A DNA stretch of 64,000 nucleotides from positions 1 through 64,000 of the IMG/VR virus record IMGVR_UViG_3300035663_000005. One strand, written 5' to 3'. Origin of the DNA: a virus. Made by a program: the position numbers and the translations under genes. Each line of letters starts with the position of its first letter. The stretch's first letter is position 1. This document shows, in pieces, positions 1-64,000 of this stretch. The notes beneath the pieces are model-generated. The model saw nothing but the letters and a program-made list of their open reading frames with translations. It was not told the DNA's origin and did no database searches.

Positions 1-427
1 GTTGGTTTGCTGTTGTAACCTGTGATATATTTCTAGCATTTCCACTCTTGTCGTTCCATTGAGATACGGTGCTACCATTAAGAGTTATAGTAGATGCATC
101 GGCTGCATCAAACCAAAGGTCTGTCGTGATTTGTGATGGTGTCCAAGGAATGCTATTAAACAGCCCTAAATCCCGCTCAATGTAGTGCTTCAGAGCAGGA
201 ATGGTTCCCGCTTTGGTGCGGCGTTGGTCAGTTGTTCCGTTGTAACCAGAGTTTAATCCAAATCCTCGTTTAGGAATTAGAAGATTCTGCTTTGCCCATA
301 TGTTGCTCTTTTGTATTCCTGTTTCTTGACGCACACCCACCCATGAAGAACCATCCCAACGCCACACCTTTCCTTCGTAGGTGTATTCTTGGTTTACTGA
401 CGGAGATGTTGGAAATTGTATGGGCAT
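1..427 (-). CDS. Tail-fibre-like protein, 3' end outside window
   Basis: The first 142 codons of a gene whose C-terminus lies beyond base 1. It starts MPIQFPTSPSVNQEYTYEGK, followed by VWRWDGSSWVGV, a short beta-rich head common in phage fibre and appendage proteins. From about residue 47 it carries [20 protein letters not shown] and WFDAADASTITL, nearly the same as the N-terminus of the next gene upstream (433-1320). The two are tandem paralogues. A lectin-like or LamG-like jelly-roll C-terminus is possible from the WxDAxDxSTIT region, but the fold is inferred. Probably a distal receptor-binding or decoration component. Confidence 0.7.
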   Translation of the reverse strand, partial: MPIQFPTSPSVNQEYTYEGKVWRWDGSSWVGVRQETGIQKSNIWAKQNLLIPKRGFGLNSGYNGTTDQRRTKAGTIPALKHYIERDLGLFNSIPWTPSQITTDLWFDAADASTITLNGSTVSQWNDKSGNARNISQVTTANQ

Positions 428-432
428 GGTGT

Positions 433-1320
433 TTATGCTTGTGGTGCTGCGTTTAGATACGGATGACCAACAGGAAGACTGCCTTGCAATCCCCATTTCC
501 ATGCAAGATAGCCTTCAATGAGTTGTCGGGTTGTGGTATTTGTAGATTGCACCATTATGACCTCTGCAATTACTATGTTGGATGCTCTACTGACAGTATA
601 TTGTCTTGCTAATGAATAACCAACATTGGTGTTGTCTGGTGTTGCAATAGTGTTAGTGGTGCTTTCCAAGGTTCCGTTTCTCCACACTCCCCATCCTGTG
701 GTATTGCTTTGAAATGCCATTATGTTACCAACATTATTGGAATATGCAGTTCCGCTACTCAAATCATAACTTGCTGATGCAGCCCCACCAAAATATGGAT
801 AGCAAGCACCAAAATTGTTACTGTTTTTTACATAGTGTAAGGCTCCACGATCTGTTCCTTGTCCTGCTGAAGCCAAAACGCCTATTGATGGTCTATAGGC
901 ATCACCACCAGTTCCTGCTCCACTTCTTGACCATACCCAATACACTCCGTGTGTTTGGTTTTGCATTGCTGTTGTGGAAATATCCATAACATCGTTGGAA
1001 CCATCAAACAAAACTCCCGGCAACGAACCGGGAAAGGCGGTTGCAGAATATGATGGCTGATTTGCTCCTGTTGCTTGCACGGCATTTACTCCACCACCTT
1101 TTCTATCAGCCCATGTGGAAACACCTGTTGCAATAGTGATTGTACTAGAGTCTGCTGCATCTAACCAAAAGACAGTAGAAATATCGGCAGGTGTCCAAGT
1201 AGAACTAAACAATCCCAAATCTCTCTCCATGTAATGCTTCAGAGTAGGAATAGTTCCTGCCTTTGTACGGCGTTGATCTGTGTTGCCACAGTATCCTGAA
1301 TTGAGTCTCCATCGCCTCAT
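433..1320 (-). CDS. Tail-fibre-like protein, paralogue of the next gene downstream
   Basis: A 295-residue protein. I chose the ATG at 1320 because it overlaps the upstream stop as ATGA; an earlier ATG at 1332 lies inside the upstream gene. It opens with [19 protein letters not shown] and [19 protein letters not shown], matched in the neighbouring partial gene. The middle ([12 protein letters not shown], then [18 protein letters not shown]) and the C-terminal IAEVIMVQS / [13 protein letters not shown] pattern resemble concanavalin-like jelly-roll domains of phage virion proteins. No signal peptide is seen. Likely a fibre or receptor-binding protein co-translated with the collagen-like fibres upstream. 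Confidence 0.65.
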
Positions 1321-2147
1321 AACATGAACCATCCTCTCTTGAAGTCCGTGATGTATTGAACTGCTCCTGTGAGTCCGTTGACTGAGATTACATAATCACC
1401 AACTGGTCCTGTTGCACCTGTGACACCTTGAGGACCTGTTGCTCCTTGAGAACCTGTTGCTCCTTGAGAACCTGTTGCTCCTTGAGAACCTGTTGCTCCT
1501 TGAGGGCCAGTTGCTCCTGTAACTCCTTGAATGCCTTGAGCACCCGTAGCACCATTTGACCCTGTAACTGCACTTCCCCCAACGGTGCTACCTACCCCTA
1601 TGTCATTCTGAACCCATTGATAATTTCCTGATGGGCCCAAATATCCTGTGTATAAAACGCCAGTGTCAGTATTGAACCATAAAGCACCATCATTTATAGG
1701 TGATGGCACAAGACTGGTAGCCAAATATGATTGTGTTATAACAACAGAATCGCCTACTACAAACCCCGAACCGGGAGGAAGTTCTGGTGCGCCAGTAACA
1801 GTTAATGGATATAACGGAGTCCAAACTCCAACTGCGGTTGATCCGGTAGAAGACGGTAAAAACCCGTATTGATAGCGAGTATCTCTTTCAATAAATAAAT
1901 CACCGTATTGGAACCAACTTTCGTTTCCTGCGGTTCCATACACGCCAGCATCAATATCAGCAACAAAATCTGTGTAGGTATTATAAACGAAAGTTTTTTG
2001 TAATGGATAATCTTGAACTCCTCCTGTTATTCCGCCAACAAACAAAGTTCTGTCAAAAGTATTGACAGCAAGTTCACCAAACGATAATGCAGAAGGAATA
2101 TTTCCTGCGGTTAAACCCCGCTTAATTCTTATTATTTTGTCTGCCAT
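1317..2147 (-). CDS. Collagen-like tail fibre with Mtd-type N-terminus
   Basis: A 276-residue protein. The ATG at 2147 overlaps the preceding stop (TAATG), so MADKII is the preferred start over an ATG at 2162. The N-terminus (KIIRIKRG, then [17 protein letters not shown]) matches the short beta domain at the start of phage tropism-determinant and fibre proteins. Residues about 195-250 are GxY triplets ([19 protein letters not shown], then repeated GSQGAT) that should form a collagen-like triple helix. The C-terminus ends in [14 protein letters not shown]. Trimeric fibre subunit. The triplets are encoded by near-perfect 18-bp tandem repeats, so length variation is expected. Confidence 0.75.
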
Positions 2148-4093
2148 TAGTATTGCACCCATACTCCTTGGTTAGCCGCTGTGCTGCCAGTAAGAACTGT
2201 GTATAGATATAACTTTCCGTTATCTGTATTTACCCATCGGTCTCCATTATACATTCCACCAAATGGAGTTGTTGTTTGAGTGAATGTTCTAACTCCCAAT
2301 AGATTTAGATTTGCTGATACTGAACTACCATCACTCAAAGTAGAAACTAAATTTGCAGTTCGTGTAACTCCCTCATCAGTAACAGCGGTTGTTATTGTGA
2401 CATTTGTAGCACTAATATTTGTTCCAGCATCACCCTTACTTCCTGCTGCTCCTAACCTACCACCAGGAATATAGTAAACACCAAATCTTTCTCCGTTTAA
2501 AAATGTCCCTCCTGTGGTGGAAGAGTTGCTAGACCAATTAAATGTATAAAATGCAGTTGCGCCAGTTCCAGTTTTTGTTACGCTACCAATCGTGTAAGCG
2601 AAAACTGTGTTTCGGTCATAACTAGTTACATATAACTGCCCAACTTCAGTTCTACCGGTATTTTGGTTGTCCCGCCCATAATCCCAATACTTTTCTCTAG
2701 AAATTGATTCAAAATCTGTAGCAGAAATGTATAGGTTATTACTACCTGCTACAGGGGTATTAACATCATAATTGCCTGTGATATATCCTGTGGCTCCTGT
2801 TGCTCCTGTGCTGTATTGATAGCGTAAACCAAAGAATCCTGTTATGCCTTGAGAGCCGGTTGCACCTGTAGCACCAGTTGCTCCTTGAGGACCAAATGGT
2901 TCAACCCAATATGAAGACGAGCCATCTGTGATGTAAACAAACACATTTCCGCTGCTTGTGTTGAACCACATATCACCGTATGTGGCTCCTGTTGGTGCTG
3001 TGGTTGATGAGGTGAAACTTATTGCACCTGAGATACCTTGAGGGCCAGTTGCTCCTGTAACTCCTTGAATGCCTTGAGCACCCGTTGCACCTGTTCCTCC
3101 TATAACACCATTTCCACCAGAACCTCCACCGCTAGAAGAAATGGTTAGCGAATTTGTGGAAGGATCTGTTGTTATTGAGACATTAGCACCAGCAACAAAG
3201 GTTAGAGTTTCTGCATCATACTGAACTGAGTTTAAATCGGATTGTCCTGCAACTGAAATAGTTTTGAATGCAGTATCCATGCCACCGCCACCGCCGTCAC
3301 GACTTACACTTCCGCCAGCAATTCCTTTGACTTTGCTTAGATCAATGCTCAGAGACTTTTTATTTGCATCATATTGAAGTGGATAATTGGCGTGAAGCAG
3401 ACCAGATTCGCCCTGTTCTCCTTTATCACCTTTATCTCCCTTTTCTCCTCGCTCTCCTCGTTCCCCTTGTTCGCCGCGTTCGCCTCTTGCTCCTACAGCC
3501 CCATCGCGTCCATCCAGTCCAGAATCGCCCTTCTCGCCTTTATCGCCTTTTTCTCCGCGTTCTCCTGCATCACCCTTCTCGCCCTTTGCTCCCGGCTCTC
3601 CCGCTTCCCCTCGCTCACCTTTCGGGCCCATTTCGCCTTTCGGGCCTTGAACGCCTTGAGGGCCGGGTGCTCCTTGTTCTCCCTGCTCTCCTCTCTCACC
3701 TTTCTCTCCCTGTGGCCCTTGAGCACCTGGAACTCCTTGTGGGCCTTGGACTCCCTGCGGTCCCTGTGCTCCCGGTTCACCTTTCTCGCCCCGTTCGCCT
3801 TTTTCACCTTGGACACCTGGTTCTCCTTTATCTCCAGGCCACCCATCCCGTCCATCCTTGCCTGGCACTCCTTGTTCACCACGCTCTCCCCGCTCTCCGC
3901 GTTCACCCTTTGACCCTTGAGGGCCTGGAATGCCACGCAGACCACGGAGACCTCGAATGCCTCGTTCTCCTTGAGGCAATTCGATATCACCCGAAGGGGA
4001 TTCCGGGTTAGAATCCGATTCTAAAAACTCTCCGAACTCGCGGAGAAATTCCTCATCGGATGGATTGTGGTTTTCTCGGTCAGACTGTCCCAT
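2147..4093 (-). CDS. Long collagen-like tail fibre
   Basis: A 648-residue protein. After an acidic N-terminus ([15 protein letters not shown]) come about 190 residues of uninterrupted GxY triplets rich in GERGEKG, PGPQG and GPKGE, a classic collagen-like rod. Then come an [10 protein letters not shown] beta segment, a second shorter triplet block ([19 protein letters not shown]) shared with the next gene, and a C-terminal region with [12 protein letters not shown] and [12 protein letters not shown] motifs typical of phage fibre modules. It overlaps thyX by 14 nt. A CTAAATA box lies 6 nt before the ATG. Probably a long side fibre. The triplet block is GC-rich compared with its surroundings. 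Confidence 0.8.
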
Positions 4094-4790
4094 CGCCTGT
4101 ATTTAGGGGCTGCGTTAAAGCCTTCCATGAAACAGGAAACAGCGGTTCAATCAGTTTAGAAATAGCGGCAGCATATTCTCGCACTTCCCATTGAGCATGT
4201 GGGTCTGAACGCAGCCCGTAAACTCGGGCATATGCCGCAAGTGAGCCTGTCCACCACCATTCTGTATAAGTGCCTTGTGGCAACACAAATCTAGCCTGCT
4301 CGGGAGCAACGCCATCGCGCAATAAAGCGTTGTAAGTGTCGAGCGCATCCAAAGCCACACGATTATACATGCGGTCAAAATCATTGATAATAATATCCTC
4401 AATGAAATCTTCACTGCCCTGCTTGGCTCCATTTGTGGGAGCGGAACGCCAGTCGGGTGTGTAAAAGTCTGGCTCATCTTTAACATAACGACGGCTCACT
4501 TCATTCTCCACGAATCCTTGTTTGTGCTTGAAAAGTTGAGTGCGAATCGAAATTGGAGCCTTGATGTGCAAGGTAATCTGAGGATGAGCAAATGGAGTCC
4601 AGTGTTTGTGTGTAGCAAGATACCCGATAAGTTTTGCATCTTTCTCTGTGATCTGTGTGGATTTTTTATTGAAAGACACACGGGCTGCATTCACAACCAT
4701 TAGATCGTTGCCCATGTGAGAAACAAGAGAAACAAATCCCTTGTCTAAAACTTGAATGGTGTCGCCATCCTGCTTCGCCACATTATCCAT
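4080..4790 (-). CDS. thyX: Flavin-dependent thymidylate synthase ThyX
   Basis: A 236-residue protein that makes dTMP from dUMP with methylenetetrahydrofolate and FADH2. It shows HWTPFAHPQITLHIKAPISI, then the ThyX signature region at residues 83-102 (RTQLFKHKQGFVENEVSRRY) and YTEWWWTGSLAAYARVYGLR with the substrate-binding arginine. The canonical RHRxxSxxxxSxR motif is altered: Lys88-His89-Lys90 for RHR and Phe93 for the first Ser, while Ser99 and Arg101 remain. Length is normal for phage ThyX. An SD (TAGGAG) precedes the ATG. Supplies thymidylate for replication; dUTPase at 39793 feeds the same pathway. Confidence 0.93.
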   Translation of the reverse strand: MDNVAKQDGDTIQVLDKGFVSLVSHMGNDLMVVNAARVSFNKKSTQITEKDAKLIGYLATHKHWTPFAHPQITLHIKAPISIRTQLFKHKQGFVENEVSRRYVKDEPDFYTPDWRSAPTNGAKQGSEDFIEDIIINDFDRMYNRVALDALDTYNALLRDGVAPEQARFVLPQGTYTEWWWTGSLAAYARVYGLRSDPHAQWEVREYAAAISKLIEPLFPVSWKALTQPLNTGDGTV

Positions 4791-4808
4791 AGTATAAACT
4801 CCTAAAAA

Positions 4809-5333
4809 TTAACCGTGTCGCTTAAAGTATTGAACTTGTCGTTCTCTCTTAATGATGTCTTCTTTAGTCTTTGCTCTACCAAGAACTTTTGAACCATCCT
4901 TGGAATAAAGGACCCATTCTCCGCCTTCATGTCGAATCGTTTCTTCTATATCTTTACGAGGCGTATCAGGTCGCTTAACTTTAGCCTTCTTTGCTTTACC
5001 GGAACCGCCTGGCTTGGTTAGCACACCCAAGTCCATTGCAGGTTCTGTGCCACTGATTTCCGTCATGGTGTCTTCAACAGTAGCCAACACTTTATCGTCT
5101 TTGCCCAATATTTCAACTCGGTCAACTCCGTCTACGGCAGCAAGAACCTGCTTCGCATCTTTCTTTGCATCTTCTAGCGAAGCACTGCCCATCTTACCGG
5201 TCTTAACAATCTTATCGCCTTGGTAAGCCACCCACACAAACTCGGCTCCACGATACTGATACGAGCCTGCGTTCTTTTTCACATACTCGATATCGGTAGT
5301 GATGGCTTCAACGAATTTACGGAATGGTTTCAT
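4809..5333 (-). CDS. Unknown protein with MKxFxxF N-terminus
   Basis: A 174-residue protein. I chose the ATG at 5333 (MKPFRKFVEAI); an upstream in-frame ATG at 5363 overlaps the primase end. The box CTAAATA ends 5 nt before this ATG and no SD is visible. The sequence has FVWVAYQGDKIVKTGKMGSA and EWVLYSKDGSKVLGRAKT, two similar 'W-V-x-Y..G..K' strands that suggest a repeated small beta fold, separated by a Lys/Gly-rich linker (GGSGKAKKAKVKRP). The N-terminus resembles the leaders of T4 internal head proteins but lacks a clear (L/I)xE cleavage site. Function unknown. Confidence 0.6.
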   Translation of the reverse strand: MKPFRKFVEAITTDIEYVKKNAGSYQYRGAEFVWVAYQGDKIVKTGKMGSASLEDAKKDAKQVLAAVDGVDRVEILGKDDKVLATVEDTMTEISGTEPAMDLGVLTKPGGSGKAKKAKVKRPDTPRKDIEETIRHEGGEWVLYSKDGSKVLGRAKTKEDIIKRERQVQYFKRHG

Positions 5334-5338
5334 ACGGA

Positions 5339-5345
5339 TATTTAG
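5339..5345 (-). promoter_or_regulatory. Late-type box CTAAATA, leaderless arrangement
   Basis: CTAAATA on the minus strand, then 5 nt, then the ATG at 5333. In T4 late promoters (TATAAATA) transcription starts about 6 nt after the box, so this mRNA would begin at or beside its start codon. Confidence 0.45.
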
Positions 5346-5347
5346 GG

Positions 5348-6367
5348 CTAGCATCGCTTCCATCCCATGAATTTAAGTTTTGCTGTCGCACCACGAGCCG
5401 CATTTTCTGTAATGATTCGCAAGGGGTCAAGACCAGCCAGCACCATATCGTTGATATCTTTTTGTTCGACCGACGAGGGCCAAATGCATACTGTTCTGCC
5501 TGCTCCAATCAATCCTTCCACCACTTTTACCACTTCTCGGTTTCTGGGCTCGTTGTCCAACGCGAAAACGGGATTTGCACCTACCTCTTCAGGCAAGACA
5601 GCAGATTTACCCAATCCTGCTGTGGCTACCGCATTAGGAAGAAACAAAGAATCTAGAGGCCCTTCCACCACAATTACCGGCTTGCTTTTATCCACGCGGT
5701 CAAGACCAAACCACATTCTTTCTTCGCCTCGCTCTTTGCGAAGCGTGATGTAGCGAATGGTTTTTGTGTCGAGGGCACGACAGTTTGCACCAATCAATTT
5801 GCCGTGATGAATGATAGGTATGATGAGTCTTGGTTCATCTCCCAACTCTTTTTCAGGGTCTATGGTTTTAGCCCACTCACCAAAGTTTTCGGCGTAATAC
5901 AGAAGTTCGTGAGCCGACTCAGGAATCTTTCTAGCGTTTAAGAAGGCTTTCGCAGGATGAGTCGAAGCGAGTTCCGAAATTTTGGGCAGTCCGATTCCCA
6001 TCTCGGACGAGTTTGAATTAACCACTTCAGGTCTTCCAAATCTTGGCTGTTCGAAGGTGAAGATAGGCTCGGCTTCGTTTCTGCCGGTGAGTCCACCTCG
6101 GTATTTTTCAAGAGTGTATTCATCATAGAGTCGCCTGTCAAACTGTTCAAGGAATTTGGATAGTGTGGTTCCGAAGTCACAGTTATGACACTTGACAAAG
6201 AATCCACCCTTCTTCTCGTAGAAGTAGAAGCGGGTTTTGGTTTTGTTTCGTTTGGAATCGCCGCATATAGGACACCTGCAAACTGCTAGAGCGTTTGTTT
6301 TCTTCCAAGCAAAGCGGGAAAGCCTTGGGGAAACCATGTTTATGAACTTCACATCCAAGTAACTCAT
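5348..6367 (-). CDS. 61: DNA primase, T4 gp61-like
   Basis: A 339-residue DnaG-type primase that makes RNA primers with the gp41 helicase. An N-terminal zinc ribbon (Cys32, Cys35, then Cys60, Cys63 in RCPICGDSKRNK / VKCHNC) is followed by a TOPRIM core with VVEGPLDSLFLPNA and FALDNEPRN carrying the acidic metal-binding residues. ATG at 6367 (MSYLDVKF) matches the family start; an ATG at 6382 is out of place. The start has no SD but sits 6 nt after a -10 hexamer. The gp41 gene is about 10 kb away, at 16110-17531. Confidence 0.9.
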   Translation of the reverse strand: MSYLDVKFINMVSPRLSRFAWKKTNALAVCRCPICGDSKRNKTKTRFYFYEKKGGFFVKCHNCDFGTTLSKFLEQFDRRLYDEYTLEKYRGGLTGRNEAEPIFTFEQPRFGRPEVVNSNSSEMGIGLPKISELASTHPAKAFLNARKIPESAHELLYYAENFGEWAKTIDPEKELGDEPRLIIPIIHHGKLIGANCRALDTKTIRYITLRKERGEERMWFGLDRVDKSKPVIVVEGPLDSLFLPNAVATAGLGKSAVLPEEVGANPVFALDNEPRNREVVKVVEGLIGAGRTVCIWPSSVEQKDINDMVLAGLDPLRIITENAARGATAKLKFMGWKRC

Positions 6368-6373
6368 GGCGAA

Positions 6374-6402
6374 AGTATACACTAGTATTTAGCGGAATGC
6401 AA
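6374..6402 (-). promoter_or_regulatory. Sigma70-like promoter of primase, leaderless
   Basis: TTGCAT, 17 nt, TATACT on the minus strand. The -10 box ends 6 nt before the primase ATG at 6367, so the transcript is predicted to be leaderless. A CTAAATA late-type box overlaps the spacer, so the gene may be read both early and late. Confidence 0.55.
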
Positions 6403-6571
6403 CTAAAACCCGCACTTTTACGGTTTGCGAGTCCAGGCGGTGTCATTACGGCAGACGATTACAAATTCAAGGTTTAGTTAACTTTTCCTTGAAAGTAAAC
6501 ATTTTTCCTGTGCCAGAAAAATTATTTTCCAGGTGCTCGCAATTTCTGCAAACTTCCGTATACATAGTCGA
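6403..6571. other. Intergenic region upstream of primase
   Basis: About 170 bp between the primase promoter and the end of the 6572-7258 gene. AT-rich with a few short A/T runs. No convincing gene, tRNA or terminator hairpin was seen. Confidence 0.5.
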
Positions 6572-7258
6572 TTACGAATTCGGCTTTACGATATTGATGG
6601 TTTGAATGTCTTGTTTGATACGATCTTGTTGACGACGCTGAATCTTTTTACGCTTCTGCATGGCAGTGGTTTTTGGCATTGGAGGCTCTTGTCCTGGAGA
6701 TACCCCCGCCATTTGTCCACCACCCACATTATTTGCAGGAGCAGCCACAGCAGCACCATCTTCCGCCATCTTACGAAGTTCTTTAATTGTGGCTATTCCT
6801 TTGTTGGCTTTGTATAACGCAACTCCAAATATTGTATCCACCAAAGGGTTATCGGTTTTAAAATCTGGCGTTTCCACCATCAACATTCCACCTAACTGTT
6901 CACAAGATACTCCTTTTTCTTGTAAATAGTTCAAAATGTGAGTTTCAAACTTTTCGGGGGTTGAACCGCCGTATTGTGTTTTTAGTGCCCATATCGACTT
7001 AATAAAATTGTTAGTGTCTAGACTATTGACAAAAACCTGTTCAACCAATCGCTTTACATTCCAACAGTATGCGTAGAAAATATCAGGATACGCTTGTCGT
7101 TCGTGCGATTCTGTTAACTCGTGACGGTTTCGAAGAATTTTACCATTTTCGCTTATGATACCAAGTTTATAAGCGGCTTGTTTTTTCCAAGGAGTTGTGA
7201 GTATCTGAAGGAAGCGATGCTCTGCCATAATTTCTTCAAGTCGCGGATCTATACTCAT
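6572..7258 (-). CDS. Unknown phage protein
   Basis: A 228-residue protein starting MSIDPRLEEIMAEHRFLQIL. The ATG at 7258 overlaps the upstream stop (TGATG). The first 130 residues are probably helical (KKQAAYKLGIISENGKILRN, YAYCWNVKRLVEQVFVNSLD). Residues about 160-200 are an Ala/Gly/Pro-rich linker (AAVAAPANNVGGGQMAG). The C-terminus is basic (MQKRKKIQRRQQDRIKQD), possibly for binding nucleic acid or scaffold. No known domain recognised. Coupled to the gene at 7258-7644; lies between primase and the structural block. Confidence 0.7.
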   Translation of the reverse strand: MSIDPRLEEIMAEHRFLQILTTPWKKQAAYKLGIISENGKILRNRHELTESHERQAYPDIFYAYCWNVKRLVEQVFVNSLDTNNFIKSIWALKTQYGGSTPEKFETHILNYLQEKGVSCEQLGGMLMVETPDFKTDNPLVDTIFGVALYKANKGIATIKELRKMAEDGAAVAAPANNVGGGQMAGVSPGQEPPMPKTTAMQKRKKIQRRQQDRIKQDIQTINIVKPNS

Positions 7259-7644
7259 CACAGACTCCTTAGTTTCTCGATTATTTCGGTTTCTAGTGGT
7301 ATTTTCACTATATCTATACCTTCTATGTTTTTTGTATTTTCAGGCAAATAATGCAGGTAAACTAAGAAGGTTTTGAGTAGAGGTAAAAGATCAGCATCCA
7401 TTTTATAGAACAACATTCGTGTAGCAGGCACAATTCCAAACACATTATAGAATGTTATAAGATGATTAAGAATTAAACGATCTCTTAATTCCCCACTTCT
7501 TTTGTATTTCTTAAACAAACGCTTAAGGTAAATGATACGAGTTAAATCTTCTTCAAATTCTCGCATGCTGTGGCATTGAGGATTATCATAATGCTTCACA
7601 GCATATAAAGTAAAATTATCATTGTTTAATACTTTAAATAACAT
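7258..7644 (-). CDS. Small conserved phage protein (DUF7207-like)
   Basis: A 128-residue protein. It contains FTLYAVKHYDNPQCHSMREF, EEDLTRIIYLKRLFKKYKRS, RDRLILNHLITFYNVFG and ATRMLFYKM, a pattern I recall from a small conserved family in T4-like phages whose function is not established. Mostly helical; no signal or membrane segment. The stop overlaps the next ATG, so the two are probably co-translated. The family name is from memory and should be tested by profile search. Confidence 0.7.
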   Translation of the reverse strand: MLFKVLNNDNFTLYAVKHYDNPQCHSMREFEEDLTRIIYLKRLFKKYKRSGELRDRLILNHLITFYNVFGIVPATRMLFYKMDADLLPLLKTFLVYLHYLPENTKNIEGIDIVKIPLETEIIEKLRSL

Positions 7645-7673
7645 TCTATAAAACCCTTGACCTTGTATCTATA

Positions 7674-7704
7674 ATAAAAAAGAGAGCCTTACGGCTCTCT
7701 TTGG
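7674..7704 (-). terminator. Rho-independent terminator
   Basis: Minus-strand hairpin AGAGAGCC-GTAA-GGCTCTCT (8-bp stem) followed by a T run (TTTTTATT). It lies directly after the 7733-8278 gene and separates the structural block from the primase-side genes. Confidence 0.9.
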
Positions 7705-7732
7705 GCGGTGAAATGCGGATTTTAGAACGCCC

Positions 7733-8278
7733 TTAGCCCTGAACTATTTCAGGCTTGACCGAGAATGTTCCGTCTTCGTTTTTAGCAATCTCAACAACAA
7801 GATTTAAAGGTGTTCCTGTTTTGTTGCTAATATTGTCGGCATGATACGGCTCATAGCCAGGATCTGTTGGGTAGCGACCGTATGAGCCTCCAAGATACTT
7901 TAGCGGAAAAGAGTGAGAACCTTCACCAATTTCATTTACAGGGCCTCGCTTGTTATCAACGCTAGCAACTGCACTTTGATCTAGTCCTGTTTTTGCAGGA
8001 GGCATGCGATATTCAAAGAATAAACCAACAGTTTCCAATTTGCTCTTAATTTGAGTTAAAACATTGTAAGGATTGATGTAAGTTTTTCTTACAGCAGCCC
8101 CAAGAAATGTATTAAGTCTAGCAAGAGCCTCGTTATTTAAAGAAGCAATGTTAATTTCTGGAGTATCAACTGCTCCATCAGGATTGTGGGGCCCTACAGC
8201 AGGATTTAAATGTCCTGCTTCGGAAGAAGCCATACCCCATTGTTCCTTTAATTTGCCTCTCAATTCTTTAAAACGCAT
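7733..8278 (-). CDS. Unknown protein with possible capsid-targeting leader
   Basis: A 181-residue protein beginning MRFKELRGKLKEQWG. The first 12 residues are basic and helical and end in LKE, which fits the (L/I)xE site cut by T4 prohead protease, so a leader removed during head maturation is possible. The rest has NNEALARLNTFLGAAVRKTY, NPYNVLTQIKSKLETVGLFF and a Gly/Tyr-rich segment with YLGGSYGRYPTDPGYEPY. No known domain. It ends at a strong terminator and follows a putative capsid surface protein, so a minor head or internal protein is my best guess. Confidence 0.65.
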   Translation of the reverse strand: MRFKELRGKLKEQWGMASSEAGHLNPAVGPHNPDGAVDTPEINIASLNNEALARLNTFLGAAVRKTYINPYNVLTQIKSKLETVGLFFEYRMPPAKTGLDQSAVASVDNKRGPVNEIGEGSHSFPLKYLGGSYGRYPTDPGYEPYHADNISNKTGTPLNLVVEIAKNEDGTFSVKPEIVQG

Positions 8279-8290
8279 GATAAACTCCTA

Positions 8291-9169
8291 TCAACGAACT
8301 GTTACACGGAAAGAAGCATGTCCTGTTCCTGAAGCGGCATTAGCAGTTGCACCATCGTATACTGTTGCAGTTAGTCCGTATGCTCCCGAAGTTAATCCTG
8401 CGGGAAGGATTACCACACCAATATCACTATTGTATGTTGATGTTGGGCCGAAGAATGCTTCATAGACTGCTGTTGGAATTCCATTTGCTCCACTACTAGT
8501 AAGTAGTGTGCTTCCTGTTACGAATGTGATTCTCTTCAAATCGCTGTGAGCAGCAGGTCCTCCGCCTGTCATGTTTCCAGTTACTGTCAAAACAAGATTT
8601 TGTGTGAAATTCACATCATTTGCTTTAACTTTAATGTAACCTGTGTTTCCTGCGGGGAAAACCGTTCCTACAACATTAGTATATGTTGGAACCGAATTAG
8701 TTAAACCAAGACTTGTGGTTCCCCAGAACAGGGTAGAAACACCGTATTCATTTAATCCGAAATTTGCAGTTGCAGAGTGGCTTAAACCTAGACCTGAATT
8801 GCCACCAGATGTTGCTCCATCACCATTGAATGGGGTTGTGATGTATGGAGAATAGTTTGTAATTCCTTGACCTACGAGCAAATCTCCAGAAGTAAAACCA
8901 CCGGTGATGCTAAGGCGATTGGCAAATGCACTTGATGTTACTCCTGTGATACCAGGATCGTTAGGCATAGCAACAATCAGTTCCATTTGAGGATAACTTG
9001 AAGTTGCTCCAAGTGTTTTTACACCTTCGAATTGACCAGCCAAATTTGACAAGGCGTTCCCAACAGGAAGTTCCCATCCTGCGTTTGTGCGAACACAGAA
9101 CCGCTTTTGGGCTGCTGTCAACCATGTTGGTTTTGATTCTTCTCTATCGTTATTATTCCAAGTTCCCAT
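8291..9169 (-). CDS. Virion structural protein (possible head decoration)
   Basis: A 292-residue protein starting MGTWNNNDREESKPTWLTAA, then QKRFCVRTNAGWELP, a start I associate with a structural protein of T4-like marine phages. The remainder is Gly/Thr/Ser-rich and beta-strand-like, with a C-terminal Ig-like domain (YIKVKANDVNF, LVLTVTGN, GVVILPAGLTSGAYGLTATV, HASFRVTV). Ig-like folds are common on capsid and tail surfaces. A strong SD (AAGGAG) and a CTAAATA late box precede it, consistent with late, abundant expression. The exact location in the virion is inferred. Confidence 0.65.
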   Translation of the reverse strand: MGTWNNNDREESKPTWLTAAQKRFCVRTNAGWELPVGNALSNLAGQFEGVKTLGATSSYPQMELIVAMPNDPGITGVTSSAFANRLSITGGFTSGDLLVGQGITNYSPYITTPFNGDGATSGGNSGLGLSHSATANFGLNEYGVSTLFWGTTSLGLTNSVPTYTNVVGTVFPAGNTGYIKVKANDVNFTQNLVLTVTGNMTGGGPAAHSDLKRITFVTGSTLLTSSGANGIPTAVYEAFFGPTSTYNSDIGVVILPAGLTSGAYGLTATVYDGATANAASGTGHASFRVTVR

Positions 9170-9188
9170 TTCGGCTTCTCCTTGTCGT

Positions 9189-9195
9189 TATTTAG
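9189..9195 (-). promoter_or_regulatory. Late-type box CTAAATA
   Basis: CTAAATA 19 nt before the ATG of the structural gene at 9169, followed by a good SD (AAGGAG). The spacing is like that of T4 late promoters with a short leader. The box overlaps the stop codon of the upstream gene. Confidence 0.6.
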
Positions 9196-9725
9196 CGAGT
9201 TTCGTTGATGATATTACGAAGGGTTGCAACTTCTTCTTCAGAAAGTTGAGTCAAAAATTCACGAAGACCCAATTCAATCTGTGATGGTTGAGTTTCTTCC
9301 TTCTTCATACCAGCGGTTTTAATACCGGCAGCGGCTTTAGCGGGAGTAGCCAACTTGTTTGCTTCTGCGCTTGATGAACCGCCCTTTGGAGCAGTCTTGC
9401 TCTTTACTTCGGCGGGGGTAGCCAATGCTGCCTTTTGTGTTGGCATTTTAACATCGGCTTCATTTACCAACTCATCAAAACGAACCACCATTTCTGGAGT
9501 TAGCGAGCAACCACACTTTGCAGCACCCTCTTTCAGATGCTTGCGTAGAATATTACGCTTGGTTTCAGCAACCATAACGCTTTCTGTAAGCGTCTTTAGT
9601 TCGGTTGCGGCCGCCTTGGCTGCTTCCTTTAGCGACTCGGGAAGTTCAACTTTTGTGGTTGTCTTACCAACGAGAACATTTGTGATGCTATTGTAAAAAT
9701 CTTTGCTGATTGGTGAGTTGTGCAT
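9192..9725 (-). CDS. Unknown helical, Ala/Lys-rich protein
   Basis: A 177-residue protein. A helical N-terminal half (LPESLKEAAKAAATELKTLT, ILRKHLKEGAAKCGCSLTPE) is followed by an Ala/Lys/Pro-rich linker (residues about 95-145) and a short acidic helix LREFLTQLSEEEVATLRNII. CGC near residue 84 is the only Cys pair. Low-complexity linker plus helices recall scaffold or internal head proteins, but there is no diagnostic motif. SD AAGGAG; a late-type box lies at 9766-9772. It sits between the lysozyme and the putative decoration protein. Confidence 0.7.
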   Translation of the reverse strand: MHNSPISKDFYNSITNVLVGKTTTKVELPESLKEAAKAAATELKTLTESVMVAETKRNILRKHLKEGAAKCGCSLTPEMVVRFDELVNEADVKMPTQKAALATPAEVKSKTAPKGGSSSAEANKLATPAKAAAGIKTAGMKKEETQPSQIELGLREFLTQLSEEEVATLRNIINETR

Positions 9726-9765
9726 TGCTGCTCCTTGTAAATTTTATACTCTTGCCGCTAGGTAG

Positions 9766-9772
9766 TATTTAG
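9766..9772 (-). promoter_or_regulatory. Late-type box CTAAATA
   Basis: CTAAATA 40 nt upstream of the ATG at 9725 (SD AAGGAG), in the short gap after the lysozyme gene. Confidence 0.5.
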
Positions 9773-9781
9773 TTAAATTTA

Positions 9782-10396
9782 TCAGTTGGGGGTTGTCCAA
9801 AGAGTTCCTTCTGCGTTTCTTCTTTTAATCAGACCTGGTAAAACTTTTCCATCTGATCTGATATATTTTGATAATGCACTAGGCACTTGACTCCAGTTTG
9901 AAGGCGTTTTTAAAGCCCTAGTTATGGATTCAAATCCTTCTTTACCATAGAATCCAGGTCCAACATTATAAGCAAAAGATATTAGCGCAGCCTTTTGATT
10001 AGAATTCATAAGATTCCAATTTGGTATATTTTTTAATTTAGGCAAAATTTTAGTATTAACATAATGTTCCATATATGCATCCGCTTGCTGTTTTGTTATT
10101 TTATCTCCTTGTCGAACAGGTCTACCGTCTGGATGTGTGGTTGAACCTTTGCCTATAGTCCAAATTTTTCCAGTTGCATCCCAATAAGCACTAGTTCTAA
10201 ATCCTTCAAATTTTGAAATTATTTCTTTCCATGCTGTTGTGCTTGTTGAAGTTTGTGTTATTTTTTGTGTGGTTGCGGCTTGTGCAGAAAACGAAGGTAC
10301 ACCCAGACCTAAACTCATAGCCATTAATCCAGGAATTAACATGTTTGGTTTTTTAATTTCTTCTAGGGATTTAGTATACTGAATAAAAGTTTTCAT
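9782..10396 (-). CDS. GH24 lysozyme with unusual leader plus hydrophobic segment
   Basis: A 204-residue muramidase that cuts peptidoglycan. The catalytic region shows FEGFRTSAYWDATGKIWTIG, with Glu, Asp and Thr spaced as in the T4/P22 lysozyme family, then KGSTTHPDGR and ISFAYNVGPGFYG. The N-terminus is odd: MKTFIQYTKSLEE, ending in an (L/I)xE site, precedes a hydrophobic stretch (MLIPGLMAMSLGLG) ending in AQA, like a signal or SAR segment. It could be an endolysin exported by Sec, or an internal-head enzyme ejected with the DNA. It lies in the structural block, not beside the holin at 55518. Confidence 0.85.
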   Translation of the reverse strand: MKTFIQYTKSLEEIKKPNMLIPGLMAMSLGLGVPSFSAQAATTQKITQTSTSTTAWKEIISKFEGFRTSAYWDATGKIWTIGKGSTTHPDGRPVRQGDKITKQQADAYMEHYVNTKILPKLKNIPNWNLMNSNQKAALISFAYNVGPGFYGKEGFESITRALKTPSNWSQVPSALSKYIRSDGKVLPGLIKRRNAEGTLWTTPN

Positions 10397-10399
10397 TAT

Positions 10400-10660
10400 T
10401 CATCCCTTGGCTTTCTTCCAAAGGTCTGCATCAGCAGTTCTTCGTGTCTTTCCCCCGGTTAGGAATGAATTGACTCTAGCCAAAGCCCATTGTTGAGGAG
10501 TTGCACCAGGACGATGACCACCTTTCCAAGCCGCCATGCCTCGGTCATACACTTGTTTTAAAATTCCATATGAAACACCAGATTGCTTGGCTTTGTTTTG
10601 TAAAGCCTTTTTGCTTTCTGTTAATTCTAGTTCAGTTTTTAAATCTTTAAAGCGTTTCAT
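10400..10660 (-). CDS. DUF5824-like small protein with cleavable-leader look
   Basis: An 86-residue protein. Residues about 25-86 (SGVSYGILKQVYDRGMAAWK, then GHRPGATPQQWALARVNSFL and RTADADLWKKA) match a small domain I know as DUF5824, often found in phage and virus internal proteins; function unknown. The start MKRFKDLKTELELTESKK contains LTE at residues 13-15, a plausible prohead-protease site, leaving just the domain. SD GGAGAAA. Located between the lysozyme and the large ATP-grasp fusion, whose genes carry similar leaders. Confidence 0.75.
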   Translation of the reverse strand: MKRFKDLKTELELTESKKALQNKAKQSGVSYGILKQVYDRGMAAWKGGHRPGATPQQWALARVNSFLTGGKTRRTADADLWKKAKG

Positions 10661-10661
10661 G

Positions 10662-13652
10662 TCATTTCTCCGGATTGTGTCCCCAAATCTTAAGGGCTAG
10701 TAGTTTACGAGTTGGCTCACCTTTATCGTCACGAAGTGGGCCTTTGGCTCCCTTCATGCGGCTGATAAATGAAATTTGCTTGTTTGCCCATTTCCAGTCG
10801 CCTGCCTGCCAATCATCCTTTTTCTTGTCAAGCATTCGGACAATAGCACGAGCCGAATCGCGTCCCGAGGTAATCTTACCTCCACCAGTTCCTGCTTTAC
10901 CTGCTTCCTTACGAGACAAGCCTGCCGCTTTCCCATCTTCTGAATCTATAAAATTCTGAAGTTCTTTGGCTCCCATGTTCACAAGTTTAGACCATTCTTT
11001 GTAGATACGATCTTTTTCTTCATCATCAGTTTCTTCTGCGACTTGACCGGGTGTATCTTTAGCGTAAGTTTTACGAATCTTGTTGGTTCCAATTTCCAAC
11101 ACTTCTTTGTAAATCTTTCTGGCAAAACTGTTTTCATCGGTATGCTCATACATCATCCACTCAAACTCTTGTTCTAGAGTGGAGGAAACTTTAGGAGCGT
11201 GTTCCGCATACATGGCTCGCTTCTGTTCTTCGATATACACTTCCCATGCGGTTTGTTCTTCAGGGCTTCCTGCTTTAGCCTGCATATGACGAGCCTTTTC
11301 GATTCGGGTTGCAATTTTGTCGCAATCATCCAAGCGAACCGCCTCATCTAAAATTTCTTGCAGTTCAAATGCTTCTGCTTTGGTTCCAAACTTTTTCGCA
11401 AACGCTACAGAATACTTGGAACGGCGAGCAGTTTTTTCGGGGTCGCCTGGTAGTTTTTTCCAAGCCTTTGGGTCTGAATCGGAGCGAGCCTTACGAGCAG
11501 CGAACTGTTGAACTCTAGCCTTGGCATCCGCTCGGCTTAATCCTGAAACATATTTTTTAGGTAATCCTGTGCTTTTATCTTTTGGTGAAGCCTCTGCTTT
11601 TCCTTCAATCATTGCGAACTCCTCTGTTTTTGGTTCTGGTTTTGCAGCAGCCATATCTTTCGGATCAACCTGCATACCAGTTTGACGCAGGAATCTAAGT
11701 CCTATCAAAACTTTGTATTCCATGTGCTGCCTGTTAGTTAATGAAAACTTAACATTCTTGTATTCTCTGCCGCCAAATTCCACATCCATGAATACCACAG
11801 GACGAATTTCTCGTTCTTCGGTTCCGCCTCGCTTAATCTTGATTCGACTAGCGATATCTTTGGTGATGGTTTTATCGTTAATTTTAAAGGTTACAGTATG
11901 GTTCTTTTCGTTAATCTTGATATCTTTCGCATCAATAGAATTGTAACCGCTATTGCCGGTATCCACTTTCGCGTTGTATTCTACTCCATCAACCGTAATC
12001 TTTTCTGATACTGCAACATTACTGAATAGTTTCCAATTACTCTTGTTACTGACATGTTCAATCAAAGCATCCATCAGACCTTGACCTTCCACTTCTTTGG
12101 TTGGTTTGCCTCCATCGTATAGCGTGTAAACATTACCGCTACCAGGTGAAGCGTTCATCTCGATGATATAAGGTTTACCGTCAACTACAACATGGTCAAC
12201 GCCAACATAATAGCACTTACTCACAAGTGCAACCTTTTCTACAAGTTCAATCTCTTCTGGAGATAACTTGAATGCGCCCCCTGAGGAACCCCTAGCAATA
12301 TTTGTTCGGAAGTCTCCCTTAGCCTTGTCCCGCTTTGCACAAGCAAAAATCTTGCCATTTAATACGATGCTACGAACATCGTTCTTAAAGCCTGGCAGGA
12401 ACTCTTGCAGAATTACTTCTGCACCAAACTTCCACAGGGATTGTAGAACCGAGCGTAGTGACTTCTCGCTTTCAATAATAGAAACACCGATACCTTCTGC
12501 TCCTGTAACAGTTTTAACTACTACAGGATACTTGCCGCCGATAGCCTTCATCGCGTTTTCCACGGAGTCTTCATCGGAAACAAATGCAGTTCTTGGGTGT
12601 GGCAGGTTATACTTCTGAAGGGCAAGAGCGGTTTGCAATTTGTTTGCACACAACTCCATTGCTCCCTTCTCGTTAACCATGAACACACCGTTGTTTTGTA
12701 GAATAGTAGCCAAACCGATTCCTAGTTCGGAATTTATTACACCGCCACGCACAAAGCAAAGAGTGTCACGCGGGCTTATGGTAATCTTTTTCTTTTCTTC
12801 GCCTTCAGTAATCTGAATGACTATCTTATCACCATTGGCTTCCATCGGATTGATATGAGCATACTTCATCTTTACAGTATGGAATTCTATGCCCTTTTTC
12901 TTGCAAGACTTTTCCATCTTTTCAATAGATGAACCGTCTGTGCTGCCTTCAGCGGAAGTCAGACAAATCAGAGTTACATCAGATGACTTCTCTTCCCATA
13001 GCCATTCTTCCTTTAGTTGCATTCCCTTTTTCACAGCCATGAATATCTTCTTGGCATCCGCCTTGCTCACATGAGCAGGAACTCCCTTAAGGAACGCATC
13101 GTAATCGCCGTCAAACACCGCCTTACGCATCTTGGATGCCGACATGCCTTGCACACCTTCCGCATCAGGGTCGCGGTTGCCAGCACTAATCACCTTGAAG
13201 TCTGAGAACTTGTAGCCCTCGGTGCTTTTTGGGTCAAGGTCAATGTATTGCTTAATCTTGTTGTATTCCGCGATGTGGTCTGCGCCAGTCACAATGTGAA
13301 CGCGAGTATATCCTGCATCACTCAACTTTTGTGCAATAGCATAAGGTCCTGCAACTGTCTTGCCGTCCTTGTTTTGAAAAGGCTTTGGCATCAGTTGGAA
13401 CTTCATCTTCGGGAAGAACTTCTTTAAAGTCTCAAGTTTAGTTTTTGCGTCTAGCGGATTCTTCTTTGGGTCTTGCGAGTAGGAAGCGTAAACACAGAAC
13501 TCTGCACCAATCTTTTGTGCTTCGGTCATCACTTTGTTTACAAGAACTTCGTGCCCTGTAGTTGGAGGATTAAAGCGTCCAACGCCAATAACAATTGACT
13601 TTTCTTTCTTCGGGGCTTCGGTGATGACTTGTGAGAGTTTTTTCACTTCCAT
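10662..13652 (-). CDS. Fusion: nucleotidyltransferase + ATP-grasp peptide ligase + retropepsin-like protease
   Basis: A 996-residue multidomain protein. Residues 1-12 (MEVKKLSQVITE) are a short leader ending in ITE. Residues 17-210: NMNAT/cytidylyltransferase fold with GRFNPPTTGHEVL (TxGH) and MSASKMRKA (ISxxR-like). Residues about 224-540: RimK-like ATP-grasp with VVVKTVTGAEGIGV, VILQEFLPG and IIEMNASPGSG. Residues about 548-665: retropepsin-like domain of the RimB/RloA2 type with AKVDTGNSGYNS (DTG at 564-566) and VLIGLRFLRQTG. The C-terminal 330 residues have KYVSGLSRADAKARVQ and a GLSRKEAGKAGTGGGK tail of unknown type. RimK ligases add amino acids to protein termini; the pairing suggests writing and trimming of peptide tags. 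Roles are inferred. Confidence 0.85.
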   Translation of the reverse strand: MEVKKLSQVITEAPKKEKSIVIGVGRFNPPTTGHEVLVNKVMTEAQKIGAEFCVYASYSQDPKKNPLDAKTKLETLKKFFPKMKFQLMPKPFQNKDGKTVAGPYAIAQKLSDAGYTRVHIVTGADHIAEYNKIKQYIDLDPKSTEGYKFSDFKVISAGNRDPDAEGVQGMSASKMRKAVFDGDYDAFLKGVPAHVSKADAKKIFMAVKKGMQLKEEWLWEEKSSDVTLICLTSAEGSTDGSSIEKMEKSCKKKGIEFHTVKMKYAHINPMEANGDKIVIQITEGEEKKKITISPRDTLCFVRGGVINSELGIGLATILQNNGVFMVNEKGAMELCANKLQTALALQKYNLPHPRTAFVSDEDSVENAMKAIGGKYPVVVKTVTGAEGIGVSIIESEKSLRSVLQSLWKFGAEVILQEFLPGFKNDVRSIVLNGKIFACAKRDKAKGDFRTNIARGSSGGAFKLSPEEIELVEKVALVSKCYYVGVDHVVVDGKPYIIEMNASPGSGNVYTLYDGGKPTKEVEGQGLMDALIEHVSNKSNWKLFSNVAVSEKITVDGVEYNAKVDTGNSGYNSIDAKDIKINEKNHTVTFKINDKTITKDIASRIKIKRGGTEEREIRPVVFMDVEFGGREYKNVKFSLTNRQHMEYKVLIGLRFLRQTGMQVDPKDMAAAKPEPKTEEFAMIEGKAEASPKDKSTGLPKKYVSGLSRADAKARVQQFAARKARSDSDPKAWKKLPGDPEKTARRSKYSVAFAKKFGTKAEAFELQEILDEAVRLDDCDKIATRIEKARHMQAKAGSPEEQTAWEVYIEEQKRAMYAEHAPKVSSTLEQEFEWMMYEHTDENSFARKIYKEVLEIGTNKIRKTYAKDTPGQVAEETDDEEKDRIYKEWSKLVNMGAKELQNFIDSEDGKAAGLSRKEAGKAGTGGGKITSGRDSARAIVRMLDKKKDDWQAGDWKWANKQISFISRMKGAKGPLRDDKGEPTRKLLALKIWGHNPEK

Positions 13653-14857
13653 TCCTTTGCTAGATTAAAGTTGTTGCGTGAGAACTCGTTGCGGTCAACA
13701 AGTTTCACGATACTACATGTCTTACCACAAACTGCTACGAAACCTTCAGGAGCAGTTGGACGATATCCATCCTTGTCTGCAATAAAGGTTGAGACAGTTT
13801 GGGTAAGAGAAAGTTTAGAGATGACTAATCCTTTAGCCTTTGCAAGCATGGCATGCAACGCAAACAGGCGGTCAATCTGAGAAGCGTAGGCTTTAAGATA
13901 CTTCGTGATACGAACCATCTTTTCCGCTTTCTCGTCTTTCTTGCTTTGAGTCTTCAAGGCTTCCGCTTCAGCAGCAAGTTTAGCCTGCACGAAAACAGAA
14001 AATCCGTTTGTGGTATTATTGCTTAATCCTGCCTTGACCGTGGAATTAATGTATTGTGAAACATACTCAGCCGCTTCACTCTTCAAGAAAGAAAGTAGAG
14101 CAGACTTAAGATTTGCACCTTCGGCTTCAATCTTTTTGGTTAACTCAACAATCTGCTTTTCTTCCGAGGTTTGCAGAAGCAGATTCTTTGGAAGTGTTGG
14201 AACTTTCGCATCCACCACCCATACCGCTGTGGAAGTTCCCATCGCAGGAACACCAGGCGACCACGAACCGCGTTCCTTGATGTCTCCGCTGCCACTCCAC
14301 TTGGTGTGAAATACCACACCTATCTTTGCTGCTGCAACTTCTGCTGCTGCTGACGAATCTGTAGGAATAGCATAAGTGATGGTGTTCGGTCGGAACACAA
14401 TATATTCTCTACCATCAATTGTTTGTGTTTTCTTTTCGCCTTGAGTAAAAAGCAAATCGCCCCAAGCCACACCACGAATGTTCAACGGCTTGAACAGTTT
14501 CAGAGCAGCGATTAGTTTATCTACCACACCGCCTTCATGGTTCTTGCGAATATCGGCTTCAGTATAATTAACCTTGGAAGCCTTAGAGAAGAACGATTTG
14601 GTGGCAACGAAAAACTTCTTGGTTTCAGGATGTATACCAGTAATGATAGCAGGAGCCCCGTCCCACTTGGTGGATACATTCAGAGAAGCGGTTTGCTTTC
14701 CGCCTGCGGAAATACCACTAACCACATCTTTCAGAATTTTGATGGAGGTCTGTAAGCCAGCCCAACCATTTTCGAACATGCCGTCTTCAAGATGGCTAAT
14801 ATGTCCGTTGGATTCTTTTATAAAATTAGGGGTTGCGTGTGTGGAAAATGATAGCAT
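13643..14857 (-). CDS. Ligase-like nucleotidyltransferase (DUF6267-like)
   Basis: A 404-residue protein. TKWDGAPAIITG at about residues 63-74 matches motif I (KxDG) of the ATP-dependent ligase/capping superfamily. GVAWGDLLF, then REYIVFRPNTITYAI and IGVVFHTKW resemble motifs III, IIIa and IV. This family occurs in T4-like phages next to internal proteins; its substrate is not known. The N-terminus MLSFSTHATPNFIKESNGH holds IKE, a possible prohead-protease site. No SD; TATAAATA ends 6 nt before the ATG, predicting a leaderless late mRNA. It overlaps the fusion gene by 10 nt, so the two should be made together. Confidence 0.75.
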   Translation of the reverse strand: MLSFSTHATPNFIKESNGHISHLEDGMFENGWAGLQTSIKILKDVVSGISAGGKQTASLNVSTKWDGAPAIITGIHPETKKFFVATKSFFSKASKVNYTEADIRKNHEGGVVDKLIAALKLFKPLNIRGVAWGDLLFTQGEKKTQTIDGREYIVFRPNTITYAIPTDSSAAAEVAAAKIGVVFHTKWSGSGDIKERGSWSPGVPAMGTSTAVWVVDAKVPTLPKNLLLQTSEEKQIVELTKKIEAEGANLKSALLSFLKSEAAEYVSQYINSTVKAGLSNNTTNGFSVFVQAKLAAEAEALKTQSKKDEKAEKMVRITKYLKAYASQIDRLFALHAMLAKAKGLVISKLSLTQTVSTFIADKDGYRPTAPEGFVAVCGKTCSIVKLVDRNEFSRNNFNLAKEWK

Positions 14858-14863
14858 ACCCCA

Positions 14864-14871
14864 TATTTATA
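14864..14871 (-). promoter_or_regulatory. Perfect T4 late box TATAAATA, leaderless
   Basis: Exact TATAAATA on the minus strand, 6 nt before the ATG at 14857. This would drive late transcription of the ligase-like and ATP-grasp fusion genes from the start codon itself. Confidence 0.7.
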
Positions 14872-15378
14872 CTATTCCTCAATCCACCTAGACCAAGTTT
14901 TCGGGCCCAAATGGTCAATAATTGTCATTACAATCATCTTCCTGTTAGGCACAATTGGAGGCTTGGCTAGCGGCATCTTGGCTTCCTGCGGGGTTCGATT
15001 AGCCTTCTTATAGTTACATTTACGACAAGAAGCCACAAGATTCTTCCATTCAAACTTACCACCACGGCTTACCGGCATAACATGGTCTACGGTTCCGTTT
15101 GCAGCATTCAACGAGCATCCACAATACTGACATTCATACTTGTCACGACGGAATACCCCCTTACGGGTGGCTCCCTTGACCCGATAAGGCAAGTTAACAT
15201 ACTGCACCAACACGATAGCGGTTGGGAGTTCGTAGTGTCCTCGGGGAGTAGGAATGCGATAGTAGTCTTCGTGACCATAGGGCTTCTCGGCTCTACCTGA
15301 ACACAGCAGGTTAACCGCTCGCTTCCAATCAATCACATTTAAGACTTCCTCGCTAGCGTTGAGGAGGAGAACCTTCAA
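14872..15378 (-). CDS. HNH endonuclease
   Basis: A 168-residue protein. CQYCGCSLNAANGTVDHVMP, VSRGGKFEWKNLVASCRKCN and YKKANRTP form a complete HNH/zinc-ribbon nuclease: two CxxC pairs and the DH-N core. The N-terminal 80 residues (MKVLLLNASEEVLNVIDWKR, AVNLLCSGRAEKP) match the stand-alone HNH family widespread in bacteria and phages. Whether it is a homing-type nuclease, a DNA-processing enzyme or defence-related cannot be told from sequence. Located between the GroES-like gene and the ligase-like gene with 4-14 nt gaps. Confidence 0.9.
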   Translation of the reverse strand: MKVLLLNASEEVLNVIDWKRAVNLLCSGRAEKPYGHEDYYRIPTPRGHYELPTAIVLVQYVNLPYRVKGATRKGVFRRDKYECQYCGCSLNAANGTVDHVMPVSRGGKFEWKNLVASCRKCNYKKANRTPQEAKMPLAKPPIVPNRKMIVMTIIDHLGPKTWSRWIEE

Positions 15379-15382
15379 GGAG

Positions 15383-15739
15383 TTAACCCTTCAGCAGTTG
15401 CGGATTGGTGTCCTGTTCCATTTCCTGATTGAACAAGTTTATTTCTTCTTGCTCATCACGAATGATAGCATACACTTCTGCTTTAAAACAAATTGCCAAT
15501 GCTTGATCGTTTTCTGACATCAAAGTGATGTAACCACCAGCAATAACTCTATCTCCCTTTTGAATGGGAAACGCTTCTGGCTGTCGAGCAAAAGAGAAAT
15601 TTCTGCCATCGCCGCCAACAGGCTGAGGAGCAAATGCGGTTTGCCCAACAGAATAAACAATTCCTTCAAACGCCTCACCAGGCTTAACTTTGGAACGATC
15701 AACTTTAATAATCACATACTCAGTATTTGGAATAAGCAT
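15383..15739 (-). CDS. GroES-like co-chaperonin candidate
   Basis: A 118-residue protein. The order of strands fits a GroES barrel: YVIIKVDRSKVKPGEAFEGI, VYSVGQ, a mobile-loop-like stretch (TAFAPQPVGGDGRNFSFARQ), then FPIQKGDRVIAGGYITLMSE and CFKAEVYAIIRDE. Length suits T4 gp31 (111 aa). A second GroES-like protein lies at 36671-36943, so one may replace host GroES for capsid folding and the other be specialised. Strong SD (AAGGAGAAA). Assignment is by pattern and moderate. Confidence 0.5.
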   Translation of the reverse strand: MLIPNTEYVIIKVDRSKVKPGEAFEGIVYSVGQTAFAPQPVGGDGRNFSFARQPEAFPIQKGDRVIAGGYITLMSENDQALAICFKAEVYAIIRDEQEEINLFNQEMEQDTNPQLLKG

Positions 15740-15767
15740 TTTGTTTCTCCTTGTTGTTAGTATCTAG

Positions 15768-15841
15768 TAGGAGTGCCAGGATTCGAACCTGTTCCAATCG
15801 GGTATAAACCAATCTGGGCCAACCAAAGACCCCCCACTCCC
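15768..15841 (-). tRNA. tRNA-Ile(TAT), atypical
   Basis: A 74-nt cloverleaf can be drawn: acceptor GGGAGTG/CACTCCT, T arm CAGG-TTCGAAT-CCTG, anticodon stem ATTGG/CCGAT with loop TTTATAC, giving anticodon TAT (codon AUA). Positions 8-9 are GG rather than TA and the D loop is irregular. An alternative fold puts TGG (Pro) in a hairpin next to the acceptor. It may be degenerate. Confidence 0.5.
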
Positions 15842-15842
15842 A

Positions 15843-16079
15843 TTAAACAAAAGCCACGCGAGACTTTTTGTTTGCTACATGTCCTGATTCCGTCTTGATA
15901 AGGTAGTTACTTTTCTGTCTGTCCTCATCATTACCTAATCGGTAGTTCACTTCTGTGATTCCCTTGTCGCGTAAAGTCGGTGTGATGTTACTTGCCAACT
16001 GGGCAACAATAGTTTCCGACAAGGCTGCTGCGGTAGCCTCATCAGTGTTCAGGGGAATATCAATGTGAAGTCGGAACAT
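15843..16079 (-). CDS. Small unknown protein
   Basis: A 78-residue protein. MFRLHIDIPLNTDEATAAAL, SETIVAQLASNITPTLRDKG and TEVNYRLGNDEDRQKSNYLI look like a small alpha/beta fold with a central helix. No SD: the -10 hexamer TATAAT ends 6 nt before the ATG. It lies between the gp41 helicase and a tRNA. Function not recognised. Confidence 0.7.
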   Translation of the reverse strand: MFRLHIDIPLNTDEATAAALSETIVAQLASNITPTLRDKGITEVNYRLGNDEDRQKSNYLIKTESGHVANKKSRVAFV

Positions 16080-16085
16080 GGATGT

Positions 16086-16113
16086 ATTATATCTTGTGAT
16101 TTGATTTAGTCAA
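16086..16113 (-). promoter_or_regulatory. Sigma70-like promoter, leaderless
   Basis: TTGACT, 16 nt, TATAAT on the minus strand, then 6 nt to the ATG at 16079. A near-consensus host promoter predicted to give a leaderless early mRNA. Confidence 0.7.
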
Positions 16114-17531
16114 GACCAATCAGCAAAATCTCTCTTTTTAAACTTCTCGCCCATGCGTTCACGGAAAGTTTTAAATTCTCCTGTGTCTTCCTCGTCCGTA
16201 TCCTTGGATTCGGTAATATTAATAATTCCCCGTTGAGCCGATTCATCCAAATCAAACAGTTTCATTTTGCTACGATCAATGCCTATAACGAAACGCCGAT
16301 TCGTTGCAGGGTCGGCATAGCGGTTCTTCAACTGCTTCACCATAATCTGACCAAGACCTTGAAGTTCTTCAGTGGACACCAAAGCAAACATAAAGTCTGC
16401 GGTTTGTGGTAGACCGAACGATTCACTAGTATCTGTCAACTCAACATCCGTGCTAGAGAAGCCAGAACGATTAGTTTGAGTTGCCGTAAAGATGGGAACA
16501 CCAGTCTCCACCGCAAGACCGCGCAGTTCCTCTGCAATAGCCTTGATGAATGTATATGAGTTTACTGTAGCACTCTGTTTCATACGAGAAGATGCACAAA
16601 TGTTTAAGTAGTCGATAAAAATAATTTCAGGAACAAAGTTCTTCTTCAAACGCAGTTCATCCAACAGATGCTTGAAGTGCATTACTGAAGCACTCGCTGT
16701 CGGATACTCTTTGATAATCAGTTTCCCCGTAGTCTGTTCCATAATACGCTTCATTTTGCGGTCGTAGATATCCTTGGGCAAAGCCTTCAGGTCATCCAAA
16801 CTAGTATCCATCAGATTGGCATCAATGCGCTCAGCAATACGCTCTTCCGCCATTTCGCAAGTTATATACAGCACATTCTTACCTTGCATCAGACAATTTG
16901 CAGCATGGTGACAGAGGAACAAAGACTTACCCACGCCCGTGCCCGCGAGACACACATTCAGAGTTTTGTATGGTGTTCCGTTGTTGGTAATCTTATTCAT
17001 CAAGTCAAGGTCAAACGGAATACGCTTCTCTACGGTGTGATAGAAGTCGTATCGCTTGTCCGCGTCACCAATAAAATCGTGACCGATATGAGAATCAAAA
17101 CTAACTGCAAGAGCAGTAGAAAGAATGCTTGGAATAGCAGTTTTAGTTTTGTCTTTGGACTTTCCATCAATAATCTGAATGGATTCCATGATACCATTAT
17201 AGAGTGCCTTTTCCTTGCAGAAGTTTTCCGTGTTATCTAGCAACCATTGTGTATCGGGAGCATCATGCGTCTTAAAACTCTTGATGATTTCTCGAATAGA
17301 TTTGAACTCGGTTTCGCTTAAATCATCGCGCTTTCCCAAGTCGATAAGTAGACTTTCAACACTTGGCTTGGCGTTGTATTGAGTGTAAAACTCACTTACG
17401 CAGTCGTAGATAACCCGCTCGTCACGCTCATTGAAATACTCAGGCTTCAAGAACGGTAGAACTTTTCTACCATACTCCTCATCATGGAGCAGAGACCTAA
17501 GAATTAAAATTTCTGTTCTGTCAGCAGACAT
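16110..17531 (-). CDS. 41: Replicative DNA helicase, T4 gp41 (DnaB-like)
   Basis: A 473-residue hexameric 5'-3' helicase. I chose the ATG at 17531 (MSADRTEILILRSLL), matching the family N-terminus; the ATG at 17564 lies in the promoter. Walker A GTGVGKS at residues 197-203, Walker B IIFIDYLNIC near residue 300, then a RecA-core segment FTATQTNRSGF and FGLPQTADFMFAL. The acidic C-terminal tail (DTDEEDTGEFKTF) recalls gp41 and its partner contacts. Works with primase gp61 and the polymerase. Preceded by its own sigma70-like promoter. Confidence 0.93.
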   Translation of the reverse strand: MSADRTEILILRSLLHDEEYGRKVLPFLKPEYFNERDERVIYDCVSEFYTQYNAKPSVESLLIDLGKRDDLSETEFKSIREIIKSFKTHDAPDTQWLLDNTENFCKEKALYNGIMESIQIIDGKSKDKTKTAIPSILSTALAVSFDSHIGHDFIGDADKRYDFYHTVEKRIPFDLDLMNKITNNGTPYKTLNVCLAGTGVGKSLFLCHHAANCLMQGKNVLYITCEMAEERIAERIDANLMDTSLDDLKALPKDIYDRKMKRIMEQTTGKLIIKEYPTASASVMHFKHLLDELRLKKNFVPEIIFIDYLNICASSRMKQSATVNSYTFIKAIAEELRGLAVETGVPIFTATQTNRSGFSSTDVELTDTSESFGLPQTADFMFALVSTEELQGLGQIMVKQLKNRYADPATNRRFVIGIDRSKMKLFDLDESAQRGIINITESKDTDEEDTGEFKTFRERMGEKFKKRDFADWS

Positions 17532-17552
17532 CAGGTGGACTCTTGAACAGTC

Positions 17553-17580
17553 AGTATACCCCAAATCCCCGAAAAGTCAA
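17553..17580 (-). promoter_or_regulatory. Sigma70-like promoter of gp41
   Basis: TTGACT, 16 nt, TATACT on the minus strand, 21 nt before the gp41 ATG at 17531. Early-type promoter separating helicase from the carbohydrate island. Confidence 0.75.
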
Positions 17581-18044
17581 GCAAACTTTTTCTGACAATC
17601 GTAGATAAAATCCGAGCAAACTGCCCCAAAACCAGTTTTGTTGTAAGCGGCTACAGATTCTTTAGAAAGAAGAGGAATGATACATTCGGAATTCATATCA
17701 TTTGTTAAATCGTGTGACCAAATCCAACCATTACTTACGAGAGTATATCTGTCAGACTCGTGGCAAAAATGTCTAAGAACTCGCATTAAAGATCTTTGAA
17801 AAATCCATTTGAGAGCGGCGTATTCCTTGACATGAATCCAAAGATATTCACGGCGTTGCCAAAGCCACTCCTCGGTCACAGGATACTGAGCGTAATCGTG
17901 ACCTAGATGGGGTTGTTCGTTTTTCATACGCAGATCTATCTCTACATCATAGCCTGCATCAATGGCTTCTTGAATGTAATCCAATGAGTTTTCACGCTCG
18001 GGAATAACTCCGTCAAGATTGCCTCGGTGTGAAATGTAAATCAC
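17577..18044 (-). CDS. GDPD-like phosphodiesterase domain protein
   Basis: A 155-residue protein starting at GTG 18044 (SD GAGGA; GTGA overlap with the upstream stop). HRGNLDGVIPERENSLDYI, VEIDLRMKNEQPHLGHD carry the His, Glu-Asn, EID and GHD residues of the glycerophosphodiester phosphodiesterase TIM-barrel active site. It is much shorter than full GDPDs (about 240 aa), so only a minimal barrel is present. Last gene of the carbohydrate operon; it may hydrolyse a phosphodiester-linked sugar or polyol intermediate. Substrate unknown. Confidence 0.7.
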   Translation of the reverse strand: MIYISHRGNLDGVIPERENSLDYIQEAIDAGYDVEIDLRMKNEQPHLGHDYAQYPVTEEWLWQRREYLWIHVKEYAALKWIFQRSLMRVLRHFCHESDRYTLVSNGWIWSHDLTNDMNSECIIPLLSKESVAAYNKTGFGAVCSDFIYDCQKKFA

Positions 18045-18343
18045 GATAATTCCTCGATTCTAATACTACGGTCTTCAATAAACATGTCGTAATACGGTTT
18101 GTCGCAGCGCAGATCATGGTGCTTTGCGCCCCAATCCTCTAACTGTTGCTTGGTTAGATCATACCAATCTATTCCACTTCGACTACCTCTAGCCGTCCAA
18201 TAAATGATAGTGTTACCTTTATCATATAATCTATTGATCTTTTCTATGTTTTCAGGAATAGGCTTTGCCTTCTTATACTCCCGAGGATGGTCAGGAGTAA
18301 TGCAAATCGTTTCATCAATGTCAACAAATATGATTTTAGTCAT
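18041..18343 (-). CDS. HAD-superfamily phosphatase
   Basis: A 100-residue protein. IIFVDIDETICI is HAD motif I (DxDxT), YWTARGSR motif II, and CDKPYYDMFIEDRSI supplies the Lys and acidic motif IV. Short HADs of this kind occur in capsule and LPS loci, dephosphorylating sugar phosphates. Overlaps the sugar nucleotidyltransferase gene by 8 nt and is GTGA-coupled to the GDPD-like gene, so the three probably act in one pathway. Confidence 0.85.
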   Translation of the reverse strand: MTKIIFVDIDETICITPDHPREYKKAKPIPENIEKINRLYDKGNTIIYWTARGSRSGIDWYDLTKQQLEDWGAKHHDLRCDKPYYDMFIEDRSIRIEELS

Positions 18344-19160
18344 TGTGATACGAGTCCCAATACAGATAGCAGTTAATCAGATCATCTACAGACTTTACCT
18401 GCTTTCCTCTGGTTATAGTTGCCCAAGCCTCAAAGTTTTCAACTTCTTCAGGAGTTCCAAATACGGTTACGAATGGGGTATCGTAGTAACCAACCTTTAA
18501 ACCATCTTGAATCAGCAGATTGTATACCAAAGTAACATAGAATTCTCCATTATACTGAACTCCCCTCTCCATAGCAAGATCAAAATATTTCTTGATGTCT
18601 GCACCACACCTAAAGTAATACATGCCAGTAGAAGCATGTTCATTCATCGGATTGTCGGTATAACAAGCCTTTTCTTTAATCTCAGTAATGTATGGAGTTC
18701 CTGGCACATCTTTAACAAACGCCATCTTTGTTTGAGCCAAGGTATGTGGATGAAATCCTGTGTGCGTTAAAACGCAACCGTCCATATTGTATTGTTTAAC
18801 ATACTCCTTAAAATGTTCCATGTCCCAAATGTGAGGATTGTCGCAGTAAGAAACAATTACTTCTTCGTCATCTTTGATATGTTCGTATACTGCTTTAACC
18901 GTCCACACAGGGCCCAACTTATGCTGAGGCATGGATACAATTGTAGCGTTCGGCTTTAGAGATAGAAGCACATCTCGCATATCAGTTGTTGCTAGATGAG
19001 TATCATTACAGATGAATACAATTTCATCGTTTGGATCAAACATTTCTAGAATGTATTCGATGATGCGCTTTCCGTTCACACGAATAAGCGGCTTAGGATC
19101 TGTGTATCCCTTTTCAACAAACCGGTTTCCTGTTCCTGCCATCGGCACAATAATTTTCAT
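18336..19160 (-). CDS. Sugar-1-phosphate nucleotidyltransferase
   Basis: A 274-residue protein. MKIIVPMAGTGNRFVEKGYT, DPKPLIRVNGKRIIEYIL is the G-x-G-x-R...PK signature of NTP-dependent sugar nucleotidyltransferases; VIVSYCDNPHIW supplies the metal-binding Asp. It activates a sugar or polyol phosphate as an NDP derivative. It overlaps the HAD phosphatase and the kinase-aldolase fusion (4 nt), so a kinase, aldolase, transferase, phosphatase sequence is likely. Nucleotide and sugar specificity cannot be read from the sequence. Confidence 0.88.
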   Translation of the reverse strand: MKIIVPMAGTGNRFVEKGYTDPKPLIRVNGKRIIEYILEMFDPNDEIVFICNDTHLATTDMRDVLLSLKPNATIVSMPQHKLGPVWTVKAVYEHIKDDEEVIVSYCDNPHIWDMEHFKEYVKQYNMDGCVLTHTGFHPHTLAQTKMAFVKDVPGTPYITEIKEKACYTDNPMNEHASTGMYYFRCGADIKKYFDLAMERGVQYNGEFYVTLVYNLLIQDGLKVGYYDTPFVTVFGTPEEVENFEAWATITRGKQVKSVDDLINCYLYWDSYHND

Positions 19161-20563
19161 ACTAAAGCCTTTCTATATTTCTCTGAAGGCATATTGTTCA
19201 GAGATTCAATTTCATCTGCATTTAAAAATTTAGGAGTTAAACATGCTCCTGTCATCAGACCTAGTATGTAGTTGTTGATTGACTGCATTTCGTTTGGAAA
19301 TACGGCAGCATCAGGAAAAAGTGGAGAGTTTGCTGTTTCATTTTCTTCTGTATCAACAAACGATTCAACATGATTACTTAACCACCTTTTACATCTACTG
19401 TTAATTCGCTCCGTAGTTTCAAACGCTTCTTGTGCATCCTTAGCCGTAACAATAAGTCCATGATTTTCAAGAAAAAACACACTCTTATCTGTGGAAATTT
19501 TAGACATCAAACAAGAGCCAGGCTTAACATATTCCACATACTCGTATGTCATATCAGAAAATAAATTAGCAATCAAGGACTTGCCTTCTTTGCTGCATAA
19601 AATTGCATTCAAGTGAATTGGGTGTGTATGAATCACCACTCGGTCTGCTAGCAAAGCATGAAATCCAGTTTCCATAGATGGTCTATACTCGCCTGTTTTG
19701 TTTGAACTTCGAACCCAATCGGTGTACTCGTCTTCGGTTTGAAATTCATTTGGTATAGATTTATTAAAGTTGCACACGCAAAATCCGTGATGTAGATTGA
19801 CATCAGCCATTTTAGCGCCAGATGCTTTAATAAGTAAGCCGCTATCAGACTTCACGGAAACATTACCTCCTCTACCTTGAACTAATGCAGGATCGAGAGA
19901 TAACCATTTACAGATGCTCATAAAGTCCATCATGGAATCGTAGAACTCTTTAACAGTTTCCAACAACTCCACTCCTCTACCGTTAACAGAAACATAGTCT
20001 AAAGAAATAGAAGCATTTCGGTTGCGAGTAAACTTGATAACGATATCTGCTTCTTTCTTTTGAACTGTTATGAAGCGATCTTCATCAATCTTTCTACGCT
20101 TCATCATCTCTACTACTTGCTTCTCGGTGTATCCTCTTTTTTTAGTATCTCTTTTAATTTTCCACTCGGTTTTTAGAGTTTCATCTGTATCAACGAAAAT
20201 TTTAAGAGTTGCCATATCTGCGGTTGGTCTGTGATACAACGCATGAAGACCCTCGTACACAACCCAAGGTCTTGGAGAAATCATTGCCGCAGAATCAAAC
20301 TTACCAGTATCGTGATTATAAATCTTTCGGTTTATAGAGTTTCCGTTGGACAATTCCAACAAATGACCATACCCCATTTCAAGATCATTTGATTGAGGAT
20401 CTAGGTGAGTTTTGATTTTCCACATGGGATCATTTCTTTCCCATCGGTGCAGATCATCTCCACTAAGACATAAACATTCTTTAGTTCCAAGAATAGACTG
20501 TATCAGTTTTGAAACAGTAGTTTTACCTACCCCCGAACTACCAGAAATACAAATCAATTTCAT
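19157..20563 (-). CDS. Fusion: P-loop kinase + class II aldolase
   Basis: A 468-residue protein. Residues 1-190 are a uridine-kinase/phosphoribulokinase-like P-loop kinase: GSSGVGKTT at 8-16, SGDDLHRW, VVYEGLHALY, and basic lid RDTKKRGYTEKQ. Residues 205-440 are a class II aldolase/epimerase (AraD/FucA family): QGRGGNVSVKS at 229-239, ETGFHALL with Glu298, HTHPIH at 312-317 and a later ENHGLIV. The zinc histidines are all present. The fusion suggests phosphorylation and C-C bond cleavage or formation on the same sugar. ATGA-type overlaps on both sides. Confidence 0.85.
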   Translation of the reverse strand: MKLICISGSSGVGKTTVSKLIQSILGTKECLCLSGDDLHRWERNDPMWKIKTHLDPQSNDLEMGYGHLLELSNGNSINRKIYNHDTGKFDSAAMISPRPWVVYEGLHALYHRPTADMATLKIFVDTDETLKTEWKIKRDTKKRGYTEKQVVEMMKRRKIDEDRFITVQKKEADIVIKFTRNRNASISLDYVSVNGRGVELLETVKEFYDSMMDFMSICKWLSLDPALVQGRGGNVSVKSDSGLLIKASGAKMADVNLHHGFCVCNFNKSIPNEFQTEDEYTDWVRSSNKTGEYRPSMETGFHALLADRVVIHTHPIHLNAILCSKEGKSLIANLFSDMTYEYVEYVKPGSCLMSKISTDKSVFFLENHGLIVTAKDAQEAFETTERINSRCKRWLSNHVESFVDTEENETANSPLFPDAAVFPNEMQSINNYILGLMTGACLTPKFLNADEIESLNNMPSEKYRKALV

Positions 20564-21486
20564 AACATTCCTGCAATACTTAAAATTTGTTTCAATGAAC
20601 TTTCAATTTTATCAAAAGACACAATTATATCATCCATTGATGCTACTGGCCCAACAGAGTGAAAATCAATGTATTCATTTGTTTTTAGTCGTTTCAAATC
20701 AACAAAAGAATAGTTCGTACCATCCCAATTACATCTGTCTATTCTGTTCCACAAATAAGGATTAGCATTAACAACGGGAAAATTTGAACCAAGAAAATTA
20801 ACCTTGTTAGTTCTAATGGCATTCCACAACATAGTGGATGAATAACTTTCATCCGCACACCAAAAAGGTTCCATAGAATGTTTACTTCCTAGAAAGTTCA
20901 TACTATTTGCTATTTGTTTTGGAGACATTGACATATATTCTTCAGATATGTTTCTTCCATATATCTTTTGAGAAACTATACTGTTAACATAATCTATAAA
21001 ATCAATAGAACCACATTTGTAAACAGAATCAAAAATCTTTCCTTTTGCTAAATGATAATAAGCCGGAAGATTTTGTCCTCCCGTCAATTCGCTACCATTA
21101 GTTTCAAAATAAGCAGAAGGATTGTGTCTAGTTTGATGTCTACACGCTAAATGAACATAAGAGTCATCTGAAATTTGCGTTATTGTAGATTCAAAATATT
21201 TTTTTTGTAGTGGAAAAAGGTCAATATCTCCTATCAACCATGTTGTATCTGGTTCTGTGCTTGTGTGATAAAATTTACTCCAAGTCATTTGAAGAGATTT
21301 TATTGCATGTTCTGAATATTTCATTTCAATAACTTCACCATGAGTATCAGTAACATTAGTATTTTTAACTTCTCCCCAAAGTAGTAAAACAGGAGTTACT
21401 CCAAGTTTACTCCAAACCTTTGATTGATAGTTCCAAAAAGGACTATATTTTTCAGAAGAAGAAAAAACAATCTTATCAATCTTCAT
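20560..21486 (-). CDS. GT-A-like glycosyltransferase, paralogue A
   Basis: A 308-residue protein. The ATG at 21486 overlaps the upstream stop (ATGA); the longer reading from 21552 runs through the upstream gene. It begins MKIDKIVFSSSEKYSPFWNY and carries WLIGDIDLFPLQ, a DxD-like motif in a GT-A context, then YYHLAKGKIF and FWCADESYSS. About one third identical by eye to the next gene (SPFWN, GDID, HxAKGK, ADESY). No known family named with certainty. Likely transfers a sugar made by this operon. Confidence 0.65.
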   Translation of the reverse strand: MKIDKIVFSSSEKYSPFWNYQSKVWSKLGVTPVLLLWGEVKNTNVTDTHGEVIEMKYSEHAIKSLQMTWSKFYHTSTEPDTTWLIGDIDLFPLQKKYFESTITQISDDSYVHLACRHQTRHNPSAYFETNGSELTGGQNLPAYYHLAKGKIFDSVYKCGSIDFIDYVNSIVSQKIYGRNISEEYMSMSPKQIANSMNFLGSKHSMEPFWCADESYSSTMLWNAIRTNKVNFLGSNFPVVNANPYLWNRIDRCNWDGTNYSFVDLKRLKTNEYIDFHSVGPVASMDDIIVSFDKIESSLKQILSIAGML

Positions 21487-22391
21487 ATCATGCCTGCTTT
21501 CTCTAAAATTTTCATCATGGCCTTTTCTTGCTCGTGATAGGGGCGATGGCAATGGAGATCCATGTATCCTTTATTGCGAAGTTTAACCTCGTCATAAATG
21601 TAATCTTCACCTGTCCATTGTTTAATCCATTTTCCGTTTGAATCCACCAATCTTCCCACTCGGTCAATTTTTTGTTCCCACATATGGTACTCTTTTCCAA
21701 AAAAATCTTTTATATACCCCCGGCGTAAACCATACCATATTTGTTCTGTTGTATAACTTTCTTCTGCAACCCAGTAATTTCCGTGTATTTCTTTACTCAA
21801 CATACGCAAATGTTCTTCAGAGCGCATTCCATATTGAGGAGAATCTATAATGTAGCGTAAAACATCTTCAAAAGATTTTTTATTAAAAAACAAATCTCTA
21901 AAAAGTTTTCCTTTTGCTACATGATAGTGACCTGGAAAATCATACCCCCCATTAACACAAGCACCAACTTTAAAAAATGAATCTGGAGATAAACCAGGCA
22001 TTCCATCAGTTCTAGTAGTTTTACGCATTTGAGCAGTTAGCGTATAATTTAAATGTGCGTAACCATCATCAGAAACACTAGGTAAATCATTTAAAAAATA
22101 CTCTGTTTGTAGTGGAATTTGATCTATGTCACCAATAATCCATGTAGTTTCAGGCTCTGTTATTGGATGATAAAATTTATAAAACTGAATTTGAATTATA
22201 TCTGGTAAAGTTTTATCAAATTTTCTTTCAATTACTTCACCATATTTTTCAGATAAATTACAATTTTTTTTATCACCAAATAAAATACAAACAGGTTCTA
22301 CATCAAATTTAGTTTTCCAAACCTCTGATTGTATGTTCCAAAATGGGCTAAATGTTTCAGAACAACTAAAAATAACTTTATCAATTTTCAT
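21483..22391 (-). CDS. GT-A-like glycosyltransferase, paralogue B
   Basis: A 302-residue protein starting MKIDKVIFSCSETFSPFWNI, the paralogue of 20560-21486. Shared elements: SPFWN, TTWIIGDIDQIPLQTEYF, HYHVAKGKLF and WVAEESYTTEQIW. GDID probably binds metal and the nucleotide sugar. The C-terminus ends LHCHRPYHEQEKAM. Both copies are AT-rich, unlike the nucleotidyltransferase genes, suggesting separate acquisition. Confidence 0.65.
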   Translation of the reverse strand: MKIDKVIFSCSETFSPFWNIQSEVWKTKFDVEPVCILFGDKKNCNLSEKYGEVIERKFDKTLPDIIQIQFYKFYHPITEPETTWIIGDIDQIPLQTEYFLNDLPSVSDDGYAHLNYTLTAQMRKTTRTDGMPGLSPDSFFKVGACVNGGYDFPGHYHVAKGKLFRDLFFNKKSFEDVLRYIIDSPQYGMRSEEHLRMLSKEIHGNYWVAEESYTTEQIWYGLRRGYIKDFFGKEYHMWEQKIDRVGRLVDSNGKWIKQWTGEDYIYDEVKLRNKGYMDLHCHRPYHEQEKAMMKILEKAGMI

Positions 22392-22392
22392 G

Positions 22393-22992
22393 TTAATTTG
22401 TTTCTTTTGCTTCTCTAATTTTTTTTATTATTTCTTGGTAGTTAACAAATTTTGGATTTATATACCAATCCTCAAATGGCCATCCTGCGTGAAGATTGTT
22501 TAAGGTGGCTCGATGACCAGCATTATCAACAATACGAACATAGCCACATGAACTCAAAAGCATAAATGTATTCATCTTTAATTCATAAACTCCAGGATTT
22601 TGACTGTATATACTGTGTTCTATAGTAGCAACTTTAAAAGAATATTCCGATTCGATAAAAGATTTAACAGCATCAAAATCTGGACCGTCAATATCAATTG
22701 ATAAGTAATCTACTATTTTTGGAACTTTATGTTTTTCAAGAATATTTCCTAATTTTTGTGTTCCATTATTTCCATCCCCAACAAACGCTTGTTCAAAAGA
22801 ACAAGTTCTGTTAAAAAATCTACTTTTGTCTGCATCAACAACTAACCCTTTCCATCCTAGTTCTTCAAATAAAAGACTGTTACTTTCAGTTTTTAAATCT
22901 GCACATCCACCACCAACATCAACAAAATATCCTTGTTGTTGATTATTTAAAACTAAATTAACAAAATCATCTTGAGACGCTTGAGAATACAT
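22393..22992 (-). CDS. FkbM-type methyltransferase
   Basis: A 199-residue protein. I chose the ATG at 22992 because of the SD AAGGAG; the ORF runs further up into the neighbour. SQASQDDFVNLVLNNQQQGY, FVDVGGGCADLKTESNSLLF is SAM motif I, GLVVDADKSRF motif II, and VDYLSIDIDGPDFDAVKSF resembles the FkbM SIDIEG core. FkbM enzymes O-methylate sugars or similar hydroxyls. It sits between glycosyltransferases, so glycan capping is likely. Confidence 0.85.
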   Translation of the reverse strand: MYSQASQDDFVNLVLNNQQQGYFVDVGGGCADLKTESNSLLFEELGWKGLVVDADKSRFFNRTCSFEQAFVGDGNNGTQKLGNILEKHKVPKIVDYLSIDIDGPDFDAVKSFIESEYSFKVATIEHSIYSQNPGVYELKMNTFMLLSSCGYVRIVDNAGHRATLNNLHAGWPFEDWYINPKFVNYQEIIKKIREAKETN

Positions 22993-22994
22993 TT

Positions 22995-23873
22995 TTAACT
23001 CCTTATTAATTTTGATAGTGAAGAAATAACGCTTCTTTTGTACGGTTCTGGAATATTCTGAACACACGCATCGTCAATAAGGTGTATGTTGTTTACATCT
23101 CCGCCATGTTGATATGCAAAATCTTTAACTGCCCAAACTTTGTTTGAATCCATGAACATCGTAGACCCCAACCATCTTATACAATGGTCTCCCCACCTTT
23201 TGTAAAAGATGTTGTTGGTGTTTTCCAAATATTTGAAATAATTTTGATAATTTTCAGAACGATAGAAATCCATATCAACAATTTCAAAATTTGTATTATA
23301 AACTTCTAAATTCCAATCAAAGTTTTTATTTGTTAGTTTTTTATAATTTTCTTCCATAAACTTTTTGGTAGTTTCCCACAATCCTTCACAAGCCCAAGGA
23401 GCATCATATCCTATATTTTCCATATGCGCGTATTGATACTCATTTTCTCTCATGGTAACAAAAGGATCTTTAGTAATTTTTGTTAAAATAAAAGAATCAG
23501 AATCCAATCTCATGTACCACTTATATTTTTCTAGAGAAGGATGATTGAAAATTTGACCGCCATAAAAACGGCACATATGTCTGTAACCCATTCTAAACTG
23601 ATCTAGTGATGGACTGTATAAACTTGGGTCTGAAGAAATTCTTTCTGGCAAAATAAATTCTAGTTTTTCAAACTTTATACTCGGCATAAATCCTAGAGAC
23701 AAATTTATTTCTGTTAAAAGATTTGTTATGTCTATTTTTGTTAAATCATCATAAAAAACTATAACAGGATAATTTGCTTCTCTGTTAAAATTTTTATATA
23801 AAAAATTTATACTGTGTTTAAAAACCCACAGGTCATTTTTTCGTGTCATGTATACGATTGCAGCATTTTCCAT
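22995..23873 (-). CDS. GT15-like (KRE2/MNT1) mannosyltransferase, copy 1
   Basis: A 292-residue protein. MGYRHMCRFYGG at 95-106, then YMRLDSDSFI at 121-130, YNTNFEIVDMDFYRS and FYKRWGDHCIRWLG match the glycolipid 2-alpha-mannosyltransferase family GT15 (yeast Kre2/Mnt1), where the YRHMCRF and N-F-E-I blocks are hallmarks. No membrane anchor, unlike the Golgi enzymes, so cytosolic in the host. Very AT-rich. SD GAGGAAT. Expected to move mannose, or a similar sugar, onto an acceptor made by the island. Confidence 0.82.
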   Translation of the reverse strand: MENAAIVYMTRKNDLWVFKHSINFLYKNFNREANYPVIVFYDDLTKIDITNLLTEINLSLGFMPSIKFEKLEFILPERISSDPSLYSPSLDQFRMGYRHMCRFYGGQIFNHPSLEKYKWYMRLDSDSFILTKITKDPFVTMRENEYQYAHMENIGYDAPWACEGLWETTKKFMEENYKKLTNKNFDWNLEVYNTNFEIVDMDFYRSENYQNYFKYLENTNNIFYKRWGDHCIRWLGSTMFMDSNKVWAVKDFAYQHGGDVNNIHLIDDACVQNIPEPYKRSVISSLSKLIRS

Positions 23874-23891
23874 AATATAATTCCTCGTTTA

Positions 23892-24626
23892 TTATTTCCA
23901 CCAATCCAACTTATAATCAAACGCATTTAAATTATTAGGTGTGTCTATAATTGATGGATATTCAGAATAATCTATCTCATCAGTTGAAATTCCTAAAGAT
24001 TTGTTTATATAACAGCATTCTACAACTGCTGGAATTTTAGTACCGCCATAATTGGGTATATCATAATTATTCCCATGAATGTGAACTAGGTGATGGGTGT
24101 TTTTAATAGAAACAAGAACATCATATATTGAGAGTAAATTACGACTTCTATAATACTCATTGTTCAAATGATATTCGACAACCAACATATTCATTTTAGA
24201 CTTATGCGAATCGCTCATATTTCGCAAAACTTCCCATTCTCCACCTTCTATATCCATTTTTAGAAAATATGATTCGGTAGGTATAATTGAATCTATATTA
24301 TTTCCATCAACATTGGTACGATGATAATTTAAATTTAAACTTAAATTTTTAGACCCGCCAATAGGAATATCTTTTAATTCTGGCAAATGATTGAAATCTG
24401 GTTCTGCATCAAAACATTCAGTTTTTTTGCCTATACTAGCCAGATGTTTTTCTACATCAATATTACCTCCCGCACCAAAGCATAAACAAAATTTTGTATT
24501 TGCTAACACCTCATTAATTATTACATAACCACCATCATTTCCGGCTCCTATTCTTCTTTTAGTTCCGGTGCATTTATTTGGTGTTAAAACTTTATGCATC
24601 ATTTGTATTGCTGAAATATTATTCAT
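23892..24626 (-). CDS. FkbM-like methyltransferase
   Basis: A 244-residue protein. RRIGAGNDGGYVIINEVLAN and CLCFGAGGNIDVEKHLAS cover the SAM-binding motif; ECFDAEPDF is the acidic ribose contact; YFLKMDIEGGEWEVLRNM is the FkbM MDIEG core, followed by LVVEYHL. Similar proteins are often annotated as methyltransferase-like in LPS loci. It lies between the two GT15-like genes. Substrate unknown; a terminal sugar hydroxyl is plausible. Confidence 0.8.
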   Translation of the reverse strand: MNNISAIQMMHKVLTPNKCTGTKRRIGAGNDGGYVIINEVLANTKFCLCFGAGGNIDVEKHLASIGKKTECFDAEPDFNHLPELKDIPIGGSKNLSLNLNYHRTNVDGNNIDSIIPTESYFLKMDIEGGEWEVLRNMSDSHKSKMNMLVVEYHLNNEYYRSRNLLSIYDVLVSIKNTHHLVHIHGNNYDIPNYGGTKIPAVVECCYINKSLGISTDEIDYSEYPSIIDTPNNLNAFDYKLDWWK

Positions 24627-24629
24627 AAT

Positions 24630-25589
24630 TTATTCCCCCCAATTCAACCAATCGGGGCCACCTGCTCTATATCTATTCAAACCAAAAGTGATTCTTTCTA
24701 GACGACTGTAACGATGTTGAAGATTTCCATCAACCAAGTTCATAATCTTCTCGGGAATTTCCTTGTTGGGCAAAGCACTCATGTTGCGTATCCAAGCATT
24801 GTGCTGATAGGTGATATCGCTCACCGCCCAAACCTTGCTTGGGTCTAACAACATCTTTACACCTAGCCAATGGATTGGAGCATCGCCCCATCTCTTATAG
24901 AAGATGTTGCCTGTCTGATCCAACTGGTCAAAGTATGCCATATACTTTTCGCTTCTAAAGAAAGAGAACTTGGCAATTTCAAAGTTTGTGTAGAACAACC
25001 GACAACTCCACTTTCCGTCAACCATGCTGTCTTCAAGGTCTTTAGTCATCGGAATGTTGTGAGCCTTCATAAATCGCTCAGTTTCATCCCAAAGTCCTTC
25101 AGCAACGCTTGGAACTTCTCCATCTTCGGTTGCCATGAAAGCATATTCTTTATCATTCTTTGCCATGTATTCAAATGGATCGTAATTGATTGGCGAATAG
25201 ATGTAAGAATCAGAATCCAATCTCCAATAGTAATCATACTTCAGCAGGCGAGGATCGCGGTAAATACCACCTGAATGATAACGGCACATGTGGCGATATC
25301 CCATCCAAGCCTGATCCAAAGGAACAGTATACTTTGCTGGATCTTCCGAAACCCATTCGGGCATTACGAAATCCAAATGTTCAAACTTCAAATTTGGAAT
25401 GAATCCCAAGTTCTTGTGAAGTTCAACCATTAGATTGGAAATAGTTCCCTTGTCTATATCGTCGTGGAAAACAACGATTGGATATTCTTGAATATGCTTG
25501 AAATTCCATCCAAGCATACTAAGACTGCGATACAAAAGAGGAACATCCCTCATGCGTGACATATAAATTATTGCAGCATTTTCTGCCAT
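24630..25589 (-). CDS. GT15-like (KRE2/MNT1) mannosyltransferase, copy 2
   Basis: A 319-residue paralogue of 22995-23873. MGYRHMCRYHSGGIYRD, YYWRLDSDSYIYSP, LFYTNFEIAKFSFFRSEKYM and FYKRWGDAPIHWLGVKM are the GT15 blocks, here even closer to the fungal pattern (ERWGDAPVH). It is less AT-rich than copy 1, suggesting it is better adapted to the phage or acquired separately. Both begin AENAAIIYMSR / MENAAIVYMTR, indicating duplication from one ancestor. Confidence 0.85.
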   Translation of the reverse strand: MAENAAIIYMSRMRDVPLLYRSLSMLGWNFKHIQEYPIVVFHDDIDKGTISNLMVELHKNLGFIPNLKFEHLDFVMPEWVSEDPAKYTVPLDQAWMGYRHMCRYHSGGIYRDPRLLKYDYYWRLDSDSYIYSPINYDPFEYMAKNDKEYAFMATEDGEVPSVAEGLWDETERFMKAHNIPMTKDLEDSMVDGKWSCRLFYTNFEIAKFSFFRSEKYMAYFDQLDQTGNIFYKRWGDAPIHWLGVKMLLDPSKVWAVSDITYQHNAWIRNMSALPNKEIPEKIMNLVDGNLQHRYSRLERITFGLNRYRAGGPDWLNWGE

Positions 25590-25590
25590 C

Positions 25591-26376
25591 TTATTTCCTC
25601 ATGTTGAAAAGTTTTTCGTAGGTCAATTTCACACCTGCTTCAAGACCATAAATATTTATTTCTGGTAGATTACTTTCCCCGCAGTAAAACTCCAAGTTTG
25701 TTGGATTTTGAACAATGATAGGAACAGTATGATGTCCCATAAAATTTATGAGTCTGGCTATGTTCTTCAGAGTGTGTTTTTGTTCATAGGAGCAGTTAAC
25801 TTCTTTGCTTGGATTTAAGTCGTTGATGTAGAATTCCACCAACGATATCAAATCTTTCATGTAGAAAAAATCCATGATTCTATTGGTGTGTATCTGTATT
25901 GATTCGTGATTCAAGTAACGACTTATACTTGCTCGTATGAAACGAGTTTCAAGTTCATTTTCATCAAACACTCCAAATATTCTTATGTTGTAAAACTGCT
26001 CGGTGTCTTGTATAGACTTTGCTATTTCTGTTTTGCTTAGGCTGTATTGGGTTTGATGAAAGAATTCCGCACCAGACCCAAAGTGTATTAGTCTTCCAAA
26101 CCTACCTCTGTTTGCAAGCATATTACGATACATTTTCAGGTTTTGATCTCGGACATGATGATTATCTGATTTAAGCCTACTACCACCAGTTGCAGCCGCG
26201 TGAATAACCACATCAAAAATTTTACCTGAAAACCAGTTGTTTAGCGCATCAGTATCAGAAAGATCAAAATCTGTTCTAGAAATAGTGGTGACATTATACC
26301 ACGAACAAAGTTCACGATTTAGGCTCTTAGCAATATAACCATTTCCTCCGGTTATCAAAATACTTGGTTTTTTCAT
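25591..26376 (-). CDS. NAD(P)-dependent sugar epimerase/reductase (SDR)
   Basis: A 261-residue extended SDR. SILITGGNGYIAKSLNREL is the GxxGxxG nucleotide site; DFDLSDTDALNNWFSGKIFD, VVIHAAATGG and HFGSGAEF with YSLSKTEIAK (YxxxK) complete the catalytic set. The VIHAAATGG pattern is like GDP-fucose synthase (Fcl). A GDP-mannose 4,6-dehydratase at 49641 would give its usual substrate. ATGA overlap with the transketolase subunit. Specificity is inferred. Confidence 0.75.
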   Translation of the reverse strand: MKKPSILITGGNGYIAKSLNRELCSWYNVTTISRTDFDLSDTDALNNWFSGKIFDVVIHAAATGGSRLKSDNHHVRDQNLKMYRNMLANRGRFGRLIHFGSGAEFFHQTQYSLSKTEIAKSIQDTEQFYNIRIFGVFDENELETRFIRASISRYLNHESIQIHTNRIMDFFYMKDLISLVEFYINDLNPSKEVNCSYEQKHTLKNIARLINFMGHHTVPIIVQNPTNLEFYCGESNLPEINIYGLEAGVKLTYEKLFNMRK

Positions 26377-26849
26377 TTTCGGAGATTTAAATAAGTTGGT
26401 TGAGGATTCATTAAAATTTCAGCAAATTGTTGTACCATATCTTCTACAGTTTCAGGATGCAAAACTCGCAAATTTTCTAGAGTTCTCATTATTCTTTTGT
26501 CATCTTCAGCCCAATGAGAAAATCCCAAGTATCCGTAATCTTTGCCCCTGCCACCACCAATAATATTTACAGGAATATTTTCATGGCTTAGATAATTTCG
26601 TATCATCTCAAAAGGTCTGTAGATTGCAAACGGGCTAATGGAGTATACTAACGGAATCTTTCCATCCATAGCCAGCCCTATAGCCATACCCATCATAGCC
26701 ATTTCGGACGATCCAACATTATAAAACCTGTCCTTGTAATCATCTCGGATTTTGTCCCACAACCCGTAACCCAAATCTCCTGTTATCAGGTAAATTTTTG
26801 AGTTTGCTGCCATCGCACCATGAAGAAGTTCAGCAAATTGCTTTCTCAT
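26373..26849 (-). CDS. Transketolase-like, C-terminal (pyrimidine-binding) subunit
   Basis: A 158-residue protein. YLITGDLGYGLW, FYNVGSSEMAMMGMAIGLAM, GKIPLVYSISPFAIYRPFEM and NIIGGGRGKDYGYLGFSHWA match the pyrimidine domain of split transketolases; the Glu in GSSEMAMM is the TPP-activating acid. It is shorter than usual (about 300 aa): the third transketolase domain is missing. ATGA-coupled to the TPP subunit at 26846. Confidence 0.85.
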   Translation of the reverse strand: MRKQFAELLHGAMAANSKIYLITGDLGYGLWDKIRDDYKDRFYNVGSSEMAMMGMAIGLAMDGKIPLVYSISPFAIYRPFEMIRNYLSHENIPVNIIGGGRGKDYGYLGFSHWAEDDKRIMRTLENLRVLHPETVEDMVQQFAEILMNPQPTYLNLRK

Positions 26850-27466
26850 TTTAACATCTCCAATGCTTGCTTGTAATCGGATTCTTTCATAACATGATAG
26901 TGTGCATTCAGTCCCTTCAGAAAGGGAAACTGTTCAACTGTGGTATAGTGTATCTTAACTTCTGGAAGGAATGCTTTCAACCTCTCTGTTAGGTATTGCT
27001 GATCCACCTCCATGTAAGCAGCATAACCATTCACATTAACATGAACCTCAATATTTTTAATGTTCTGCTCACGAATTGTTTTCAAAGCCTCCCACACGCT
27101 ACCCTCGGCACACTCTCCATCACTCACAAGAACCCAAACCTTTCTCTTTGGATTGGCTACGGCTCTTCCTAATGCAATTGTGATGCCCAAGCCAAGACTT
27201 CCCGTTGAGCAGTAGATTTGATTAGCCTCGTCACGATGTGGATGTCCACCGTGCTTCAAAAACATCTCTTCGGCATTTATACCACGGTGCTTCTGTAGGC
27301 AAGCATATAAAGCAACGGCAGCATGTCCCGAAGACAAGATGAAAATGTCATCCTTGCCCATGTTGCCATACATTTGATCTATAATATCAACAGATGAGAA
27401 GTAACTACCTAAATGACCTAGTTTATGCTTAAATGCTATATCCAATATGATTTTCTTCAGATTCAT
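26846..27466 (-). CDS. Transketolase-like, N-terminal (TPP-binding) subunit
   Basis: A 206-residue protein. KHKLGHLGSYFSSVDIID, IFILSSGHAAVALYACL, GHPHRDEANQIYCSTGSLG, LGITIALGRAVAN and VSDGECAEGSVWEA (GDGxxxxG-type TPP/Mg motif, here SDGE) are transketolase landmarks. With the next gene it makes a heterodimer. In a sugar cluster it would transfer a two-carbon unit, giving a branched or chain-extended sugar, rather than serve the pentose pathway; this is inference. Confidence 0.87.
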   Translation of the reverse strand: MNLKKIILDIAFKHKLGHLGSYFSSVDIIDQMYGNMGKDDIFILSSGHAAVALYACLQKHRGINAEEMFLKHGGHPHRDEANQIYCSTGSLGLGITIALGRAVANPKRKVWVLVSDGECAEGSVWEALKTIREQNIKNIEVHVNVNGYAAYMEVDQQYLTERLKAFLPEVKIHYTTVEQFPFLKGLNAHYHVMKESDYKQALEMLK

Positions 27467-27470
27467 ATTA

Positions 27471-28421
27471 TTACCAAATAAAATTATTACTGTAGTATTT
27501 GACTATTCTAGGAAGTTCTTCATCAAACTTTTTGACAGGATTCCATCCTAGTTTTCTAAGTTTAGAATCATCTAGAGCGTATCGGACATCTTGTCCAGGT
27601 CTGCTATAAGAAAAGTCTATGTAATCCGAATATTGGTCTTCTCTAATACCCAAACCCTGTAAAATCTTCGCAACAGTTTCCATATTTGATTGTTCAAATC
27701 CGCCGCAAATATTGTATATTTCATTCTTGGTTTCTGATTCAATTATGGTGATGATGGCTCTAGCAGTATCTTCAGCATGTAACCAATTTCGTATTGGAGT
27801 TCCATTGTTGTGTAGAGGAATCTTTCTTCCCAAATGCAAATACTTACAAACCTTAGGTATAAGTTTTTCAACATACTGACCTATACCATAATTATTCGTA
27901 GGTCTAACTATTACATACGGAATCTTGTAAGTTCTTGCCCAAGCCAACACCAACATGTCGGCGGCCGCTTTAGTGGCTGAGTATGGATTTGATGGCTTAA
28001 GTAAATCTTGTTCAGTATGTGCACCATCTGCAATATCTCCGTAAACTTCATCTGTGCTGAAGTGTAAAAAGGTCGGAGTTTTTCCATTCTCTTGCCGATA
28101 GTTCTTAATCAACTCAAGTATGTTGTGAACTCCATTGATGTTTGAACTTACAAAATCATCACTATTGCTTATGGAATTCCCAACATGAGTTTCTGCGGCG
28201 ATGTTTATAATGTAGTCGCAGTCATAAAGAAACTTAAGATCATTAATGTCAGATTGAACGAACGAAAAATTTGGATATTCCAAAAATTCTGTTAAAAGAT
28301 CATCGTTAGCAGCGTAAGTGATTTTATCAACTCCTTTAACCCACCATCCCTTCTCTAGGCATAGTCTAGTCACATAAGAACCTATAAATCCTAAGCATCC
28401 TGTTACATAAACAACTTTCAT
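27471..28421 (-). CDS. NDP-glucose 4,6-dehydratase-like SDR
   Basis: A 316-residue SDR. VYVTGCLGFIGSYVTRLCLE is the NAD site; NIAAETHVGNSISN, FLHFSTDEVYGDI (STDEVYG, as in RmlB), YSATKAAADMLVLAWA (YxxxK) and VIVRPTNNYGIGQ with RNWLHAEDTARAI follow the dTDP-glucose dehydratase pattern; the TDE triad gives 4-keto-6-deoxy sugars. Its product suits the RfbH-like 3-dehydrase encoded next. Confidence 0.87.
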   Translation of the reverse strand: MKVVYVTGCLGFIGSYVTRLCLEKGWWVKGVDKITYAANDDLLTEFLEYPNFSFVQSDINDLKFLYDCDYIINIAAETHVGNSISNSDDFVSSNINGVHNILELIKNYRQENGKTPTFLHFSTDEVYGDIADGAHTEQDLLKPSNPYSATKAAADMLVLAWARTYKIPYVIVRPTNNYGIGQYVEKLIPKVCKYLHLGRKIPLHNNGTPIRNWLHAEDTARAIITIIESETKNEIYNICGGFEQSNMETVAKILQGLGIREDQYSDYIDFSYSRPGQDVRYALDDSKLRKLGWNPVKKFDEELPRIVKYYSNNFIW

Positions 28422-28452
28422 ATTTGCCTCAATTCTACTTCTGTCATATGAT

Positions 28453-29790
28453 TTATTGATTAATAATAGACAAACGAACTCTTTTTTTAGTCATAAAGTC
28501 ATTCAAAGTTGATTCAATGTAATCTAATTGTTCATCTGTTATGACTGGACTGGTTCCCAAGAAGAAGGTATCGGTTGTAACCTTTCTTGCATTAGGATAA
28601 TCTTTAACTACTCGCTCGGTATCCATCAGCCCTTCATACGCAGGCTGCAACATGATGTTGCCTGCAAAATACGGTCTAGTTTGAATCTTATTCTCTTCAA
28701 AGTAGTCAACAATATCCTTACGCTTGAATGGACATCCATCTTTCAAGGTTACTGCAAATGCAAACCAAGCAGGATCAGAATTTTCGGTTGCTTTTGGAAT
28801 GATGAAATGCTCTTCATACTTGGAGAACATTTTGCACAGTCTAGCATGGTTATGCTTTCGTATTTCAATAATCTTGGGTAATCTCTTAACCTGAACAAGA
28901 CCCATAGCAGCCTGTTGATCTGTAGGCTTCAGATTATAGCCTATCTCATCGTACACATATTTGTGGTCAAAAATCTCATTCGGTAGAGCAGGAAGCCAAT
29001 TTGAAAATCTCTTCTTGCAACTGCCGTTCTTCAGGAAATTCGCCTGCTTTCCTACGCAATAGCAACCTCTTCCCCACTCACGGAAACTTCTAGCAACAAT
29101 CTCTTGTTCCTTGGTGCGAGTTGCAACAAACCCACCTTCTCCCATAGTAATATGATGAGCAGGATAGAATGAACATGAAGCAAACTCACCAAAACTACCT
29201 AGAGATTTTCCTCCATAGGTTGATCCTAAAGCATCACAACAGTCTTCAAGTAAAACAAGATTGTATCGGTTAACAATCTCCATCAATCTATCCATGTTTG
29301 GAGGATTACCTAGAACATGAGCAAAAGTTATGATACGACACCCCTCCTTTGCTCGTTGTTCAACCTGATTCAAATTCAGATTCAAAGTATCCAAATCTAT
29401 ATCAACAAACACTGGCTCAAACCCGACTTGAAAAATTGGATTTATTGTAGTTGGGAATCCCGCGATGGGGGTTATTACTTTGGTTCCTTTTGGAAAATTG
29501 TTCAAACGCTTAGAGGTCATACACGACATCATTATCAAGTTTGAACTGCTTCCGCTGTTAGTTAAGATACCGTACTCTTTGCCCATCAGATTAGGGAACT
29601 GATGCTCAAAGCGAATACCGTTTGATCCTAAAACCAACCAGCCCTCAAGCAGAGTCTTTACCGATTCGGTGTATTCCTCCGTACCAAAATAAGGCCCTGC
29701 GTACTGAACCCAATCAACACCAGCCTTCCATTTCTTAGAAACTTGCTTTTCCTTAATGAAGTCTTCAACTGCTTTGAGTATGTGTTCCAT
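28453..29790 (-). CDS. rfbH: RfbH/E1-type 3-dehydrase, PMP-dependent
   Basis: A 445-residue DegT-family protein. At residues 208-220 it reads FYPAHHITMGEGG: the PLP-binding Lys of sugar aminotransferases is replaced by His, the hallmark of CDP-4-keto-6-deoxyglucose-3-dehydrase (RfbH, E1). GILTNSGSSSNLIMM, DCCDALGSTYGGKSLGSFG and the Cys cluster (CYCVGKQ, NGSCKKRF) that holds a [2Fe-2S] in E1 are also present. It makes 3,6-dideoxyhexoses with a reductase (E3) not seen here, so the host must supply one. Confidence 0.9.
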   Translation of the reverse strand: MEHILKAVEDFIKEKQVSKKWKAGVDWVQYAGPYFGTEEYTESVKTLLEGWLVLGSNGIRFEHQFPNLMGKEYGILTNSGSSSNLIMMSCMTSKRLNNFPKGTKVITPIAGFPTTINPIFQVGFEPVFVDIDLDTLNLNLNQVEQRAKEGCRIITFAHVLGNPPNMDRLMEIVNRYNLVLLEDCCDALGSTYGGKSLGSFGEFASCSFYPAHHITMGEGGFVATRTKEQEIVARSFREWGRGCYCVGKQANFLKNGSCKKRFSNWLPALPNEIFDHKYVYDEIGYNLKPTDQQAAMGLVQVKRLPKIIEIRKHNHARLCKMFSKYEEHFIIPKATENSDPAWFAFAVTLKDGCPFKRKDIVDYFEENKIQTRPYFAGNIMLQPAYEGLMDTERVVKDYPNARKVTTDTFFLGTSPVITDEQLDYIESTLNDFMTKKRVRLSIINQ

Positions 29791-29796
29791 AATGTA

Positions 29797-31359
29797 TTAG
29801 TGTATTCCAAATCCCCAATCATTCAAGTTGGGAATACTATATTTTGCCACACTTTCTTTGATAAACTTATACTTATAGTTAGTAGTTAAATCTTGATCTT
29901 TGTAAATATCAGAACGAACTTTTAATGGAAAAGAGAATTCTACAGGTTGCCAAGAAAAATTGTTAACAGATTTGTCGTACTCAGTATAATCAATAACATC
30001 TGCATTGAATCTATTCTTGTTAACATAGTCTTCAATTTTCCAGTAGTATTGCTTGACGGCAACAGCCTTTTTATCAATCCATTGCAAATGAGAAATGAAG
30101 ATGTTTGGAACCTGAATTGATAACTGATTCTTTGGTACAGGAATATGCTCAGAATGCATTTGACGATTCTTAAAAACTGCTCTATTTGAATAGGAGCCTA
30201 TACGATCAACCCAGTGTACTTGCCACTTTCCGTCTGTTCGTATTTGATTTTTGCCTACATATTGAATCCATTGGGTATAGAACAAAGTATCCTTATGGGC
30301 TTCAAGTATTCCTTTCAACTGCTCTTTTTTAATGTTGCCATCTATGTACTCATCTGAATCCAAGCAAATTATCTTGCTAGAGTATTTAAATGCTTCATCA
30401 AATAACATCTGTCTGGCATCAGACTCTATTGCCAACTTATCGTTGTCCCTGTCTATTTTTAAAATACTAACAATGTTATACTTGTTTGCATTTTCTTTTA
30501 GATACTGGTAAGTTCCGTCTGTACAACTATCCAATAAGAACACAAAAGCATCAGCATACTCCTTCCACACAGGAAGCATTTCTTTCAACAAGAACAGTTC
30601 ATCTCTAGTTCTAGTAATTTGCACTATCCAGCCATCATTAACCTTTGGTTCAATACTTTTAAAGCCATTTGCTTTTCGTGTTTCATAAATTGCTTGGTCA
30701 ACACTCGCACCCACTCGCATATTATGCTGCATCAATTCGTCTTGGTTTTCTGCCCACTTATGAACTATGGGGCGACGGTTAATGTGTCGTAGAACACCCA
30801 TCTGTTCAAACACTTCAGTCTGCTCGTTGTCACACCATTCAGACTTGTAATCTGGATGGTAGATGTATCCAAAGTGCTCGTACAGTTTTCTCCCAATAAC
30901 AGGTAGAGTGATTAGAGTCTTAAATCCGTCTGCTCCCTTTTGCTCTAGACGAGGATCATTGTTATAATTCAAAGATCCATTGGTATCGGGAAATTCTTTA
31001 GCCATATCTTCGGCTATGATATCGTCCCAACCATTTTCAACAGGCTCCATATCATCTGCTGTAGAAATCAAAATATCCCAAGGAGTGCTTGGAATATTTC
31101 GGTTTATTGCAGATATCTTCCCATTCTTCTCCCCGTAGAAATAAAGAACCGAGCACATATCAGTCTTAGGTAAGTTGTCCAAAAAGTGCTTGATTCTAGG
31201 ATTGTTTAGGAGTAGATCATCAGAATCCATGCTGATTACATAAGTGATCTTATGCTTACCTGATGCCTTTTCCATATAGGCACGAAGGTTGTTCATAAAC
31301 TTACCTGGTCTCTGACGAGTTGGGTACTTTAAAAGAAGATGCTTCTTATCGCTTTGCAT
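29797..31359 (-). CDS. Two-domain glycosyltransferase
   Basis: A 520-residue protein. I chose the ATG at 31359 (MQSDKKHLLLKYPTRQRPGK); the ORF extends to 31389 inside the upstream gene. Residues 1-230 (YPTRQRPGKFMNNL, ISMDSDDLLLNNP) are homologous to the whole of the 31944-32633 protein. Residues 240-520 are a second GT2-like domain with FVFLLDSCTDGTYQYL, ICLDSDEYIDG, VHWVDRIGSYSNRAVFK. Two DxD-type sites suggest two transfer steps. No membrane segments. Confidence 0.8.
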   Translation of the reverse strand: MQSDKKHLLLKYPTRQRPGKFMNNLRAYMEKASGKHKITYVISMDSDDLLLNNPRIKHFLDNLPKTDMCSVLYFYGEKNGKISAINRNIPSTPWDILISTADDMEPVENGWDDIIAEDMAKEFPDTNGSLNYNNDPRLEQKGADGFKTLITLPVIGRKLYEHFGYIYHPDYKSEWCDNEQTEVFEQMGVLRHINRRPIVHKWAENQDELMQHNMRVGASVDQAIYETRKANGFKSIEPKVNDGWIVQITRTRDELFLLKEMLPVWKEYADAFVFLLDSCTDGTYQYLKENANKYNIVSILKIDRDNDKLAIESDARQMLFDEAFKYSSKIICLDSDEYIDGNIKKEQLKGILEAHKDTLFYTQWIQYVGKNQIRTDGKWQVHWVDRIGSYSNRAVFKNRQMHSEHIPVPKNQLSIQVPNIFISHLQWIDKKAVAVKQYYWKIEDYVNKNRFNADVIDYTEYDKSVNNFSWQPVEFSFPLKVRSDIYKDQDLTTNYKYKFIKESVAKYSIPNLNDWGFGIH

Positions 31360-31960
31360 ATTGTATACTTTCCGATGTTCTGTCATCATATTGATAGTAG
31401 TGAAGCACTTTATCTAGGTGAGTTTCGCTTGTAACAAACGGATACATTCGTGAACACCAATCAATATCCTCTCCGTATGAAACTGCTCGGAACGGAATGT
31501 TTTTGGCAATCTTGCTTGCCCACACGCACATATGATATGGAGGACGCTTAATATCTCCTAGTGTTCCATCAGGATTGTGCTTAAGTCCTTCGTGAGGATT
31601 TCCCATACGGAAATCAACCTTGAACTCCTTACCATTTACCGTGCAATGCTGTTCAAAGGTAATCACATCCGCAGGGTTATTTCTCAAGGTTTCAATTAAA
31701 GTTGAGATATAATCTTCAGATACGGCATCATCATCATCCAAGAAAGCAACCCACTTACCTCTAGCAGATTGAATCAAAGCCTGACGCTTTTCTCCGATGC
31801 TCATGCTCTTATTGTCTACAAGAGTTAAAACCTCAACGCAGGTCTCATTTCCAATTTGTTCCAACAAACGATTGTAAGTTGGAATCAGACACTTCTCAAG
31901 ACGAGAAGGAATAGAAAGAATCAGAACACTTAGTAAAATTTGATTAGGAGGCGTTGGCAT
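31346..31960 (-). CDS. GT2-family glycosyltransferase
   Basis: A 204-residue protein. SVLILSIPSRLEKCLIPTYN, EVLTLVDNKSMSIGEKRQAL and WVAFLDDDDAVSEDYIS (DDDD metal site) define a short GT2 nucleotide-sugar domain. It overlaps the neighbours by 14 and 17 nt. C-terminal VDFRMGNPHEGLK and FRAVSYGEDIDWCSRM (GEDIDW, the ED catalytic base region) complete it. Cytosolic. Confidence 0.85.
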   Translation of the reverse strand: MPTPPNQILLSVLILSIPSRLEKCLIPTYNRLLEQIGNETCVEVLTLVDNKSMSIGEKRQALIQSARGKWVAFLDDDDAVSEDYISTLIETLRNNPADVITFEQHCTVNGKEFKVDFRMGNPHEGLKHNPDGTLGDIKRPPYHMCVWASKIAKNIPFRAVSYGEDIDWCSRMYPFVTSETHLDKVLHYYQYDDRTSESIQYAKR

Positions 31961-32633
31961 CTTGAGTTAAACCGAAACCGGCTTCCTTTCTTCTATTATA
32001 AACTGCGTTATCATGGGCGTACAGTTCTCGGTTCTCGTTACGCATATACAACGCATCTATTCCAATCTCTATCCAAAAGTGGCGAATGATAACGCGGTCA
32101 ATATAAGTTGCTTTTCTTAGAATTCTGCTGACATCAGTAAACTCATTGTCAGGAAACACACTGATGTATTCAGGATTGTAGATATAACCAAATCTTTCAA
32201 AATACTTCTTACCAAAGATGCAAAGAGTATTTAATCTCTCGCCCTGCTTGCCGTCATTGTAATGTAGAACACCATCACCATCAGGATAGTAGGTCTGCAT
32301 ATCCTGCATGATAATATCATCGTATCCATGAATCTGAGGAATCATATCGTCTGATGCAAGCAACATTACATCATAATCGCCTGCGTGTTCTAAATCAGCA
32401 TTAATGGCTTCTATCTTGGTTTTTGAATTGCCCCAAAATGCTTTAACCAAATCGCCTTGCTTGGCAATCCAGTTACGCATACCAGGATTGTTCATAGTGA
32501 CATCATCAAGATCAAACGAGCATAAAAACCTAACATCGTGCTTACCGGATGCCATATTCTTATAGAGATTAAATACCTCCATGAACTTAGCCGGACGCGA
32601 TCTGCTTGGTAACTTAATCAGAAGTTTCGCCAT
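31944..32633 (-). CDS. GT-A-like glycosyltransferase
   Basis: A 229-residue protein. [37 protein letters not shown] (DLDD), VMLLASDDMIPQIHGYDDII and YFERFGYIYNPEYISVFPDN are shared with the N-terminal half of the 29797-31359 enzyme. First gene of the island next to the uvsX operon, which it overlaps through the 32614-32913 gene (20 nt). Confidence 0.75.
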   Translation of the reverse strand: MAKLLIKLPSRSRPAKFMEVFNLYKNMASGKHDVRFLCSFDLDDVTMNNPGMRNWIAKQGDLVKAFWGNSKTKIEAINADLEHAGDYDVMLLASDDMIPQIHGYDDIIMQDMQTYYPDGDGVLHYNDGKQGERLNTLCIFGKKYFERFGYIYNPEYISVFPDNEFTDVSRILRKATYIDRVIIRHFWIEIGIDALYMRNENRELYAHDNAVYNRRKEAGFGLTQDANAS

Positions 32634-32913
32634 GTAGTTCCGCCTCTTCTTTAAACTCTTCTATAGTACAACGATTTACAAGCACAGGAGTTCCTTCTCC
32701 AAGATACCCACCAAGTGTATTCACTTCCAACCACTCGTAAGCATCAACCACATCCATACCCTGTGCCACTAAAATGTCTAGACACTTTTCGTAATCATAG
32801 ACAGCCACAGGCATGGTCTGCCCAAACTTACGCAGGTTGCCTAAGAACGCGGCTTCAAACTCAGGATAGACGATTATCTCATCATTCCGCTTCAACGGTT
32901 TCCGAGGTTTCAT
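32614..32913 (-). CDS. Small conserved phage protein
   Basis: A 99-residue protein; the ATG at 32913 ([20 protein letters not shown]) is preferred over an ATG inside uvsX at 32943. [40 protein letters not shown] and [12 protein letters not shown] follow a common small phage family (VAVYDxxKCxxIL) without known role. It overlaps the 3' end of uvsX, so it is probably translated with it. Confidence 0.75.
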
Positions 32914-33946
32914 TGGTGTTTGCTCCTTCCTGGTCAGAGCCATACTTGAACTCTTTGGCTGCTGCTGTTTCCAAAGCCTTCATCACTTCTTCGGTGAAAT
33001 ACTTGGTTGGATTCTTCACAATCTGGCTTTCGAAGGCGGTTGTGCCGTTTGGCAATTCAATCTTGGTGGAAACCTTCTTGAACACTCCCTGCTTCAGAGC
33101 AAGGTCAACCAAACCGTAGTATCGGTCAAGTCCCTTATCAAAGGTTAGAAGAACATCAATCATCTTATTCTCTCGGGTAAGACGACCCTTGTAGAGTTTG
33201 CAATGAACAATATTGCCAACCACTTCGTCATCCACCTTGTGCTTCTTCTTGGAAAGATACACGATGGTTGAAGCCGCATACTTAAGTCCTGTGCCACCAC
33301 CCATCTCCTTGGTTGGCACATACGCACCCACTACCTCGTAGGTGTGATTGGTGACAATCATAGGAATGTTATGCAGACCCAACTTCAAGGTAAGCACACG
33401 GAACGCACCCTTGATAACCTGAGCGCGAGTCATGTCTCGCACTTCCTTGCCTTCCAAGGTATCGTTGGTTTCCTTAGAAGTGCTCAACATTCCGAGCGAG
33501 TCCAACACCACAAAGAACGGCTTACGCTTCTTCTCGTCCAACTTACCGTAGTTGTCGATGATTTGCAGCAACTGATGACGGAACTGCTCCACGGTTGCCA
33601 CAGGGAATACGGCAACGCGATTCGGGTCAAGTCCGCGTGACTTAATCATATCGCTAGTTACAGCCTGTTCGGAGTCAAAGTAAAGAATCGCTCCTTCAGG
33701 ATTATCGTTCAAGAACTGTGCGGCGATACCCAAAGCAAAATAAGTCTTGCCTGTGGCAGACTCGCCTGCGATACCTAGAATCTTGTTGTTGGCAATACCG
33801 CCAGTCAGAGAGCCTGACAGAAGAGCGTTGAAAGAATACGAGCCAGTATCCACAAAGCCCGTGATATCTCCTTCAACTCCATCTTCGGCTAGCGAAGCAA
33901 ACTCATTACCTGATGCACGAATCATACTCTTTAAAAAGTCACTCAT
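32882..33946 (-). CDS. uvsX: RecA-like recombinase UvsX
   Basis: A 354-residue strand-exchange protein. Walker A GESATGKT at 61-68, [13 protein letters not shown], Walker [12 protein letters not shown], and [20 protein letters not shown] with [15 protein letters not shown] (L2-like region) follow T4 UvsX. An acidic tail ([10 protein letters not shown]) is typical. Functions in recombination-dependent replication and repair. Preceded by a near-perfect sigma70-like promoter and an SD (GGAG). Confidence 0.95.
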
Positions 33947-33966
33947 TGTGTATTCTCCATTGTGTT

Positions 33967-33995
33967 ATTGTATCACACTTTTTGTTTCCAGTCAA
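33967..33995 (-). promoter_or_regulatory. Sigma70-like promoter of uvsX
   Basis: TTGACT, 17 nt, TACAAT on the minus strand, 20 nt before the uvsX ATG with SD ATGGAGAA between. It overlaps the 3' end of the small membrane ORF upstream. Confidence 0.8.
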
Positions 33996-34140
33996 GTCTT
34001 TTAAGAGCGTCCCTCACTCTTTTCCGTTTTTCTCGTAGTTCATGTTCATGGTATCGTTTATCTTTAATGTGTTCGGTTATTATGTGAAAAACCACTAATA
34101 TTGTAAAACATAAACTAGTTATAAAAATTATTCCATTCAT
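33973..34140 (-). CDS. Small single-pass membrane protein
   Basis: A 55-residue ORF. MNGIIFITSLCFTILVVFHI is one transmembrane helix (residues 4-21), followed by a highly charged tail (EHIKDKRYHEHELREKRKR, then VRDALKRLDWKQ). It starts at the polymerase stop (an earlier in-frame ATG at 34146 overlaps it). Location between gene 43 and uvsX and the charge pattern argue for a real gene. Perhaps a membrane-associated accessory of replication or host takeover; function unknown. Confidence 0.65.
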   Translation of the reverse strand: MNGIIFITSLCFTILVVFHIITEHIKDKRYHEHELREKRKRVRDALKRLDWKQKV

Positions 34141-36674
34141 GTCCATGTGAACAAGCCTTCTAGACTGCTAACTTCTCGCATCTGCCACCCGATTACATTT
34201 AAGATTGCGTTCAGAGGTTCTTCGAACGACTTCTCAAATTGAGTGTCATAGTCTATGTATTTCGCCTCTAGTCCAAACTCCTTGGGAATTCCGGCTGAAA
34301 AAGAAATAACCTTGTCACGAATCGGATTGGGAACTCGCAGATAAACATACTTAATTTTCTCACCATCGCCAATTTTAGGATATCGCTTTCCTAAATCCTT
34401 TTCACGAAGCCAATGGTTATACAATAAGGCTCCCTTAACATGAAGCGGAGTAGACTTGCGATAGATGGTGGTGTCATCCCGATACTCTTTCAATCCGTTG
34501 CATCCACGCGGGAACGCAATTTCTTCCACCGAACGAGCAAAGAAGTCAGTCTTAAACTCGGCAACATATTCTCGCAATTCAGATTCTTTGCCCACCATGA
34601 TAATACCGATGGCTTTCTTTAAAGCATCACGAACAATCTCAGGGGTGCTACTCTTCGCGGTTTCAAGACCCATGATTTTAGTTTCAGGCTTGCTCAAAAG
34701 AACATCATCTTCTCCCATCCAAATGCTCAACATGTAACGCTTCTTGGCTGTCCAAATGCCCTTGGAAGAAATGCCTTCTCGCTTCATTCTCATCTTTTGA
34801 GCGTAGGCGTTCTGTTGTTCTGCAAGAGCAGCGTATTGCTTATCAATGAACGGCTGCAACACCTCGTTGCAGAACTTGTTCAAGAACTTTGTAATCTTTT
34901 GTGGGTCAGTTTCGTTGGGCATCACTTGCTTTACAAGCGAGCCTAATCGCAGATATACGGAATCGGTATCTGATGCTATCACATAATCGACTCCTGTGGT
35001 CTTCAGGGTTTTATTCAAGAATCCATTCAAGCCGTTCTCAATCCAACGAATGGATACCTGTCCTGAGATGGTGATAGCCTCGGCAATCTCTTGGTCGTAA
35101 TAGCGGAAGTATTGATTGCCGCAAGCACCGAATGCCGAGTTCAATTGAATCTTACGAACCAACTGAAAGTTGTGGAACTTTGTAATGTCAAGTTTTAGTT
35201 GTGCTTCCTGTTCAGGTGTAGGATTCACAAGTTTCTTTAAAGCGGCTTTGGCTTCCAACATCTTCTTCTTGAAAGCCTTGCGTTCCTCATACATGGTTTC
35301 CATAAGTTTCGGCAAGAATCCTTGTGTATCCTTGCGAAACGCTACACAGTTTCCTGCTACACTAAGATTCTTGGCTCGCATGTTATCAAGATAATCTCTC
35401 GCGCCTGCGCTCGCACCCGCGCCCGCGAGGAAGTCGTTCACACTAAACTTGTTGCGAGTTCCTGCATTAGTCTTGGTTTCAGGAGACAGATTGTATTGCA
35501 TGATAAGATGCGGATACAGCGAGTCCAAGTCAAAACTCACAACCCAATCGTGCGCTCCAACGATAGGGTCTTTCACATACGCACCTTCAAACTTATCTTC
35601 CTTGTCTTCCGCATTTCCCTTCATGGGAATCGCAATTCGCTTCTTGGTTAGGTGATGGTAGATGATGGCATCCCATGTGCGAACCTGCGAGAACACATCG
35701 TTCAGATTCACCTTGGCGGAATACGCAAGTGCTAGAGCAAGTTCCATCAGTTTAAGTTTGTTCTCAAGCATTCCTACAAGTAGAGTATCGTGGTGATTAT
35801 ACTCCATGAATCGTTGGAAATCATTCTTGTAGAATTCTGCTAGAGTCCCATCGTAGTGTTTCTTGCGCTCGCCCAACTCCACCCAAACAATATGGTCAAG
35901 TTTATAGGTTTCGCGGGTCACATAAGTGAACTTACGATACAGGTCAAAGTAGTCCAAGGTAGCAATACCTAGCAGGTCATACACCTCGTTCTTCTTGTTC
36001 ATTACTTCCACTTCGCGGGAACGAATCTCTCGCCAAGGAGAAAGACGCATGGCTTCCTTCTCGTCAAACAGGCGAGTGATACGATTCACAAGATACGGAA
36101 TATCAAAGAAGTTGACATTCCATCCTGTCACAATGTCTATATCCATTGCTTCCCACGCTGCAAGGAAGTCTCGCAACATGTGCTTCTCATCGTCGTATTG
36201 GAAACACTTGGCATCAGGAATGTTAAACTCACCCAATCCAAACACCAACACCTTGTTTCCCACCTTCAGAGTGATGGCGTTCACTCGTTCGGTTGCAGTC
36301 TTGATGGACGGAAAGCCTCCCTCGCATTCCGTCTCAATATCAATAAAAGCCACCTTTAGTTTAGACGGGTCGTATTCCACTTCATTCGGAAACGCTTCAC
36401 CAATGTATTGATACAACCACTCCGTATTTCCAAATATTTCAAAGCCTGCCACTCCCTTGTATTCGTTGATGAAATCCTTGGAATCGCGGATGGAACCAGG
36501 CTTGAAAGGCTCAACATACTTGCCGTCAAGAGTCTGCCACTCAGTCTTTTTACCCTTCGCAGGCACAAACAAAGTAGGCATGAACGGAACCTTTTCGGCT
36601 ATCCGCTTGCCGTTCTCGTATCCACGATAAAGGATATGAGAACCTCTAACAGCAACATGGGTGTAAAATTTCAC
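34137..36674 (-). CDS. 43: DNA polymerase, family B (T4 gp43)
   Basis: An 845-residue replicative polymerase with proofreading. Exo I VAFIDIETECEGG (111-115), Exo II ITGWNVNFFDIPYLVNR region, Exo III YNHHDTLLV; polymerase motif A FDLDSLYPHLIMQYN, motif B KIQLNSAFGACGNQYFRYYD, motif C ASDTDSVYLRLG. The C-terminus (REVSSLEGLFTWT) carries the hydrophobic tail that in T4 contacts the clamp. Slightly shorter than T4 gp43 (898). ATGA overlap with the GroES-like gene. Confidence 0.96.
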   Translation of the reverse strand: MKFYTHVAVRGSHILYRGYENGKRIAEKVPFMPTLFVPAKGKKTEWQTLDGKYVEPFKPGSIRDSKDFINEYKGVAGFEIFGNTEWLYQYIGEAFPNEVEYDPSKLKVAFIDIETECEGGFPSIKTATERVNAITLKVGNKVLVFGLGEFNIPDAKCFQYDDEKHMLRDFLAAWEAMDIDIVTGWNVNFFDIPYLVNRITRLFDEKEAMRLSPWREIRSREVEVMNKKNEVYDLLGIATLDYFDLYRKFTYVTRETYKLDHIVWVELGERKKHYDGTLAEFYKNDFQRFMEYNHHDTLLVGMLENKLKLMELALALAYSAKVNLNDVFSQVRTWDAIIYHHLTKKRIAIPMKGNAEDKEDKFEGAYVKDPIVGAHDWVVSFDLDSLYPHLIMQYNLSPETKTNAGTRNKFSVNDFLAGAGASAGARDYLDNMRAKNLSVAGNCVAFRKDTQGFLPKLMETMYEERKAFKKKMLEAKAALKKLVNPTPEQEAQLKLDITKFHNFQLVRKIQLNSAFGACGNQYFRYYDQEIAEAITISGQVSIRWIENGLNGFLNKTLKTTGVDYVIASDTDSVYLRLGSLVKQVMPNETDPQKITKFLNKFCNEVLQPFIDKQYAALAEQQNAYAQKMRMKREGISSKGIWTAKKRYMLSIWMGEDDVLLSKPETKIMGLETAKSSTPEIVRDALKKAIGIIMVGKESELREYVAEFKTDFFARSVEEIAFPRGCNGLKEYRDDTTIYRKSTPLHVKGALLYNHWLREKDLGKRYPKIGDGEKIKYVYLRVPNPIRDKVISFSAGIPKEFGLEAKYIDYDTQFEKSFEEPLNAILNVIGWQMREVSSLEGLFTWT

Positions 36675-36943
36675 TTGTCCTCTCGTTCAACCATTGAAAT
36701 CCAATCCTGATGAATCAGATTGTTTCTGCCGTATCCTTGTCCACGAATCTTGGAAATATCCCACAGCACCTTGTCGCCAACCTTGACATCTTCGGTGAGT
36801 TTATCGCCAACAGAAATCACCGTGCTCCACACCAACTGCGAGTTAATCTTCTCGGTGTAGATGATACCTTCTGAGGTCTTCTTTTCACCACCACCAACAG
36901 TCTGCACTTCAATCCACTTACCAATCGGTCTCAACTTGTTCAT
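36671..36943 (-). CDS. GroES-like co-chaperonin (gp31-type)
   Basis: A 90-residue protein. LRPIGKWIEVQTV, then a flexible stretch (GGGEKKTSEGIIYTEKINSQ), STVISVGDKL, VKVGDKVLWDISKIRGQGYG and LIHQDWISMVERED reproduce the GroES strand order with VISVG and VGDKV signatures. It would cap the host GroEL for capsid protein folding. Coupled with the DNA methyltransferase and polymerase by ATGA overlaps, an unusual place for a chaperonin gene. Confidence 0.7.
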   Translation of the reverse strand: MNKLRPIGKWIEVQTVGGGEKKTSEGIIYTEKINSQLVWSTVISVGDKLTEDVKVGDKVLWDISKIRGQGYGRNNLIHQDWISMVEREDK

Positions 36944-37887
36944 GCTAAAAATCCTTGTAATGAGTTTGCCACTTCTTCACGAATTCGGTCTTCCGCAATC
37001 TTAACATACTCGGGGTTCAATTCGGTTCCCACATAGTTTCTACCATTGTTCAAAGCCACCACAGCGGTTGTGCCGCTGCCTGTGAACGGGTCAAATACCG
37101 TTCCACCAACAGGCGAACCTGCAAGAACACATGGAGTAATTAGTTCCTTGGGATACACCGCAAAGTGTGCGCCCTTGTATCCCTTGGTGTTCACAGTCCA
37201 CACGGAACGCTTGTTCTTCTTGCCGTCTGCGCCCCACAATCTCTCAGGCTCTAAAGCAGGGTCACGGGCTCCCTTATCTTCAGGTTGTGTGCGATTCTTG
37301 TTGCCAGGAGCATGCGGAGGACTAACAGCGGCTTCCTTGATGGCTTCATGGTCATAATAGTAGTGCGACTTCTTGGAGAGCATGAAAATGTATTCGTGAG
37401 CACGGGTGCATCGGTCGGTAACACTCTCAGGCATAGGATTAGGCTTGTGCCAAACAATATCTTGACGCAACCACCAACCATCGGCTTGCAAGGCAAACGC
37501 TACTCGCCACGGAATTCCAATCAGGTCTTTCGTCTTTAATCCCTTTTGGTCTTTACGATTGCCTGGCACAAAGTCGGTTGGCATACCACGCTGACCACCG
37601 ATGGTTTGTGGTGGAGGAGCACAATTCTTTGCTGCCATGTAAGAATCGCCAAGATTCAACCAAAGTGTTCCGTCATCACGAAGAATACGACGCACCTCGC
37701 GGAACACCTCCACCATCTTCTGCACATACTCTTCTACAGTTTCTTCCTGACCGATTTCCTCATCTCCACCCTCGTAGGAACGCAAGCCGAAATACGGTGG
37801 GGAAGTTACGCAAGTGTGAATGCAGCCATCGGGCAGCGTCTTCATGCCTGCTATACAATCACCAAGAATGATGCGATGTGTGTTCAT
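36940..37887 (-). CDS. DNA methyltransferase, beta-class (SPPY)
   Basis: A 315-residue protein from ATG 37887 (SD GGAGATAT; the ORF to 37938 runs into speD). Motif IV TSPPYFGLRSYEGG (SPPY, typical of N4-cytosine and some N6-adenine enzymes) precedes motif I VFDPFTGSGTTAVVA, the beta order. RVAFALQADGWWLRQDIVWH and TELNPEYVKIAEDRI are further motifs. No cognate restriction enzyme nearby. It may protect phage DNA, or act with the Mom-like and SpeD proteins encoded next. Confidence 0.9.
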   Translation of the reverse strand: MNTHRIILGDCIAGMKTLPDGCIHTCVTSPPYFGLRSYEGGDEEIGQEETVEEYVQKMVEVFREVRRILRDDGTLWLNLGDSYMAAKNCAPPPQTIGGQRGMPTDFVPGNRKDQKGLKTKDLIGIPWRVAFALQADGWWLRQDIVWHKPNPMPESVTDRCTRAHEYIFMLSKKSHYYYDHEAIKEAAVSPPHAPGNKNRTQPEDKGARDPALEPERLWGADGKKNKRSVWTVNTKGYKGAHFAVYPKELITPCVLAGSPVGGTVFDPFTGSGTTAVVALNNGRNYVGTELNPEYVKIAEDRIREEVANSLQGFLA

Positions 37888-38285
37888 CCAATATCTCCAT
37901 ACTTGGTTCCACGCACAAAGAACTGCTCTTCGTGCCACTCAAAACCAAAGCATTCTCTAGCATAATTCAAAATGATATCCTTGTCAAACTTGTTGCAGGA
38001 ATAAACATCAAGCGTAATGAATCGCTTTGGCTCCATTGAGTGAATCTGAATACCACTCTCAATGAGTGGAACCCAACCACTCACTCCTGCCTTGTCGGGA
38101 TATAGTTCCGTGCCGTGATTGGTTGGACCGTGCATTACTACAGGCTGACTCATGCGAGTCATACCAATCTTGTCTACAACTCGTTCAAGAAAGCGATAGT
38201 GCAACTCCAAGTCATCGGCTGCACCGACGCGGCAATTATACATGTCCAAATAGTAAGAATATCCGAATGGTTTAATTTCACTCAT
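37884..38285 (-). CDS. speD: S-adenosylmethionine decarboxylase-like (SpeD)
   Basis: A 133-residue AdoMetDC proenzyme. PLIESGIQIHSMEPKRF carries Glu76-Ser77, the self-cleavage site that creates the pyruvoyl cofactor; His82 and Cys97 (DVYSCNKFD) are the processing and catalytic residues. Makes decarboxylated AdoMet, the aminopropyl donor. Usual bacterial role: spermidine synthesis. It is joined by TAATG to the Mom-like gene and by ATGA to the DNA methyltransferase, an unexpected context. Confidence 0.85.
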   Translation of the reverse strand: MSEIKPFGYSYYLDMYNCRVGAADDLELHYRFLERVVDKIGMTRMSQPVVMHGPTNHGTELYPDKAGVSGWVPLIESGIQIHSMEPKRFITLDVYSCNKFDKDIILNYARECFGFEWHEEQFFVRGTKYGDIG

Positions 38286-39220
38286 TATTTGCCTCGTTGC
38301 TTTGGATACGGCTTCGGAGGATTACGCTCCTCAAACTCTCGCCGCAGTTTCTTGGTTTCTGCTTTAGTTCTGCCCAACACAAACGCATACTTATGTTTGC
38401 TAGGCATTTCCACTTTGGTGGATGTCTTCTGCTTTTCCTTGGAGTGTTCTCGCAACCGCTGCTCAATCTCATCAGGGATATTTTCCCAAAGTATCTTTTG
38501 GTCGTTGTTCCAATCCTTTTCCCAAGGAATACCCAACTCTTTCGCATACTTCTTGTATGCACTACGCACACGAAAGAATCGGTCACTTACTACTTTGCCG
38601 GTATACGGATTGATATACCTAGTCGTGGTTCCTGAATCTTGACCAAGGTAGTAGAAATTACAAGCCTGATAGATGGTTCCCAATTCTTTTGCGGTTGGGT
38701 CAGAGTAAGCAGTGAACAAACGATACTGCGTGTTCTTTACCATCCAATTGATGCACCACATCAGAAACGAACTAGCCAAACACTTTGGACTCCATGATAC
38801 GCAAGCACCACGGCTAACCAATCGTTCAATTTCTTTGGTATTTTCACCAAGTAGTTTAGAGAAAGCGTTCGGCAAGTTCATCAGGATAACTCCCGCCATG
38901 ATATCCTTGCCTATCAATCCTTGATTCGGAGCATGATAATACGCACCAAACCAATGCGTGGTGTATTGCGAAAGATTACCAAGCCATTCGTGACGCTTGA
39001 TGAATTCTGTGGCTTCTCGCTTCTCGGCTTCCGTTGTAAGCGGCTTGAAAATGAAATCGGAAACTCGCAGTTCGGCTGCTTGTTCTTGAGACAGGTCGGC
39101 TTCCGCCAAATCTTGCTGAAGATTGTTTAAGCGTATATCATACTGCCAACAATGTTCTTTGTCGTAAGATTTAGTTCGCTCAATAATGTCTACCGATTCA
39201 CTTTTGCTTTTCGAGTTCAC
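38285..39220 (-). CDS. Mom-like GNAT DNA-modification protein
   Basis: A 311-residue protein. I chose GTG 39220 for its SD (TTGAGG, 6-nt spacer). FIKRHEWLG, THWFGAYYHAPNQGLIG, then ERLVSRGACVSWSPKCLASS, FLMWCINWMVKNTQYRLFTA and YSDPTAKELGTIYQACNFYY match the phage Mu Mom family, in which a GNAT-type enzyme converts adenine to N6-carbamoylmethyladenine; SDPxxxxxGTIYQAxNFxYxG is the core. The C-terminal 90 residues are basic, possibly for DNA binding. Adjacent methyltransferase and SpeD support a modification role. Confidence 0.75.
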   Translation of the reverse strand: MNSKSKSESVDIIERTKSYDKEHCWQYDIRLNNLQQDLAEADLSQEQAAELRVSDFIFKPLTTEAEKREATEFIKRHEWLGNLSQYTTHWFGAYYHAPNQGLIGKDIMAGVILMNLPNAFSKLLGENTKEIERLVSRGACVSWSPKCLASSFLMWCINWMVKNTQYRLFTAYSDPTAKELGTIYQACNFYYLGQDSGTTTRYINPYTGKVVSDRFFRVRSAYKKYAKELGIPWEKDWNNDQKILWENIPDEIEQRLREHSKEKQKTSTKVEMPSKHKYAFVLGRTKAETKKLRREFEERNPPKPYPKQRGK

Positions 39221-39305
39221 TCTTAACCTCAATAAGTATCAATAGAATTGTTGTTACTCACAACAACCCTACATTTTTTTTACTTGACAAATAGAATCAA
39301 AAAAC

Positions 39306-39791
39306 TTATGAGTTTCTTGTGGTGTCTTTCCACGGAGAGGAAATGTAATAGGTTTGAAGAGGTCTTGCGGACTCATCTTGCTTGATTGTGTTTTTGCAGC
39401 AGCCATTGCCGTTGGTGTGAACAACATCAGAAGGCTTAACATCAGCAATGAACAGGGGAGCAGACTGAGCAGATTGGGCTTTCTTGTCATGTAGGTAACT
39501 ATACATCAAAACTGCGTAGTTGACAATATCAATTATGGTATCTTCGAAAGATTCATTTTCAACAGCCAATTTTCCAGATTCAACAAAAGATGAAAGACGA
39601 CTCATCTTATCGGTCATGCGAACCAAGAATCCTTGTTCTGTGCTGCAAATCCCCATTGCTTCTACTCGGGTGAAATTTGCAAATGGTTCATTGCCTCCGT
39701 TTCCTGCGTAGTCTGCATTCTTTTTACGCATAAGACTACGACCCTTATCACAAATTGTTTCATGTATTTTTAATAATTCATCGCGTGTCAT
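39306..39791 (-). CDS. DUF1599-like nucleotide-modification-associated protein
   Basis: A 161-residue protein from ATG 39791 (SD GGAG). KGRSLMRKKNADYAGNGGNE, PFANFTRVEAMGI, TEQGFLVRMTDKMSRLSSFV and FEDTIIDIVNYAVLMYSYLH match a family known as DUF1599 / nucleotide modification associated domain 1. All-alpha, MazG-like in look. The last 45 residues (VHTNGNGCCKNTIKQ...) look less conserved and overlap an alternative-frame ORF. Probably acts on nucleotides; consistent with modified phage DNA. Confidence 0.72.
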   Translation of the reverse strand: MTRDELLKIHETICDKGRSLMRKKNADYAGNGGNEPFANFTRVEAMGICSTEQGFLVRMTDKMSRLSSFVESGKLAVENESFEDTIIDIVNYAVLMYSYLHDKKAQSAQSAPLFIADVKPSDVVHTNGNGCCKNTIKQDESARPLQTYYISSPWKDTTRNS

Positions 39792-39792
39792 T

Positions 39793-40329
39793 TTAAGAAA
39801 CTCCAGTAGAGCCGAATCCACCTGTTCGGCTAGTCTTGGGCTGAACTCGCTCATCGGTGGACTGTAGCGAGTATTTCAAAACAGGAATCATTTCCCCCTG
39901 ACAAATTCGGTCGCCGTGTGTTACTCGAATAGGAATATTTGAAAGATTAATAACAGGAATCATTAACTGATCTGTGTAATCAGAATCAATAACACCTTCA
40001 GAATTTGCTAAAATTAATCCTCCTTTTATTGCTAGCCCACTTCTAGCATGAAGACGAACAGAATATCCTTCAGGTATATCTAAAACAATACCTGTTGGAA
40101 TTAAAACTCTAACTCCATCTGGAGGAACAAGTAAAAACGCTGGAGCATCTGCTCTCTCAAATGCTGCCAACAATTTATAATTTGCATTGTTTTTATCATA
40201 AGCATCAACAATTCTTGTTTTACTACCAAAGTATGCTTTAATATCAAAACAAGCAGATTGTTCTGTTGCAAATGAAAGGTCGAAAGAATCGGACCACAAC
40301 TTATTGTATTTTAATATCAATTTATTCAT
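39793..40329 (-). CDS. dut: dUTPase
   Basis: A 178-residue trimeric dUTP pyrophosphatase. HARSGLAIKGGLIL (motif 2), NSEGVIDSDYTDQLMIPVIN (motif 3), HGDRICQGEMIPV (motif 4) and SRTGGFGSTG (motif 5) are present. ATG 40329 (MNKLILKYNKLW) is the better start; an ATG at 40365 lies only just after regA. It keeps uracil out of DNA and makes dUMP for ThyX. The N-terminal third has an insertion (YDKNNANYKLLAAFERADAP) compared with short bacterial dUTPases. Confidence 0.93.
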   Translation of the reverse strand: MNKLILKYNKLWSDSFDLSFATEQSACFDIKAYFGSKTRIVDAYDKNNANYKLLAAFERADAPAFLLVPPDGVRVLIPTGIVLDIPEGYSVRLHARSGLAIKGGLILANSEGVIDSDYTDQLMIPVINLSNIPIRVTHGDRICQGEMIPVLKYSLQSTDERVQPKTSRTGGFGSTGVS

Positions 40330-40365
40330 AATATAATCCAAATTACTAGCAAAAATATTTATCAA

Positions 40366-40800
40366 TCATTCTTCTGAATCGGGGTCATACACTTCATAGT
40401 TTGTTCTTTTTCTTCCTATGTTATATTTGGGTATTAATTCCCAATTTTTCTTTTCGCCAAATGGTAAAATTTTTAAATAAGAAATTGGAACTGTTGGTTC
40501 TTTACTTTTAGAAGAAACTTTCAATTTTAAAAGACCCCAATCTTGCAATAAGTTACATATAGTGTTTCTTCTTGCAACATCTGTTTCTGGAAAATCTGTT
40601 GGAAGCCCATCCAACATAAAAAGTTCTTTAAAATGCACAATATAATACTTGCCTCTTTTATGAAGAATGTGGCAAGATTGATATAATTTATTTTCTGTTT
40701 TAGAAGATATACCAATTCTAGTTAAAGTTTCTTTTATTTTAAGAAAATTTTCTGGATTGGGTAATTCTACTTCTATAAATGAGTCAATCAATTTGTCCAT
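40366..40800 (-). CDS. regA: RegA translational repressor
   Basis: A 144-residue protein from ATG 40800 (SD AAGGAG). NPENFLKIKETLTRIGISSK, NKLYQSCHILHKRGKYYIVH, FKELFMLDG and LLQDWGLLKLKV align closely with T4 RegA, which blocks ribosome binding on many early mRNAs, including its own and those of the clamp loader. NWELIPKYNIGRKR matches the T4 C-terminus. Located next to gp62 as in T4. Confidence 0.95.
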   Translation of the reverse strand: MDKLIDSFIEVELPNPENFLKIKETLTRIGISSKTENKLYQSCHILHKRGKYYIVHFKELFMLDGLPTDFPETDVARRNTICNLLQDWGLLKLKVSSKSKEPTVPISYLKILPFGEKKNWELIPKYNIGRKRTNYEVYDPDSEE

Positions 40801-40825
40801 AACAATACTCCTTACCATTTAAGAG

Positions 40826-40832
40826 TATTTAG
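40826..40832 (-). promoter_or_regulatory. Late-type box CTAAATA before regA
   Basis: CTAAATA 25 nt upstream of the regA ATG, in the short gap after gp62, followed by the SD AAGGAG. May add late expression of the repressor. Confidence 0.45.
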
Positions 40833-40838
40833 ATTTTT

Positions 40839-41222
40839 TTATTTTCTGCCACCTGTATTTGTTTTCGCAATCAATTCATCTTTGTCGTTTTCAGACATCA
40901 TAGACAGATACTCTCTAGCCTTAACGCGACTAACTTTATAATAATCTGATACTAACTTTTCTATAATTTCGTCTCGTTCTGATTTCTCCCACTTTGAAAA
41001 CCTTTTTTTCTTCTTGATAGTATAATACAAATAATCATATTGCATTTTTTTGTCTAAATGATTCATGCAATTCATAATGTTTGCTGGCATAACACATTCA
41101 GCAAAATTGGAAAATGTTCGATTAACAATAAATGGAAGATAAGCCCTTTCACATTCAGGATCTCTGTCCATAAGATTTTCGGTTTTTTCGTTTATACTTT
41201 TAACAAAATCAAAAGGATTCAC
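40839..41222 (-). CDS. 62: Clamp-loader small subunit, T4 gp62-like
   Basis: A 127-residue protein. ERAYLPFIVNRTFSNFAECV, MPANIMNCMNHLDKKMQYDY, KKKKRFSKWEKSERDEIIEK and VSDYYKVSRVKAREYLSMMS follow gp62, which with gp44 loads the gp45 clamp. Shorter than T4 gp62 (187). Position just before regA supports the call. ATGA overlap with the unknown gene upstream. Confidence 0.85.
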   Translation of the reverse strand: MNPFDFVKSINEKTENLMDRDPECERAYLPFIVNRTFSNFAECVMPANIMNCMNHLDKKMQYDYLYYTIKKKKRFSKWEKSERDEIIEKLVSDYYKVSRVKAREYLSMMSENDKDELIAKTNTGGRK

Positions 41223-41926
41223 TTTACAGTCTCAATGATACTAATTAAATCGTCTTCACAATCCAATTTTACAATCAATCTAATTGGTATATAAATCCAA
41301 TCTTTCTTTTTAACATCATAATATGATCTTAAAAGGAAAGAATCATATGCATTTATACCATGATATCTGTCAATTAGTGGGGCTTCAACATATTCCTTTG
41401 TAACTGAGGAAATTTTATTTTTTATTTTCGTAACTATTTTACTTCCATTTAAATCTTCATAAGTTATATCCAAGTGTTTTGGTGATATTTTTACTAAAAC
41501 TTTGTCAATAAAATCGCCAAGTACAACATCTGCTGCGCCACTAATATCAAAAATATTTTGCATTCCATCTTTATTTTTATGATTTCCTATGGCTTTAGTA
41601 GAAAAATAGTTTTTTCTATCTTTAAGAAACATTTCTCTCAAACTATTACATTCATCAAGATATTCATTGTAGTTGTATTTTTCTGTTATATTTTCTGTCG
41701 ATGATACAATTTTTTCAATCATTTCATCGGACAGTTTAGAAGATAAATCTACTATTTTTTGAAATGGGTTTACACTATTTGTTTCTTTTAGTTCGTTAAT
41801 GACATTTAAACTAACATCACCTAGTGTTTTTTTATAAACTTCAATAAAATCTTCAATCTTATACTTCTTGTTCACTTCGTGAAGTGCGATTGTTAAATCG
41901 TTTAGGCTTTTTATTTTGTGATTCAT
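41219..41926 (-). CDS. Unknown protein between clamp-loader genes
   Basis: A 235-residue, Lys/Ile/Asp-rich protein placed between genes 44 and 62, which are adjacent in T4. N-terminal helices (SLNDLTIALHEVNKKYKIED) are followed by LIDRYHGINAYDSFLLRSYY and IPIRLIVKLDCEDDLISIIE strands. It is more AT-rich than gene 44, so a later insertion is likely. SD AAAGG overlaps the gene 44 stop. No domain recognised; a replication accessory or a moron gene. Confidence 0.75.
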   Translation of the reverse strand: MNHKIKSLNDLTIALHEVNKKYKIEDFIEVYKKTLGDVSLNVINELKETNSVNPFQKIVDLSSKLSDEMIEKIVSSTENITEKYNYNEYLDECNSLREMFLKDRKNYFSTKAIGNHKNKDGMQNIFDISGAADVVLGDFIDKVLVKISPKHLDITYEDLNGSKIVTKIKNKISSVTKEYVEAPLIDRYHGINAYDSFLLRSYYDVKKKDWIYIPIRLIVKLDCEDDLISIIETVK

Positions 41927-41932
41927 ATACCT

Positions 41933-42865
41933 TTATTTATCGAAAGAACAATCTGAAGCGAGCATCAAACAACAAGCAACCATGTTCAATTCTTGGTCTG
42001 CAACAAACGCAGCCTTGTATTGATACTCGCTCAGGATAAGAATTGCTTGCGGTATAGATCCCAAATTCATCTTGTCTTGAAGTCCGTCATAAATACGCCG
42101 GAAGATCATTGCAGGTTCGGTGTCCGAGTGTTCCGCAACCCATTTGCGAATATCAGCAAACGACTTGCTCTTCATCGCCTTCACCAAATGGTCGATATCA
42201 ATATCTTTGCCAGTAGCAAGAGCACTAGAATTCACCGCTCCTGCAACAGAGTGTCTCTGAATAGTATTCAGTATTCTACGAAAGTCGGGGAAGTAACGAA
42301 TGATGAGTTCAGCAATCGCTTTCTCTTCATATTCGATGCCTTCCGCTTCCATGATTCTCTTGGCTCGCTCAAGGAATTCTCCAGCGAGTTGCGGCTTCTC
42401 TTTCGCAGGAATCTTGAAGTCAACAACCGTGCAACGAGAGTGTAGTGGCTCAATGATACGAGCCTTGTAGTTGCAAGTCATAATGAATCGACAGTTCACA
42501 GCAAACTCTTCAATAGCACCACGAAGAGCAGGCTGTGTAGACTGTGGATTCAGATAGTCGGCTTCGTCAAGTATGATGACTTTCTTGCCACCATTCAAAG
42601 AAACGGTTGAGGCGAAGTTTCGAATCTTGGTGCGTAGTGTATCAATGCCACCCTCCTCGCTCGCATTGATAAACATGTAGTCCACCCCAAGTTCCGAACA
42701 CATCGCACGGGCTATGGTTGTTTTACCACAGCCTGCGGTTCCCGACAGTATCATGTTCGGGATTTCGCCTGACTGCACTACACCTTCGAAGGTGGACTTA
42801 ATCGCCTTCGGAAGAACGCAGTCTGCAACCGTCTTCGGTCGATATTTTTCAACCAACGGCAGCAT
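41933..42865 (-). CDS. 44: Clamp-loader ATPase, T4 gp44
   Basis: A 310-residue AAA+ protein. Walker A GTAGCGKT at 42-49, DEAD box ILDEADYLNP at 98-107, sensor 1 FIMTCNYKARII and the SRC arginine finger HSRCTVVDF. Forms the clamp loader with gp62 and opens gp45. It overlaps gene 45 by 17 nt. Length fits T4 gp44 (319). Confidence 0.95.
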   Translation of the reverse strand: MLPLVEKYRPKTVADCVLPKAIKSTFEGVVQSGEIPNMILSGTAGCGKTTIARAMCSELGVDYMFINASEEGGIDTLRTKIRNFASTVSLNGGKKVIILDEADYLNPQSTQPALRGAIEEFAVNCRFIMTCNYKARIIEPLHSRCTVVDFKIPAKEKPQLAGEFLERAKRIMEAEGIEYEEKAIAELIIRYFPDFRRILNTIQRHSVAGAVNSSALATGKDIDIDHLVKAMKSKSFADIRKWVAEHSDTEPAMIFRRIYDGLQDKMNLGSIPQAILILSEYQYKAAFVADQELNMVACCLMLASDCSFDK

Positions 42866-43574
42866 TGGACTTCTTCTTGCTCTTGGTGAACTTGCTGTCA
42901 GTCTCCAAAGAAATCCAATAGGTCAACGCCTGATTCTTGGTTTCAAACTGAGCCACCTTCTTGTCGGACACCTTAACTTCGTAAGTGCCAGGAATCATTT
43001 TTAGATTCTCCGACTTGAACATGAACTCAAAAGAATCATCACCATCATACTCGCCAACATCAATTGAATAGGTGTGTCCTGTGCTGTCCTTGCGGTCAAA
43101 CACATTCAAAGTTAGACGGTCACCAGAGTTGCGAAGAGCAAGGTCAGGAGCAGCAAGAACTGCTGCGGCTTTCTGTAACTCGTTGAAATCCTTGGAATCC
43201 AAAGTGAAATCCACAACAGATTCTGGCATGTTGAAACTCTTGCCGCTCTTGATGATTTGCAGAATCTGCGGGTCAAGCATTTCAAGGTTTGAATAGTAGT
43301 AGCGAACCTTGGCTCGACTGCCTTCCGACTTAATTACCACATGGTTGTTTTCAAATTCGAAGTGTGGTTCCTTGAACATGCTTACGGTTGCAAGGAACTT
43401 GCTTAAATCCCAAACACCGAACTCTATCGGGAAGTCCTCCTGAACTTCCGCCTCAACCATAATGTTCTTGGTTGGGCTGATAGTCTTCAAGATGTTGCCT
43501 GGCATCACAATTAGGTTGCTGTTGATAGTGCTGAAATTCTTCAGAACTGCCAGCGTGTCGTGCGAAATCTTCAT
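42849..43574 (-). CDS. 45: Sliding clamp, T4 gp45
   Basis: A 241-residue trimeric processivity clamp. MKISHDTLAVLKNFSTINSN, IMVEAEVQEDFPIEFGVWDL, SKFLATVSMF and VKVSDKKVAQFETKNQALTY, WISLETDSKF match gp45. In T4 it also activates late transcription with gp33 and gp55, so the late boxes in this window presumably depend on it. Strong SD (AAGGAG). Confidence 0.93.
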   Translation of the reverse strand: MKISHDTLAVLKNFSTINSNLIVMPGNILKTISPTKNIMVEAEVQEDFPIEFGVWDLSKFLATVSMFKEPHFEFENNHVVIKSEGSRAKVRYYYSNLEMLDPQILQIIKSGKSFNMPESVVDFTLDSKDFNELQKAAAVLAAPDLALRNSGDRLTLNVFDRKDSTGHTYSIDVGEYDGDDSFEFMFKSENLKMIPGTYEVKVSDKKVAQFETKNQALTYWISLETDSKFTKSKKKSNAAVG

Positions 43575-43596
43575 AGTGTAATCTCCTTCAAAGGTT

Positions 43597-43629
43597 GTGG
43601 TATACTACCACGAACTCAGGAGAAGTCAA
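43597..43629 (-). promoter_or_regulatory. Promoter and palindrome upstream of gene 45
   Basis: TTGACT with TAGTAT 16 nt downstream lies 30 nt before the gene 45 ATG. The -10 region sits inside a perfect 15-bp palindrome GTGGTA-GTA-TACCAC, which could be an operator or an mRNA hairpin for the clamp. Confidence 0.5.
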
Positions 43630-44480
43630 GCACTAGGTGGAAGTAATTCTCCTTGATTGTGTCGTAGCAGTGTCTCTTTTAAAAACAAGGCTGGCACAGA
43701 ATATATTTGCCAATTACGGCAGTTTAGCATAACCACTACACCAATGCAAGCCCCGGAGTCTGCACGATACAATCCGCCGCCTGAGGAGCCTGGAGCACCA
43801 TCAGCATCTGTTTGATAATAATAAGGTAGATGCTCGGATAGTGAACCCCGGCTCCTGTGATTGTTTCCAATGATACCGCGAGTAATGCTCATGTAATCCG
43901 ACGATGGGTTTCCCATGATGTATACAGGCACTCCCATTCGTGGAGTAGCATAATCAAACCTGCATCCTTTAACAAGAGCGGTCAATGGTTTATCGTTTGC
44001 CACCTCTAGGATGGCTAGGTCATATTCTGGATCGTTGAATACCAATTTACAAGTTTCTTTACTTATTGGAGACTCTAACTCTCCTGCAAACAGAGTAACT
44101 TCTATCTTTTTTGTTCCCCATGTTTTATCATTAGATGATGCGTCTTCAGAAAAAGAAGGAAACATAGGAACAAAATCTATTTCCACATAATTATCAGGAA
44201 AAATACATCTTCTAGTTTTAACTTGTTCTTCATCTTCAATCACATGTGCTGCTGTGAGCACATACAACTTGCCGTTCTTGCGATATGCAATGCCAGAACC
44301 AAGAGGCACACCGTCGTAGTGGACAACGGCATTTGCTCCCACGATACTTTCCACAACCTGTTGGTTGTAACTATTGCAATCGCAATTTGCTGATGAATGG
44401 CAGGATACTTGTCCTGCTGTAAGCACGCTTGCAAGCGTTAGTAGCACGCTCGCCATGACCAAACTCCTCGGTCTACGCAT
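43626..44480 (-). CDS. Secreted trypsin-like serine protease
   Basis: A 284-residue S1-family protease. Catalytic triad: His79 (LYVLTAAHVIED), Asp in NDPEYDLAILEV near residue 151 and Ser in ADGAPGSSGGGLYR near 228. The ATG at 44480 follows a GGAG; a further ATG at 44456 also has an SD. The N-terminus MRRPRSLVMASVLLTLASVL is a signal peptide, with Cys-rich start (CHSSANCDCN) after it. It should act in the periplasm or outside. Preceded by a late box and a structured leader. Confidence 0.87.
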   Translation of the reverse strand: MRRPRSLVMASVLLTLASVLTAGQVSCHSSANCDCNSYNQQVVESIVGANAVVHYDGVPLGSGIAYRKNGKLYVLTAAHVIEDEEQVKTRRCIFPDNYVEIDFVPMFPSFSEDASSNDKTWGTKKIEVTLFAGELESPISKETCKLVFNDPEYDLAILEVANDKPLTALVKGCRFDYATPRMGVPVYIMGNPSSDYMSITRGIIGNNHRSRGSLSEHLPYYYQTDADGAPGSSGGGLYRADSGACIGVVVMLNCRNWQIYSVPALFLKETLLRHNQGELLPPSA

Positions 44481-44493
44481 ACGCGGCTCCAAT

Positions 44494-44580
44494 CTGTCCT
44501 TTTAAGACGGCTAGTTTTTGGTTAATCTAGCCGTTTAAGACGGCTAGTTTTTGGTTAATCTAGCCGTTTGAGAAGGACAG
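44494..44580 (-). repeat. Nested inverted repeat with two 33-bp tandem copies
   Basis: Two perfect 33-bp tandem copies (44501-44533 and 44534-44566), each a hairpin CGGCTAG-12 nt-CTAGCCG, enclosed by an outer inverted repeat CTGTCCTT (44494-44501) / AAGGACAG (44573-44580). It forms the 5' leader of the protease mRNA, ending just before its SD. Possible translational control element, tandem terminator or protein-binding site. Confidence 0.85.
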
Positions 44581-44583
44581 AAT

Positions 44584-44591
44584 TATTTATA
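44584..44591 (-). promoter_or_regulatory. T4 late box TATAAATA
   Basis: Exact TATAAATA on the minus strand, about 100 nt before the protease start, placing the whole nested-hairpin element in the transcribed leader. Confidence 0.65.
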
Positions 44592-44594
44592 AAA

Positions 44595-45164
44595 TTACTG
44601 CTTTTGATTTTTTAAATCGTAGTAGTAACTATCATCATCGCAATCAATAACCCAACGGTCGCTTGTTCCCTCGCATCGGAAAATCTTATCGTCAACCTTG
44701 TAGTCAGGCTTCTCAGGGAACGGCTTAGTTACAAACGACATATGCTTCCAATAGATTCTGTTGTTTGGCTGTAGGGCAAAGCACCCGTTATCCAAACGAA
44801 TCATATGCAAGCACTTGTATTGAGTTGGCTCATCGCTGTATGCGTTGTTATACCAATCAAAAGTTGTCATGTAATCTCCCCAATATGCTTTACCGTCTTT
44901 CAAGATAACCTTGCAACGAGACCCACGAAGAGGTTCGTATGTGGTGACAGTTGAGTTAATGGAGAAGCAATCCCATAACTGAAGATGATCTAAAGGAATC
45001 TCAGGTGCGTCTTCACGATGACAAAGCATGTGAATAGGAACACGACTGCGAACCAAACCGTTATCTGTTAAAACATGAAACAGGATTGCTCGCTCAGGAT
45101 TGGATTGAGCACCAAATACCATAACTTTATCAAACTCACCTCGGTGAGTCTTATGCTGATACAT
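44595..45164 (-). CDS. Conserved phage protein of unknown function
   Basis: A 189-residue protein. MYQHKTHRGEFDKVMVFGAQ, NPERAILFHVLTDNGLVRSR, VPIHMLCHREDAPEIPLDHL and QLWDCFSINSTVTTY are typical of a phage family without known role; LKDGKAYWGDYMTTFDWYN and GCFALQPNNRIYWKHMSFVT follow. The ATG at 45164 is preferred; one at 45215 starts 5 nt from tRNA-Thr. Neither has a good SD. Late box lies beyond its 3' end. Confidence 0.75.
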   Translation of the reverse strand: MYQHKTHRGEFDKVMVFGAQSNPERAILFHVLTDNGLVRSRVPIHMLCHREDAPEIPLDHLQLWDCFSINSTVTTYEPLRGSRCKVILKDGKAYWGDYMTTFDWYNNAYSDEPTQYKCLHMIRLDNGCFALQPNNRIYWKHMSFVTKPFPEKPDYKVDDKIFRCEGTSDRWVIDCDDDSYYYDLKNQKQ

Positions 45165-45219
45165 GTGTTCACGACGAAGCAAACAGAAAAAATTTGGTAT
45201 GTTTAGGTTTAGCATGTAA

Positions 45220-45291
45220 AGCCATCTGTGGGATTCGAACCCACGACCTCCAGATTACAAATCAGGTGCACTACCACTGTGCTAAGATGGC
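45220..45291 (-). tRNA. tRNA-Thr(TGT)
   Basis: 72 nt. Acceptor GCCATCT/AGATGGC, anticodon loop TTTGTAA (TGT), T arm GTGGG-TTCGAAT-CCCAC. CCA not encoded. Confidence 0.93.
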
Positions 45292-45296
45292 GAAAG

Positions 45297-45369
45297 TAGT
45301 CCCTATAGGATTCGAACCTACAACTTCTTCCGTGTAAAGGAAGCACTCTAGCCGTTGAGTTAAGGGACT
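45297..45369 (-). tRNA. tRNA-Val(TAC)
   Basis: 73 nt. Acceptor AGTCCCT/AGGGACT, anticodon loop TTTACAC (TAC), T arm GTAGG-TTCGAAT-CCTAT. Confidence 0.93.
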
Positions 45370-45374
45370 ATTAG

Positions 45375-45456
45375 TGTCGGTGGAGGGAGTCGAACCCACA
45401 CGCCTTGCGGCAAAAGAACCTAAATCTTTCGTGTATGCCAATTTCACCACACCGAC
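45375..45456 (-). tRNA. tRNA-Leu(TAG)
   Basis: 82 nt, class II with long variable arm (TGCCGCAAGGCGT). Acceptor GTCGGTG/CACCGAC, anticodon loop TTTAGGT (TAG), T arm GTGGG-TTCGACT-CCCTC. Confidence 0.92.
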
Positions 45457-45462
45457 TATTTC

Positions 45463-45996
45463 TTACTTCTTGACTTTGGTTTTCTTTTCCTTCTTTGCCA
45501 AAGACTTCTTAACCTTGGCAACCATTTCCTTCAGTTCAGGAGGAGAGAATGCGTTTGTCTTCAGTAGATCGTTTCTTCGCTTCTCTTCTTCCTTCTCTGC
45601 CTTCATTTCTCTGGCCTTTTCCCCACTATCAAGTTGCTTGCAGTATTCAACGAGAGCAGCCTGACATTCTGCTTCGTTAACAAAAGGCCCGTGAAACTGT
45701 GCCCATGTTTCATCCCAAAAAATCCAACCTGAATGCTTGGGAGAATACTCTACAGGATCGTGACGACCGATAGCAATGTATCCCTTCTCACTTGCCTTGG
45801 GCTTACTCCACTCGCACATTACCTTTTCGGTATTCTTGACCCACAGTTCAACATCAAAATCAAACGGGTAGTGCTTTAGCAAATCACGAGCCTGCTTGCG
45901 AATTGCATCCTTGCCCATCTTGGTGTTGCCCATAAGTTCCTTCAGAAATTCTGAAGTCTTAACAACTGCCCAATAAGATTCATATGGTAGCGTCAT
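45463..45996 (-). CDS. Unknown protein with charged C-terminus
   Basis: A 177-residue protein from ATG 45996 (SD AAGGAG). KTSEFLKELMGNTKMGKDAI, RKQARDLLKHYPFDFDVELW and GYIAIGRHDPVEYSPKHSGW, IFWDETWAQFHGPFVNEAEC (a compact beta sheet plus helix) precede a Lys/Glu-rich coiled-coil tail (KAREMKAEKEEEKRRN ... KKSLAKKEKKTKVKK). No family recognised. It overlaps the small membrane ORF at 45980 by 17 nt. Confidence 0.75.
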   Translation of the reverse strand: MTLPYESYWAVVKTSEFLKELMGNTKMGKDAIRKQARDLLKHYPFDFDVELWVKNTEKVMCEWSKPKASEKGYIAIGRHDPVEYSPKHSGWIFWDETWAQFHGPFVNEAECQAALVEYCKQLDSGEKAREMKAEKEEEKRRNDLLKTNAFSPPELKEMVAKVKKSLAKKEKKTKVKK

Positions 45997-46177
45997 GGTA
46001 TAGTTTCTCCTTCCTACGAGACTGTCGCTCGTAGGCTTTAAATAATCCTTCACTAAATCCGGCATGCTTGCCGTGACCGTATCCTTGAGAATACGCCCAA
46101 GTATATAACTTGATTTGTGAGGCTGCGAATGCGGAAATTGCCGAAACGATGAAAAAGATTGTTGCTATTGTTTCCAT
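45980..46177 (-). CDS. Small membrane protein
   Basis: A 65-residue protein; true start METIATIFFIVSAISAFAAS at 46177 (the longer frame crosses tRNA-Leu). One N-terminal transmembrane helix (residues 5-20), then YTWAYSQGYGHGKHAGFSEG and a basic tail. The Gly/His-rich YxxGYGxGxxxG pattern resembles other tiny phage proteins, including 51452-51658. Function unknown. Confidence 0.7.
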   Translation of the reverse strand: METIATIFFIVSAISAFAASQIKLYTWAYSQGYGHGKHAGFSEGLFKAYERQSRRKEKLYHDATI

Positions 46178-46213
46178 ATCATTAGTTATAGTATAACACA
46201 ATCTGAACAAAAG

Positions 46214-46299
46214 TGCGAGAGGTGGGATTCGAACCCACACGCCTTTAGAGGGCAGCGGATTTTGAATCCGCCGTGTATGCCAATTCCAGCCACTCTCGC
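46214..46299 (-). tRNA. tRNA-Leu(CAA)
   Basis: 86 nt, class II. Acceptor GCGAGAG/CTCTCGC, anticodon stem GCGGA/TCCGC with loop TTCAAAA (CAA), variable arm TGCCCTCTAAAGGCG, T arm GTGGG-TTCGAAT-CCCAC. Confidence 0.93.
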
Positions 46300-46305
46300 A
46301 AACAG

Positions 46306-46378
46306 TAGGACTGATGGGATTCGAACCCATACTTTGCGGATTTTAAATCCGCTGACTCTGCCGTTGGTCTACAGTCCC
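46306..46378 (-). tRNA. tRNA-Leu(TAA) anticodon on a class I body
   Basis: 73 nt. Acceptor GGGACTG/CAGTCCT, anticodon stem GCGGA/TCCGC with loop TTTAAAA (TAA), variable loop only AAAGT, T arm ATGGG-TTCGAAT-CCCAT. Bacterial tRNA-Leu is class II, so this short-variable-loop body with a Leu anticodon is unusual. Confidence 0.85.
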
Positions 46379-46387
46379 GTCAAGTAT

Positions 46388-46415
46388 AGTATACTGTCTA
46401 CTCCAACAAAGTCAA
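46388..46415 (-). promoter_or_regulatory. Sigma70-like promoter in the tRNA cluster
   Basis: TTGACT, 16 nt, TATACT on the minus strand, directly upstream of the class I tRNA-Leu(TAA). Drives the tRNA group at 45220-46378. Confidence 0.75.
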
Positions 46416-46434
46416 GCACAAAATAATTTTAAAA

Positions 46435-46506
46435 CTGGCTCGGCTGGATTCGAACCAGCAACCTATCCGTTAACAGCGGATCGCACTACCGTTGTGCTAC
46501 GAGCCA
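46435..46506 (-). tRNA. tRNA-Asn(GTT)
   Basis: 72 nt. Acceptor TGGCTCG/CGAGCCA with discriminator G, anticodon loop CTGTTAA (GTT), T arm GCTGG-TTCGAAT-CCAGC. Confidence 0.93.
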
Positions 46507-46511
46507 ACTTT

Positions 46512-46664
46512 TTAAATTTGCTTTTCTCGCTTAATCCAAAGTGGAAGAATACCACGCTCTTCAAGTTTACGAAGAGTTTCCTTCTTTGCATTAAGTAGCA
46601 GTTCCTGTCGCTTCAAGCGACGAGATTCATAACGACGCTTACGACGACGACGAAGTTCTCTCAT
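46512..46664 (-). CDS. Small Arg-rich protein
   Basis: A 50-residue ORF: MRELRRRRKRRYESRRLKRQ, then ELLLNAKKETLRKLEERGIL and PLWIKREKQI. Very basic N-terminus, amphipathic helix, then a short hydrophobic end. It overlaps the 3' end of 46639-47274; an in-frame ATG at 46676 is an alternative start. Possibly an RNA- or DNA-binding peptide. Codon use (CGT-rich) looks translated. Confidence 0.55.
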   Translation of the reverse strand: MRELRRRRKRRYESRRLKRQELLLNAKKETLRKLEERGILPLWIKREKQI

Positions 46665-47274
46665 TTTGTCTATCATTATCTAAACCTTTCTTCTTCATAA
46701 GATGCTTCACCCAAATTTCAGTTACAGTCATTGGATGATGGAATTCCTCAAACTTGAAACCACTAATTGGCTCCTTGTTCTTGGTCTTGAGTGCAGTATA
46801 GATGCCGTTGAGTCGGTTAGGCTTGAACTCACCAACAGGTTCTTCCTTACCTAGACCAGGCCATGCTTCTGCCTTGGTTCCGATTACCAATCCTTGTGGA
46901 GATGCAGGCGACTTAAAGAATATGGCATCCTGCTCATACTTTGCGCCCATCTTCTTGGCAAAGCCTTTGATGGCTCCGCTCTTTGTTGGAGTGGCATCAT
47001 CTCCGATAATCATAAAAGACTCTTCAGTAACACGACGCTTCTTGCCGTCACCAAGGTCTTCTTCGTAAGTGCCAACAACTTTCTCAAAACCAAAACCTGC
47101 TGCACGAATATCATTCTCCAACTTCTTGTTGAGTCCACGATTCACCGACAGCGAATTGCTGCCACGAAACGCGGTAAGCAAAGCAAACGGTCGCTTCTCA
47201 ACATGTGAGAACACGCGAGCAAGTGAGATTTCTGTAATCAATTCTTTTCGATAGGTTTCAATTTGTTCAGACAC
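46639..47274 (-). CDS. DUF3293-like protein
   Basis: A 211-residue protein. KRPFALLTAFRGSNSLSVNR, GLNKKLENDIRAAGFGFEKV, EESFMIIGDD and FAKKMGAKYEQDAIFFKSP follow the pattern of a small bacterial and phage family (DUF3293: aromatic/Leu-Thr-Ala, N-R-x-LN, SFxIxG, Q-AI-F). Function unknown. The C-terminus (KHLMKKKGLDNDRQNERTSS) overlaps the Arg-rich ORF. Overlaps the 47267 gene by 8 nt. Confidence 0.65.
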   Translation of the reverse strand: MSEQIETYRKELITEISLARVFSHVEKRPFALLTAFRGSNSLSVNRGLNKKLENDIRAAGFGFEKVVGTYEEDLGDGKKRRVTEESFMIIGDDATPTKSGAIKGFAKKMGAKYEQDAIFFKSPASPQGLVIGTKAEAWPGLGKEEPVGEFKPNRLNGIYTALKTKNKEPISGFKFEEFHHPMTVTEIWVKHLMKKKGLDNDRQNERTSSSS

Positions 47275-47452
47275 TTGTGGCTCCCCTGATTTCTTCTGTA
47301 GATTGTTTTAGTGACAAGTAAACTTTTCGTATCTCTTCAAACGCTTGCGATGCGGTGAACTTGCCTTCCAATTCCCACTCAACAATACGAGCAGTTTTGC
47401 GGGCTAGTTCTCCAATGTTCGCATGTGCTGCGAAGTCTTCAATCTCCATCAT
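47267..47452 (-). CDS. Small helical protein
   Basis: A 61-residue protein: MMEIEDFAAHANIGELARKT, ARIVEWELEGKFTASQAFEE, IRKVYLSLKQSTEEI. Two or three helices, acidic. SD GGAGAAAA. A promoter at 47518-47546 lies upstream. No family recognised. Confidence 0.7.
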   Translation of the reverse strand: MMEIEDFAAHANIGELARKTARIVEWELEGKFTASQAFEEIRKVYLSLKQSTEEIRGATSV

Positions 47453-47517
47453 TTTTCTCCGAATGCGACTTGCTGTAACCGCTCCAACAAGTCTGGTAAA
47501 GTTAAGGTATAGTGTTT

Positions 47518-47546
47518 AGTATACCGTCACTTTCCCTTCGGTGCAA
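47518..47546 (-). promoter_or_regulatory. Sigma70-like promoter with inverted repeat
   Basis: TTGCAC, 17 nt, TATACT on the minus strand. The -10 overlaps an inverted repeat GGTATA-N8-TATACC (47506-47525). Upstream of the 47452 gene and over the 3' end of the small basic ORF. Confidence 0.55.
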
Positions 47547-47661
47547 TTTTTTTATTTGCTTTCCGCTTTTTCTTAAAAATTGCGTCCCAATTCTTTGACC
47601 ATAAAGCGTAATCCACCTTACGGTATCTATCTCCCTTGCCTGCTGCATGCTTGCCGCTCAT
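47527..47661 (-). CDS. Small basic conserved phage protein
   Basis: A 44-residue ORF. MSGKHAAGKGDRYRKVDYAL, WSKNWDAIFKKKRKANKKIA. The pattern GKGDxYRxVDxxxxxxNxDxIF is common in tiny phage proteins. SD CCAGGAGACGAT supports it. Function unknown, perhaps RNA binding. Confidence 0.75.
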   Translation of the reverse strand: MSGKHAAGKGDRYRKVDYALWSKNWDAIFKKKRKANKKIAPKGK

Positions 47662-47766
47662 ATCGTCTCCTGGTGGCTTGAGAAGGTGATTTGGTGAACA
47701 GGTAGACCGCAGTTTCCTGCATCGCCAATAGCATCAATTATAAAAACCTTCAGTTCGCCTAAATCT

Positions 47767-48003
47767 TTAAAATTGTGCAAGGCGGTCAAGTGCTTCGTTT
47801 GCAGTTCCCCACCGCTTACGCCATGCCTTCCAACGAGTGAATGCGTTACGAAGACTTGGCGTAGGAGGATTCTCCATTGCTTCAAACAATCGCTTCGCGT
47901 CTTCAGGAGACATGGCATTCAATCTCCACTCCATCTCAGCAGAATTCATCTGATTGAGTGGAAGATTCAAAAATTCTTTAACACGGTCAAAAGGTTCAGT
48001 CAT
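47767..48003 (-). CDS. Unknown small protein
   Basis: A 78-residue protein from ATG 48003 (SD TTGGAG); the longer frame runs through tRNA-Pro and is wrong. MTEPFDRVKEFLNLPLNQMN, SAEMEWRLNAMSPEDAKRLF, EAMENPPTPSLRNAFTRWKA: helical, with a basic aromatic WKAWRKRWG segment. No family recognised. Confidence 0.75.
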   Translation of the reverse strand: MTEPFDRVKEFLNLPLNQMNSAEMEWRLNAMSPEDAKRLFEAMENPPTPSLRNAFTRWKAWRKRWGTANEALDRLAQF

Positions 48004-48019
48004 TTTATATACTCCAAAG

Positions 48020-48094
48020 TCGGGGTGATAGGATTTGAACCTACGACCTCCTGCTCCCAAAGCAGGCGCACTAGCCAAACTGTGCTACACCCCG
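48020..48094 (-). tRNA. tRNA-Pro(TGG)
   Basis: 75 nt. Acceptor CGGGGTG/CACCCCG, anticodon stem CCTGC/GCAGG with loop TTTGGGA (TGG), T arm GTAGG-TTCAAAT-CCTAT. Confidence 0.94.
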
Positions 48095-48098
48095 AGAA

Positions 48099-48170
48099 AG
48101 CGGGTAGAGGGATTCGAACCCTCGGCCTTTGGTTTGGAAAACCAATACTCTACCGCTGAGTTATACCCGC
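48099..48170 (-). tRNA. tRNA-Gly(TCC)
   Basis: 72 nt. Acceptor GCGGGTA/TACCCGC, anticodon stem TTGGT/ACCAA with loop TTTCCAA (TCC), T arm GAGGG-TTCGAAT-CCCTC. Confidence 0.94.
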
Positions 48171-48191
48171 AAAAAGTCCGAGCCATTATAG

Positions 48192-49250
48192 TTAGGTGAA
48201 AATGGTATTGAGTTGACGGTTAACTCGGACAAATGTTGTGCATTTTGGCAAGTCCTTCAGGCGAGCAGCACCCACATAAGTGCAAGCCGAACGAACTCCA
48301 CCAAGAATTTGTTGCATCACGCCATCCACAGGACCAACAGGCTTCACATGAACCCGCTTACCTTCTGCGGCACGATATTGTGCAACCCCTCCTGAATACT
48401 TTTCCATTGCAGTAGCGGAACTCATGCCGTAGAACTCCTTGCCGTCTTCGGTTTCCTCACCTGCGGCTTCATCAGTTCCTGCAAACATGCCACCAATCAT
48501 AACAAAGTCTGCGCCTGCACCGAATGCCTTGGCTACATCACCGGGGCAGGTGCACCCACCGTCCGAAAGCACATAGCCACCTAGTCCGTGTGCGGCATCA
48601 GCACACTCCATGATGCACGACAGTTGCGGGTAGCCAACACCTGCAACCTTTCGTGTGGTGCAAACCGAGCCAGGCCCAATTCCAATCTTGACAATGTTCG
48701 CACCTGCAAGAATCAAGGCTTCAGTCATTTCTCGTGTCACCACATTACCTGCAATCAGAATATGATTAGGAAAAGCCTCACGAATAGTTTGCACATACCG
48801 CACAAACTTTTCAGTATAGCCGTTAGCCACATCCACACAGATAAACTTGATGGACTTGTGGCGATTCAGAATTCGTTCAGCCTTTTGGATTTCTTCCATG
48901 CTGGAATTCATATCACCCATACCGATAGTATACACCACATTGGTAGACCAATTCAAATGACTACTTGCCCAATTATTCATAAACTTATCCCATTCTGCTT
49001 CCGTGTAATACTTGTGAATACCACACAGCGCAGCGTACTCGCTAAGACTATCAGCCATTTCAAATGTACCAACAGTATCCATGTTGGCTGCAACAATTGG
49101 CACACCAGTCCAAGTTTCTTCATTTTTATTTGGAAGTTTAAATACAAATGTGCGAGACACATCAACCTTGCTACGACTATCAAGATTGCTGCGCTTTGGG
49201 CGAATCAGCACATCAGCGAAATCCAACTTTACATCGTCTTCAATCTTCAT
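48192..49250 (-). CDS. guaC: GMP reductase / IMP dehydrogenase-family enzyme
   Basis: A 352-residue TIM-barrel protein. [66 protein letters not shown] with catalytic Cys197, [20 protein letters not shown] and [14 protein letters not shown] follow GMP reductase more than IMPDH; there is no CBS pair and the length fits GuaC (about 347). GuaC converts GMP to IMP with NADPH. Phage copies are rare and may rebalance purines for dATP. SD TAGGAG and a late-type box upstream. Confidence 0.9.
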
Positions 49251-49267
49251 GTTGTAAACTCCTAAAC

Positions 49268-49274
49268 TATTTAG
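49268..49274 (-). promoter_or_regulatory. Late-type box CTAAATA before guaC
   Basis: CTAAATA right after the tRNA-like RNA and 17 nt before the guaC ATG (SD TAGGAG between). Confidence 0.5.
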
Positions 49275-49378
49275 ACGGGGATGCGGGAATCGAACCCGCC
49301 ACTAATGAATTATCCGGAATATTTTCATCAGCGATTCTACCGATGGTTGTTACTCCTTCAACCAAAGAACTCTCCCCA
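49274..49378 (-). ncRNA. tRNA-like RNA of uncertain identity
   Basis: The 3' end is tRNA-like: T arm GCGGG-TTCGATT-CCCGC followed by ATCCCCG, which pairs with TGGGGAG about 100 nt upstream. In between, instead of a normal cloverleaf, lie three hairpins: GGTTG/CAACC, CATCGG/CTGATG and CTGATGAA/TTCATTAG with a 14-nt loop. The last two share CTGATG and exclude each other. Could be a tRNA with an insertion, a decayed class II tRNA, or a novel tRNA mimic. Exact ends are estimates. Confidence 0.5.
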
Positions 49379-49549
49379 TAAAAGAAAGGCGGTAGACCTG
49401 ATGCTCTCTAGTGGCCATCTAGAAGAAACATCCAACTACGCCTCTTTGTTTGCCACCGCACACTATTCTTCCTGCCGTTAGTGGGCAGGTAGGTGGGTGA
49501 GAGCAACCAAAGTTTTTGATGGGGTTAACAATCCCACCAAGGTTTTAAG
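49379..49549. other. Non-coding stretch between tRNA-like RNA and tRNA-Glu
   Basis: About 170 bp. A hairpin CCTGCC-7 nt-GGCAGG lies in the middle and short direct CACC/CCTACC runs beside it. On the minus strand a 22-codon ORF from ATG 49427 runs into the tRNA-like RNA, too short to call. It may be part of one longer RNA with the tRNA-like element. Confidence 0.4.
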
Positions 49550-49621
49550 TGACCCCAACGGGACTCGAACCCGTGTCAGAAGAGTGAAAGTCTTCGATCC
49601 TTGCCGCTAGACGATGGGGCC
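49550..49621 (-). tRNA. tRNA-Glu(TTC)
   Basis: 72 nt. Acceptor GGCCCCA/TGGGGTC, anticodon stem GAAGA/TCTTC with loop CTTTCAC (TTC), T arm CGGG-TTCGAGT-CCCG. Confidence 0.94.
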
Positions 49622-49633
49622 TAGAACAACTAT

Positions 49634-49661
49634 AGTATACTCAAGAGTTGAACTGTGTCAA
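49634..49661 (-). promoter_or_regulatory. Sigma70-like promoter for tRNA-Glu and downstream RNAs
   Basis: TTGACA, 16 nt, TATACT on the minus strand, 12 nt before tRNA-Glu and overlapping the last codons of the gmd gene. One of the best promoters in the window. Confidence 0.8.
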
Positions 49662-50699
49662 GTATTCCGAACCAACTTCTGAAGAAATTTTTTCTGAAAT
49701 AGGATTTAAAATTGCTTCATAATCTTTATCAAACATAAGTTTGGCAAGTCTTTCGATATCATACTCCGTTTTCCAACCCAAAACTCGCTTTGCTTTTTCT
49801 GGATTACCCAAAAGAAAAGGAACTTCATTTGGTCGTAATAGCCTAGGATCAATTTCAACATATTTGTTATAGTCTCCCAAACCGGCGTATTCAAAAACAA
49901 TACTTAAAAACTCTCTAACTGTGTGTGTTTGTTGGGTTGCTATAACATAATCATCTGCAACATTTTGTTGTAGCATTAACCACATAGCCTTTACATAATC
50001 TCCAGCAAATCCCCAATCTCTTAAAGCGTCAAGATTTCCTAAAAACAATTTATCTTGTAATCCTGCTTTAATTTTTGCGGCTGCTATTGTTATTTTTCTA
50101 GTAACAAAAGTTTCTCCTCTTCTAGGACTTTCGTGATTGAAAAGTATTCCAGAAGAAGCGTGAAGACCGTAAGCATTTCTATAAATTCTTACACTATGAT
50201 GAGCATACAACTTTGCGGCAGCATAAGGAGAAACTGGAGTCATTTTACTGTTTTCAGTAAATCCATTTGAACCATAATCTTTGCTGTCGCCAAACATTTC
50301 CGAAGAAGATGCTTGATAAAATTTAGTTTGGGGACTAACTAGACGAATGCCATCCATTATTCTAATTGTTCCCATAGCAATACCATCGGAAGTGTATTGT
50401 GCTAGATCGAAAGAAACACCAACATGGGATTGAGCAGCAAGATTATAGAACTCATCAGGCTGATACTCTTGCAAAAGTCTCACCACAGATGTTCCATCCA
50501 TTAAATCATAGTAATGCATCTTGAAATTTTTACTTAAATCTTTATTGTTTATGATATGATCTAGTCTAGGTGTATTGATGGTTGAGGTTCTTCTTTTAAG
50601 ACCAACAACAAAATAACCCTTTTCAAGAAGTAAGTCTGCAAGATAAGAACCATCTTGACCAGAAACACCAGTTATTATGGCAACCTTTTGCTTTCTCAT
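49641..50699 (-). CDS. gmd: GDP-mannose 4,6-dehydratase
   Basis: A 352-residue SDR. AIITGVSGQDGSYLADLLLE, KGYFVVGLKRRTST, YNLAAQSHVGVSF, FYQASSSEMFGD (SSE triad), SPYAAAKLYAHHSVRIYRNA (YxxxK), ILFNHESPRRGETFVTRKIT and NLDALRDWGFAGDYVKAMW are diagnostic for GMD. Converts GDP-mannose to GDP-4-keto-6-deoxymannose, precursor of GDP-fucose, rhamnose or perosamine. It is isolated in the tRNA cluster, 17 kb from the sugar island that has an Fcl-like SDR. Confidence 0.95.
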   Translation of the reverse strand: MRKQKVAIITGVSGQDGSYLADLLLEKGYFVVGLKRRTSTINTPRLDHIINNKDLSKNFKMHYYDLMDGTSVVRLLQEYQPDEFYNLAAQSHVGVSFDLAQYTSDGIAMGTIRIMDGIRLVSPQTKFYQASSSEMFGDSKDYGSNGFTENSKMTPVSPYAAAKLYAHHSVRIYRNAYGLHASSGILFNHESPRRGETFVTRKITIAAAKIKAGLQDKLFLGNLDALRDWGFAGDYVKAMWLMLQQNVADDYVIATQQTHTVREFLSIVFEYAGLGDYNKYVEIDPRLLRPNEVPFLLGNPEKAKRVLGWKTEYDIERLAKLMFDKDYEAILNPISEKISSEVGSEYLTQFNS

Positions 50700-50724
50700 T
50701 ATATTAAATCCTCACATTAAAAAG

Positions 50725-51087
50725 TTATTGCAAACGAAGCAGATATTTTGTTTGGTTTAAAACTCCAATCATTTCGTCACGAATATTTAAAAGGTCGGTA
50801 TCGTTTGTCGCATCCAACTTTTGTGGCATTTCGTGTGAAAGATAGTAGATGGCGTTGTTAATCACGCCCAAAGAGTTTGAGTCCTTATAGTTGTTAACAT
50901 TGAAACTAAAACTTGGATTGCCTAAAGTGTTGCCGTATTTGCCTGTGTGGACTTCCATAAACTGGTCAATCAATCCATCAAGCCCTTCATAAGCCTTTCC
51001 TAAAGCCTTATGCTCGGCATAAGACTTGGTTTGCCAGTGAAGCACTCGCAATTGAGATTGAAGTTGTAGGAAGAAGGTTACGCACAT
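50725..51087 (-). CDS. DUF5856-like protein
   Basis: A 120-residue helical protein. FFLQLQSQLRVLHWQTKSYA, EHKALGKAYEGLDGLIDQFM, EVHTGKYGN match a family (DUF5856) common in large phages and giant viruses; the HW..T.S..EH spacing recalls Dps/ferritin-like four-helix bundles. TATACT ends 5 nt before the ATG and there is no SD, another possible leaderless gene. Function unknown. Confidence 0.8.
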   Translation of the reverse strand: MCVTFFLQLQSQLRVLHWQTKSYAEHKALGKAYEGLDGLIDQFMEVHTGKYGNTLGNPSFSFNVNNYKDSNSLGVINNAIYYLSHEMPQKLDATNDTDLLNIRDEMIGVLNQTKYLLRLQ

Positions 51088-51105
51088 AGTCTAGTATATA
51101 TTAAA

Positions 51106-51180
51106 AGGTCGGAGTGAGATTTGAACTCACGAAATCACGGATTTGCAATCCGTTCCCTTAAGCCACTTGGGTATCCGACC
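51106..51180 (-). tRNA. tRNA-Cys(GCA)
   Basis: 75 nt. Acceptor GGTCGGA/TCCGACC with discriminator T, anticodon stem ACGGA/TCCGT with loop TTGCAAA (GCA), T arm GTGAG-TTCAAAT-CTCAC. Confidence 0.94.
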
Positions 51181-51184
51181 AAAG

Positions 51185-51269
51185 CGGACAGAGAAGGATT
51201 CGAACCCTCGGAGGCATTCACCTCGGCGGTTTAGTAAACCGCTGCATTAGACCACTCTGCCATCTGTCC
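51185..51269 (-). tRNA. tRNA-Ser(ACT)
   Basis: 85 nt, class II. Acceptor GGACAGA/TCTGTCC, discriminator G, anticodon stem GCGGT/ACCGC with loop TTACTAA, giving ACT (codon AGU) where GCT is usual; variable arm CGAGGTGAATGCCTCC. A34 is rare outside tRNA-Arg(ACG). Confidence 0.88.
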
Positions 51270-51272
51270 TAG

Positions 51273-51353
51273 TGCGTCGTGTAGGACTCGAACCTACGAA
51301 GTCAAAGACAACAGATTTACAGTCTGTCCCAGTTGCCGCTTTGGTAACGACGC
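51273..51353 (-). tRNA. tRNA-Tyr(GTA)
   Basis: 81 nt, class II. Acceptor GCGTCGT/ACGACGC, anticodon stem CAGA/TCTG with loop CTGTAAA (GTA), T arm GTAGG-TTCGAGT-CCTAC. Confidence 0.93.
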
Positions 51354-51357
51354 TTAA

Positions 51358-51445
51358 CGGGCAGAGAGGGATTCGAACCCCCGGTAGATTGTTCACCTAC
51401 TGTTGTTTTCAAGACAACCGCGTTAGACCACTCCGCCATCTGCCC
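51358..51445 (-). tRNA. tRNA-Ser(TGA)
   Basis: 88 nt, class II. Acceptor GGGCAGA/TCTGCCC, discriminator G, anticodon stem GTTGT/ACAAC with loop CTTGAAA (TGA), long variable arm GTAGGTGAACAATCTAC. Confidence 0.94.
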
Positions 51446-51451
51446 CATATT

Positions 51452-51658
51452 TCACTCAGAAAGAAATCGCTTGCTTTCGCTGATTCCTTGCTTGGCTCGT
51501 TCAATGATATTTCGTTCCGCTTCCGCATATCCCTGTCGATACTCAGCCCAATACGGTTGAGTTGCAGCATATGCAACAGAACGATCTGCTAGTCCTGCCA
51601 TTCTATCTTGATAGCCGTCCTTATAGCCTTGTCCTGGAATGTATTCGTGTGTGTTCAT
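51452..51658 (-). CDS. Small unknown protein
   Basis: A 68-residue protein from ATG 51658 (SD CAGGAGAC); the longer frame crosses tRNA-Ala. MNTHEYIPGQGYKDGYQDRM, AGLADRSVAYAATQPYWAEY, RQGYAEAERNIIERAKQGIS: Tyr/Gly-rich, GYxxGYxxR-type repeats often seen in tiny phage proteins. No membrane segment. Confidence 0.75.
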   Translation of the reverse strand: MNTHEYIPGQGYKDGYQDRMAGLADRSVAYAATQPYWAEYRQGYAEAERNIIERAKQGISESKRFLSE

Positions 51659-51675
51659 ACTGCGGTCTCCTGTAG

Positions 51676-51748
51676 TGGATCGAAGAGGACTCGAACCTCC
51701 AACCCATGCCTTGCAAAGGCATTGTTCTCCCAATTGAACTATCGACCC
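51676..51748 (-). tRNA. tRNA-Ala(TGC)
   Basis: 73 nt. Acceptor GGGTCGA/TCGATCC, anticodon stem ATGCC/GGCAT with loop TTTGCAA (TGC), T arm GGAGG-TTCGAGT-CCTCT. Confidence 0.93.
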
Positions 51749-51961
51749 TTATTCATCTCTCATAAATTCTATGCCGTCAACTTTAGTGAATGATGAGGCA
51801 TAATCGCCTGCTCGCTTCCACAGATCTTTATCCATCTCTTTCACATATTCGGCAAACTTCAATCCAAACAACATGATAGCCTGATGATATCGCTTCACCG
51901 TTTCTGGATCACGAATCTCATTGCCGTCATCATCTGTTGGATAGAAGTTCCACTTTTCCAT
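51749..51961 (-). CDS. Small acidic unknown protein
   Basis: A 70-residue protein from ATG 51961 (SD TTGGAG). MEKWNFYPTDDDGNEIRDPE, TVKRYHQAIMLFGLKFAEYV, KEMDKDLWKRAGDYASSFTK. Helical with an acidic start. It abuts tRNA-Ala. No family recognised. Confidence 0.75.
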   Translation of the reverse strand: MEKWNFYPTDDDGNEIRDPETVKRYHQAIMLFGLKFAEYVKEMDKDLWKRAGDYASSFTKVDGIEFMRDE

Positions 51962-51976
51962 ATCTGTCTCCAAAAA

Positions 51977-52047
51977 TTGCCCGACCTAGATTCGAACTAG
52001 GACACAGAGGACCAAAATCTCTGGTGCTACCGTTACACCATCGGGCA
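51977..52047 (-). tRNA. tRNA-Gln(TTG)
   Basis: 71 nt. Acceptor TGCCCGA/TCGGGCA, anticodon loop TTTTGGT (TTG), T arm CCTAG-TTCGAAT-CTAGG. Confidence 0.92.
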
Positions 52048-52072
52048 AGTGCATCCTTGCACTACTCCTCTA

Positions 52073-52285
52073 TCAGCAAGCGGGAGTGTTGCCGCCAAAA
52101 AGACCCATCACCACATTGATGACAGCGACCACGGCGTTCTTCAGCCACAAGGCTCCGTTCCAAGCGAACGGAAGCAGGGCGAGAGTAACGAGCATGCTAC
52201 GATTGACCCCAACCTTGGAAAGAAGGCAGTTCAACTTGTCGCAGCCACCAGTAACAGGGCATGAGCCCGATTCAAACTTAGCCAT
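52073..52285 (-). CDS. Small membrane protein with Cys pairs
   Basis: A 70-residue protein, SD AAGGAG. MAKFESGSCPVTGGCDKLNC, LLSKVGVNRSMLVTLALLPF, AWNGALWLKNAVVAVINVVM, GLFGGNTPAC. Two hydrophobic segments (31-47, 50-63) and four Cys (9, 15, 20, 70). Could be a small holin-like or membrane-anchored protein. Function unknown. Confidence 0.75.
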   Translation of the reverse strand: MAKFESGSCPVTGGCDKLNCLLSKVGVNRSMLVTLALLPFAWNGALWLKNAVVAVINVVMGLFGGNTPAC

Positions 52286-52331
52286 TTTTTTCTCCTTATG
52301 TAAAAGTTAATTGGGGATGGCAATCCCCTTA

Positions 52332-52688
52332 TCAGTTACGCTTCTTACTCTTACGAGAACTCTTGGTCTTAGCCTTGGGTTCCGTGTAATCGTCAAGATC
52401 GTAAACCTGATTTTCATAGACCTTATCAGTAAGGTCTTCAATCATACGCGAAAGTGTGTCAATGTTATCGTTGAACTCTCGTCGCACATCGTTAATCTGC
52501 GAATCAATTTCATTACGAAGACTAGAAATTTCCAAATCAATTCTCTTGTTCGTTTCTTCGTGAACACCGTTAATAGTTCTCTGATTCTCATCGTCACGCT
52601 TCTTTGAGTTAGCAACCAAAGTGTTGATGGCAGAGAATGCGTTAGCCGCGAGTGAGAGACCAAGCAATCCGTAAAGATAAGTATCCAT
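52332..52688 (-). CDS. Membrane-anchored coiled-coil protein
   Basis: A 118-residue protein from ATG 52688 (SD AAGGAG). MDTYLYGLLGLSLAANAFSA is an N-terminal transmembrane segment, followed by a long coiled coil (residues about 30-95: EETNKRIDLEISSLRNEIDS, QINDVRREFNDNIDTLSRMI) and a basic tail KAKTKSSRKSKKRN. The topology resembles spanin or membrane-tethering proteins. A late-type box lies upstream. Confidence 0.75.
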   Translation of the reverse strand: MDTYLYGLLGLSLAANAFSAINTLVANSKKRDDENQRTINGVHEETNKRIDLEISSLRNEIDSQINDVRREFNDNIDTLSRMIEDLTDKVYENQVYDLDDYTEPKAKTKSSRKSKKRN

Positions 52689-52719
52689 AATGTATTCTCC
52701 TTTCAAGAGAAGGTGAGTT

Positions 52720-52726
52720 TATTTAG
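52720..52726 (-). promoter_or_regulatory. Late-type box CTAAATA
   Basis: CTAAATA just after tRNA-Lys and 31 nt before the ATG at 52688. Confidence 0.45.
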
Positions 52727-52799
52727 TGCCCCCGACAGGACTCGAACCTGTAACCTACCGATTAAAAGTCGGCTACTCTACCAATTGAGTTACGGAGGC
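52727..52799 (-). tRNA. tRNA-Lys(TTT)
   Basis: 73 nt. Acceptor GCCTCCG/CGGGGGC, anticodon loop CTTTTAA (TTT), T arm ACAGG-TTCGAGT-CCTGT. Confidence 0.93.
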
Positions 52800-52804
52800 G
52801 GAAG

Positions 52805-52879
52805 CGTTCCTGATAGGATTCGAACCTATGACCTGATGCTTAGAAGGCATCTGCACTATCCAGGCTGTGCTACAGGAAC
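52805..52879 (-). tRNA. tRNA-Arg(TCT)
   Basis: 75 nt. Acceptor GTTCCTG/CAGGAAC, discriminator G, anticodon stem GATGC/GCATC with loop CTTCTAA (TCT), T arm ATAGG-TTCGAAT-CCTAT. First tRNA of the cluster in transcription order. Confidence 0.94.
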
Positions 52880-52887
52880 TTAGTTTT

Positions 52888-53154
52888 TTAAGATTCCTGT
52901 TTTATTTCTTTGATTTGTTCTACTGAAAATCCTCGCCACGCATTCTTATCCAAATCCCAAACAGCGAGCGTATCAGGATTAGTTTTGCGAACCTTAACTT
53001 CTGTGGTTGGCTTTGTGGCGACAGGAGCGGGAAGTAAATCGCTCTTCAAGGTGCATCGCATCACACGCTCTGTGCCATCACGCTTGGTGAAAGTAACAAC
53101 ACAAATGTTATCACGAAGCAAAGTCAAGTAGTCATTACGAGTTAGTGTAGTCAT
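52888..53154 (-). CDS. SH3-barrel-like small phage protein (DUF2693-type)
   Basis: An 88-residue protein. DNICVVTFTKRDGTERVMRC, TLKSDLLP and DTLAVWDLDKNAWRGFSVEQ, IKEIKQE follow a small beta-barrel family (DUF2693) in which V-x-F-T-K-x-D-G-x-x-R-x-M-x-C-T and VWD...WRxF are conserved. Widespread in phages; role not known. Own sigma70-like promoter. Confidence 0.8.
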   Translation of the reverse strand: MTTLTRNDYLTLLRDNICVVTFTKRDGTERVMRCTLKSDLLPAPVATKPTTEVKVRKTNPDTLAVWDLDKNAWRGFSVEQIKEIKQES

Positions 53155-53380
53155 TGTTGTTCTCGTTACGCTTATTATACTCGGTCTTGTTCAGTCCTGC
53201 AAGTATACCACGAAAAAAAGCGTGTGCAAATGAAAATGCTAAAGGAATCCAAAGTGGGGAAAGAGTCCATCTCCACGACCAATCAAGTTGTCCGTCAAGA
53301 CGAAGAACCACAAGCGTCAGCGTGGATGATGCTGCTGCAATTGCAGTTTTATTAAAAGTGTTGTCTTTCAATTCATTCAT
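53135..53380 (-). CDS. Small membrane protein resembling TMEM185/FXF family
   Basis: An 81-residue protein. LTLVVLRLDGQLDWSWRWTL, SPLWIPLAFSFAHAFFRGIL has the LRLDGxxxWSWxxxxxPLWIPL signature of the TMEM185/60 'Fragile-X-F' membrane family, here reduced to two hydrophobic segments. TAATAT ends 6 nt before its ATG, with no SD. It overlaps the 52888 gene by 20 nt. Role unknown; an accessory membrane factor. Confidence 0.7.
   Translation of the reverse strand: MNELKDNTFNKTAIAAASSTLTLVVLRLDGQLDWSWRWTLSPLWIPLAFSFAHAFFRGILAGLNKTEYNKRNENNNDYTNS
53174..53202 (-). promoter_or_regulatory. Sigma70-like promoter
   Basis: TTGCAG, 17 nt, TATAAT on the minus strand, 19 nt before the ATG at 53154 and inside the membrane-protein gene. 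Confidence 0.6.
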
Positions 53381-53386
53381 ACAGTA

Positions 53387-53415
53387 ATATTACCATACGA
53401 ATGCGGTCAAGTCAA
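53387..53415 (-). promoter_or_regulatory. Sigma70-like promoter, leaderless
   Basis: TTGACT, 17 nt, TAATAT on the minus strand; the -10 ends 6 nt before the ATG at 53380. Confidence 0.65.
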
Positions 53416-53823
53416 GCCCCTTCTGATTGCATTTCCTCTAGCAAGTAAAGGAAGTTTTAAATCTGTTGAGCCTTTCTTTTTAGAAATAGATTTATAAACT
53501 TTACGAAGGGCTCGCAAAGAATTTTTACTTTCGTGTATTTCTACCGCTTCAGTTTCGCCGTCCGTAGCAAATGCAATCCATCCACCTGCTTTTCTTTTTT
53601 TTAGAGTTCCATAAAATCTACGCATAGTCCCTGTTGGTTCTTTTAAAGCCCAATCATACGATTCTCTACCTACACGATAATCTTTATGTTTTTTAATCAT
53701 TACCGTAATAACTGGTTTTTCATGTCTCATATCTGAAGGTCTGACAACTATGGAGCCCGATGGCTCAAGTGGTTCATCACTTGTTCCCGTTAACTTAGAC
53801 CAAAAATCTTTAAAACTTATCAT
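53407..53823 (-). CDS. Unknown protein
   Basis: A 138-residue basic protein. MISFKDFWSKLTGTSDEPLE opens like other MKxFxxF leaders here but lacks a clear cleavage site. SIVVRPSDMRHEKPVITVMI, KKHKDYRVGRESYDWALKEP, RFYGTLKKRKAGGWIAFATD suggests a beta sheet; the C-terminus is basic. Its stop lies in the promoter of the downstream gene. No family recognised. Confidence 0.7.
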   Translation of the reverse strand: MISFKDFWSKLTGTSDEPLEPSGSIVVRPSDMRHEKPVITVMIKKHKDYRVGRESYDWALKEPTGTMRRFYGTLKKRKAGGWIAFATDGETEAVEIHESKNSLRALRKVYKSISKKKGSTDLKLPLLARGNAIRRGLT

Positions 53824-54021
53824 TTATTTTTTTCTAGGATTTATTTTTTTGCCTGAGTAGGGAGAAACTTCAATTGCTATTGATGTTTTTCCATCATTTG
53901 TTGAAATTGCATCAACAACTTTGAGTAAAGGTAATCCTGGTCTGTCAATAACAGTTCCTGAAATTAAAAAACTATTGTAAATCTCATCAGTAACAGAAAG
54001 ATTGATTATTTTTTTTGTCAT
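53824..54021 (-). CDS. Small unknown protein
   Basis: A 65-residue protein: MTKKIINLSVTDEIYNSFLI, SGTVIDRPGLPLLKVVDAIS, TNDGKTSIAIEVSPYSGKKI. Beta-rich, basic end. SD AAAGGAA. Directly abuts the 53823 gene, so co-translated. No family recognised. Confidence 0.7.
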   Translation of the reverse strand: MTKKIINLSVTDEIYNSFLISGTVIDRPGLPLLKVVDAISTNDGKTSIAIEVSPYSGKKINPRKK

Positions 54022-54066
54022 GTAGTTTTCCTTTACAATTAAATTTAAGTGTTTAAAACATAAAAA

Positions 54067-54888
54067 CTATATCAAGGAAAATTCTTTTAATTTTTGATAA
54101 ACTTTACCTTTAACTTGTGGCATATTTTTATATCCCATTATATGAACATATCCTTTATCTGTAGCATCATTATCTGTTTGAATTTTTCTTTCTCTAGTTT
54201 TATCATCCCCATTTAAATAGGATGTAACAGAAATATTTTGTTTATGAGTTAACAACCACAGATAATGTTGCTCTGTTATTGTTGCAGGAGCCCAAGATTT
54301 GTATTTGAACATTTCTGCATAAGTTTTTTTTGTATCTTCTTCTAAAGAAAATTCTACGGCTTTTGTACCATAGTTAACAACAAAATCATAGTCTTTAAAA
54401 CAACCAAAAATTCCCATATTAAATGCTTTATATGTTTCGTCTGAAGATTCAAACCCATATTTTTCTTTTAAATATGGTGTCAATGAAGAATAAAATTTTT
54501 CTAATTGATAATGTTTGTATGAACCTGTTTCTAAACTCTGCACAAGTATGTTAGACTCTTCTTCATATTTTTTATCTATAGGTTTCATTAAAAAAACATC
54601 ATAATCTATATGCAAGAACGGTTCTCGTTTTTCGGCAATAAGTTTATACGCATACAATTTTCCTAAAGCCCAATTTTTACACTCGACTCCATTAAAAACA
54701 TCCAATTCTGTTGTTATAGTTGAAAATGGTGCGTCTTTAAAAAATTCTTTACTATTACTATCTGTTATTAAAGTAACATCTCCGTAATTTATTTTTGCAT
54801 AGTATGCTGCTAATTTATGTAAGTCAACAACATATTGATTAGGAATTTTTTGATAACCACCAGACCAATAAGACATGTAAATTTTCAT
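54067..54888 (-). CDS. GT-A-like glycosyltransferase (DUF6734-type)
   Basis: A 273-residue protein. MKIYMSYWSGGYQKIPNQYV, YGDVTLITDSNSKEFF, WALGKLYAYKLIAEKREPFL, HIDYDVFLMKPIDKKYEEES (DYDVF, a DxD-like metal site), FNMGIFGCFKDYDFV and TEQHYLWLL. A family I recall as DUF6734, related to capsular GTs. Very AT-rich and away from the main sugar island. Target unknown. Confidence 0.7.
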   Translation of the reverse strand: MKIYMSYWSGGYQKIPNQYVVDLHKLAAYYAKINYGDVTLITDSNSKEFFKDAPFSTITTELDVFNGVECKNWALGKLYAYKLIAEKREPFLHIDYDVFLMKPIDKKYEEESNILVQSLETGSYKHYQLEKFYSSLTPYLKEKYGFESSDETYKAFNMGIFGCFKDYDFVVNYGTKAVEFSLEEDTKKTYAEMFKYKSWAPATITEQHYLWLLTHKQNISVTSYLNGDDKTRERKIQTDNDATDKGYVHIMGYKNMPQVKGKVYQKLKEFSLI

Positions 54889-54933
54889 ATTTTAACTCCC
54901 TTAAAGTCTCAATCTTTTTGGTTTAAATTTCAT

Positions 54934-55224
54934 TTATCGTTTTACTGATTGCCATGCTGGTGCTAGAGGCAAAGAGGTTTTAGCAACTGCTTGTTCGCTG
55001 CCTGCTCCTGCCGCTTGTAACCATTTTGCAACCATCCCCCTTCTACGATTTGCGTATAGTGCGTTTTCTACTTCCCAAGGAAGTTTTGTTCTTTCAAAAC
55101 CATCATATTTTTCCACATCAAAATCTGTTGGAACCATGTCTGCTTGAAATCCTAAACCATAAGTGAAAACTCCGGTTCCATTCGCCGGCCCTTCTTCACG
55201 AATGTATTGTTTAAACGATTTCAT
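54934..55224 (-). CDS. Small protein with internal-head-type leader
   Basis: A 96-residue protein. MKSFKQYIREEGPANGTG closely resembles T4 internal protein leaders (MKTYQEFIAE), with IRE as the predicted prohead-protease site. The mature part has GVFTYGLGFQADMVPTDFDV and LPWEVENALYANRRRGMVAK. Size and leader suit an injected internal protein. Function unknown. Confidence 0.7.
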   Translation of the reverse strand: MKSFKQYIREEGPANGTGVFTYGLGFQADMVPTDFDVEKYDGFERTKLPWEVENALYANRRRGMVAKWLQAAGAGSEQAVAKTSLPLAPAWQSVKR

Positions 55225-55225
55225 T

Positions 55226-55507
55226 TCACGATTTAGAATTATCTTTTTTGGGTTCTTCTGTTGTGGTTTCTTCCTCTTTGCACTTCTGCTTTAGATAATG
55301 ATTGTAAGCCCACACCACAACCAAGAATACTACAGGCAGATACCATAGAATCCATCCCCAATTAGTTGTTAGATGGGTATTGTTTGTAATTTCCCATTGA
55401 AGTCTCTTCATAACCACATTGTCTTTGGTTGTGTCGGGAACAATAACTGGTGCTGTGCTGCAAGCCGTTAGAACGAGTGAAGTGATTAATCCTATTAGGT
55501 ATTTCAT
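55226..55507 (-). CDS. Lipoprotein with C-terminal membrane helix (u-spanin candidate)
   Basis: A 93-residue protein from ATG 55507. MKYLIGLITSLVLTACSTAP carries a lipobox (LTAC, Cys16). A second hydrophobic segment (WILWYLPVVFLVVVWAYNHY, residues 51-70) and a charged tail (KQKCKEEETTTEEPKKDN) follow. An outer-membrane lipid anchor plus an inner-membrane helix is the layout of unimolecular spanins (T1 gp11). The periplasmic part, about 35 residues, is short for that, so an inner-membrane lipoprotein is the alternative. Next to the holin-like gene. Confidence 0.6.
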   Translation of the reverse strand: MKYLIGLITSLVLTACSTAPVIVPDTTKDNVVMKRLQWEITNNTHLTTNWGWILWYLPVVFLVVVWAYNHYLKQKCKEEETTTEEPKKDNSKS

Positions 55508-55517
55508 GTTTACTCCT

Positions 55518-55946
55518 TTACGACTTGTTTGCTGCTGCTGCTGAACCAAAGTAGAATCCTACAATGCTCAACAAGATTTGACGATTCTCTGATGTGAACA
55601 GGAACCCGTTGATTTCTACAAAGTATTTCTTGATGTTGTCCATGCCAAACAGGTTTGTTTGCGTGGCATCCACTTCAACAAAGGTTGGCACACCGAAGAA
55701 CGGCAAAACAAACGGAGCCAAGAAAGTTGCAAAGAGTGTTGACAAAACGATGACTTGGCGAACTCCTCTGCCAACATCAATCCCAACTCTTTGAACTGCT
55801 GCGTTTTGATTTTTTGTGGTTCTTTCGTTCGCTTGCATCATCTGTTGAAAGAGTTCCTTTTGGTCTTGAGACTTCTGTGCTATGAAGCGGAACAGGAAGC
55901 CAACAGCAGAACCTCCAAGCATTGATAGTAGTTCAATCATAGGCAT
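55518..55946 (-). CDS. Holin-like 3-TM protein
   Basis: A 142-residue protein. Hydrophobic segments: MIELLSMLGGSAVGFLFRFI, IVLSTLFATFLAPFVLPFFG and ILLSIVGFYFGSAAA. The helical linker DQKELFQQMMQANERTTKNQ and topology fit the 3-TM holins of the gene-transfer-agent type. It would form membrane holes that release the lysozyme. SD AAAGGGG and a CTAAATA box upstream point to late expression. Confidence 0.65.
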   Translation of the reverse strand: MPMIELLSMLGGSAVGFLFRFIAQKSQDQKELFQQMMQANERTTKNQNAAVQRVGIDVGRGVRQVIVLSTLFATFLAPFVLPFFGVPTFVEVDATQTNLFGMDNIKKYFVEINGFLFTSENRQILLSIVGFYFGSAAAANKS

Positions 55947-55973
55947 GATAACCCCTTTCTAAAAATACTAAAG

Positions 55974-55980
55974 TATTTAG
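55974..55980 (-). promoter_or_regulatory. Late-type box CTAAATA before the holin
   Basis: CTAAATA 27 nt before the ATG at 55946, immediately after a terminator, so the holin/lipoprotein pair starts a new late transcript. Confidence 0.6.
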
Positions 55981-56014
55981 GAAAAGAAAAGGGGAGGAGT
56001 CGCCTCCTCCCCAA
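55981..56014 (-). terminator. Rho-independent terminator
   Basis: Minus-strand hairpin GGGGAGGA-GGCGAC-TCCTCCCC followed by TTTTCTTTTC. It ends transcription of the beta-barrel gene. Confidence 0.92.
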
Positions 56015-56039
56015 TCTCTGACAGTATTGAATTGTAAAA

Positions 56040-56795
56040 TCAGAACTTGATGCCGATACCGGCGGTGACATTCCAACTGTTCTCGTTGGCAGCGTTTACT
56101 TCCTGCCATACGGGAATACCGAAGCCTGCGTTCAGGTCAACATTGTTGGAGACCTTCCATTCAGCCTTTGGCCCAAGGAAAGCAACATTGCTGCCCTCGG
56201 TATACCACTGATTCAAGTCTAAGCCGACAGCAAGTGAATCCCACTTATAGGCAACAAACGACTCGGCGTTCAAACCGTAGTTATTGTAGTTACCGAACAC
56301 GGGGGTATAAGCATATGAGCCAACCCACAGAACATCAAAAGTCTGTGTGTAGACAACCGAACCCCAAGTCATGTCATAGTTGAAACCGACATGTGGGTTC
56401 ACATTATCTGTGCCGTATCCTGCTGACCCTGTTGGCATCCATGCACCCGCTTCAACGCTGAAGTTGGTGACTGAACCAAGAAACTTCTCGCCTGTGAACA
56501 AAGCGTAATCTACACCAACATCAATAGCACCATAACCGGTGGAGTCCTGTGAATAAACAGGAACGGTGATGTGCCAACCGAGCAGGTCATACAACTTGCC
56601 CTTAATGGTTGAGTCCAACTCCGTAACGGTGTCAACATTCTTCTTGCCCCAGAAGGTCAAGGTTTCGTCAACCGATACGCTGTTGAACATGGCAGGTGAT
56701 GCCTTCGTAGCCGGAGCCGAAGCAGTCTGAGCGAAAGTGCTGTGTGCCAAAACTACTGCGGCTACAGCGGCGAAGTATCTAAAGAATCGTGTCAT
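56040..56795 (-). CDS. Outer-membrane beta-barrel protein
   Basis: A 251-residue protein. MTRFFRYFAAVAAVVLAHST ends in FAQTA, a signal peptidase I site. Alternating strands rich in Gly, Trp and Tyr follow (YGAIDVGVDYALF, NFSVEAGAWMPTGSAGYG, GSVVYTQTFDVLW), and the last residue is Phe (VTAGIGIKF), the BAM signal. About 12 strands. A phage-encoded porin-like protein could change host permeability or block superinfection. Strong SD AAGGAG and a terminator of its own. Strand number is an estimate. Confidence 0.85.
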   Translation of the reverse strand: MTRFFRYFAAVAAVVLAHSTFAQTASAPATKASPAMFNSVSVDETLTFWGKKNVDTVTELDSTIKGKLYDLLGWHITVPVYSQDSTGYGAIDVGVDYALFTGEKFLGSVTNFSVEAGAWMPTGSAGYGTDNVNPHVGFNYDMTWGSVVYTQTFDVLWVGSYAYTPVFGNYNNYGLNAESFVAYKWDSLAVGLDLNQWYTEGSNVAFLGPKAEWKVSNNVDLNAGFGIPVWQEVNAANENSWNVTAGIGIKF

Positions 56796-56818
56796 TTCAT
56801 TTCTCCTTATAAGTTAGA

Positions 56819-56838
56819 ACCCCTCAACTCCGAGGGGT
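56819..56838 (-). terminator. Hairpin upstream of the beta-barrel gene
   Basis: ACCCCTC-6 nt-GAGGGGT (7-bp stem) with only a weak T run after it on the minus strand (TTCTAACTTAT). Either a weak terminator for the 56887 gene or a leader structure of the beta-barrel mRNA. Confidence 0.5.
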
Positions 56839-56886
56839 CTAGTATATTGGCCTGAAATGTCTGACAGATTAGATTTATAAAATAGT

Positions 56887-57036
56887 TTAAATTTTAACTT
56901 TTATCGCTCTCAAAGTCACATCGTGACCTGGTGGATAAAGTTTCGGCAATCCTTGACGAGAAACGCCCTTTGGACGCTTGCGGGTTTTGTAGCCACCTTT
57001 TCGGAAAGCCTTTGTGCCATCTCTATTCTTTGCCAT
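56887..57036 (-). CDS. Small basic protein
   Basis: A 49-residue ORF. MAKNRDGTKAFRKGGYKTRK, RPKGVSRQGLPKLYPPGHDV, TLRAIKVKI: very basic (13 Lys/Arg) and Gly/Pro-rich. It overlaps the previous gene by 14 nt, arguing for a real coupled gene. Possible nucleic-acid binding; no family recognised. Confidence 0.65.
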   Translation of the reverse strand: MAKNRDGTKAFRKGGYKTRKRPKGVSRQGLPKLYPPGHDVTLRAIKVKI

Positions 57037-57199
57037 CTGATTTGCTCTTTGATTTAGTTTCTTTTTTAATTTCTTCTTGTTCGTTGTGTAAATTTTCCGC
57101 TGCTTGTTCTTCTGGTGTTGCAGAAGGAAATTTTATAGGTTCGATAGAACCCATTTTCAATTTTTCTCTGAAGTTTGGCCCAAGAAAAAAATTTTTCAT
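57023..57199 (-). CDS. Small acidic/basic unknown protein
   Basis: A 58-residue ORF. MKNFFLGPNFREKLKMGSIE, PIKFPSATPEEQAAENLHNE, QEEIKKETKSKSKSDGKE. Its ATG overlaps the upstream stop (TGATG). The charged, disordered tail and MKNFF start recall small virion proteins. Function unknown. Confidence 0.65.
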   Translation of the reverse strand: MKNFFLGPNFREKLKMGSIEPIKFPSATPEEQAAENLHNEQEEIKKETKSKSKSDGKE

Positions 57200-58092
57200 C
57201 AAGCGGTTCCTTTCATCACAAGATTATGTGCTTGTGTGAATCCTTTAACTATCTCGTGCCAATCACGAAGATTGATGAATGCTCTATTTACCGTGTTTTC
57301 ATCTCCAGGATCTCCGCCAGAGCAAACATTTGCTTTCTTGCAAAGTGCATCAGGAATGAAACTTAAATCTCCGTATATTGACCATCTTTGTCTAAAACCA
57401 CCGAATGTTTTTTTAATTCCACCTTCAGAATACATTACTACTATAGTTCCAATTCCAGGAATAATTTTTTCGATTGCAGGAATACCAGGACCAGTTGGAT
57501 CTTCTATAGTTGTTGCTTTCCATCCTTGTGGAGGACGATTATAAAAATCTGGAATTTTTGGTGGGGTTTTTTTGCCGCCAAAACCAAAAATCTTCTCTGT
57601 TAGAGAACGCTTTACTTCTTCGTGCAACTTCTTTTGATAGTAGTAAGCACTTCCGCTTAGTTGTGCAGATTCAATTTTACCTAAAGCGTAACGCCTTGAT
57701 AGTGCAGGAATAATTTCTGCCGCAAGTTTGGTGATTAGATCTTTCTCTTTTTGTGTGCATTCCGTCTTTAGAATGCTTAGAACCTTGTCTGGATTATTAG
57801 AGTTCTGATTGATTTTTGCTGCCAATCGGGGGAGAACGATTGAAGAGAAAGAAGTTAAAAGTAGTTGTTCGTTTGGAGTAGCCGACTTCTTGAACCATCC
57901 GAAAAATTCTGAAACAGGAATTACAATTTGAGGATTGCGATCCGAAAGTGTTTGCAACATTTCGTCAATAGTTACTTCACGATCTTCTTTCGACAAAACT
58001 GAAACAGGGGTTGGGGCGACGGGTGTAGTTTCAGCCTTATTTGGTTGAAACTTGGCGACTTCTTCCTGCAATTTCTTTTGATAATGATACAT
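57199..58092 (-). CDS. Unknown protein with internal repeat
   Basis: A 297-residue protein. The N-terminal MYHYQKKLQEEVAKF recurs as YYYQKKLHEEVKRS near residue 150, marking a duplicated helical module. Other parts: EFFGWFKKSATPNEQLLLTS, AAEIIPALSRRYALGKIESA and a C-terminal beta region IPGIGTIVVMYSEGGIKKTF with RQRWSIYGDLSFIPDALCKK. SD AGGGAG, late box at 58123. Perhaps a virion protein. Confidence 0.7.
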   Translation of the reverse strand: MYHYQKKLQEEVAKFQPNKAETTPVAPTPVSVLSKEDREVTIDEMLQTLSDRNPQIVIPVSEFFGWFKKSATPNEQLLLTSFSSIVLPRLAAKINQNSNNPDKVLSILKTECTQKEKDLITKLAAEIIPALSRRYALGKIESAQLSGSAYYYQKKLHEEVKRSLTEKIFGFGGKKTPPKIPDFYNRPPQGWKATTIEDPTGPGIPAIEKIIPGIGTIVVMYSEGGIKKTFGGFRQRWSIYGDLSFIPDALCKKANVCSGGDPGDENTVNRAFINLRDWHEIVKGFTQAHNLVMKGTA

Positions 58093-58122
58093 TTTTTCTC
58101 CCTGAAAAAAGTTTTTCTAAAG

Positions 58123-58130
58123 TATTTATA
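58123..58130 (-). promoter_or_regulatory. T4 late box TATAAATA
   Basis: TATAAATA on the minus strand, about 30 nt before the ATG at 58092. It forms a divergent pair with the plus-strand box at 58174. Confidence 0.6.
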
Positions 58131-58173
58131 TTTAATTGCCCTGCGGGGGGGTATAAAGTTTTCAAAACAACTT

Positions 58174-58186
58174 AATAAATAAATAA
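58174..58186 (+). promoter_or_regulatory. Plus-strand late-type boxes
   Basis: Overlapping AATAAATA and AAATAA copies on the plus strand, 22 nt before the ATG at 58208 with SD AAGGA between. Fits a late promoter for the only plus-strand gene pair. Confidence 0.5.
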
Positions 58187-58187
58187 G

Positions 58188-58309
58188 ATCAATAAAAAGG
58201 ACTCAAAATGCACTCAAACAGAATTGAACACTTTCTGTACGCAAACACAATTCCAACCGAACTTAACTATCAAACCGATATTTTAAGATCTTTAGTGTAT
58301 ACTGATGGA
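58188..58309 (+). repeat. 122-bp direct repeat, copy 1
   Basis: Perfectly identical to 59883-60004. It includes the SD and the first 34 codons of the 560-residue gene. Confidence 0.97.
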
Positions 58310-59890
58310 GCAGAGTATCCTTATTCTTTGAATCCTGTTGATATGCCAGTGTATGTGGGTCGATTACGAGATTCTGTTACAAAAATTTTAAATAATGCAA
58401 ATGGTGTAAGTCAAGAGTGTGTTGGTGCATTTACACAAGCCGTTTGTGATTACGAAAAAAAATTGGCTGATATTAATGATAAAATAAGACAAGAAACAGA
58501 TAATTTTCTAAAAAACCTAATAAACAACTACATGGATTGGTTAGAATCTTTAGGATCTTATTTACCGATATCTGAGATTTATGATAAGTTTTTAACTGCT
58601 TTAGGTCAAGAAGCAGAATCACTAGGACTTGCTGCTTCAGGTTTTTTTGGAACTTCTGAGGTTATTGACGCATATAATACTATACAATCTCAAATGCAAT
58701 CATTGCCTGAGAATATACAAAATGCTTGGAGAGGGTATAGGCATAATATTGCTCAGTCAACCAGGGTAACTGGTGAAATAAATCAATTAAATACATTAAT
58801 AGAATCACTTAGAAGAACCCCTCCTTCACTTATCCCCTCAAATGCTAGTAGAGAAAGATTACTTAATCAATATTTAAGTCAACTTAACGATAAAAAAAGA
58901 GAACTAATAGCAATTCAAAATCTTATATCATCGTATTCGAGTGCTTTATTAGACTTTGTTAGAAATAATCCACAAGCAGCAAGTATTCAGGGATTTAGAC
59001 GGGCTATAGAACAAATAATTATAGTAAAGATAAAGCCTACGCCTCCTCCGGGTGCTAGACCAGGATTTGTTAATGTTGAAAACATTAGAGATGCATTTAA
59101 ATGGATTGCTGGAACTTTAAAAAGATTAAAAAATGTGCTTAAAGCAGCATTAGTAGCACTGGGAGCAGCAGCACTTGGTGCTTTAATAGGAGTGTCTGTA
59201 CTGTTAACTGCAGCATTAGAAAGACTTTTGTTTGAAATATCATCGGCTTGCAATACTTGGGAAAATAAAGTTCGGGAATTAGAAAATGTTCATAGATTTA
59301 GAGCATCAAGCGAATTTTATGAAAAAATAAATGAAATTTTAACTGATGGTTGTTGCGATAAGTCCTGTCCTCCAATTTGTAGTGGTGGTTCAGGAAGTGG
59401 TTCAGGAAGTAATACAGGTTCTGGAGGAGGTTCTGGTAGCGGTGTAGGATCATCTTGCACTGAAGGAGTCGGATTAACTCTTCTGATGGGCAGCAAATAT
59501 ATTCCTACCTATTATGATTCCATCAATATAAATTACAAGAATATGTCTCAGGTGGCAGAACCTGGAAAGTGTGGATATTTGGATGATTGCCCTCCAAGAG
59601 ATGTTTTTAATTGCACTATATGTGGAAGTTTAACAGTTGATTCTAACAATATTCCTGTTTCATATCCTGATAATAACTGGAAAACATGTAGAGATACAAT
59701 AAGGACTATTCCTTCAAACACTGTAAACGAACCACCACTTATGCCAAGACACACTTGTGCTTGCGGATGGCCAGATGAACAAAATCTGACTAGTCCTTGT
59801 GATATTGCTGGTCAACTTTATGATGCTGCAACCGATTTAGTTAAAGATATACTGAGCACTATTGGCGGCGGAATTACAACAAATCAATAA
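58208..59890 (+). CDS. Large plus-strand protein of unknown function
   Basis: A 560-residue protein, the first of only two intact plus-strand genes. N-terminal 300 residues are helical (DSVTKILNNANGVSQECVGA, QTDILRSLVYTD). Residues about 310-345 (LKAALVALGAAALGALIGVS) are strongly hydrophobic, like a membrane-insertion segment. Residues 390-420 are a Gly/Ser linker; the last 150 hold many Cys (CGYLDDCPPRDVFNCTICGS, HTCACGW), suggesting disulfide-rich structure. Could be a virion protein that enters the host membrane. No family recognised. Confidence 0.75.
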   Translation: MHSNRIEHFLYANTIPTELNYQTDILRSLVYTDGAEYPYSLNPVDMPVYVGRLRDSVTKILNNANGVSQECVGAFTQAVCDYEKKLADINDKIRQETDNFLKNLINNYMDWLESLGSYLPISEIYDKFLTALGQEAESLGLAASGFFGTSEVIDAYNTIQSQMQSLPENIQNAWRGYRHNIAQSTRVTGEINQLNTLIESLRRTPPSLIPSNASRERLLNQYLSQLNDKKRELIAIQNLISSYSSALLDFVRNNPQAASIQGFRRAIEQIIIVKIKPTPPPGARPGFVNVENIRDAFKWIAGTLKRLKNVLKAALVALGAAALGALIGVSVLLTAALERLLFEISSACNTWENKVRELENVHRFRASSEFYEKINEILTDGCCDKSCPPICSGGSGSGSGSNTGSGGGSGSGVGSSCTEGVGLTLLMGSKYIPTYYDSININYKNMSQVAEPGKCGYLDDCPPRDVFNCTICGSLTVDSNNIPVSYPDNNWKTCRDTIRTIPSNTVNEPPLMPRHTCACGWPDEQNLTSPCDIAGQLYDAATDLVKDILSTIGGGITTNQ

Positions 59891-60004
59891 AAAGGACTCA
59901 AAATGCACTCAAACAGAATTGAACACTTTCTGTACGCAAACACAATTCCAACCGAACTTAACTATCAAACCGATATTTTAAGATCTTTAGTGTATACTGA
60001 TGGA
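59883..60004 (+). repeat. 122-bp direct repeat, copy 2
   Basis: Identical to 58188-58309, beginning at the stop of the 560-residue gene. Spacing between copies is 1573 bp. Confidence 0.97.
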
Positions 60005-60010
60005 ATATGA
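59903..60010 (+). pseudogene. Truncated copy of the 560-residue gene
   Basis: ATG plus 34 further codons, of which 34 are identical to the start of the gene at 58208 (MHSNRIEHFLYANTIPTELN, then YQTDILRSLVYTDG), followed by Ile and stop. Carries the same SD. Either a remnant of a tandem duplication or the product left when a cassette is deleted or inserted. Confidence 0.85.
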
Positions 60011-60040
60011 TATTGCCTGAATATTTACAACAAATAACAG

Positions 60041-60610
60041 ATGAAATCGTTTCGCACATTTTTAAACGAGCAAAGCGACCCAAAATGTTTGGAGCAATCC
60101 AAATTTGTTTGGCGTGGTGCTGTTAAAGAGAGTGCTATCTGTAATTTTAAAAATGGGATTGTGTGGCAGGGAGCCATTCAATCTGTTCCGCTTTTCAATA
60201 TTAAAGGTGGAATAATGTGGGAAGGAGCCTTGCAAGCCAAGGCTATCGGTAACTTTAAAGGCGGCATCCTTTGGGCAGGCATGATTCAACAAACTCCGCT
60301 ATGCAACATGCGCGAAGGAGTTGTATGGCAAGGAGCGGTTCAAGCAAAGGCTGTTGCCAACTACGGCATACAGATTGGTCAAGCAAACGAGTGCGGTTCT
60401 GAAAGTCTGTTCTTGTGGAAAGATATGGTTAGAAGTGTTGCGTTCTTTAATTCTAACACTAAACTTAGCAACCACATGAAAATGGCTTTAGTGTATTGGT
60501 TCTTGATGCGAACAACCAAGTCTACAAATAAAAAAGCAGCCTCGGCGGTTAAGCCAAAGGCTGCTGTTTCAAAGCCAAAGTCTAAATCGACTCAAGCATC
60601 CAAAGCGTAA
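60041..60610 (+). CDS. 18-residue-repeat protein with internal-head-type leader
   Basis: A 189-residue protein. MKSFRTFLNEQ carries LNE, a predicted prohead-protease site. Residues about 23-110 are five imperfect 18-residue repeats (IVWQGAIQSVPLFNIKGG, IMWEGALQAKAIGNFKGG, ILWAGMIQQTPLCNMREG), each with W-x-G-A, likely forming a beta-solenoid. After a helical part comes a Lys/Ala/Ser-rich basic tail (KAASAVKPKAAVSKPKSKS). Plausible DNA-associated internal protein. It converges with and overlaps the 60592 gene by 19 nt. Confidence 0.75.
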   Translation: MKSFRTFLNEQSDPKCLEQSKFVWRGAVKESAICNFKNGIVWQGAIQSVPLFNIKGGIMWEGALQAKAIGNFKGGILWAGMIQQTPLCNMREGVVWQGAVQAKAVANYGIQIGQANECGSESLFLWKDMVRSVAFFNSNTKLSNHMKMALVYWFLMRTTKSTNKKAASAVKPKAAVSKPKSKSTQASKA

Positions 60611-61419
60611 TAATTCGTCGTTTTGCTTGGCGAGTTGTTGATGAAGTTTTCAATACCTTGCATGATTTCATAAAACTTCTGCTTGTCTGAAACCATCTCC
60701 TGCTCCGTCAGGTCTTCGGTAAGAATGCGAGGAGTGGTGAAATCTGGAAGTGCGGTATCTACACCTATATTCCAATTCCTGCTTCCCCATTGCAAACGAG
60801 GAGGCTGACTCTTCATGTCTTCAGGATGAGAAACTCGCTTAACCCTGTTCCATTGGTTTTCATCCCAACTGTTGTGAGAAGTCAACTCTCCGAATGTGCG
60901 AGTAGAAACATCGGGTGAGTGCGCCCACACGCGAGCGTAAACCTGCTCCCAAATTACACGAGCCAAGTCGGGAGTAATCAGAAGAAACTGACAACCGTTC
61001 ACCGAGATGCCCTTGCCTCTGCTGTAATCTTCTTCAAACATCTTGAACAAGCGGTTGTTCATGTTCGCTTCATGGGTAGCCATGTTCCACGAGTCGCTTG
61101 GGTCTGCATCAATCTTGTGAAGCACACTTAAAGGAGCCAACGGCTTATGGTCGGAAAGCATGGGTGTGCCGAACACACCCTCTAATTCCCGAATTTCCAT
61201 CGGATACCAACAGTTTGTCCCGTTGCTGCCAAGCCCACGCGGAGCAGCACCAAGCCACTCACGAGCAAACAGGGCAACGCAATGTGGGCGGTTGGACTTC
61301 AATCTCCAAAAGTGAAGTTCCACAATGTTGTGCTGCTGCAAACCGTTGAACAGAATGGTGTGCTTGTTCACTACAGGAACGCCGTGAATCTTGGATAGTG
61401 TCATGGTGTCGTCACGCAT
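60592..61419 (-). CDS. Unknown protein
   Basis: A 275-residue protein from ATG 61419 (SD AAAGGAA). TMTLSKIHGVPVVNKHTILF, CWYPMEIRELEGVFGTPMLS, WNMATHEANMNNRLFKMFEE and TPDLARVIWEQVYARVWAHS. Mixed alpha/beta with several Trp; no signal or membrane segment. The C-terminus ends EIMQGIENFINNSPSK. Less AT-rich than the genes to its left. No family recognised. Confidence 0.75.
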   Translation of the reverse strand: MRDDTMTLSKIHGVPVVNKHTILFNGLQQHNIVELHFWRLKSNRPHCVALFAREWLGAAPRGLGSNGTNCWYPMEIRELEGVFGTPMLSDHKPLAPLSVLHKIDADPSDSWNMATHEANMNNRLFKMFEEDYSRGKGISVNGCQFLLITPDLARVIWEQVYARVWAHSPDVSTRTFGELTSHNSWDENQWNRVKRVSHPEDMKSQPPRLQWGSRNWNIGVDTALPDFTTPRILTEDLTEQEMVSDKQKFYEIMQGIENFINNSPSKTTNYYALDA

Positions 61420-61648
61420 TTTCATTTCCTTTTAACGCTGGATATCGGTCTTGGATTCGTCCCATTGTTTCCGATAAATCTTTTCCTTCCCGGAACGCTT
61501 GCATCATGTCCATCAGAAAAATGGTGTTGTGTTCGTTGCCTGCAATCAACACTTCATCAAACAAGAGATAGAACATCTCTCTAGTTTGTTCTGCGGTGAC
61601 TGCGTATTCCTTGCCTTCATGCCGGTAAATCCAAAGTGGAGAGGTCAT
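61412..61648 (-). CDS. Small unknown protein
   Basis: A 78-residue protein: MTSPLWIYRHEGKEYAVTAE, QTREMFYLLFDEVLIAGNEH, NTIFLMDMMQAFREGKDLSE. Begins with a beta hairpin, then helices. It overlaps its downstream neighbour by 8 nt. No family recognised. Confidence 0.75.
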   Translation of the reverse strand: MTSPLWIYRHEGKEYAVTAEQTREMFYLLFDEVLIAGNEHNTIFLMDMMQAFREGKDLSETMGRIQDRYPALKGNENA

Positions 61649-61650
61649 AA

Positions 61651-62028
61651 TTAAATTCCTAGTTCCTTTCGGATGAGTTCCTTGTTTTCATTCGTTGGAT
61701 TGTAGAAGCAGTGCTGAAGGTGCGGAGGAAGAATTCTACAAATCCAACCAGTAGGGTCAGTCTGGTCGTAGTGCCGAAGCATCTGTTCCCAATCTGCACG
61801 AGCCATTGGTAAATCTTCAAACTGCTTTGTGCCGTAAGAGGTGCGACTGCCTGCCTCAAAGTCTCGCACCCATACCGAATCGCCGGGACGCAATACCTTG
61901 TATGTTGAGTCATGCAGGTCAAGCGGAATAAGGTATTCACGCATCCACATTTGACCAGTTAAACGATTGAAGCACAGCAGACAGTAAACCGAGAACGGGG
62001 CCTTCACATCGGTGGCATTACTCGACAT
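61651..62028 (-). CDS. Small phage protein, NARxxW-type family member
   Basis: A 125-residue protein from ATG 62028 (SD GGGAG). FSVYCLLCFNRLTGQMWMRE, YLIPLDLHDSTYKVLRPGDS, VWVRDFEAGSRTSYG then LPMARADWEQMLRHYDQTDP. The MARxxWExxLxHY part matches the NARxxWxxL segment of two neighbouring proteins. Beta-rich start. Function unknown. Confidence 0.75.
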   Translation of the reverse strand: MSSNATDVKAPFSVYCLLCFNRLTGQMWMREYLIPLDLHDSTYKVLRPGDSVWVRDFEAGSRTSYGTKQFEDLPMARADWEQMLRHYDQTDPTGWICRILPPHLQHCFYNPTNENKELIRKELGI

Positions 62029-62269
62029 CGAGAATTGCTCCCATGTTAACGAGCCTATCCCATTGCTTGCGAGCATTTTCAACCGTCAATTCAATGGTGT
62101 TGATGCACTTGTCTTTAAAAAAGTGACAGCACATTACATTTCGTGGGTCGGTTTTAACAAGAGTGAAACTCCAAGTTTCTTTCTCATATAGGTGATGAGT
62201 CATCACCAAACGATGAGTGATAAACTTTTCCTTGTTGGTCTGATTGGTTTCCCATTTAGCCCAATTCAT
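62018..62269 (-). CDS. Small phage protein, NARxxW-type family member
   Basis: An 83-residue protein. MNWAKWETNQTNKEKFITHR, LVMTHHLYEKETWSFTLVKT, DPRNVMCCHFFKDKCINTIE, LTVENARKQWDRLVNMGAIL. TVENARxxWxxL recurs in 62536-62832. Overlaps both neighbours (11 and 4 nt). Confidence 0.75.
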   Translation of the reverse strand: MNWAKWETNQTNKEKFITHRLVMTHHLYEKETWSFTLVKTDPRNVMCCHFFKDKCINTIELTVENARKQWDRLVNMGAILDVE

Positions 62270-62523
62270 GCTCCACCTTCTTCCGCAAAGATTTGACCTC
62301 GTTCGTGAAGTTCAGAAAGACGCAGAATGGGATGAGCAAGCGCGTCACGAAAACGATTGAGTGATTCGTGCAATCCTTCAATGGTATCTCCCAACACACT
62401 TGCAAAGTGCGGAGAGACCGCAGTAAGGATTCCGTTTTCATACCCTGCTTCGTGAATTGCGAAGTATTCGTTCTCGGGGTCGGTGTCGTGGTGAACCACG
62501 CGATGATTCCATGTGAATTCCAT
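62266..62523 (-). CDS. Small unknown protein
   Basis: An 85-residue protein from ATG 62523 (SD AAGGA). MEFTWNHRVVHHDTDPENEY, FAIHEAGYENGILTAVSPHF, ASVLGDTIEGLHESLNRFRD, ALAHPILRLSELHERGQIFA. The 'WNHRVVHH...YFAIHEAGY..G' start resembles short immunity- or antitoxin-like beta proteins seen in many genomes; homology is uncertain. Confidence 0.7.
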   Translation of the reverse strand: MEFTWNHRVVHHDTDPENEYFAIHEAGYENGILTAVSPHFASVLGDTIEGLHESLNRFRDALAHPILRLSELHERGQIFAEEGGA

Positions 62524-62535
62524 TTTCAATTTTCC

Positions 62536-62832
62536 TTACTTGGTGGGAGTATACGATTGGTCGCCACGACGCTCGGTTTTCTGAATGAGATACCTACCGT
62601 TCTGCTTGGTGATATAGTGTTCCCACAGTTGACGAGCGTTTTCCACAGTGCCAGTCCAAGTGCTGAGAATCTTGCCAGGCTCACCGTTGGTGTCTGCCCG
62701 AACCAAGACTCGGCACTGATGAACATGCTTGAAAGGTTTGGTGTGAACCACAAACTGCACCCATTCCTGTCGCTTGTAGCCGCCGTAGTCATCTTCAACC
62801 AACAGCCAATAGTGAATCACTTCCCAATTCAT
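62536..62832 (-). CDS. Small phage protein, NARxxW-type family member
   Basis: A 98-residue protein from ATG 62832 (SD GAGGAGAAG). MNWEVIHYWLLVEDDYGGYK, RQEWVQFVVHTKPFKHVHQC, RVLVRADTNGEPGKILSTWT, GTVENARQLWEHYITKQNGR. Same MNW start and TVENAR block as 62018-62269, so a paralogue. Beta sheet plus helix; function unknown. Confidence 0.75.
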   Translation of the reverse strand: MNWEVIHYWLLVEDDYGGYKRQEWVQFVVHTKPFKHVHQCRVLVRADTNGEPGKILSTWTGTVENARQLWEHYITKQNGRYLIQKTERRGDQSYTPTK

Positions 62833-62834
62833 TT

Positions 62835-63065
62835 TCAGTCTTCTCCTCGCCAGTTTCTGGCCCAAACTTCTTCTCGGTAATCCTCAAGCCCCTTAACCTC
62901 TTCACGAAGGCTTTCAATCTCCATCGCGGCTCGGTCAAGCAGCCACTCAATACCCTTCTTCCCGCTGAACCATGCAGCGGCTTCACGCAAGTCCTTCACA
63001 ATATCAGGAGTCTCCTGAACGGGAGTCTTGCGAACAGTCTTCTTCTTGGTCTTCTTGGTTTTCAT
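62835..63065 (-). CDS. Small helical protein with Lys-rich start
   Basis: A 76-residue protein. MKTKKTKKKTVRKTPVQETP, DIVKDLREAAAWFSGKKGIE, WLLDRAAMEIESLREEVKGL. Basic disordered start, then a helical hairpin typical of small phage proteins. Possible nucleic-acid binding. Confidence 0.75.
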   Translation of the reverse strand: MKTKKTKKKTVRKTPVQETPDIVKDLREAAAWFSGKKGIEWLLDRAAMEIESLREEVKGLEDYREEVWARNWRGED

Positions 63066-63073
63066 TTTTTCTT

Positions 63074-63307
63074 TCAGTAAAGGTTCGGATAGTTTGGATT
63101 GTCTTTCAAGGTTTCGTTCATCACTTGAATCATTGCTCGCATGCGTGTGTCATCGTTTGAAAATTGGTTGGAGTAGTAAATGCCCCAAACAGTTCGCATC
63201 GCTTGACGCAACCGCAGTATTTCACTGCCCGCAGCACACGAAAGTTCATCGCTGCGACGAAACAGTTCGTCCACGATGTCTCGCTTGAATGATGCAGAGG
63301 TTGTCAT
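63074..63307 (-). CDS. Small helical unknown protein
   Basis: A 77-residue protein from ATG 63307, overlapping the upstream stop (TGATG). MTTSASFKRDIVDELFRRSD, ELSCAAGSEILRLRQAMRTV, WGIYYSNQFSNDDTRMRAMI. Helical. No family recognised. Confidence 0.75.
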   Translation of the reverse strand: MTTSASFKRDIVDELFRRSDELSCAAGSEILRLRQAMRTVWGIYYSNQFSNDDTRMRAMIQVMNETLKDNPNYPNLY

Positions 63308-63870
63308 CACAGTCCTGCTTTCTTACGAATCTCTTCCAACGAAATCGGCGTGTAGTTGATTCGTTCCACACACACCGAAAAGTAACGAGGGTCTTCCGCC
63401 TGACATGCTCGCATCGGCTCCTCGGGGTCATCGTGCATTTCCATCACGGCTTCCGCGTGAAGATGAGCATGAATGTTCAGCCACCATCCACCAGTCCGAT
63501 GCCGATACAAGGAATTCGGATGCAGCGGAATGTGCGAAAGAATCTCCTTGTCCATTCTGTGATACGCACGAATATCCTTGAAATACTTCAGGTATTCGCC
63601 TGGCTTCAGAATGTCGTGATTGCCCTTGATAAGAATCTTGGAACCGTTAAGAGAACCAAGAATTTTCAAAGCCTGATTCGTGAATGCAACATCACCCATC
63701 ACATACACCTTATCAGCAGAACGCACCGTAGCGTTCCACCGTTCTGCCATCACCGCATCTCCCTCGGCGGCATTCGCAAACGGGCGAACTCGCTCACCGT
63801 TTGAACGAGTGAAGCGGTAAATGTTGTCGTGCCCGAAGTGCGGACAACCGATGAAGAAGGTGTTAGCCAT
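63307..63870 (-). CDS. Metallophosphoesterase (calcineurin-like)
   Basis: A 187-residue protein. FFIGCPHFGHDNI (8-16 CPHFGHDN), VYVMGDVAF (GD), ILIKGNHDIL (GNHD) and LNIHAHLH (HxH) are the calcineurin-like motifs. The first metal ligand, normally Asp in DxHxGH, is Cys (CPHFGH), so metal use may differ. Cleaves phosphoesters; substrate unknown. TAATG coupling to the upstream partial gene. Confidence 0.88.
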   Translation of the reverse strand: MANTFFIGCPHFGHDNIYRFTRSNGERVRPFANAAEGDAVMAERWNATVRSADKVYVMGDVAFTNQALKILGSLNGSKILIKGNHDILKPGEYLKYFKDIRAYHRMDKEILSHIPLHPNSLYRHRTGGWWLNIHAHLHAEAVMEMHDDPEEPMRACQAEDPRYFSVCVERINYTPISLEEIRKKAGL

Positions 63871-64000
63871 TATCGCTGCCCACCAATCTCCATCGTGAGG
63901 TTTGAGGGGGAAACGCGAGCATGCGGATTCGGCGTATCACCGATGGGAGGATATCGCATCAGCAGAGCAAGCATCTGCTTGGTGCGCTCGTCGCACAGTC
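63870..64000 (-). CDS. Unknown protein, C-terminal part only
   Basis: The last 42 codons of a gene that begins beyond the window: LCDERTKQMLALLMRYPPIG, DTPNPHARVSPSNLTMEIGG, QR. The stop overlaps the metallophosphoesterase ATG (TAATG). Too short to identify. Confidence 0.7.
   Translation of the reverse strand, partial: LCDERTKQMLALLMRYPPIGDTPNPHARVSPSNLTMEIGGQR

Follow-up and report, generated by a model that had tools for sequence, protein, structure and literature searches.

Environmental phages carry a phosphoribulokinase-like kinase fused to a class II aldolase in a putative glycan cassette

The described proteins closest to the kinase analyzed here are the class II phosphoribulokinases (PRK; 6hzk from Synechococcus, 5b3f from Methanospirillum, profile NF005655) and the structures labeled "cyanobacteria specific PRK" (9qkn, 9qko, and 9qkp). 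In the archaeal enzyme from Methanospirillum (MhPRK), the residues contacting ribulose-5-phosphate (Ru5P) and ATP are R59, Y98, H100, H55, K151, and R154 (PMC5241800). For the aldolase, the reference proteins are class II aldolases of the FucA/RhaD type (including NF006190 and NF053831), and among them the bifunctional aldolase/short-chain dehydrogenases of NF006190 carry the aldolase as N-terminal domain with the dehydrogenase after it. Enzymes of the second kind take part in the non-carboxylating pentose bisphosphate pathway of haloarchaea, in which ribulose-1,5-bisphosphate (RuBP) is produced during nucleoside breakdown by a ribose-1-phosphate kinase and an R15P isomerase, a RuBP phosphatase yields Ru1P, which is then split into DHAP and glycolaldehyde by a class II zinc aldolase of the FucA type (PMC9700705). 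Among phages, the glycan island of the Synechococcus phages S-SM2 and Bellamy contains two nucleotidyltransferases (A and B), a GT61 glycosyltransferase, a class II aldolase, a small HAD protein, and a GDPD-like protein; its aldolase stands alone, and no PRK-like kinase was detected in the stretch examined. For an island of SAR11, a GDPD and a class II aldolase have been mentioned, but not the kinase-aldolase cassette described below (PMC12421898).

The window analyzed here, a 64,000-nucleotide stretch of an 86,727-base IMG/VR virus record, contains on its minus strand an open reading frame (19157-20563) for a 468 aa protein that joins a kinase to a class II aldolase. The first-pass annotation had read this two-domain architecture from the letters alone, and profile and structure comparisons bore it out. 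Residues 3-181 (20021-20557, minus strand) form the kinase domain, recognized by PF00485 (PRK/uridine kinase, E = 1.2e-38, above the curated cut-off), by NF005655, and by the PDB entries 9qko and 6hzk, and residues 215-394 (19382-19921, minus strand) form the aldolase domain, recognized by PF00596 (Aldolase_II, E = 4.7e-19; 69.4 bits against a gathering score of 22.2). Between them lies a linker (residues 182-214; 19922-20020, minus strand) with a strand and a helix in the AF2 secondary structure, which occupies the place of the phosphoribulokinase C-terminal region, and the protein ends in a conserved tail (residues 395-468; 19160-19381, minus strand) running from FPDA to SEKYRKAL. The AF2 model of the whole protein had a mean pLDDT of 92.8 and a pTM of 0.90, and Foldseek matched its first domain to PRK structures (9qkp, 4e-20) and its second to the class II aldolase 3m4r (5e-13).

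Scans of IMG/VR returned 64 loci, 62 of which hold both domains, the other two being contig-end truncations. As kinase and aldolase share one uninterrupted frame in all 62, and sequence-identical copies of the fusion occur in other IMG/VR datasets (loci L001 and L003), the fusion is not an artefact; a frameshift or assembly error was ruled out by the open frame in these independent or near-identical loci. Several of the loci are near-duplicates, so that the independent phages number fewer than 62. The fusion is thus not unique to the phage of the window and recurs in dozens of environmental phages. No near-identical phage record was found for the window, and the phage-collection match to the fusion protein was a single 2-kb record with 30% identity across 27% of the query.

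The kinase domain carries a P-loop (GSSGVGKT, residues 8-15) followed by the motifs DDLHRWER (36-43), YNH (82-84), EGLH (104-107), and WKIKRD (134-139). It shares with the PRK structures the fold, the P-loop, and the DDxH...R, YNH, and WKIxRD motifs, with about 28-36% identity across the kinase domain, and its EGLH is as in 6hzk. Among NCBIfam profiles it matched the phosphoribulokinase NF005655 at 5.8e-56 and udk at 1.7e-25, and is therefore nearer to phosphoribulokinase; the score stayed below the curated NF005655 cut-off (190 vs 236 bits) and covered only profile positions 10-191 of 326. The PRK C-terminal region is absent from the phage kinase, whereas the kinase of the cellular relatives presented below extends the match to position 259. 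The score was also below the cut-off of the uridine kinase equivalog TIGR00235 (89.9 vs 220.3 bits).

The MhPRK contacts R59, Y98, H100, H55, K151, and R154 correspond to R43, Y82, H84, H39, K135, and R138 of the fusion, and all six are found in every viral and cellular cassette kinase compared. Two of them, H39 and K135, follow the PRK pattern and not that of uridine kinases (UDK); where all cassette kinases have His39, the UDK-length proteins have Tyr. On the other hand, the fusion kinase lacks the equivalent of MhPRK Arg62, a second phosphate arginine that is less conserved among PRKs: the position holds P46 in the fusion, varies among cassette kinases, and is occupied by Arg in the PRK-length proteins used for comparison. 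All 47 cassette kinases share three further residues, W41, W48, and H53, which the PRK-length and UDK-length proteins of the comparison lack, giving the subfamily the signature DDxHxWxR...W...TH. In a maximum-likelihood tree the viral kinases formed one clade (96/94) within a cassette clade (99/96) that included the cellular GT-C-fused kinases, apart from the 6hzk-type PRK, the 9qko group, and the UDK-length proteins. The retained contacts, the lost Arg62 equivalent, the three cassette-specific residues, and the separate clade together indicate that the kinase is a distinct PRK-like subfamily with a predicted alteration of the acceptor pocket; with no counterpart of Arg62, and with W41, W48, and H53 invariant only in the cassette kinases, the acceptor may not be Ru5P. 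The uridine-kinase-like domain of the first-pass annotation needs correcting in this respect: identity as a uridine kinase is ruled out by score, by the residues His39 and Lys135, and by the tree. Annotating the cellular gene as a "uridine kinase" or as a "phosphoribulokinase" masks this distinct subfamily.

The aldolase domain has the Zn(His)3 site, catalytic Glu, GGNVS phosphate-site motif, and fold of the FucA/RhaD-type enzymes: GGNVS at residues 232-236, catalytic Glu298 in PSMET, H312 and H314 in HTHP, and H368 in NHG. The full set of zinc histidines that had been read from the sequence was confirmed, and E298, H312, H314, and H368 do not vary among 35 viral homologues of 35-100% identity and line up with the corresponding motifs of the aldolases 3m4r and 1pvt in an alignment that also included 2opi. 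Both domains of this viral fusion thus carry intact catalytic residues, within a conserved cassette. The phage aldolase has a kinase before it, unlike the NF006190 proteins with their dehydrogenase after the aldolase, and falls far under every equivalog cut-off; its match to the Ru1P aldolase NF053831 was weak (4.9e-8; 32.7 bits against an equivalog cut-off of 300). Near-invariant residues of the C-terminal tail are P417, D418, E461, K462, and R464, and the separate cellular aldolases finish in a similar way (MQSEKYR, MGSEKYR, or WDAEKYR). In one near-identical contig (L008:8001-9380), an in-frame deletion of nine residues removes Glu298, a loss that reflects natural inactivation or else a mistake in assembly.

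Cellular relatives of the two domains were found in SAR86, Rickettsiales, Aenigmatarchaeota, Woesearchaeota, and others. There the kinase is the C-terminal portion of a polytopic membrane protein of about 700-890 aa, the membrane part of which matched no Pfam family and appears GT-C-like, resembling GT-C glycosyltransferases, while the aldolase has its own gene nearby, which can be several kb off. Direct fusion was seen in 0 of the 10 cellular loci holding both genes; in profile searches of about 1,550 sampled cellular genomes, no single match covered both domains; and the viral patterns, which miss divergent cellular kinases such as those with DDYHLWDR, gave no cellular fusion when run against 84,980 species. 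The direct kinase-aldolase fusion therefore appears virus-specific among what was searched. The earlier remark that no common enzyme has this domain order is consistent with the sampled genomes and with the literature, as nothing relevant on the combination of the two domains was found in the papers searched. The pairing itself is old, since cells carry both parts within one cassette; the parts were already known, and what is new is the fusion variant built of them.

The cellular cassette comprises the aldolase, two nucleotidyltransferases (often one polypeptide), GtrA, GT2, a GDPD-like protein, the membrane-protein-kinase fusion, and a HAD protein. It was found in E. coli plasmid NZ_CP145712, Azospirillum brasilense p5, and Hirschia baltica pHbal01, in the latter two beside GT2, GtrA, and ABC-transporter genes. 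In these replicons, as in SAR86 and DPANN archaea, its kinase, aldolase, nucleotidyltransferase, and GDPD-like protein are homologous to those of the phages; it differs from the phage version in the GT-C-like membrane protein attached to the kinase, the lone aldolase gene, and a HAD of another family. The best NCBIfam match of the cellular HAD was by far the RuBP 5-phosphatase NF053830 (2.2e-49; next best 1.1e-27), below that family's equivalog cut-off (168 vs 330 bits). We regard this as an uncharacterised cassette for surface-sugar synthesis, widespread over bacteria and archaea; as far as the literature searched shows, both the cassette and its kinase subfamily are undescribed.

Directly downstream of the fusion in the window is a nucleotidyltransferase gene (RmlA/MobA-like; 18336-19160, minus strand; PF12804 at 3.2e-11, phrog_3980 at 7.3e-54), the start codon of which overlaps the fusion stop codon (ATGA). 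The two genes adjoin in 60 of the 62 viral loci, and in the remaining two the contig ends; in one locus (L020) the cassette genes are inverted. The tie between nucleotidyltransferase and fusion that the first-pass annotation proposed is hence seen in the gene order, while its further suggestion that the former acts on the product of the latter draws its support from this neighborhood only.

The next gene encodes a small HAD phosphatase (EcbF/BcbF-like; 18041-18343, minus strand) with the DxDxT motif FVDIDETI and matches to TIGR01689 (5.6e-6) and phrog_1238 (2.6e-29). It is present in 34 of the 62 loci, with no HAD detected in the other 28, and belongs to another family than the HAD of the cellular cassette. 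The small HAD is called "phosphoheptose isomerase" in S-SM2 (L039:9306-9617), Bellamy, and phrog_1238, a name that looks wrong because the DxDxT motif and TIGR01689 indicate a phosphatase. Beyond it lies the gene for a GDPD-like protein (17577-18044, minus strand; phrog_34507 at 1.4e-32), found in 59 of the 62 loci. Its score with PF03009 was below the gathering threshold (13.9 vs 23.6 bits), and a PDB search with its cellular counterpart gave no matches. At 155 aa it is far shorter than usual GDPDs, yet it keeps all the GDPD catalytic motifs (HR at residues 6-7, ExD at 35-37, and HD at 49-50), with H6, R7, E35, D37, H49, and D50 invariant in 23 homologues, cellular ones included. Eight of the fusion loci add a second nucleotidyltransferase (B) and a GT61 gene, which amounts to the gene set of S-SM2 and Bellamy. 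Immediately upstream of the fusion in the window are two overlapping paralogous genes (20560-22391, minus strand) for proteins of about 300 and 330 aa without assigned family.

We lean toward the view that the fusion works as a bifunctional enzyme making precursors for a glycan pathway encoded by the phage and running from kinase to HAD to aldolase to nucleotidyltransferase, as a compact version of the cellular cassette. The PRK-like domain would convert a sugar phosphate to a ketose bisphosphate, its substrate most likely being a pentulose phosphate (Ru5P or a close relative). A HAD phosphatase, encoded by a cassette neighbor or by the host, would strip the other phosphate, and the zinc aldolase domain would cleave the resulting ketose-1-phosphate to DHAP and a short aldehyde (glycolaldehyde if the substrate is Ru1P), or catalyze the reverse reaction. 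The adjoining nucleotidyltransferase would then activate the product of this short route for use by the glycosyltransferases of the island. From homology and gene order we infer the sequence of steps, the substrate, and the nucleotidyltransferase's own substrate; Ru5P as the kinase substrate is uncertain, given the apparent changes in the acceptor pocket. Kinase, HAD, and aldolase line up as three consecutive steps on account of the RuBP-phosphatase-like cellular HAD, the cleavage of Ru1P in haloarchaea, and the weak Ru1P aldolase match, and the near-constant presence of the nucleotidyltransferase and GDPD-like genes after the fusion argues for the glycan context. Against the proposal count the kinase score under the curated PRK cut-off, the S-SM2 and Bellamy aldolase with no PRK-like kinase detected in the stretch examined, the 28 loci with no HAD detected, and the fact that no known nucleotidyltransferase substrate is obvious from Ru1P, DHAP, or glycolaldehyde. 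The different family of the window HAD further weakens the strict form of the proposal.

That strict form would be the exact pentose bisphosphate route from Ru5P through RuBP and Ru1P to DHAP and glycolaldehyde. It would amount to the haloarchaeal pathway supplied by a PRK, and its glycolaldehyde or DHAP would go into a glycan. The haloarchaeal pathway resembles the cassette in its RuBP phosphatase-like HAD and class II aldolase, with RuBP as a conceivable common intermediate, and differs from it in having no PRK homologue as RuBP source and in serving nucleoside breakdown instead of glycan synthesis. Three enzymes homologous to consecutive steps and a kinase with conserved Ru5P-contact residues speak for the exact route, but W41, W48, and H53 in the pocket, the missing Arg62 equivalent, the different family of the phage HAD, and the want of both a reductase and an obvious nucleotidyltransferase substrate leave it doubtful. 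The same proteins could also act as an energy or salvage auxiliary metabolic function, turning ribose from degraded host nucleotides into DHAP and glycolaldehyde, as might be suggested by the nucleoside degradation role of the haloarchaeal counterpart. We consider this improbable, as the cassette sits amid nucleotidyltransferases and glycosyltransferases in phages and cells alike and the stretches examined yielded neither a nucleoside phosphorylase nor an R15P isomerase.

Alternatively, kinase and aldolase might serve different branches of one glycan pathway and be fused for co-expression only, with no metabolite passing between them. This would suit a cellular kinase that is joined to a membrane protein instead, an aldolase gene that is sometimes several kb distant, and the S-SM2 and Bellamy aldolase with no PRK-like kinase detected; the direct fusion in all 62 viral loci with both domains and the coherent chemistry of kinase, phosphatase, and aldolase make it unlikely in our view. 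Far less credible is a uridine kinase for pyrimidine salvage attached to an inactive, adducin-like aldolase fold: PF00485 does include uridine kinases, but the UDK score of 89.9 against a cut-off of 220, the PRK-type His39 and Lys135, the lack of grouping with UDK-length proteins, and the invariant catalytic residues of the aldolase all oppose it.

A wider reading of the favored bifunctional-precursor proposal, which we put forward only tentatively, is that an undescribed biosynthetic route spread across archaea, bacteria, and phages could employ a kinase homologous to PRK, a HAD resembling RuBP phosphatase, and an enzyme resembling Ru1P aldolase. It would pass through a ketose bisphosphate (RuBP or a relative) and end in a glycan precursor activated by a nucleotide, and the phages would have merged its kinase and aldolase in a single polypeptide. 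If so, RuBP-type chemistry would have a role besides CO2 fixation and nucleoside breakdown, and if the substrate were a ribulose phosphate, phages and surface-glycan loci would be putting Calvin-cycle-type chemistry to another use. The fusion joins two genes of a cassette present in DPANN archaea, SAR86, other proteobacteria, and T4-like phages, and as a soluble two-domain enzyme it is a far easier assay target than the cellular membrane fusion, which makes the pathway directly testable.

T4-type replication is represented in the window by genes for a DnaB-like helicase, UvsX, DNA polymerase, the clamp, and its loader, and the fusion lies within a block at about 17.5-32 kb, all on the minus strand, with glycosyltransferase, FkbM methyltransferase, epimerase, and aminotransferase genes. 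Inside this block, the gene at 22995-23873 (minus strand) matched PF01793 (Glyco_transf_15, glycolipid 2-alpha-mannosyltransferase) at 4.5e-42, a family known mainly from fungi and unusual in a T4-like phage, and the gene at 24630-25589 (minus strand) looks like its paralogue. Elsewhere in the window, a 996 aa protein (10662-13652, minus strand) has an N-terminal cytidyltransferase-like domain (phrog_3041) and, later in the sequence, a weak match to phrog_2599 (ribosomal protein S6 glutaminyl transferase), and 17 of the window's 18 tRNA genes lie within 45220-52879.
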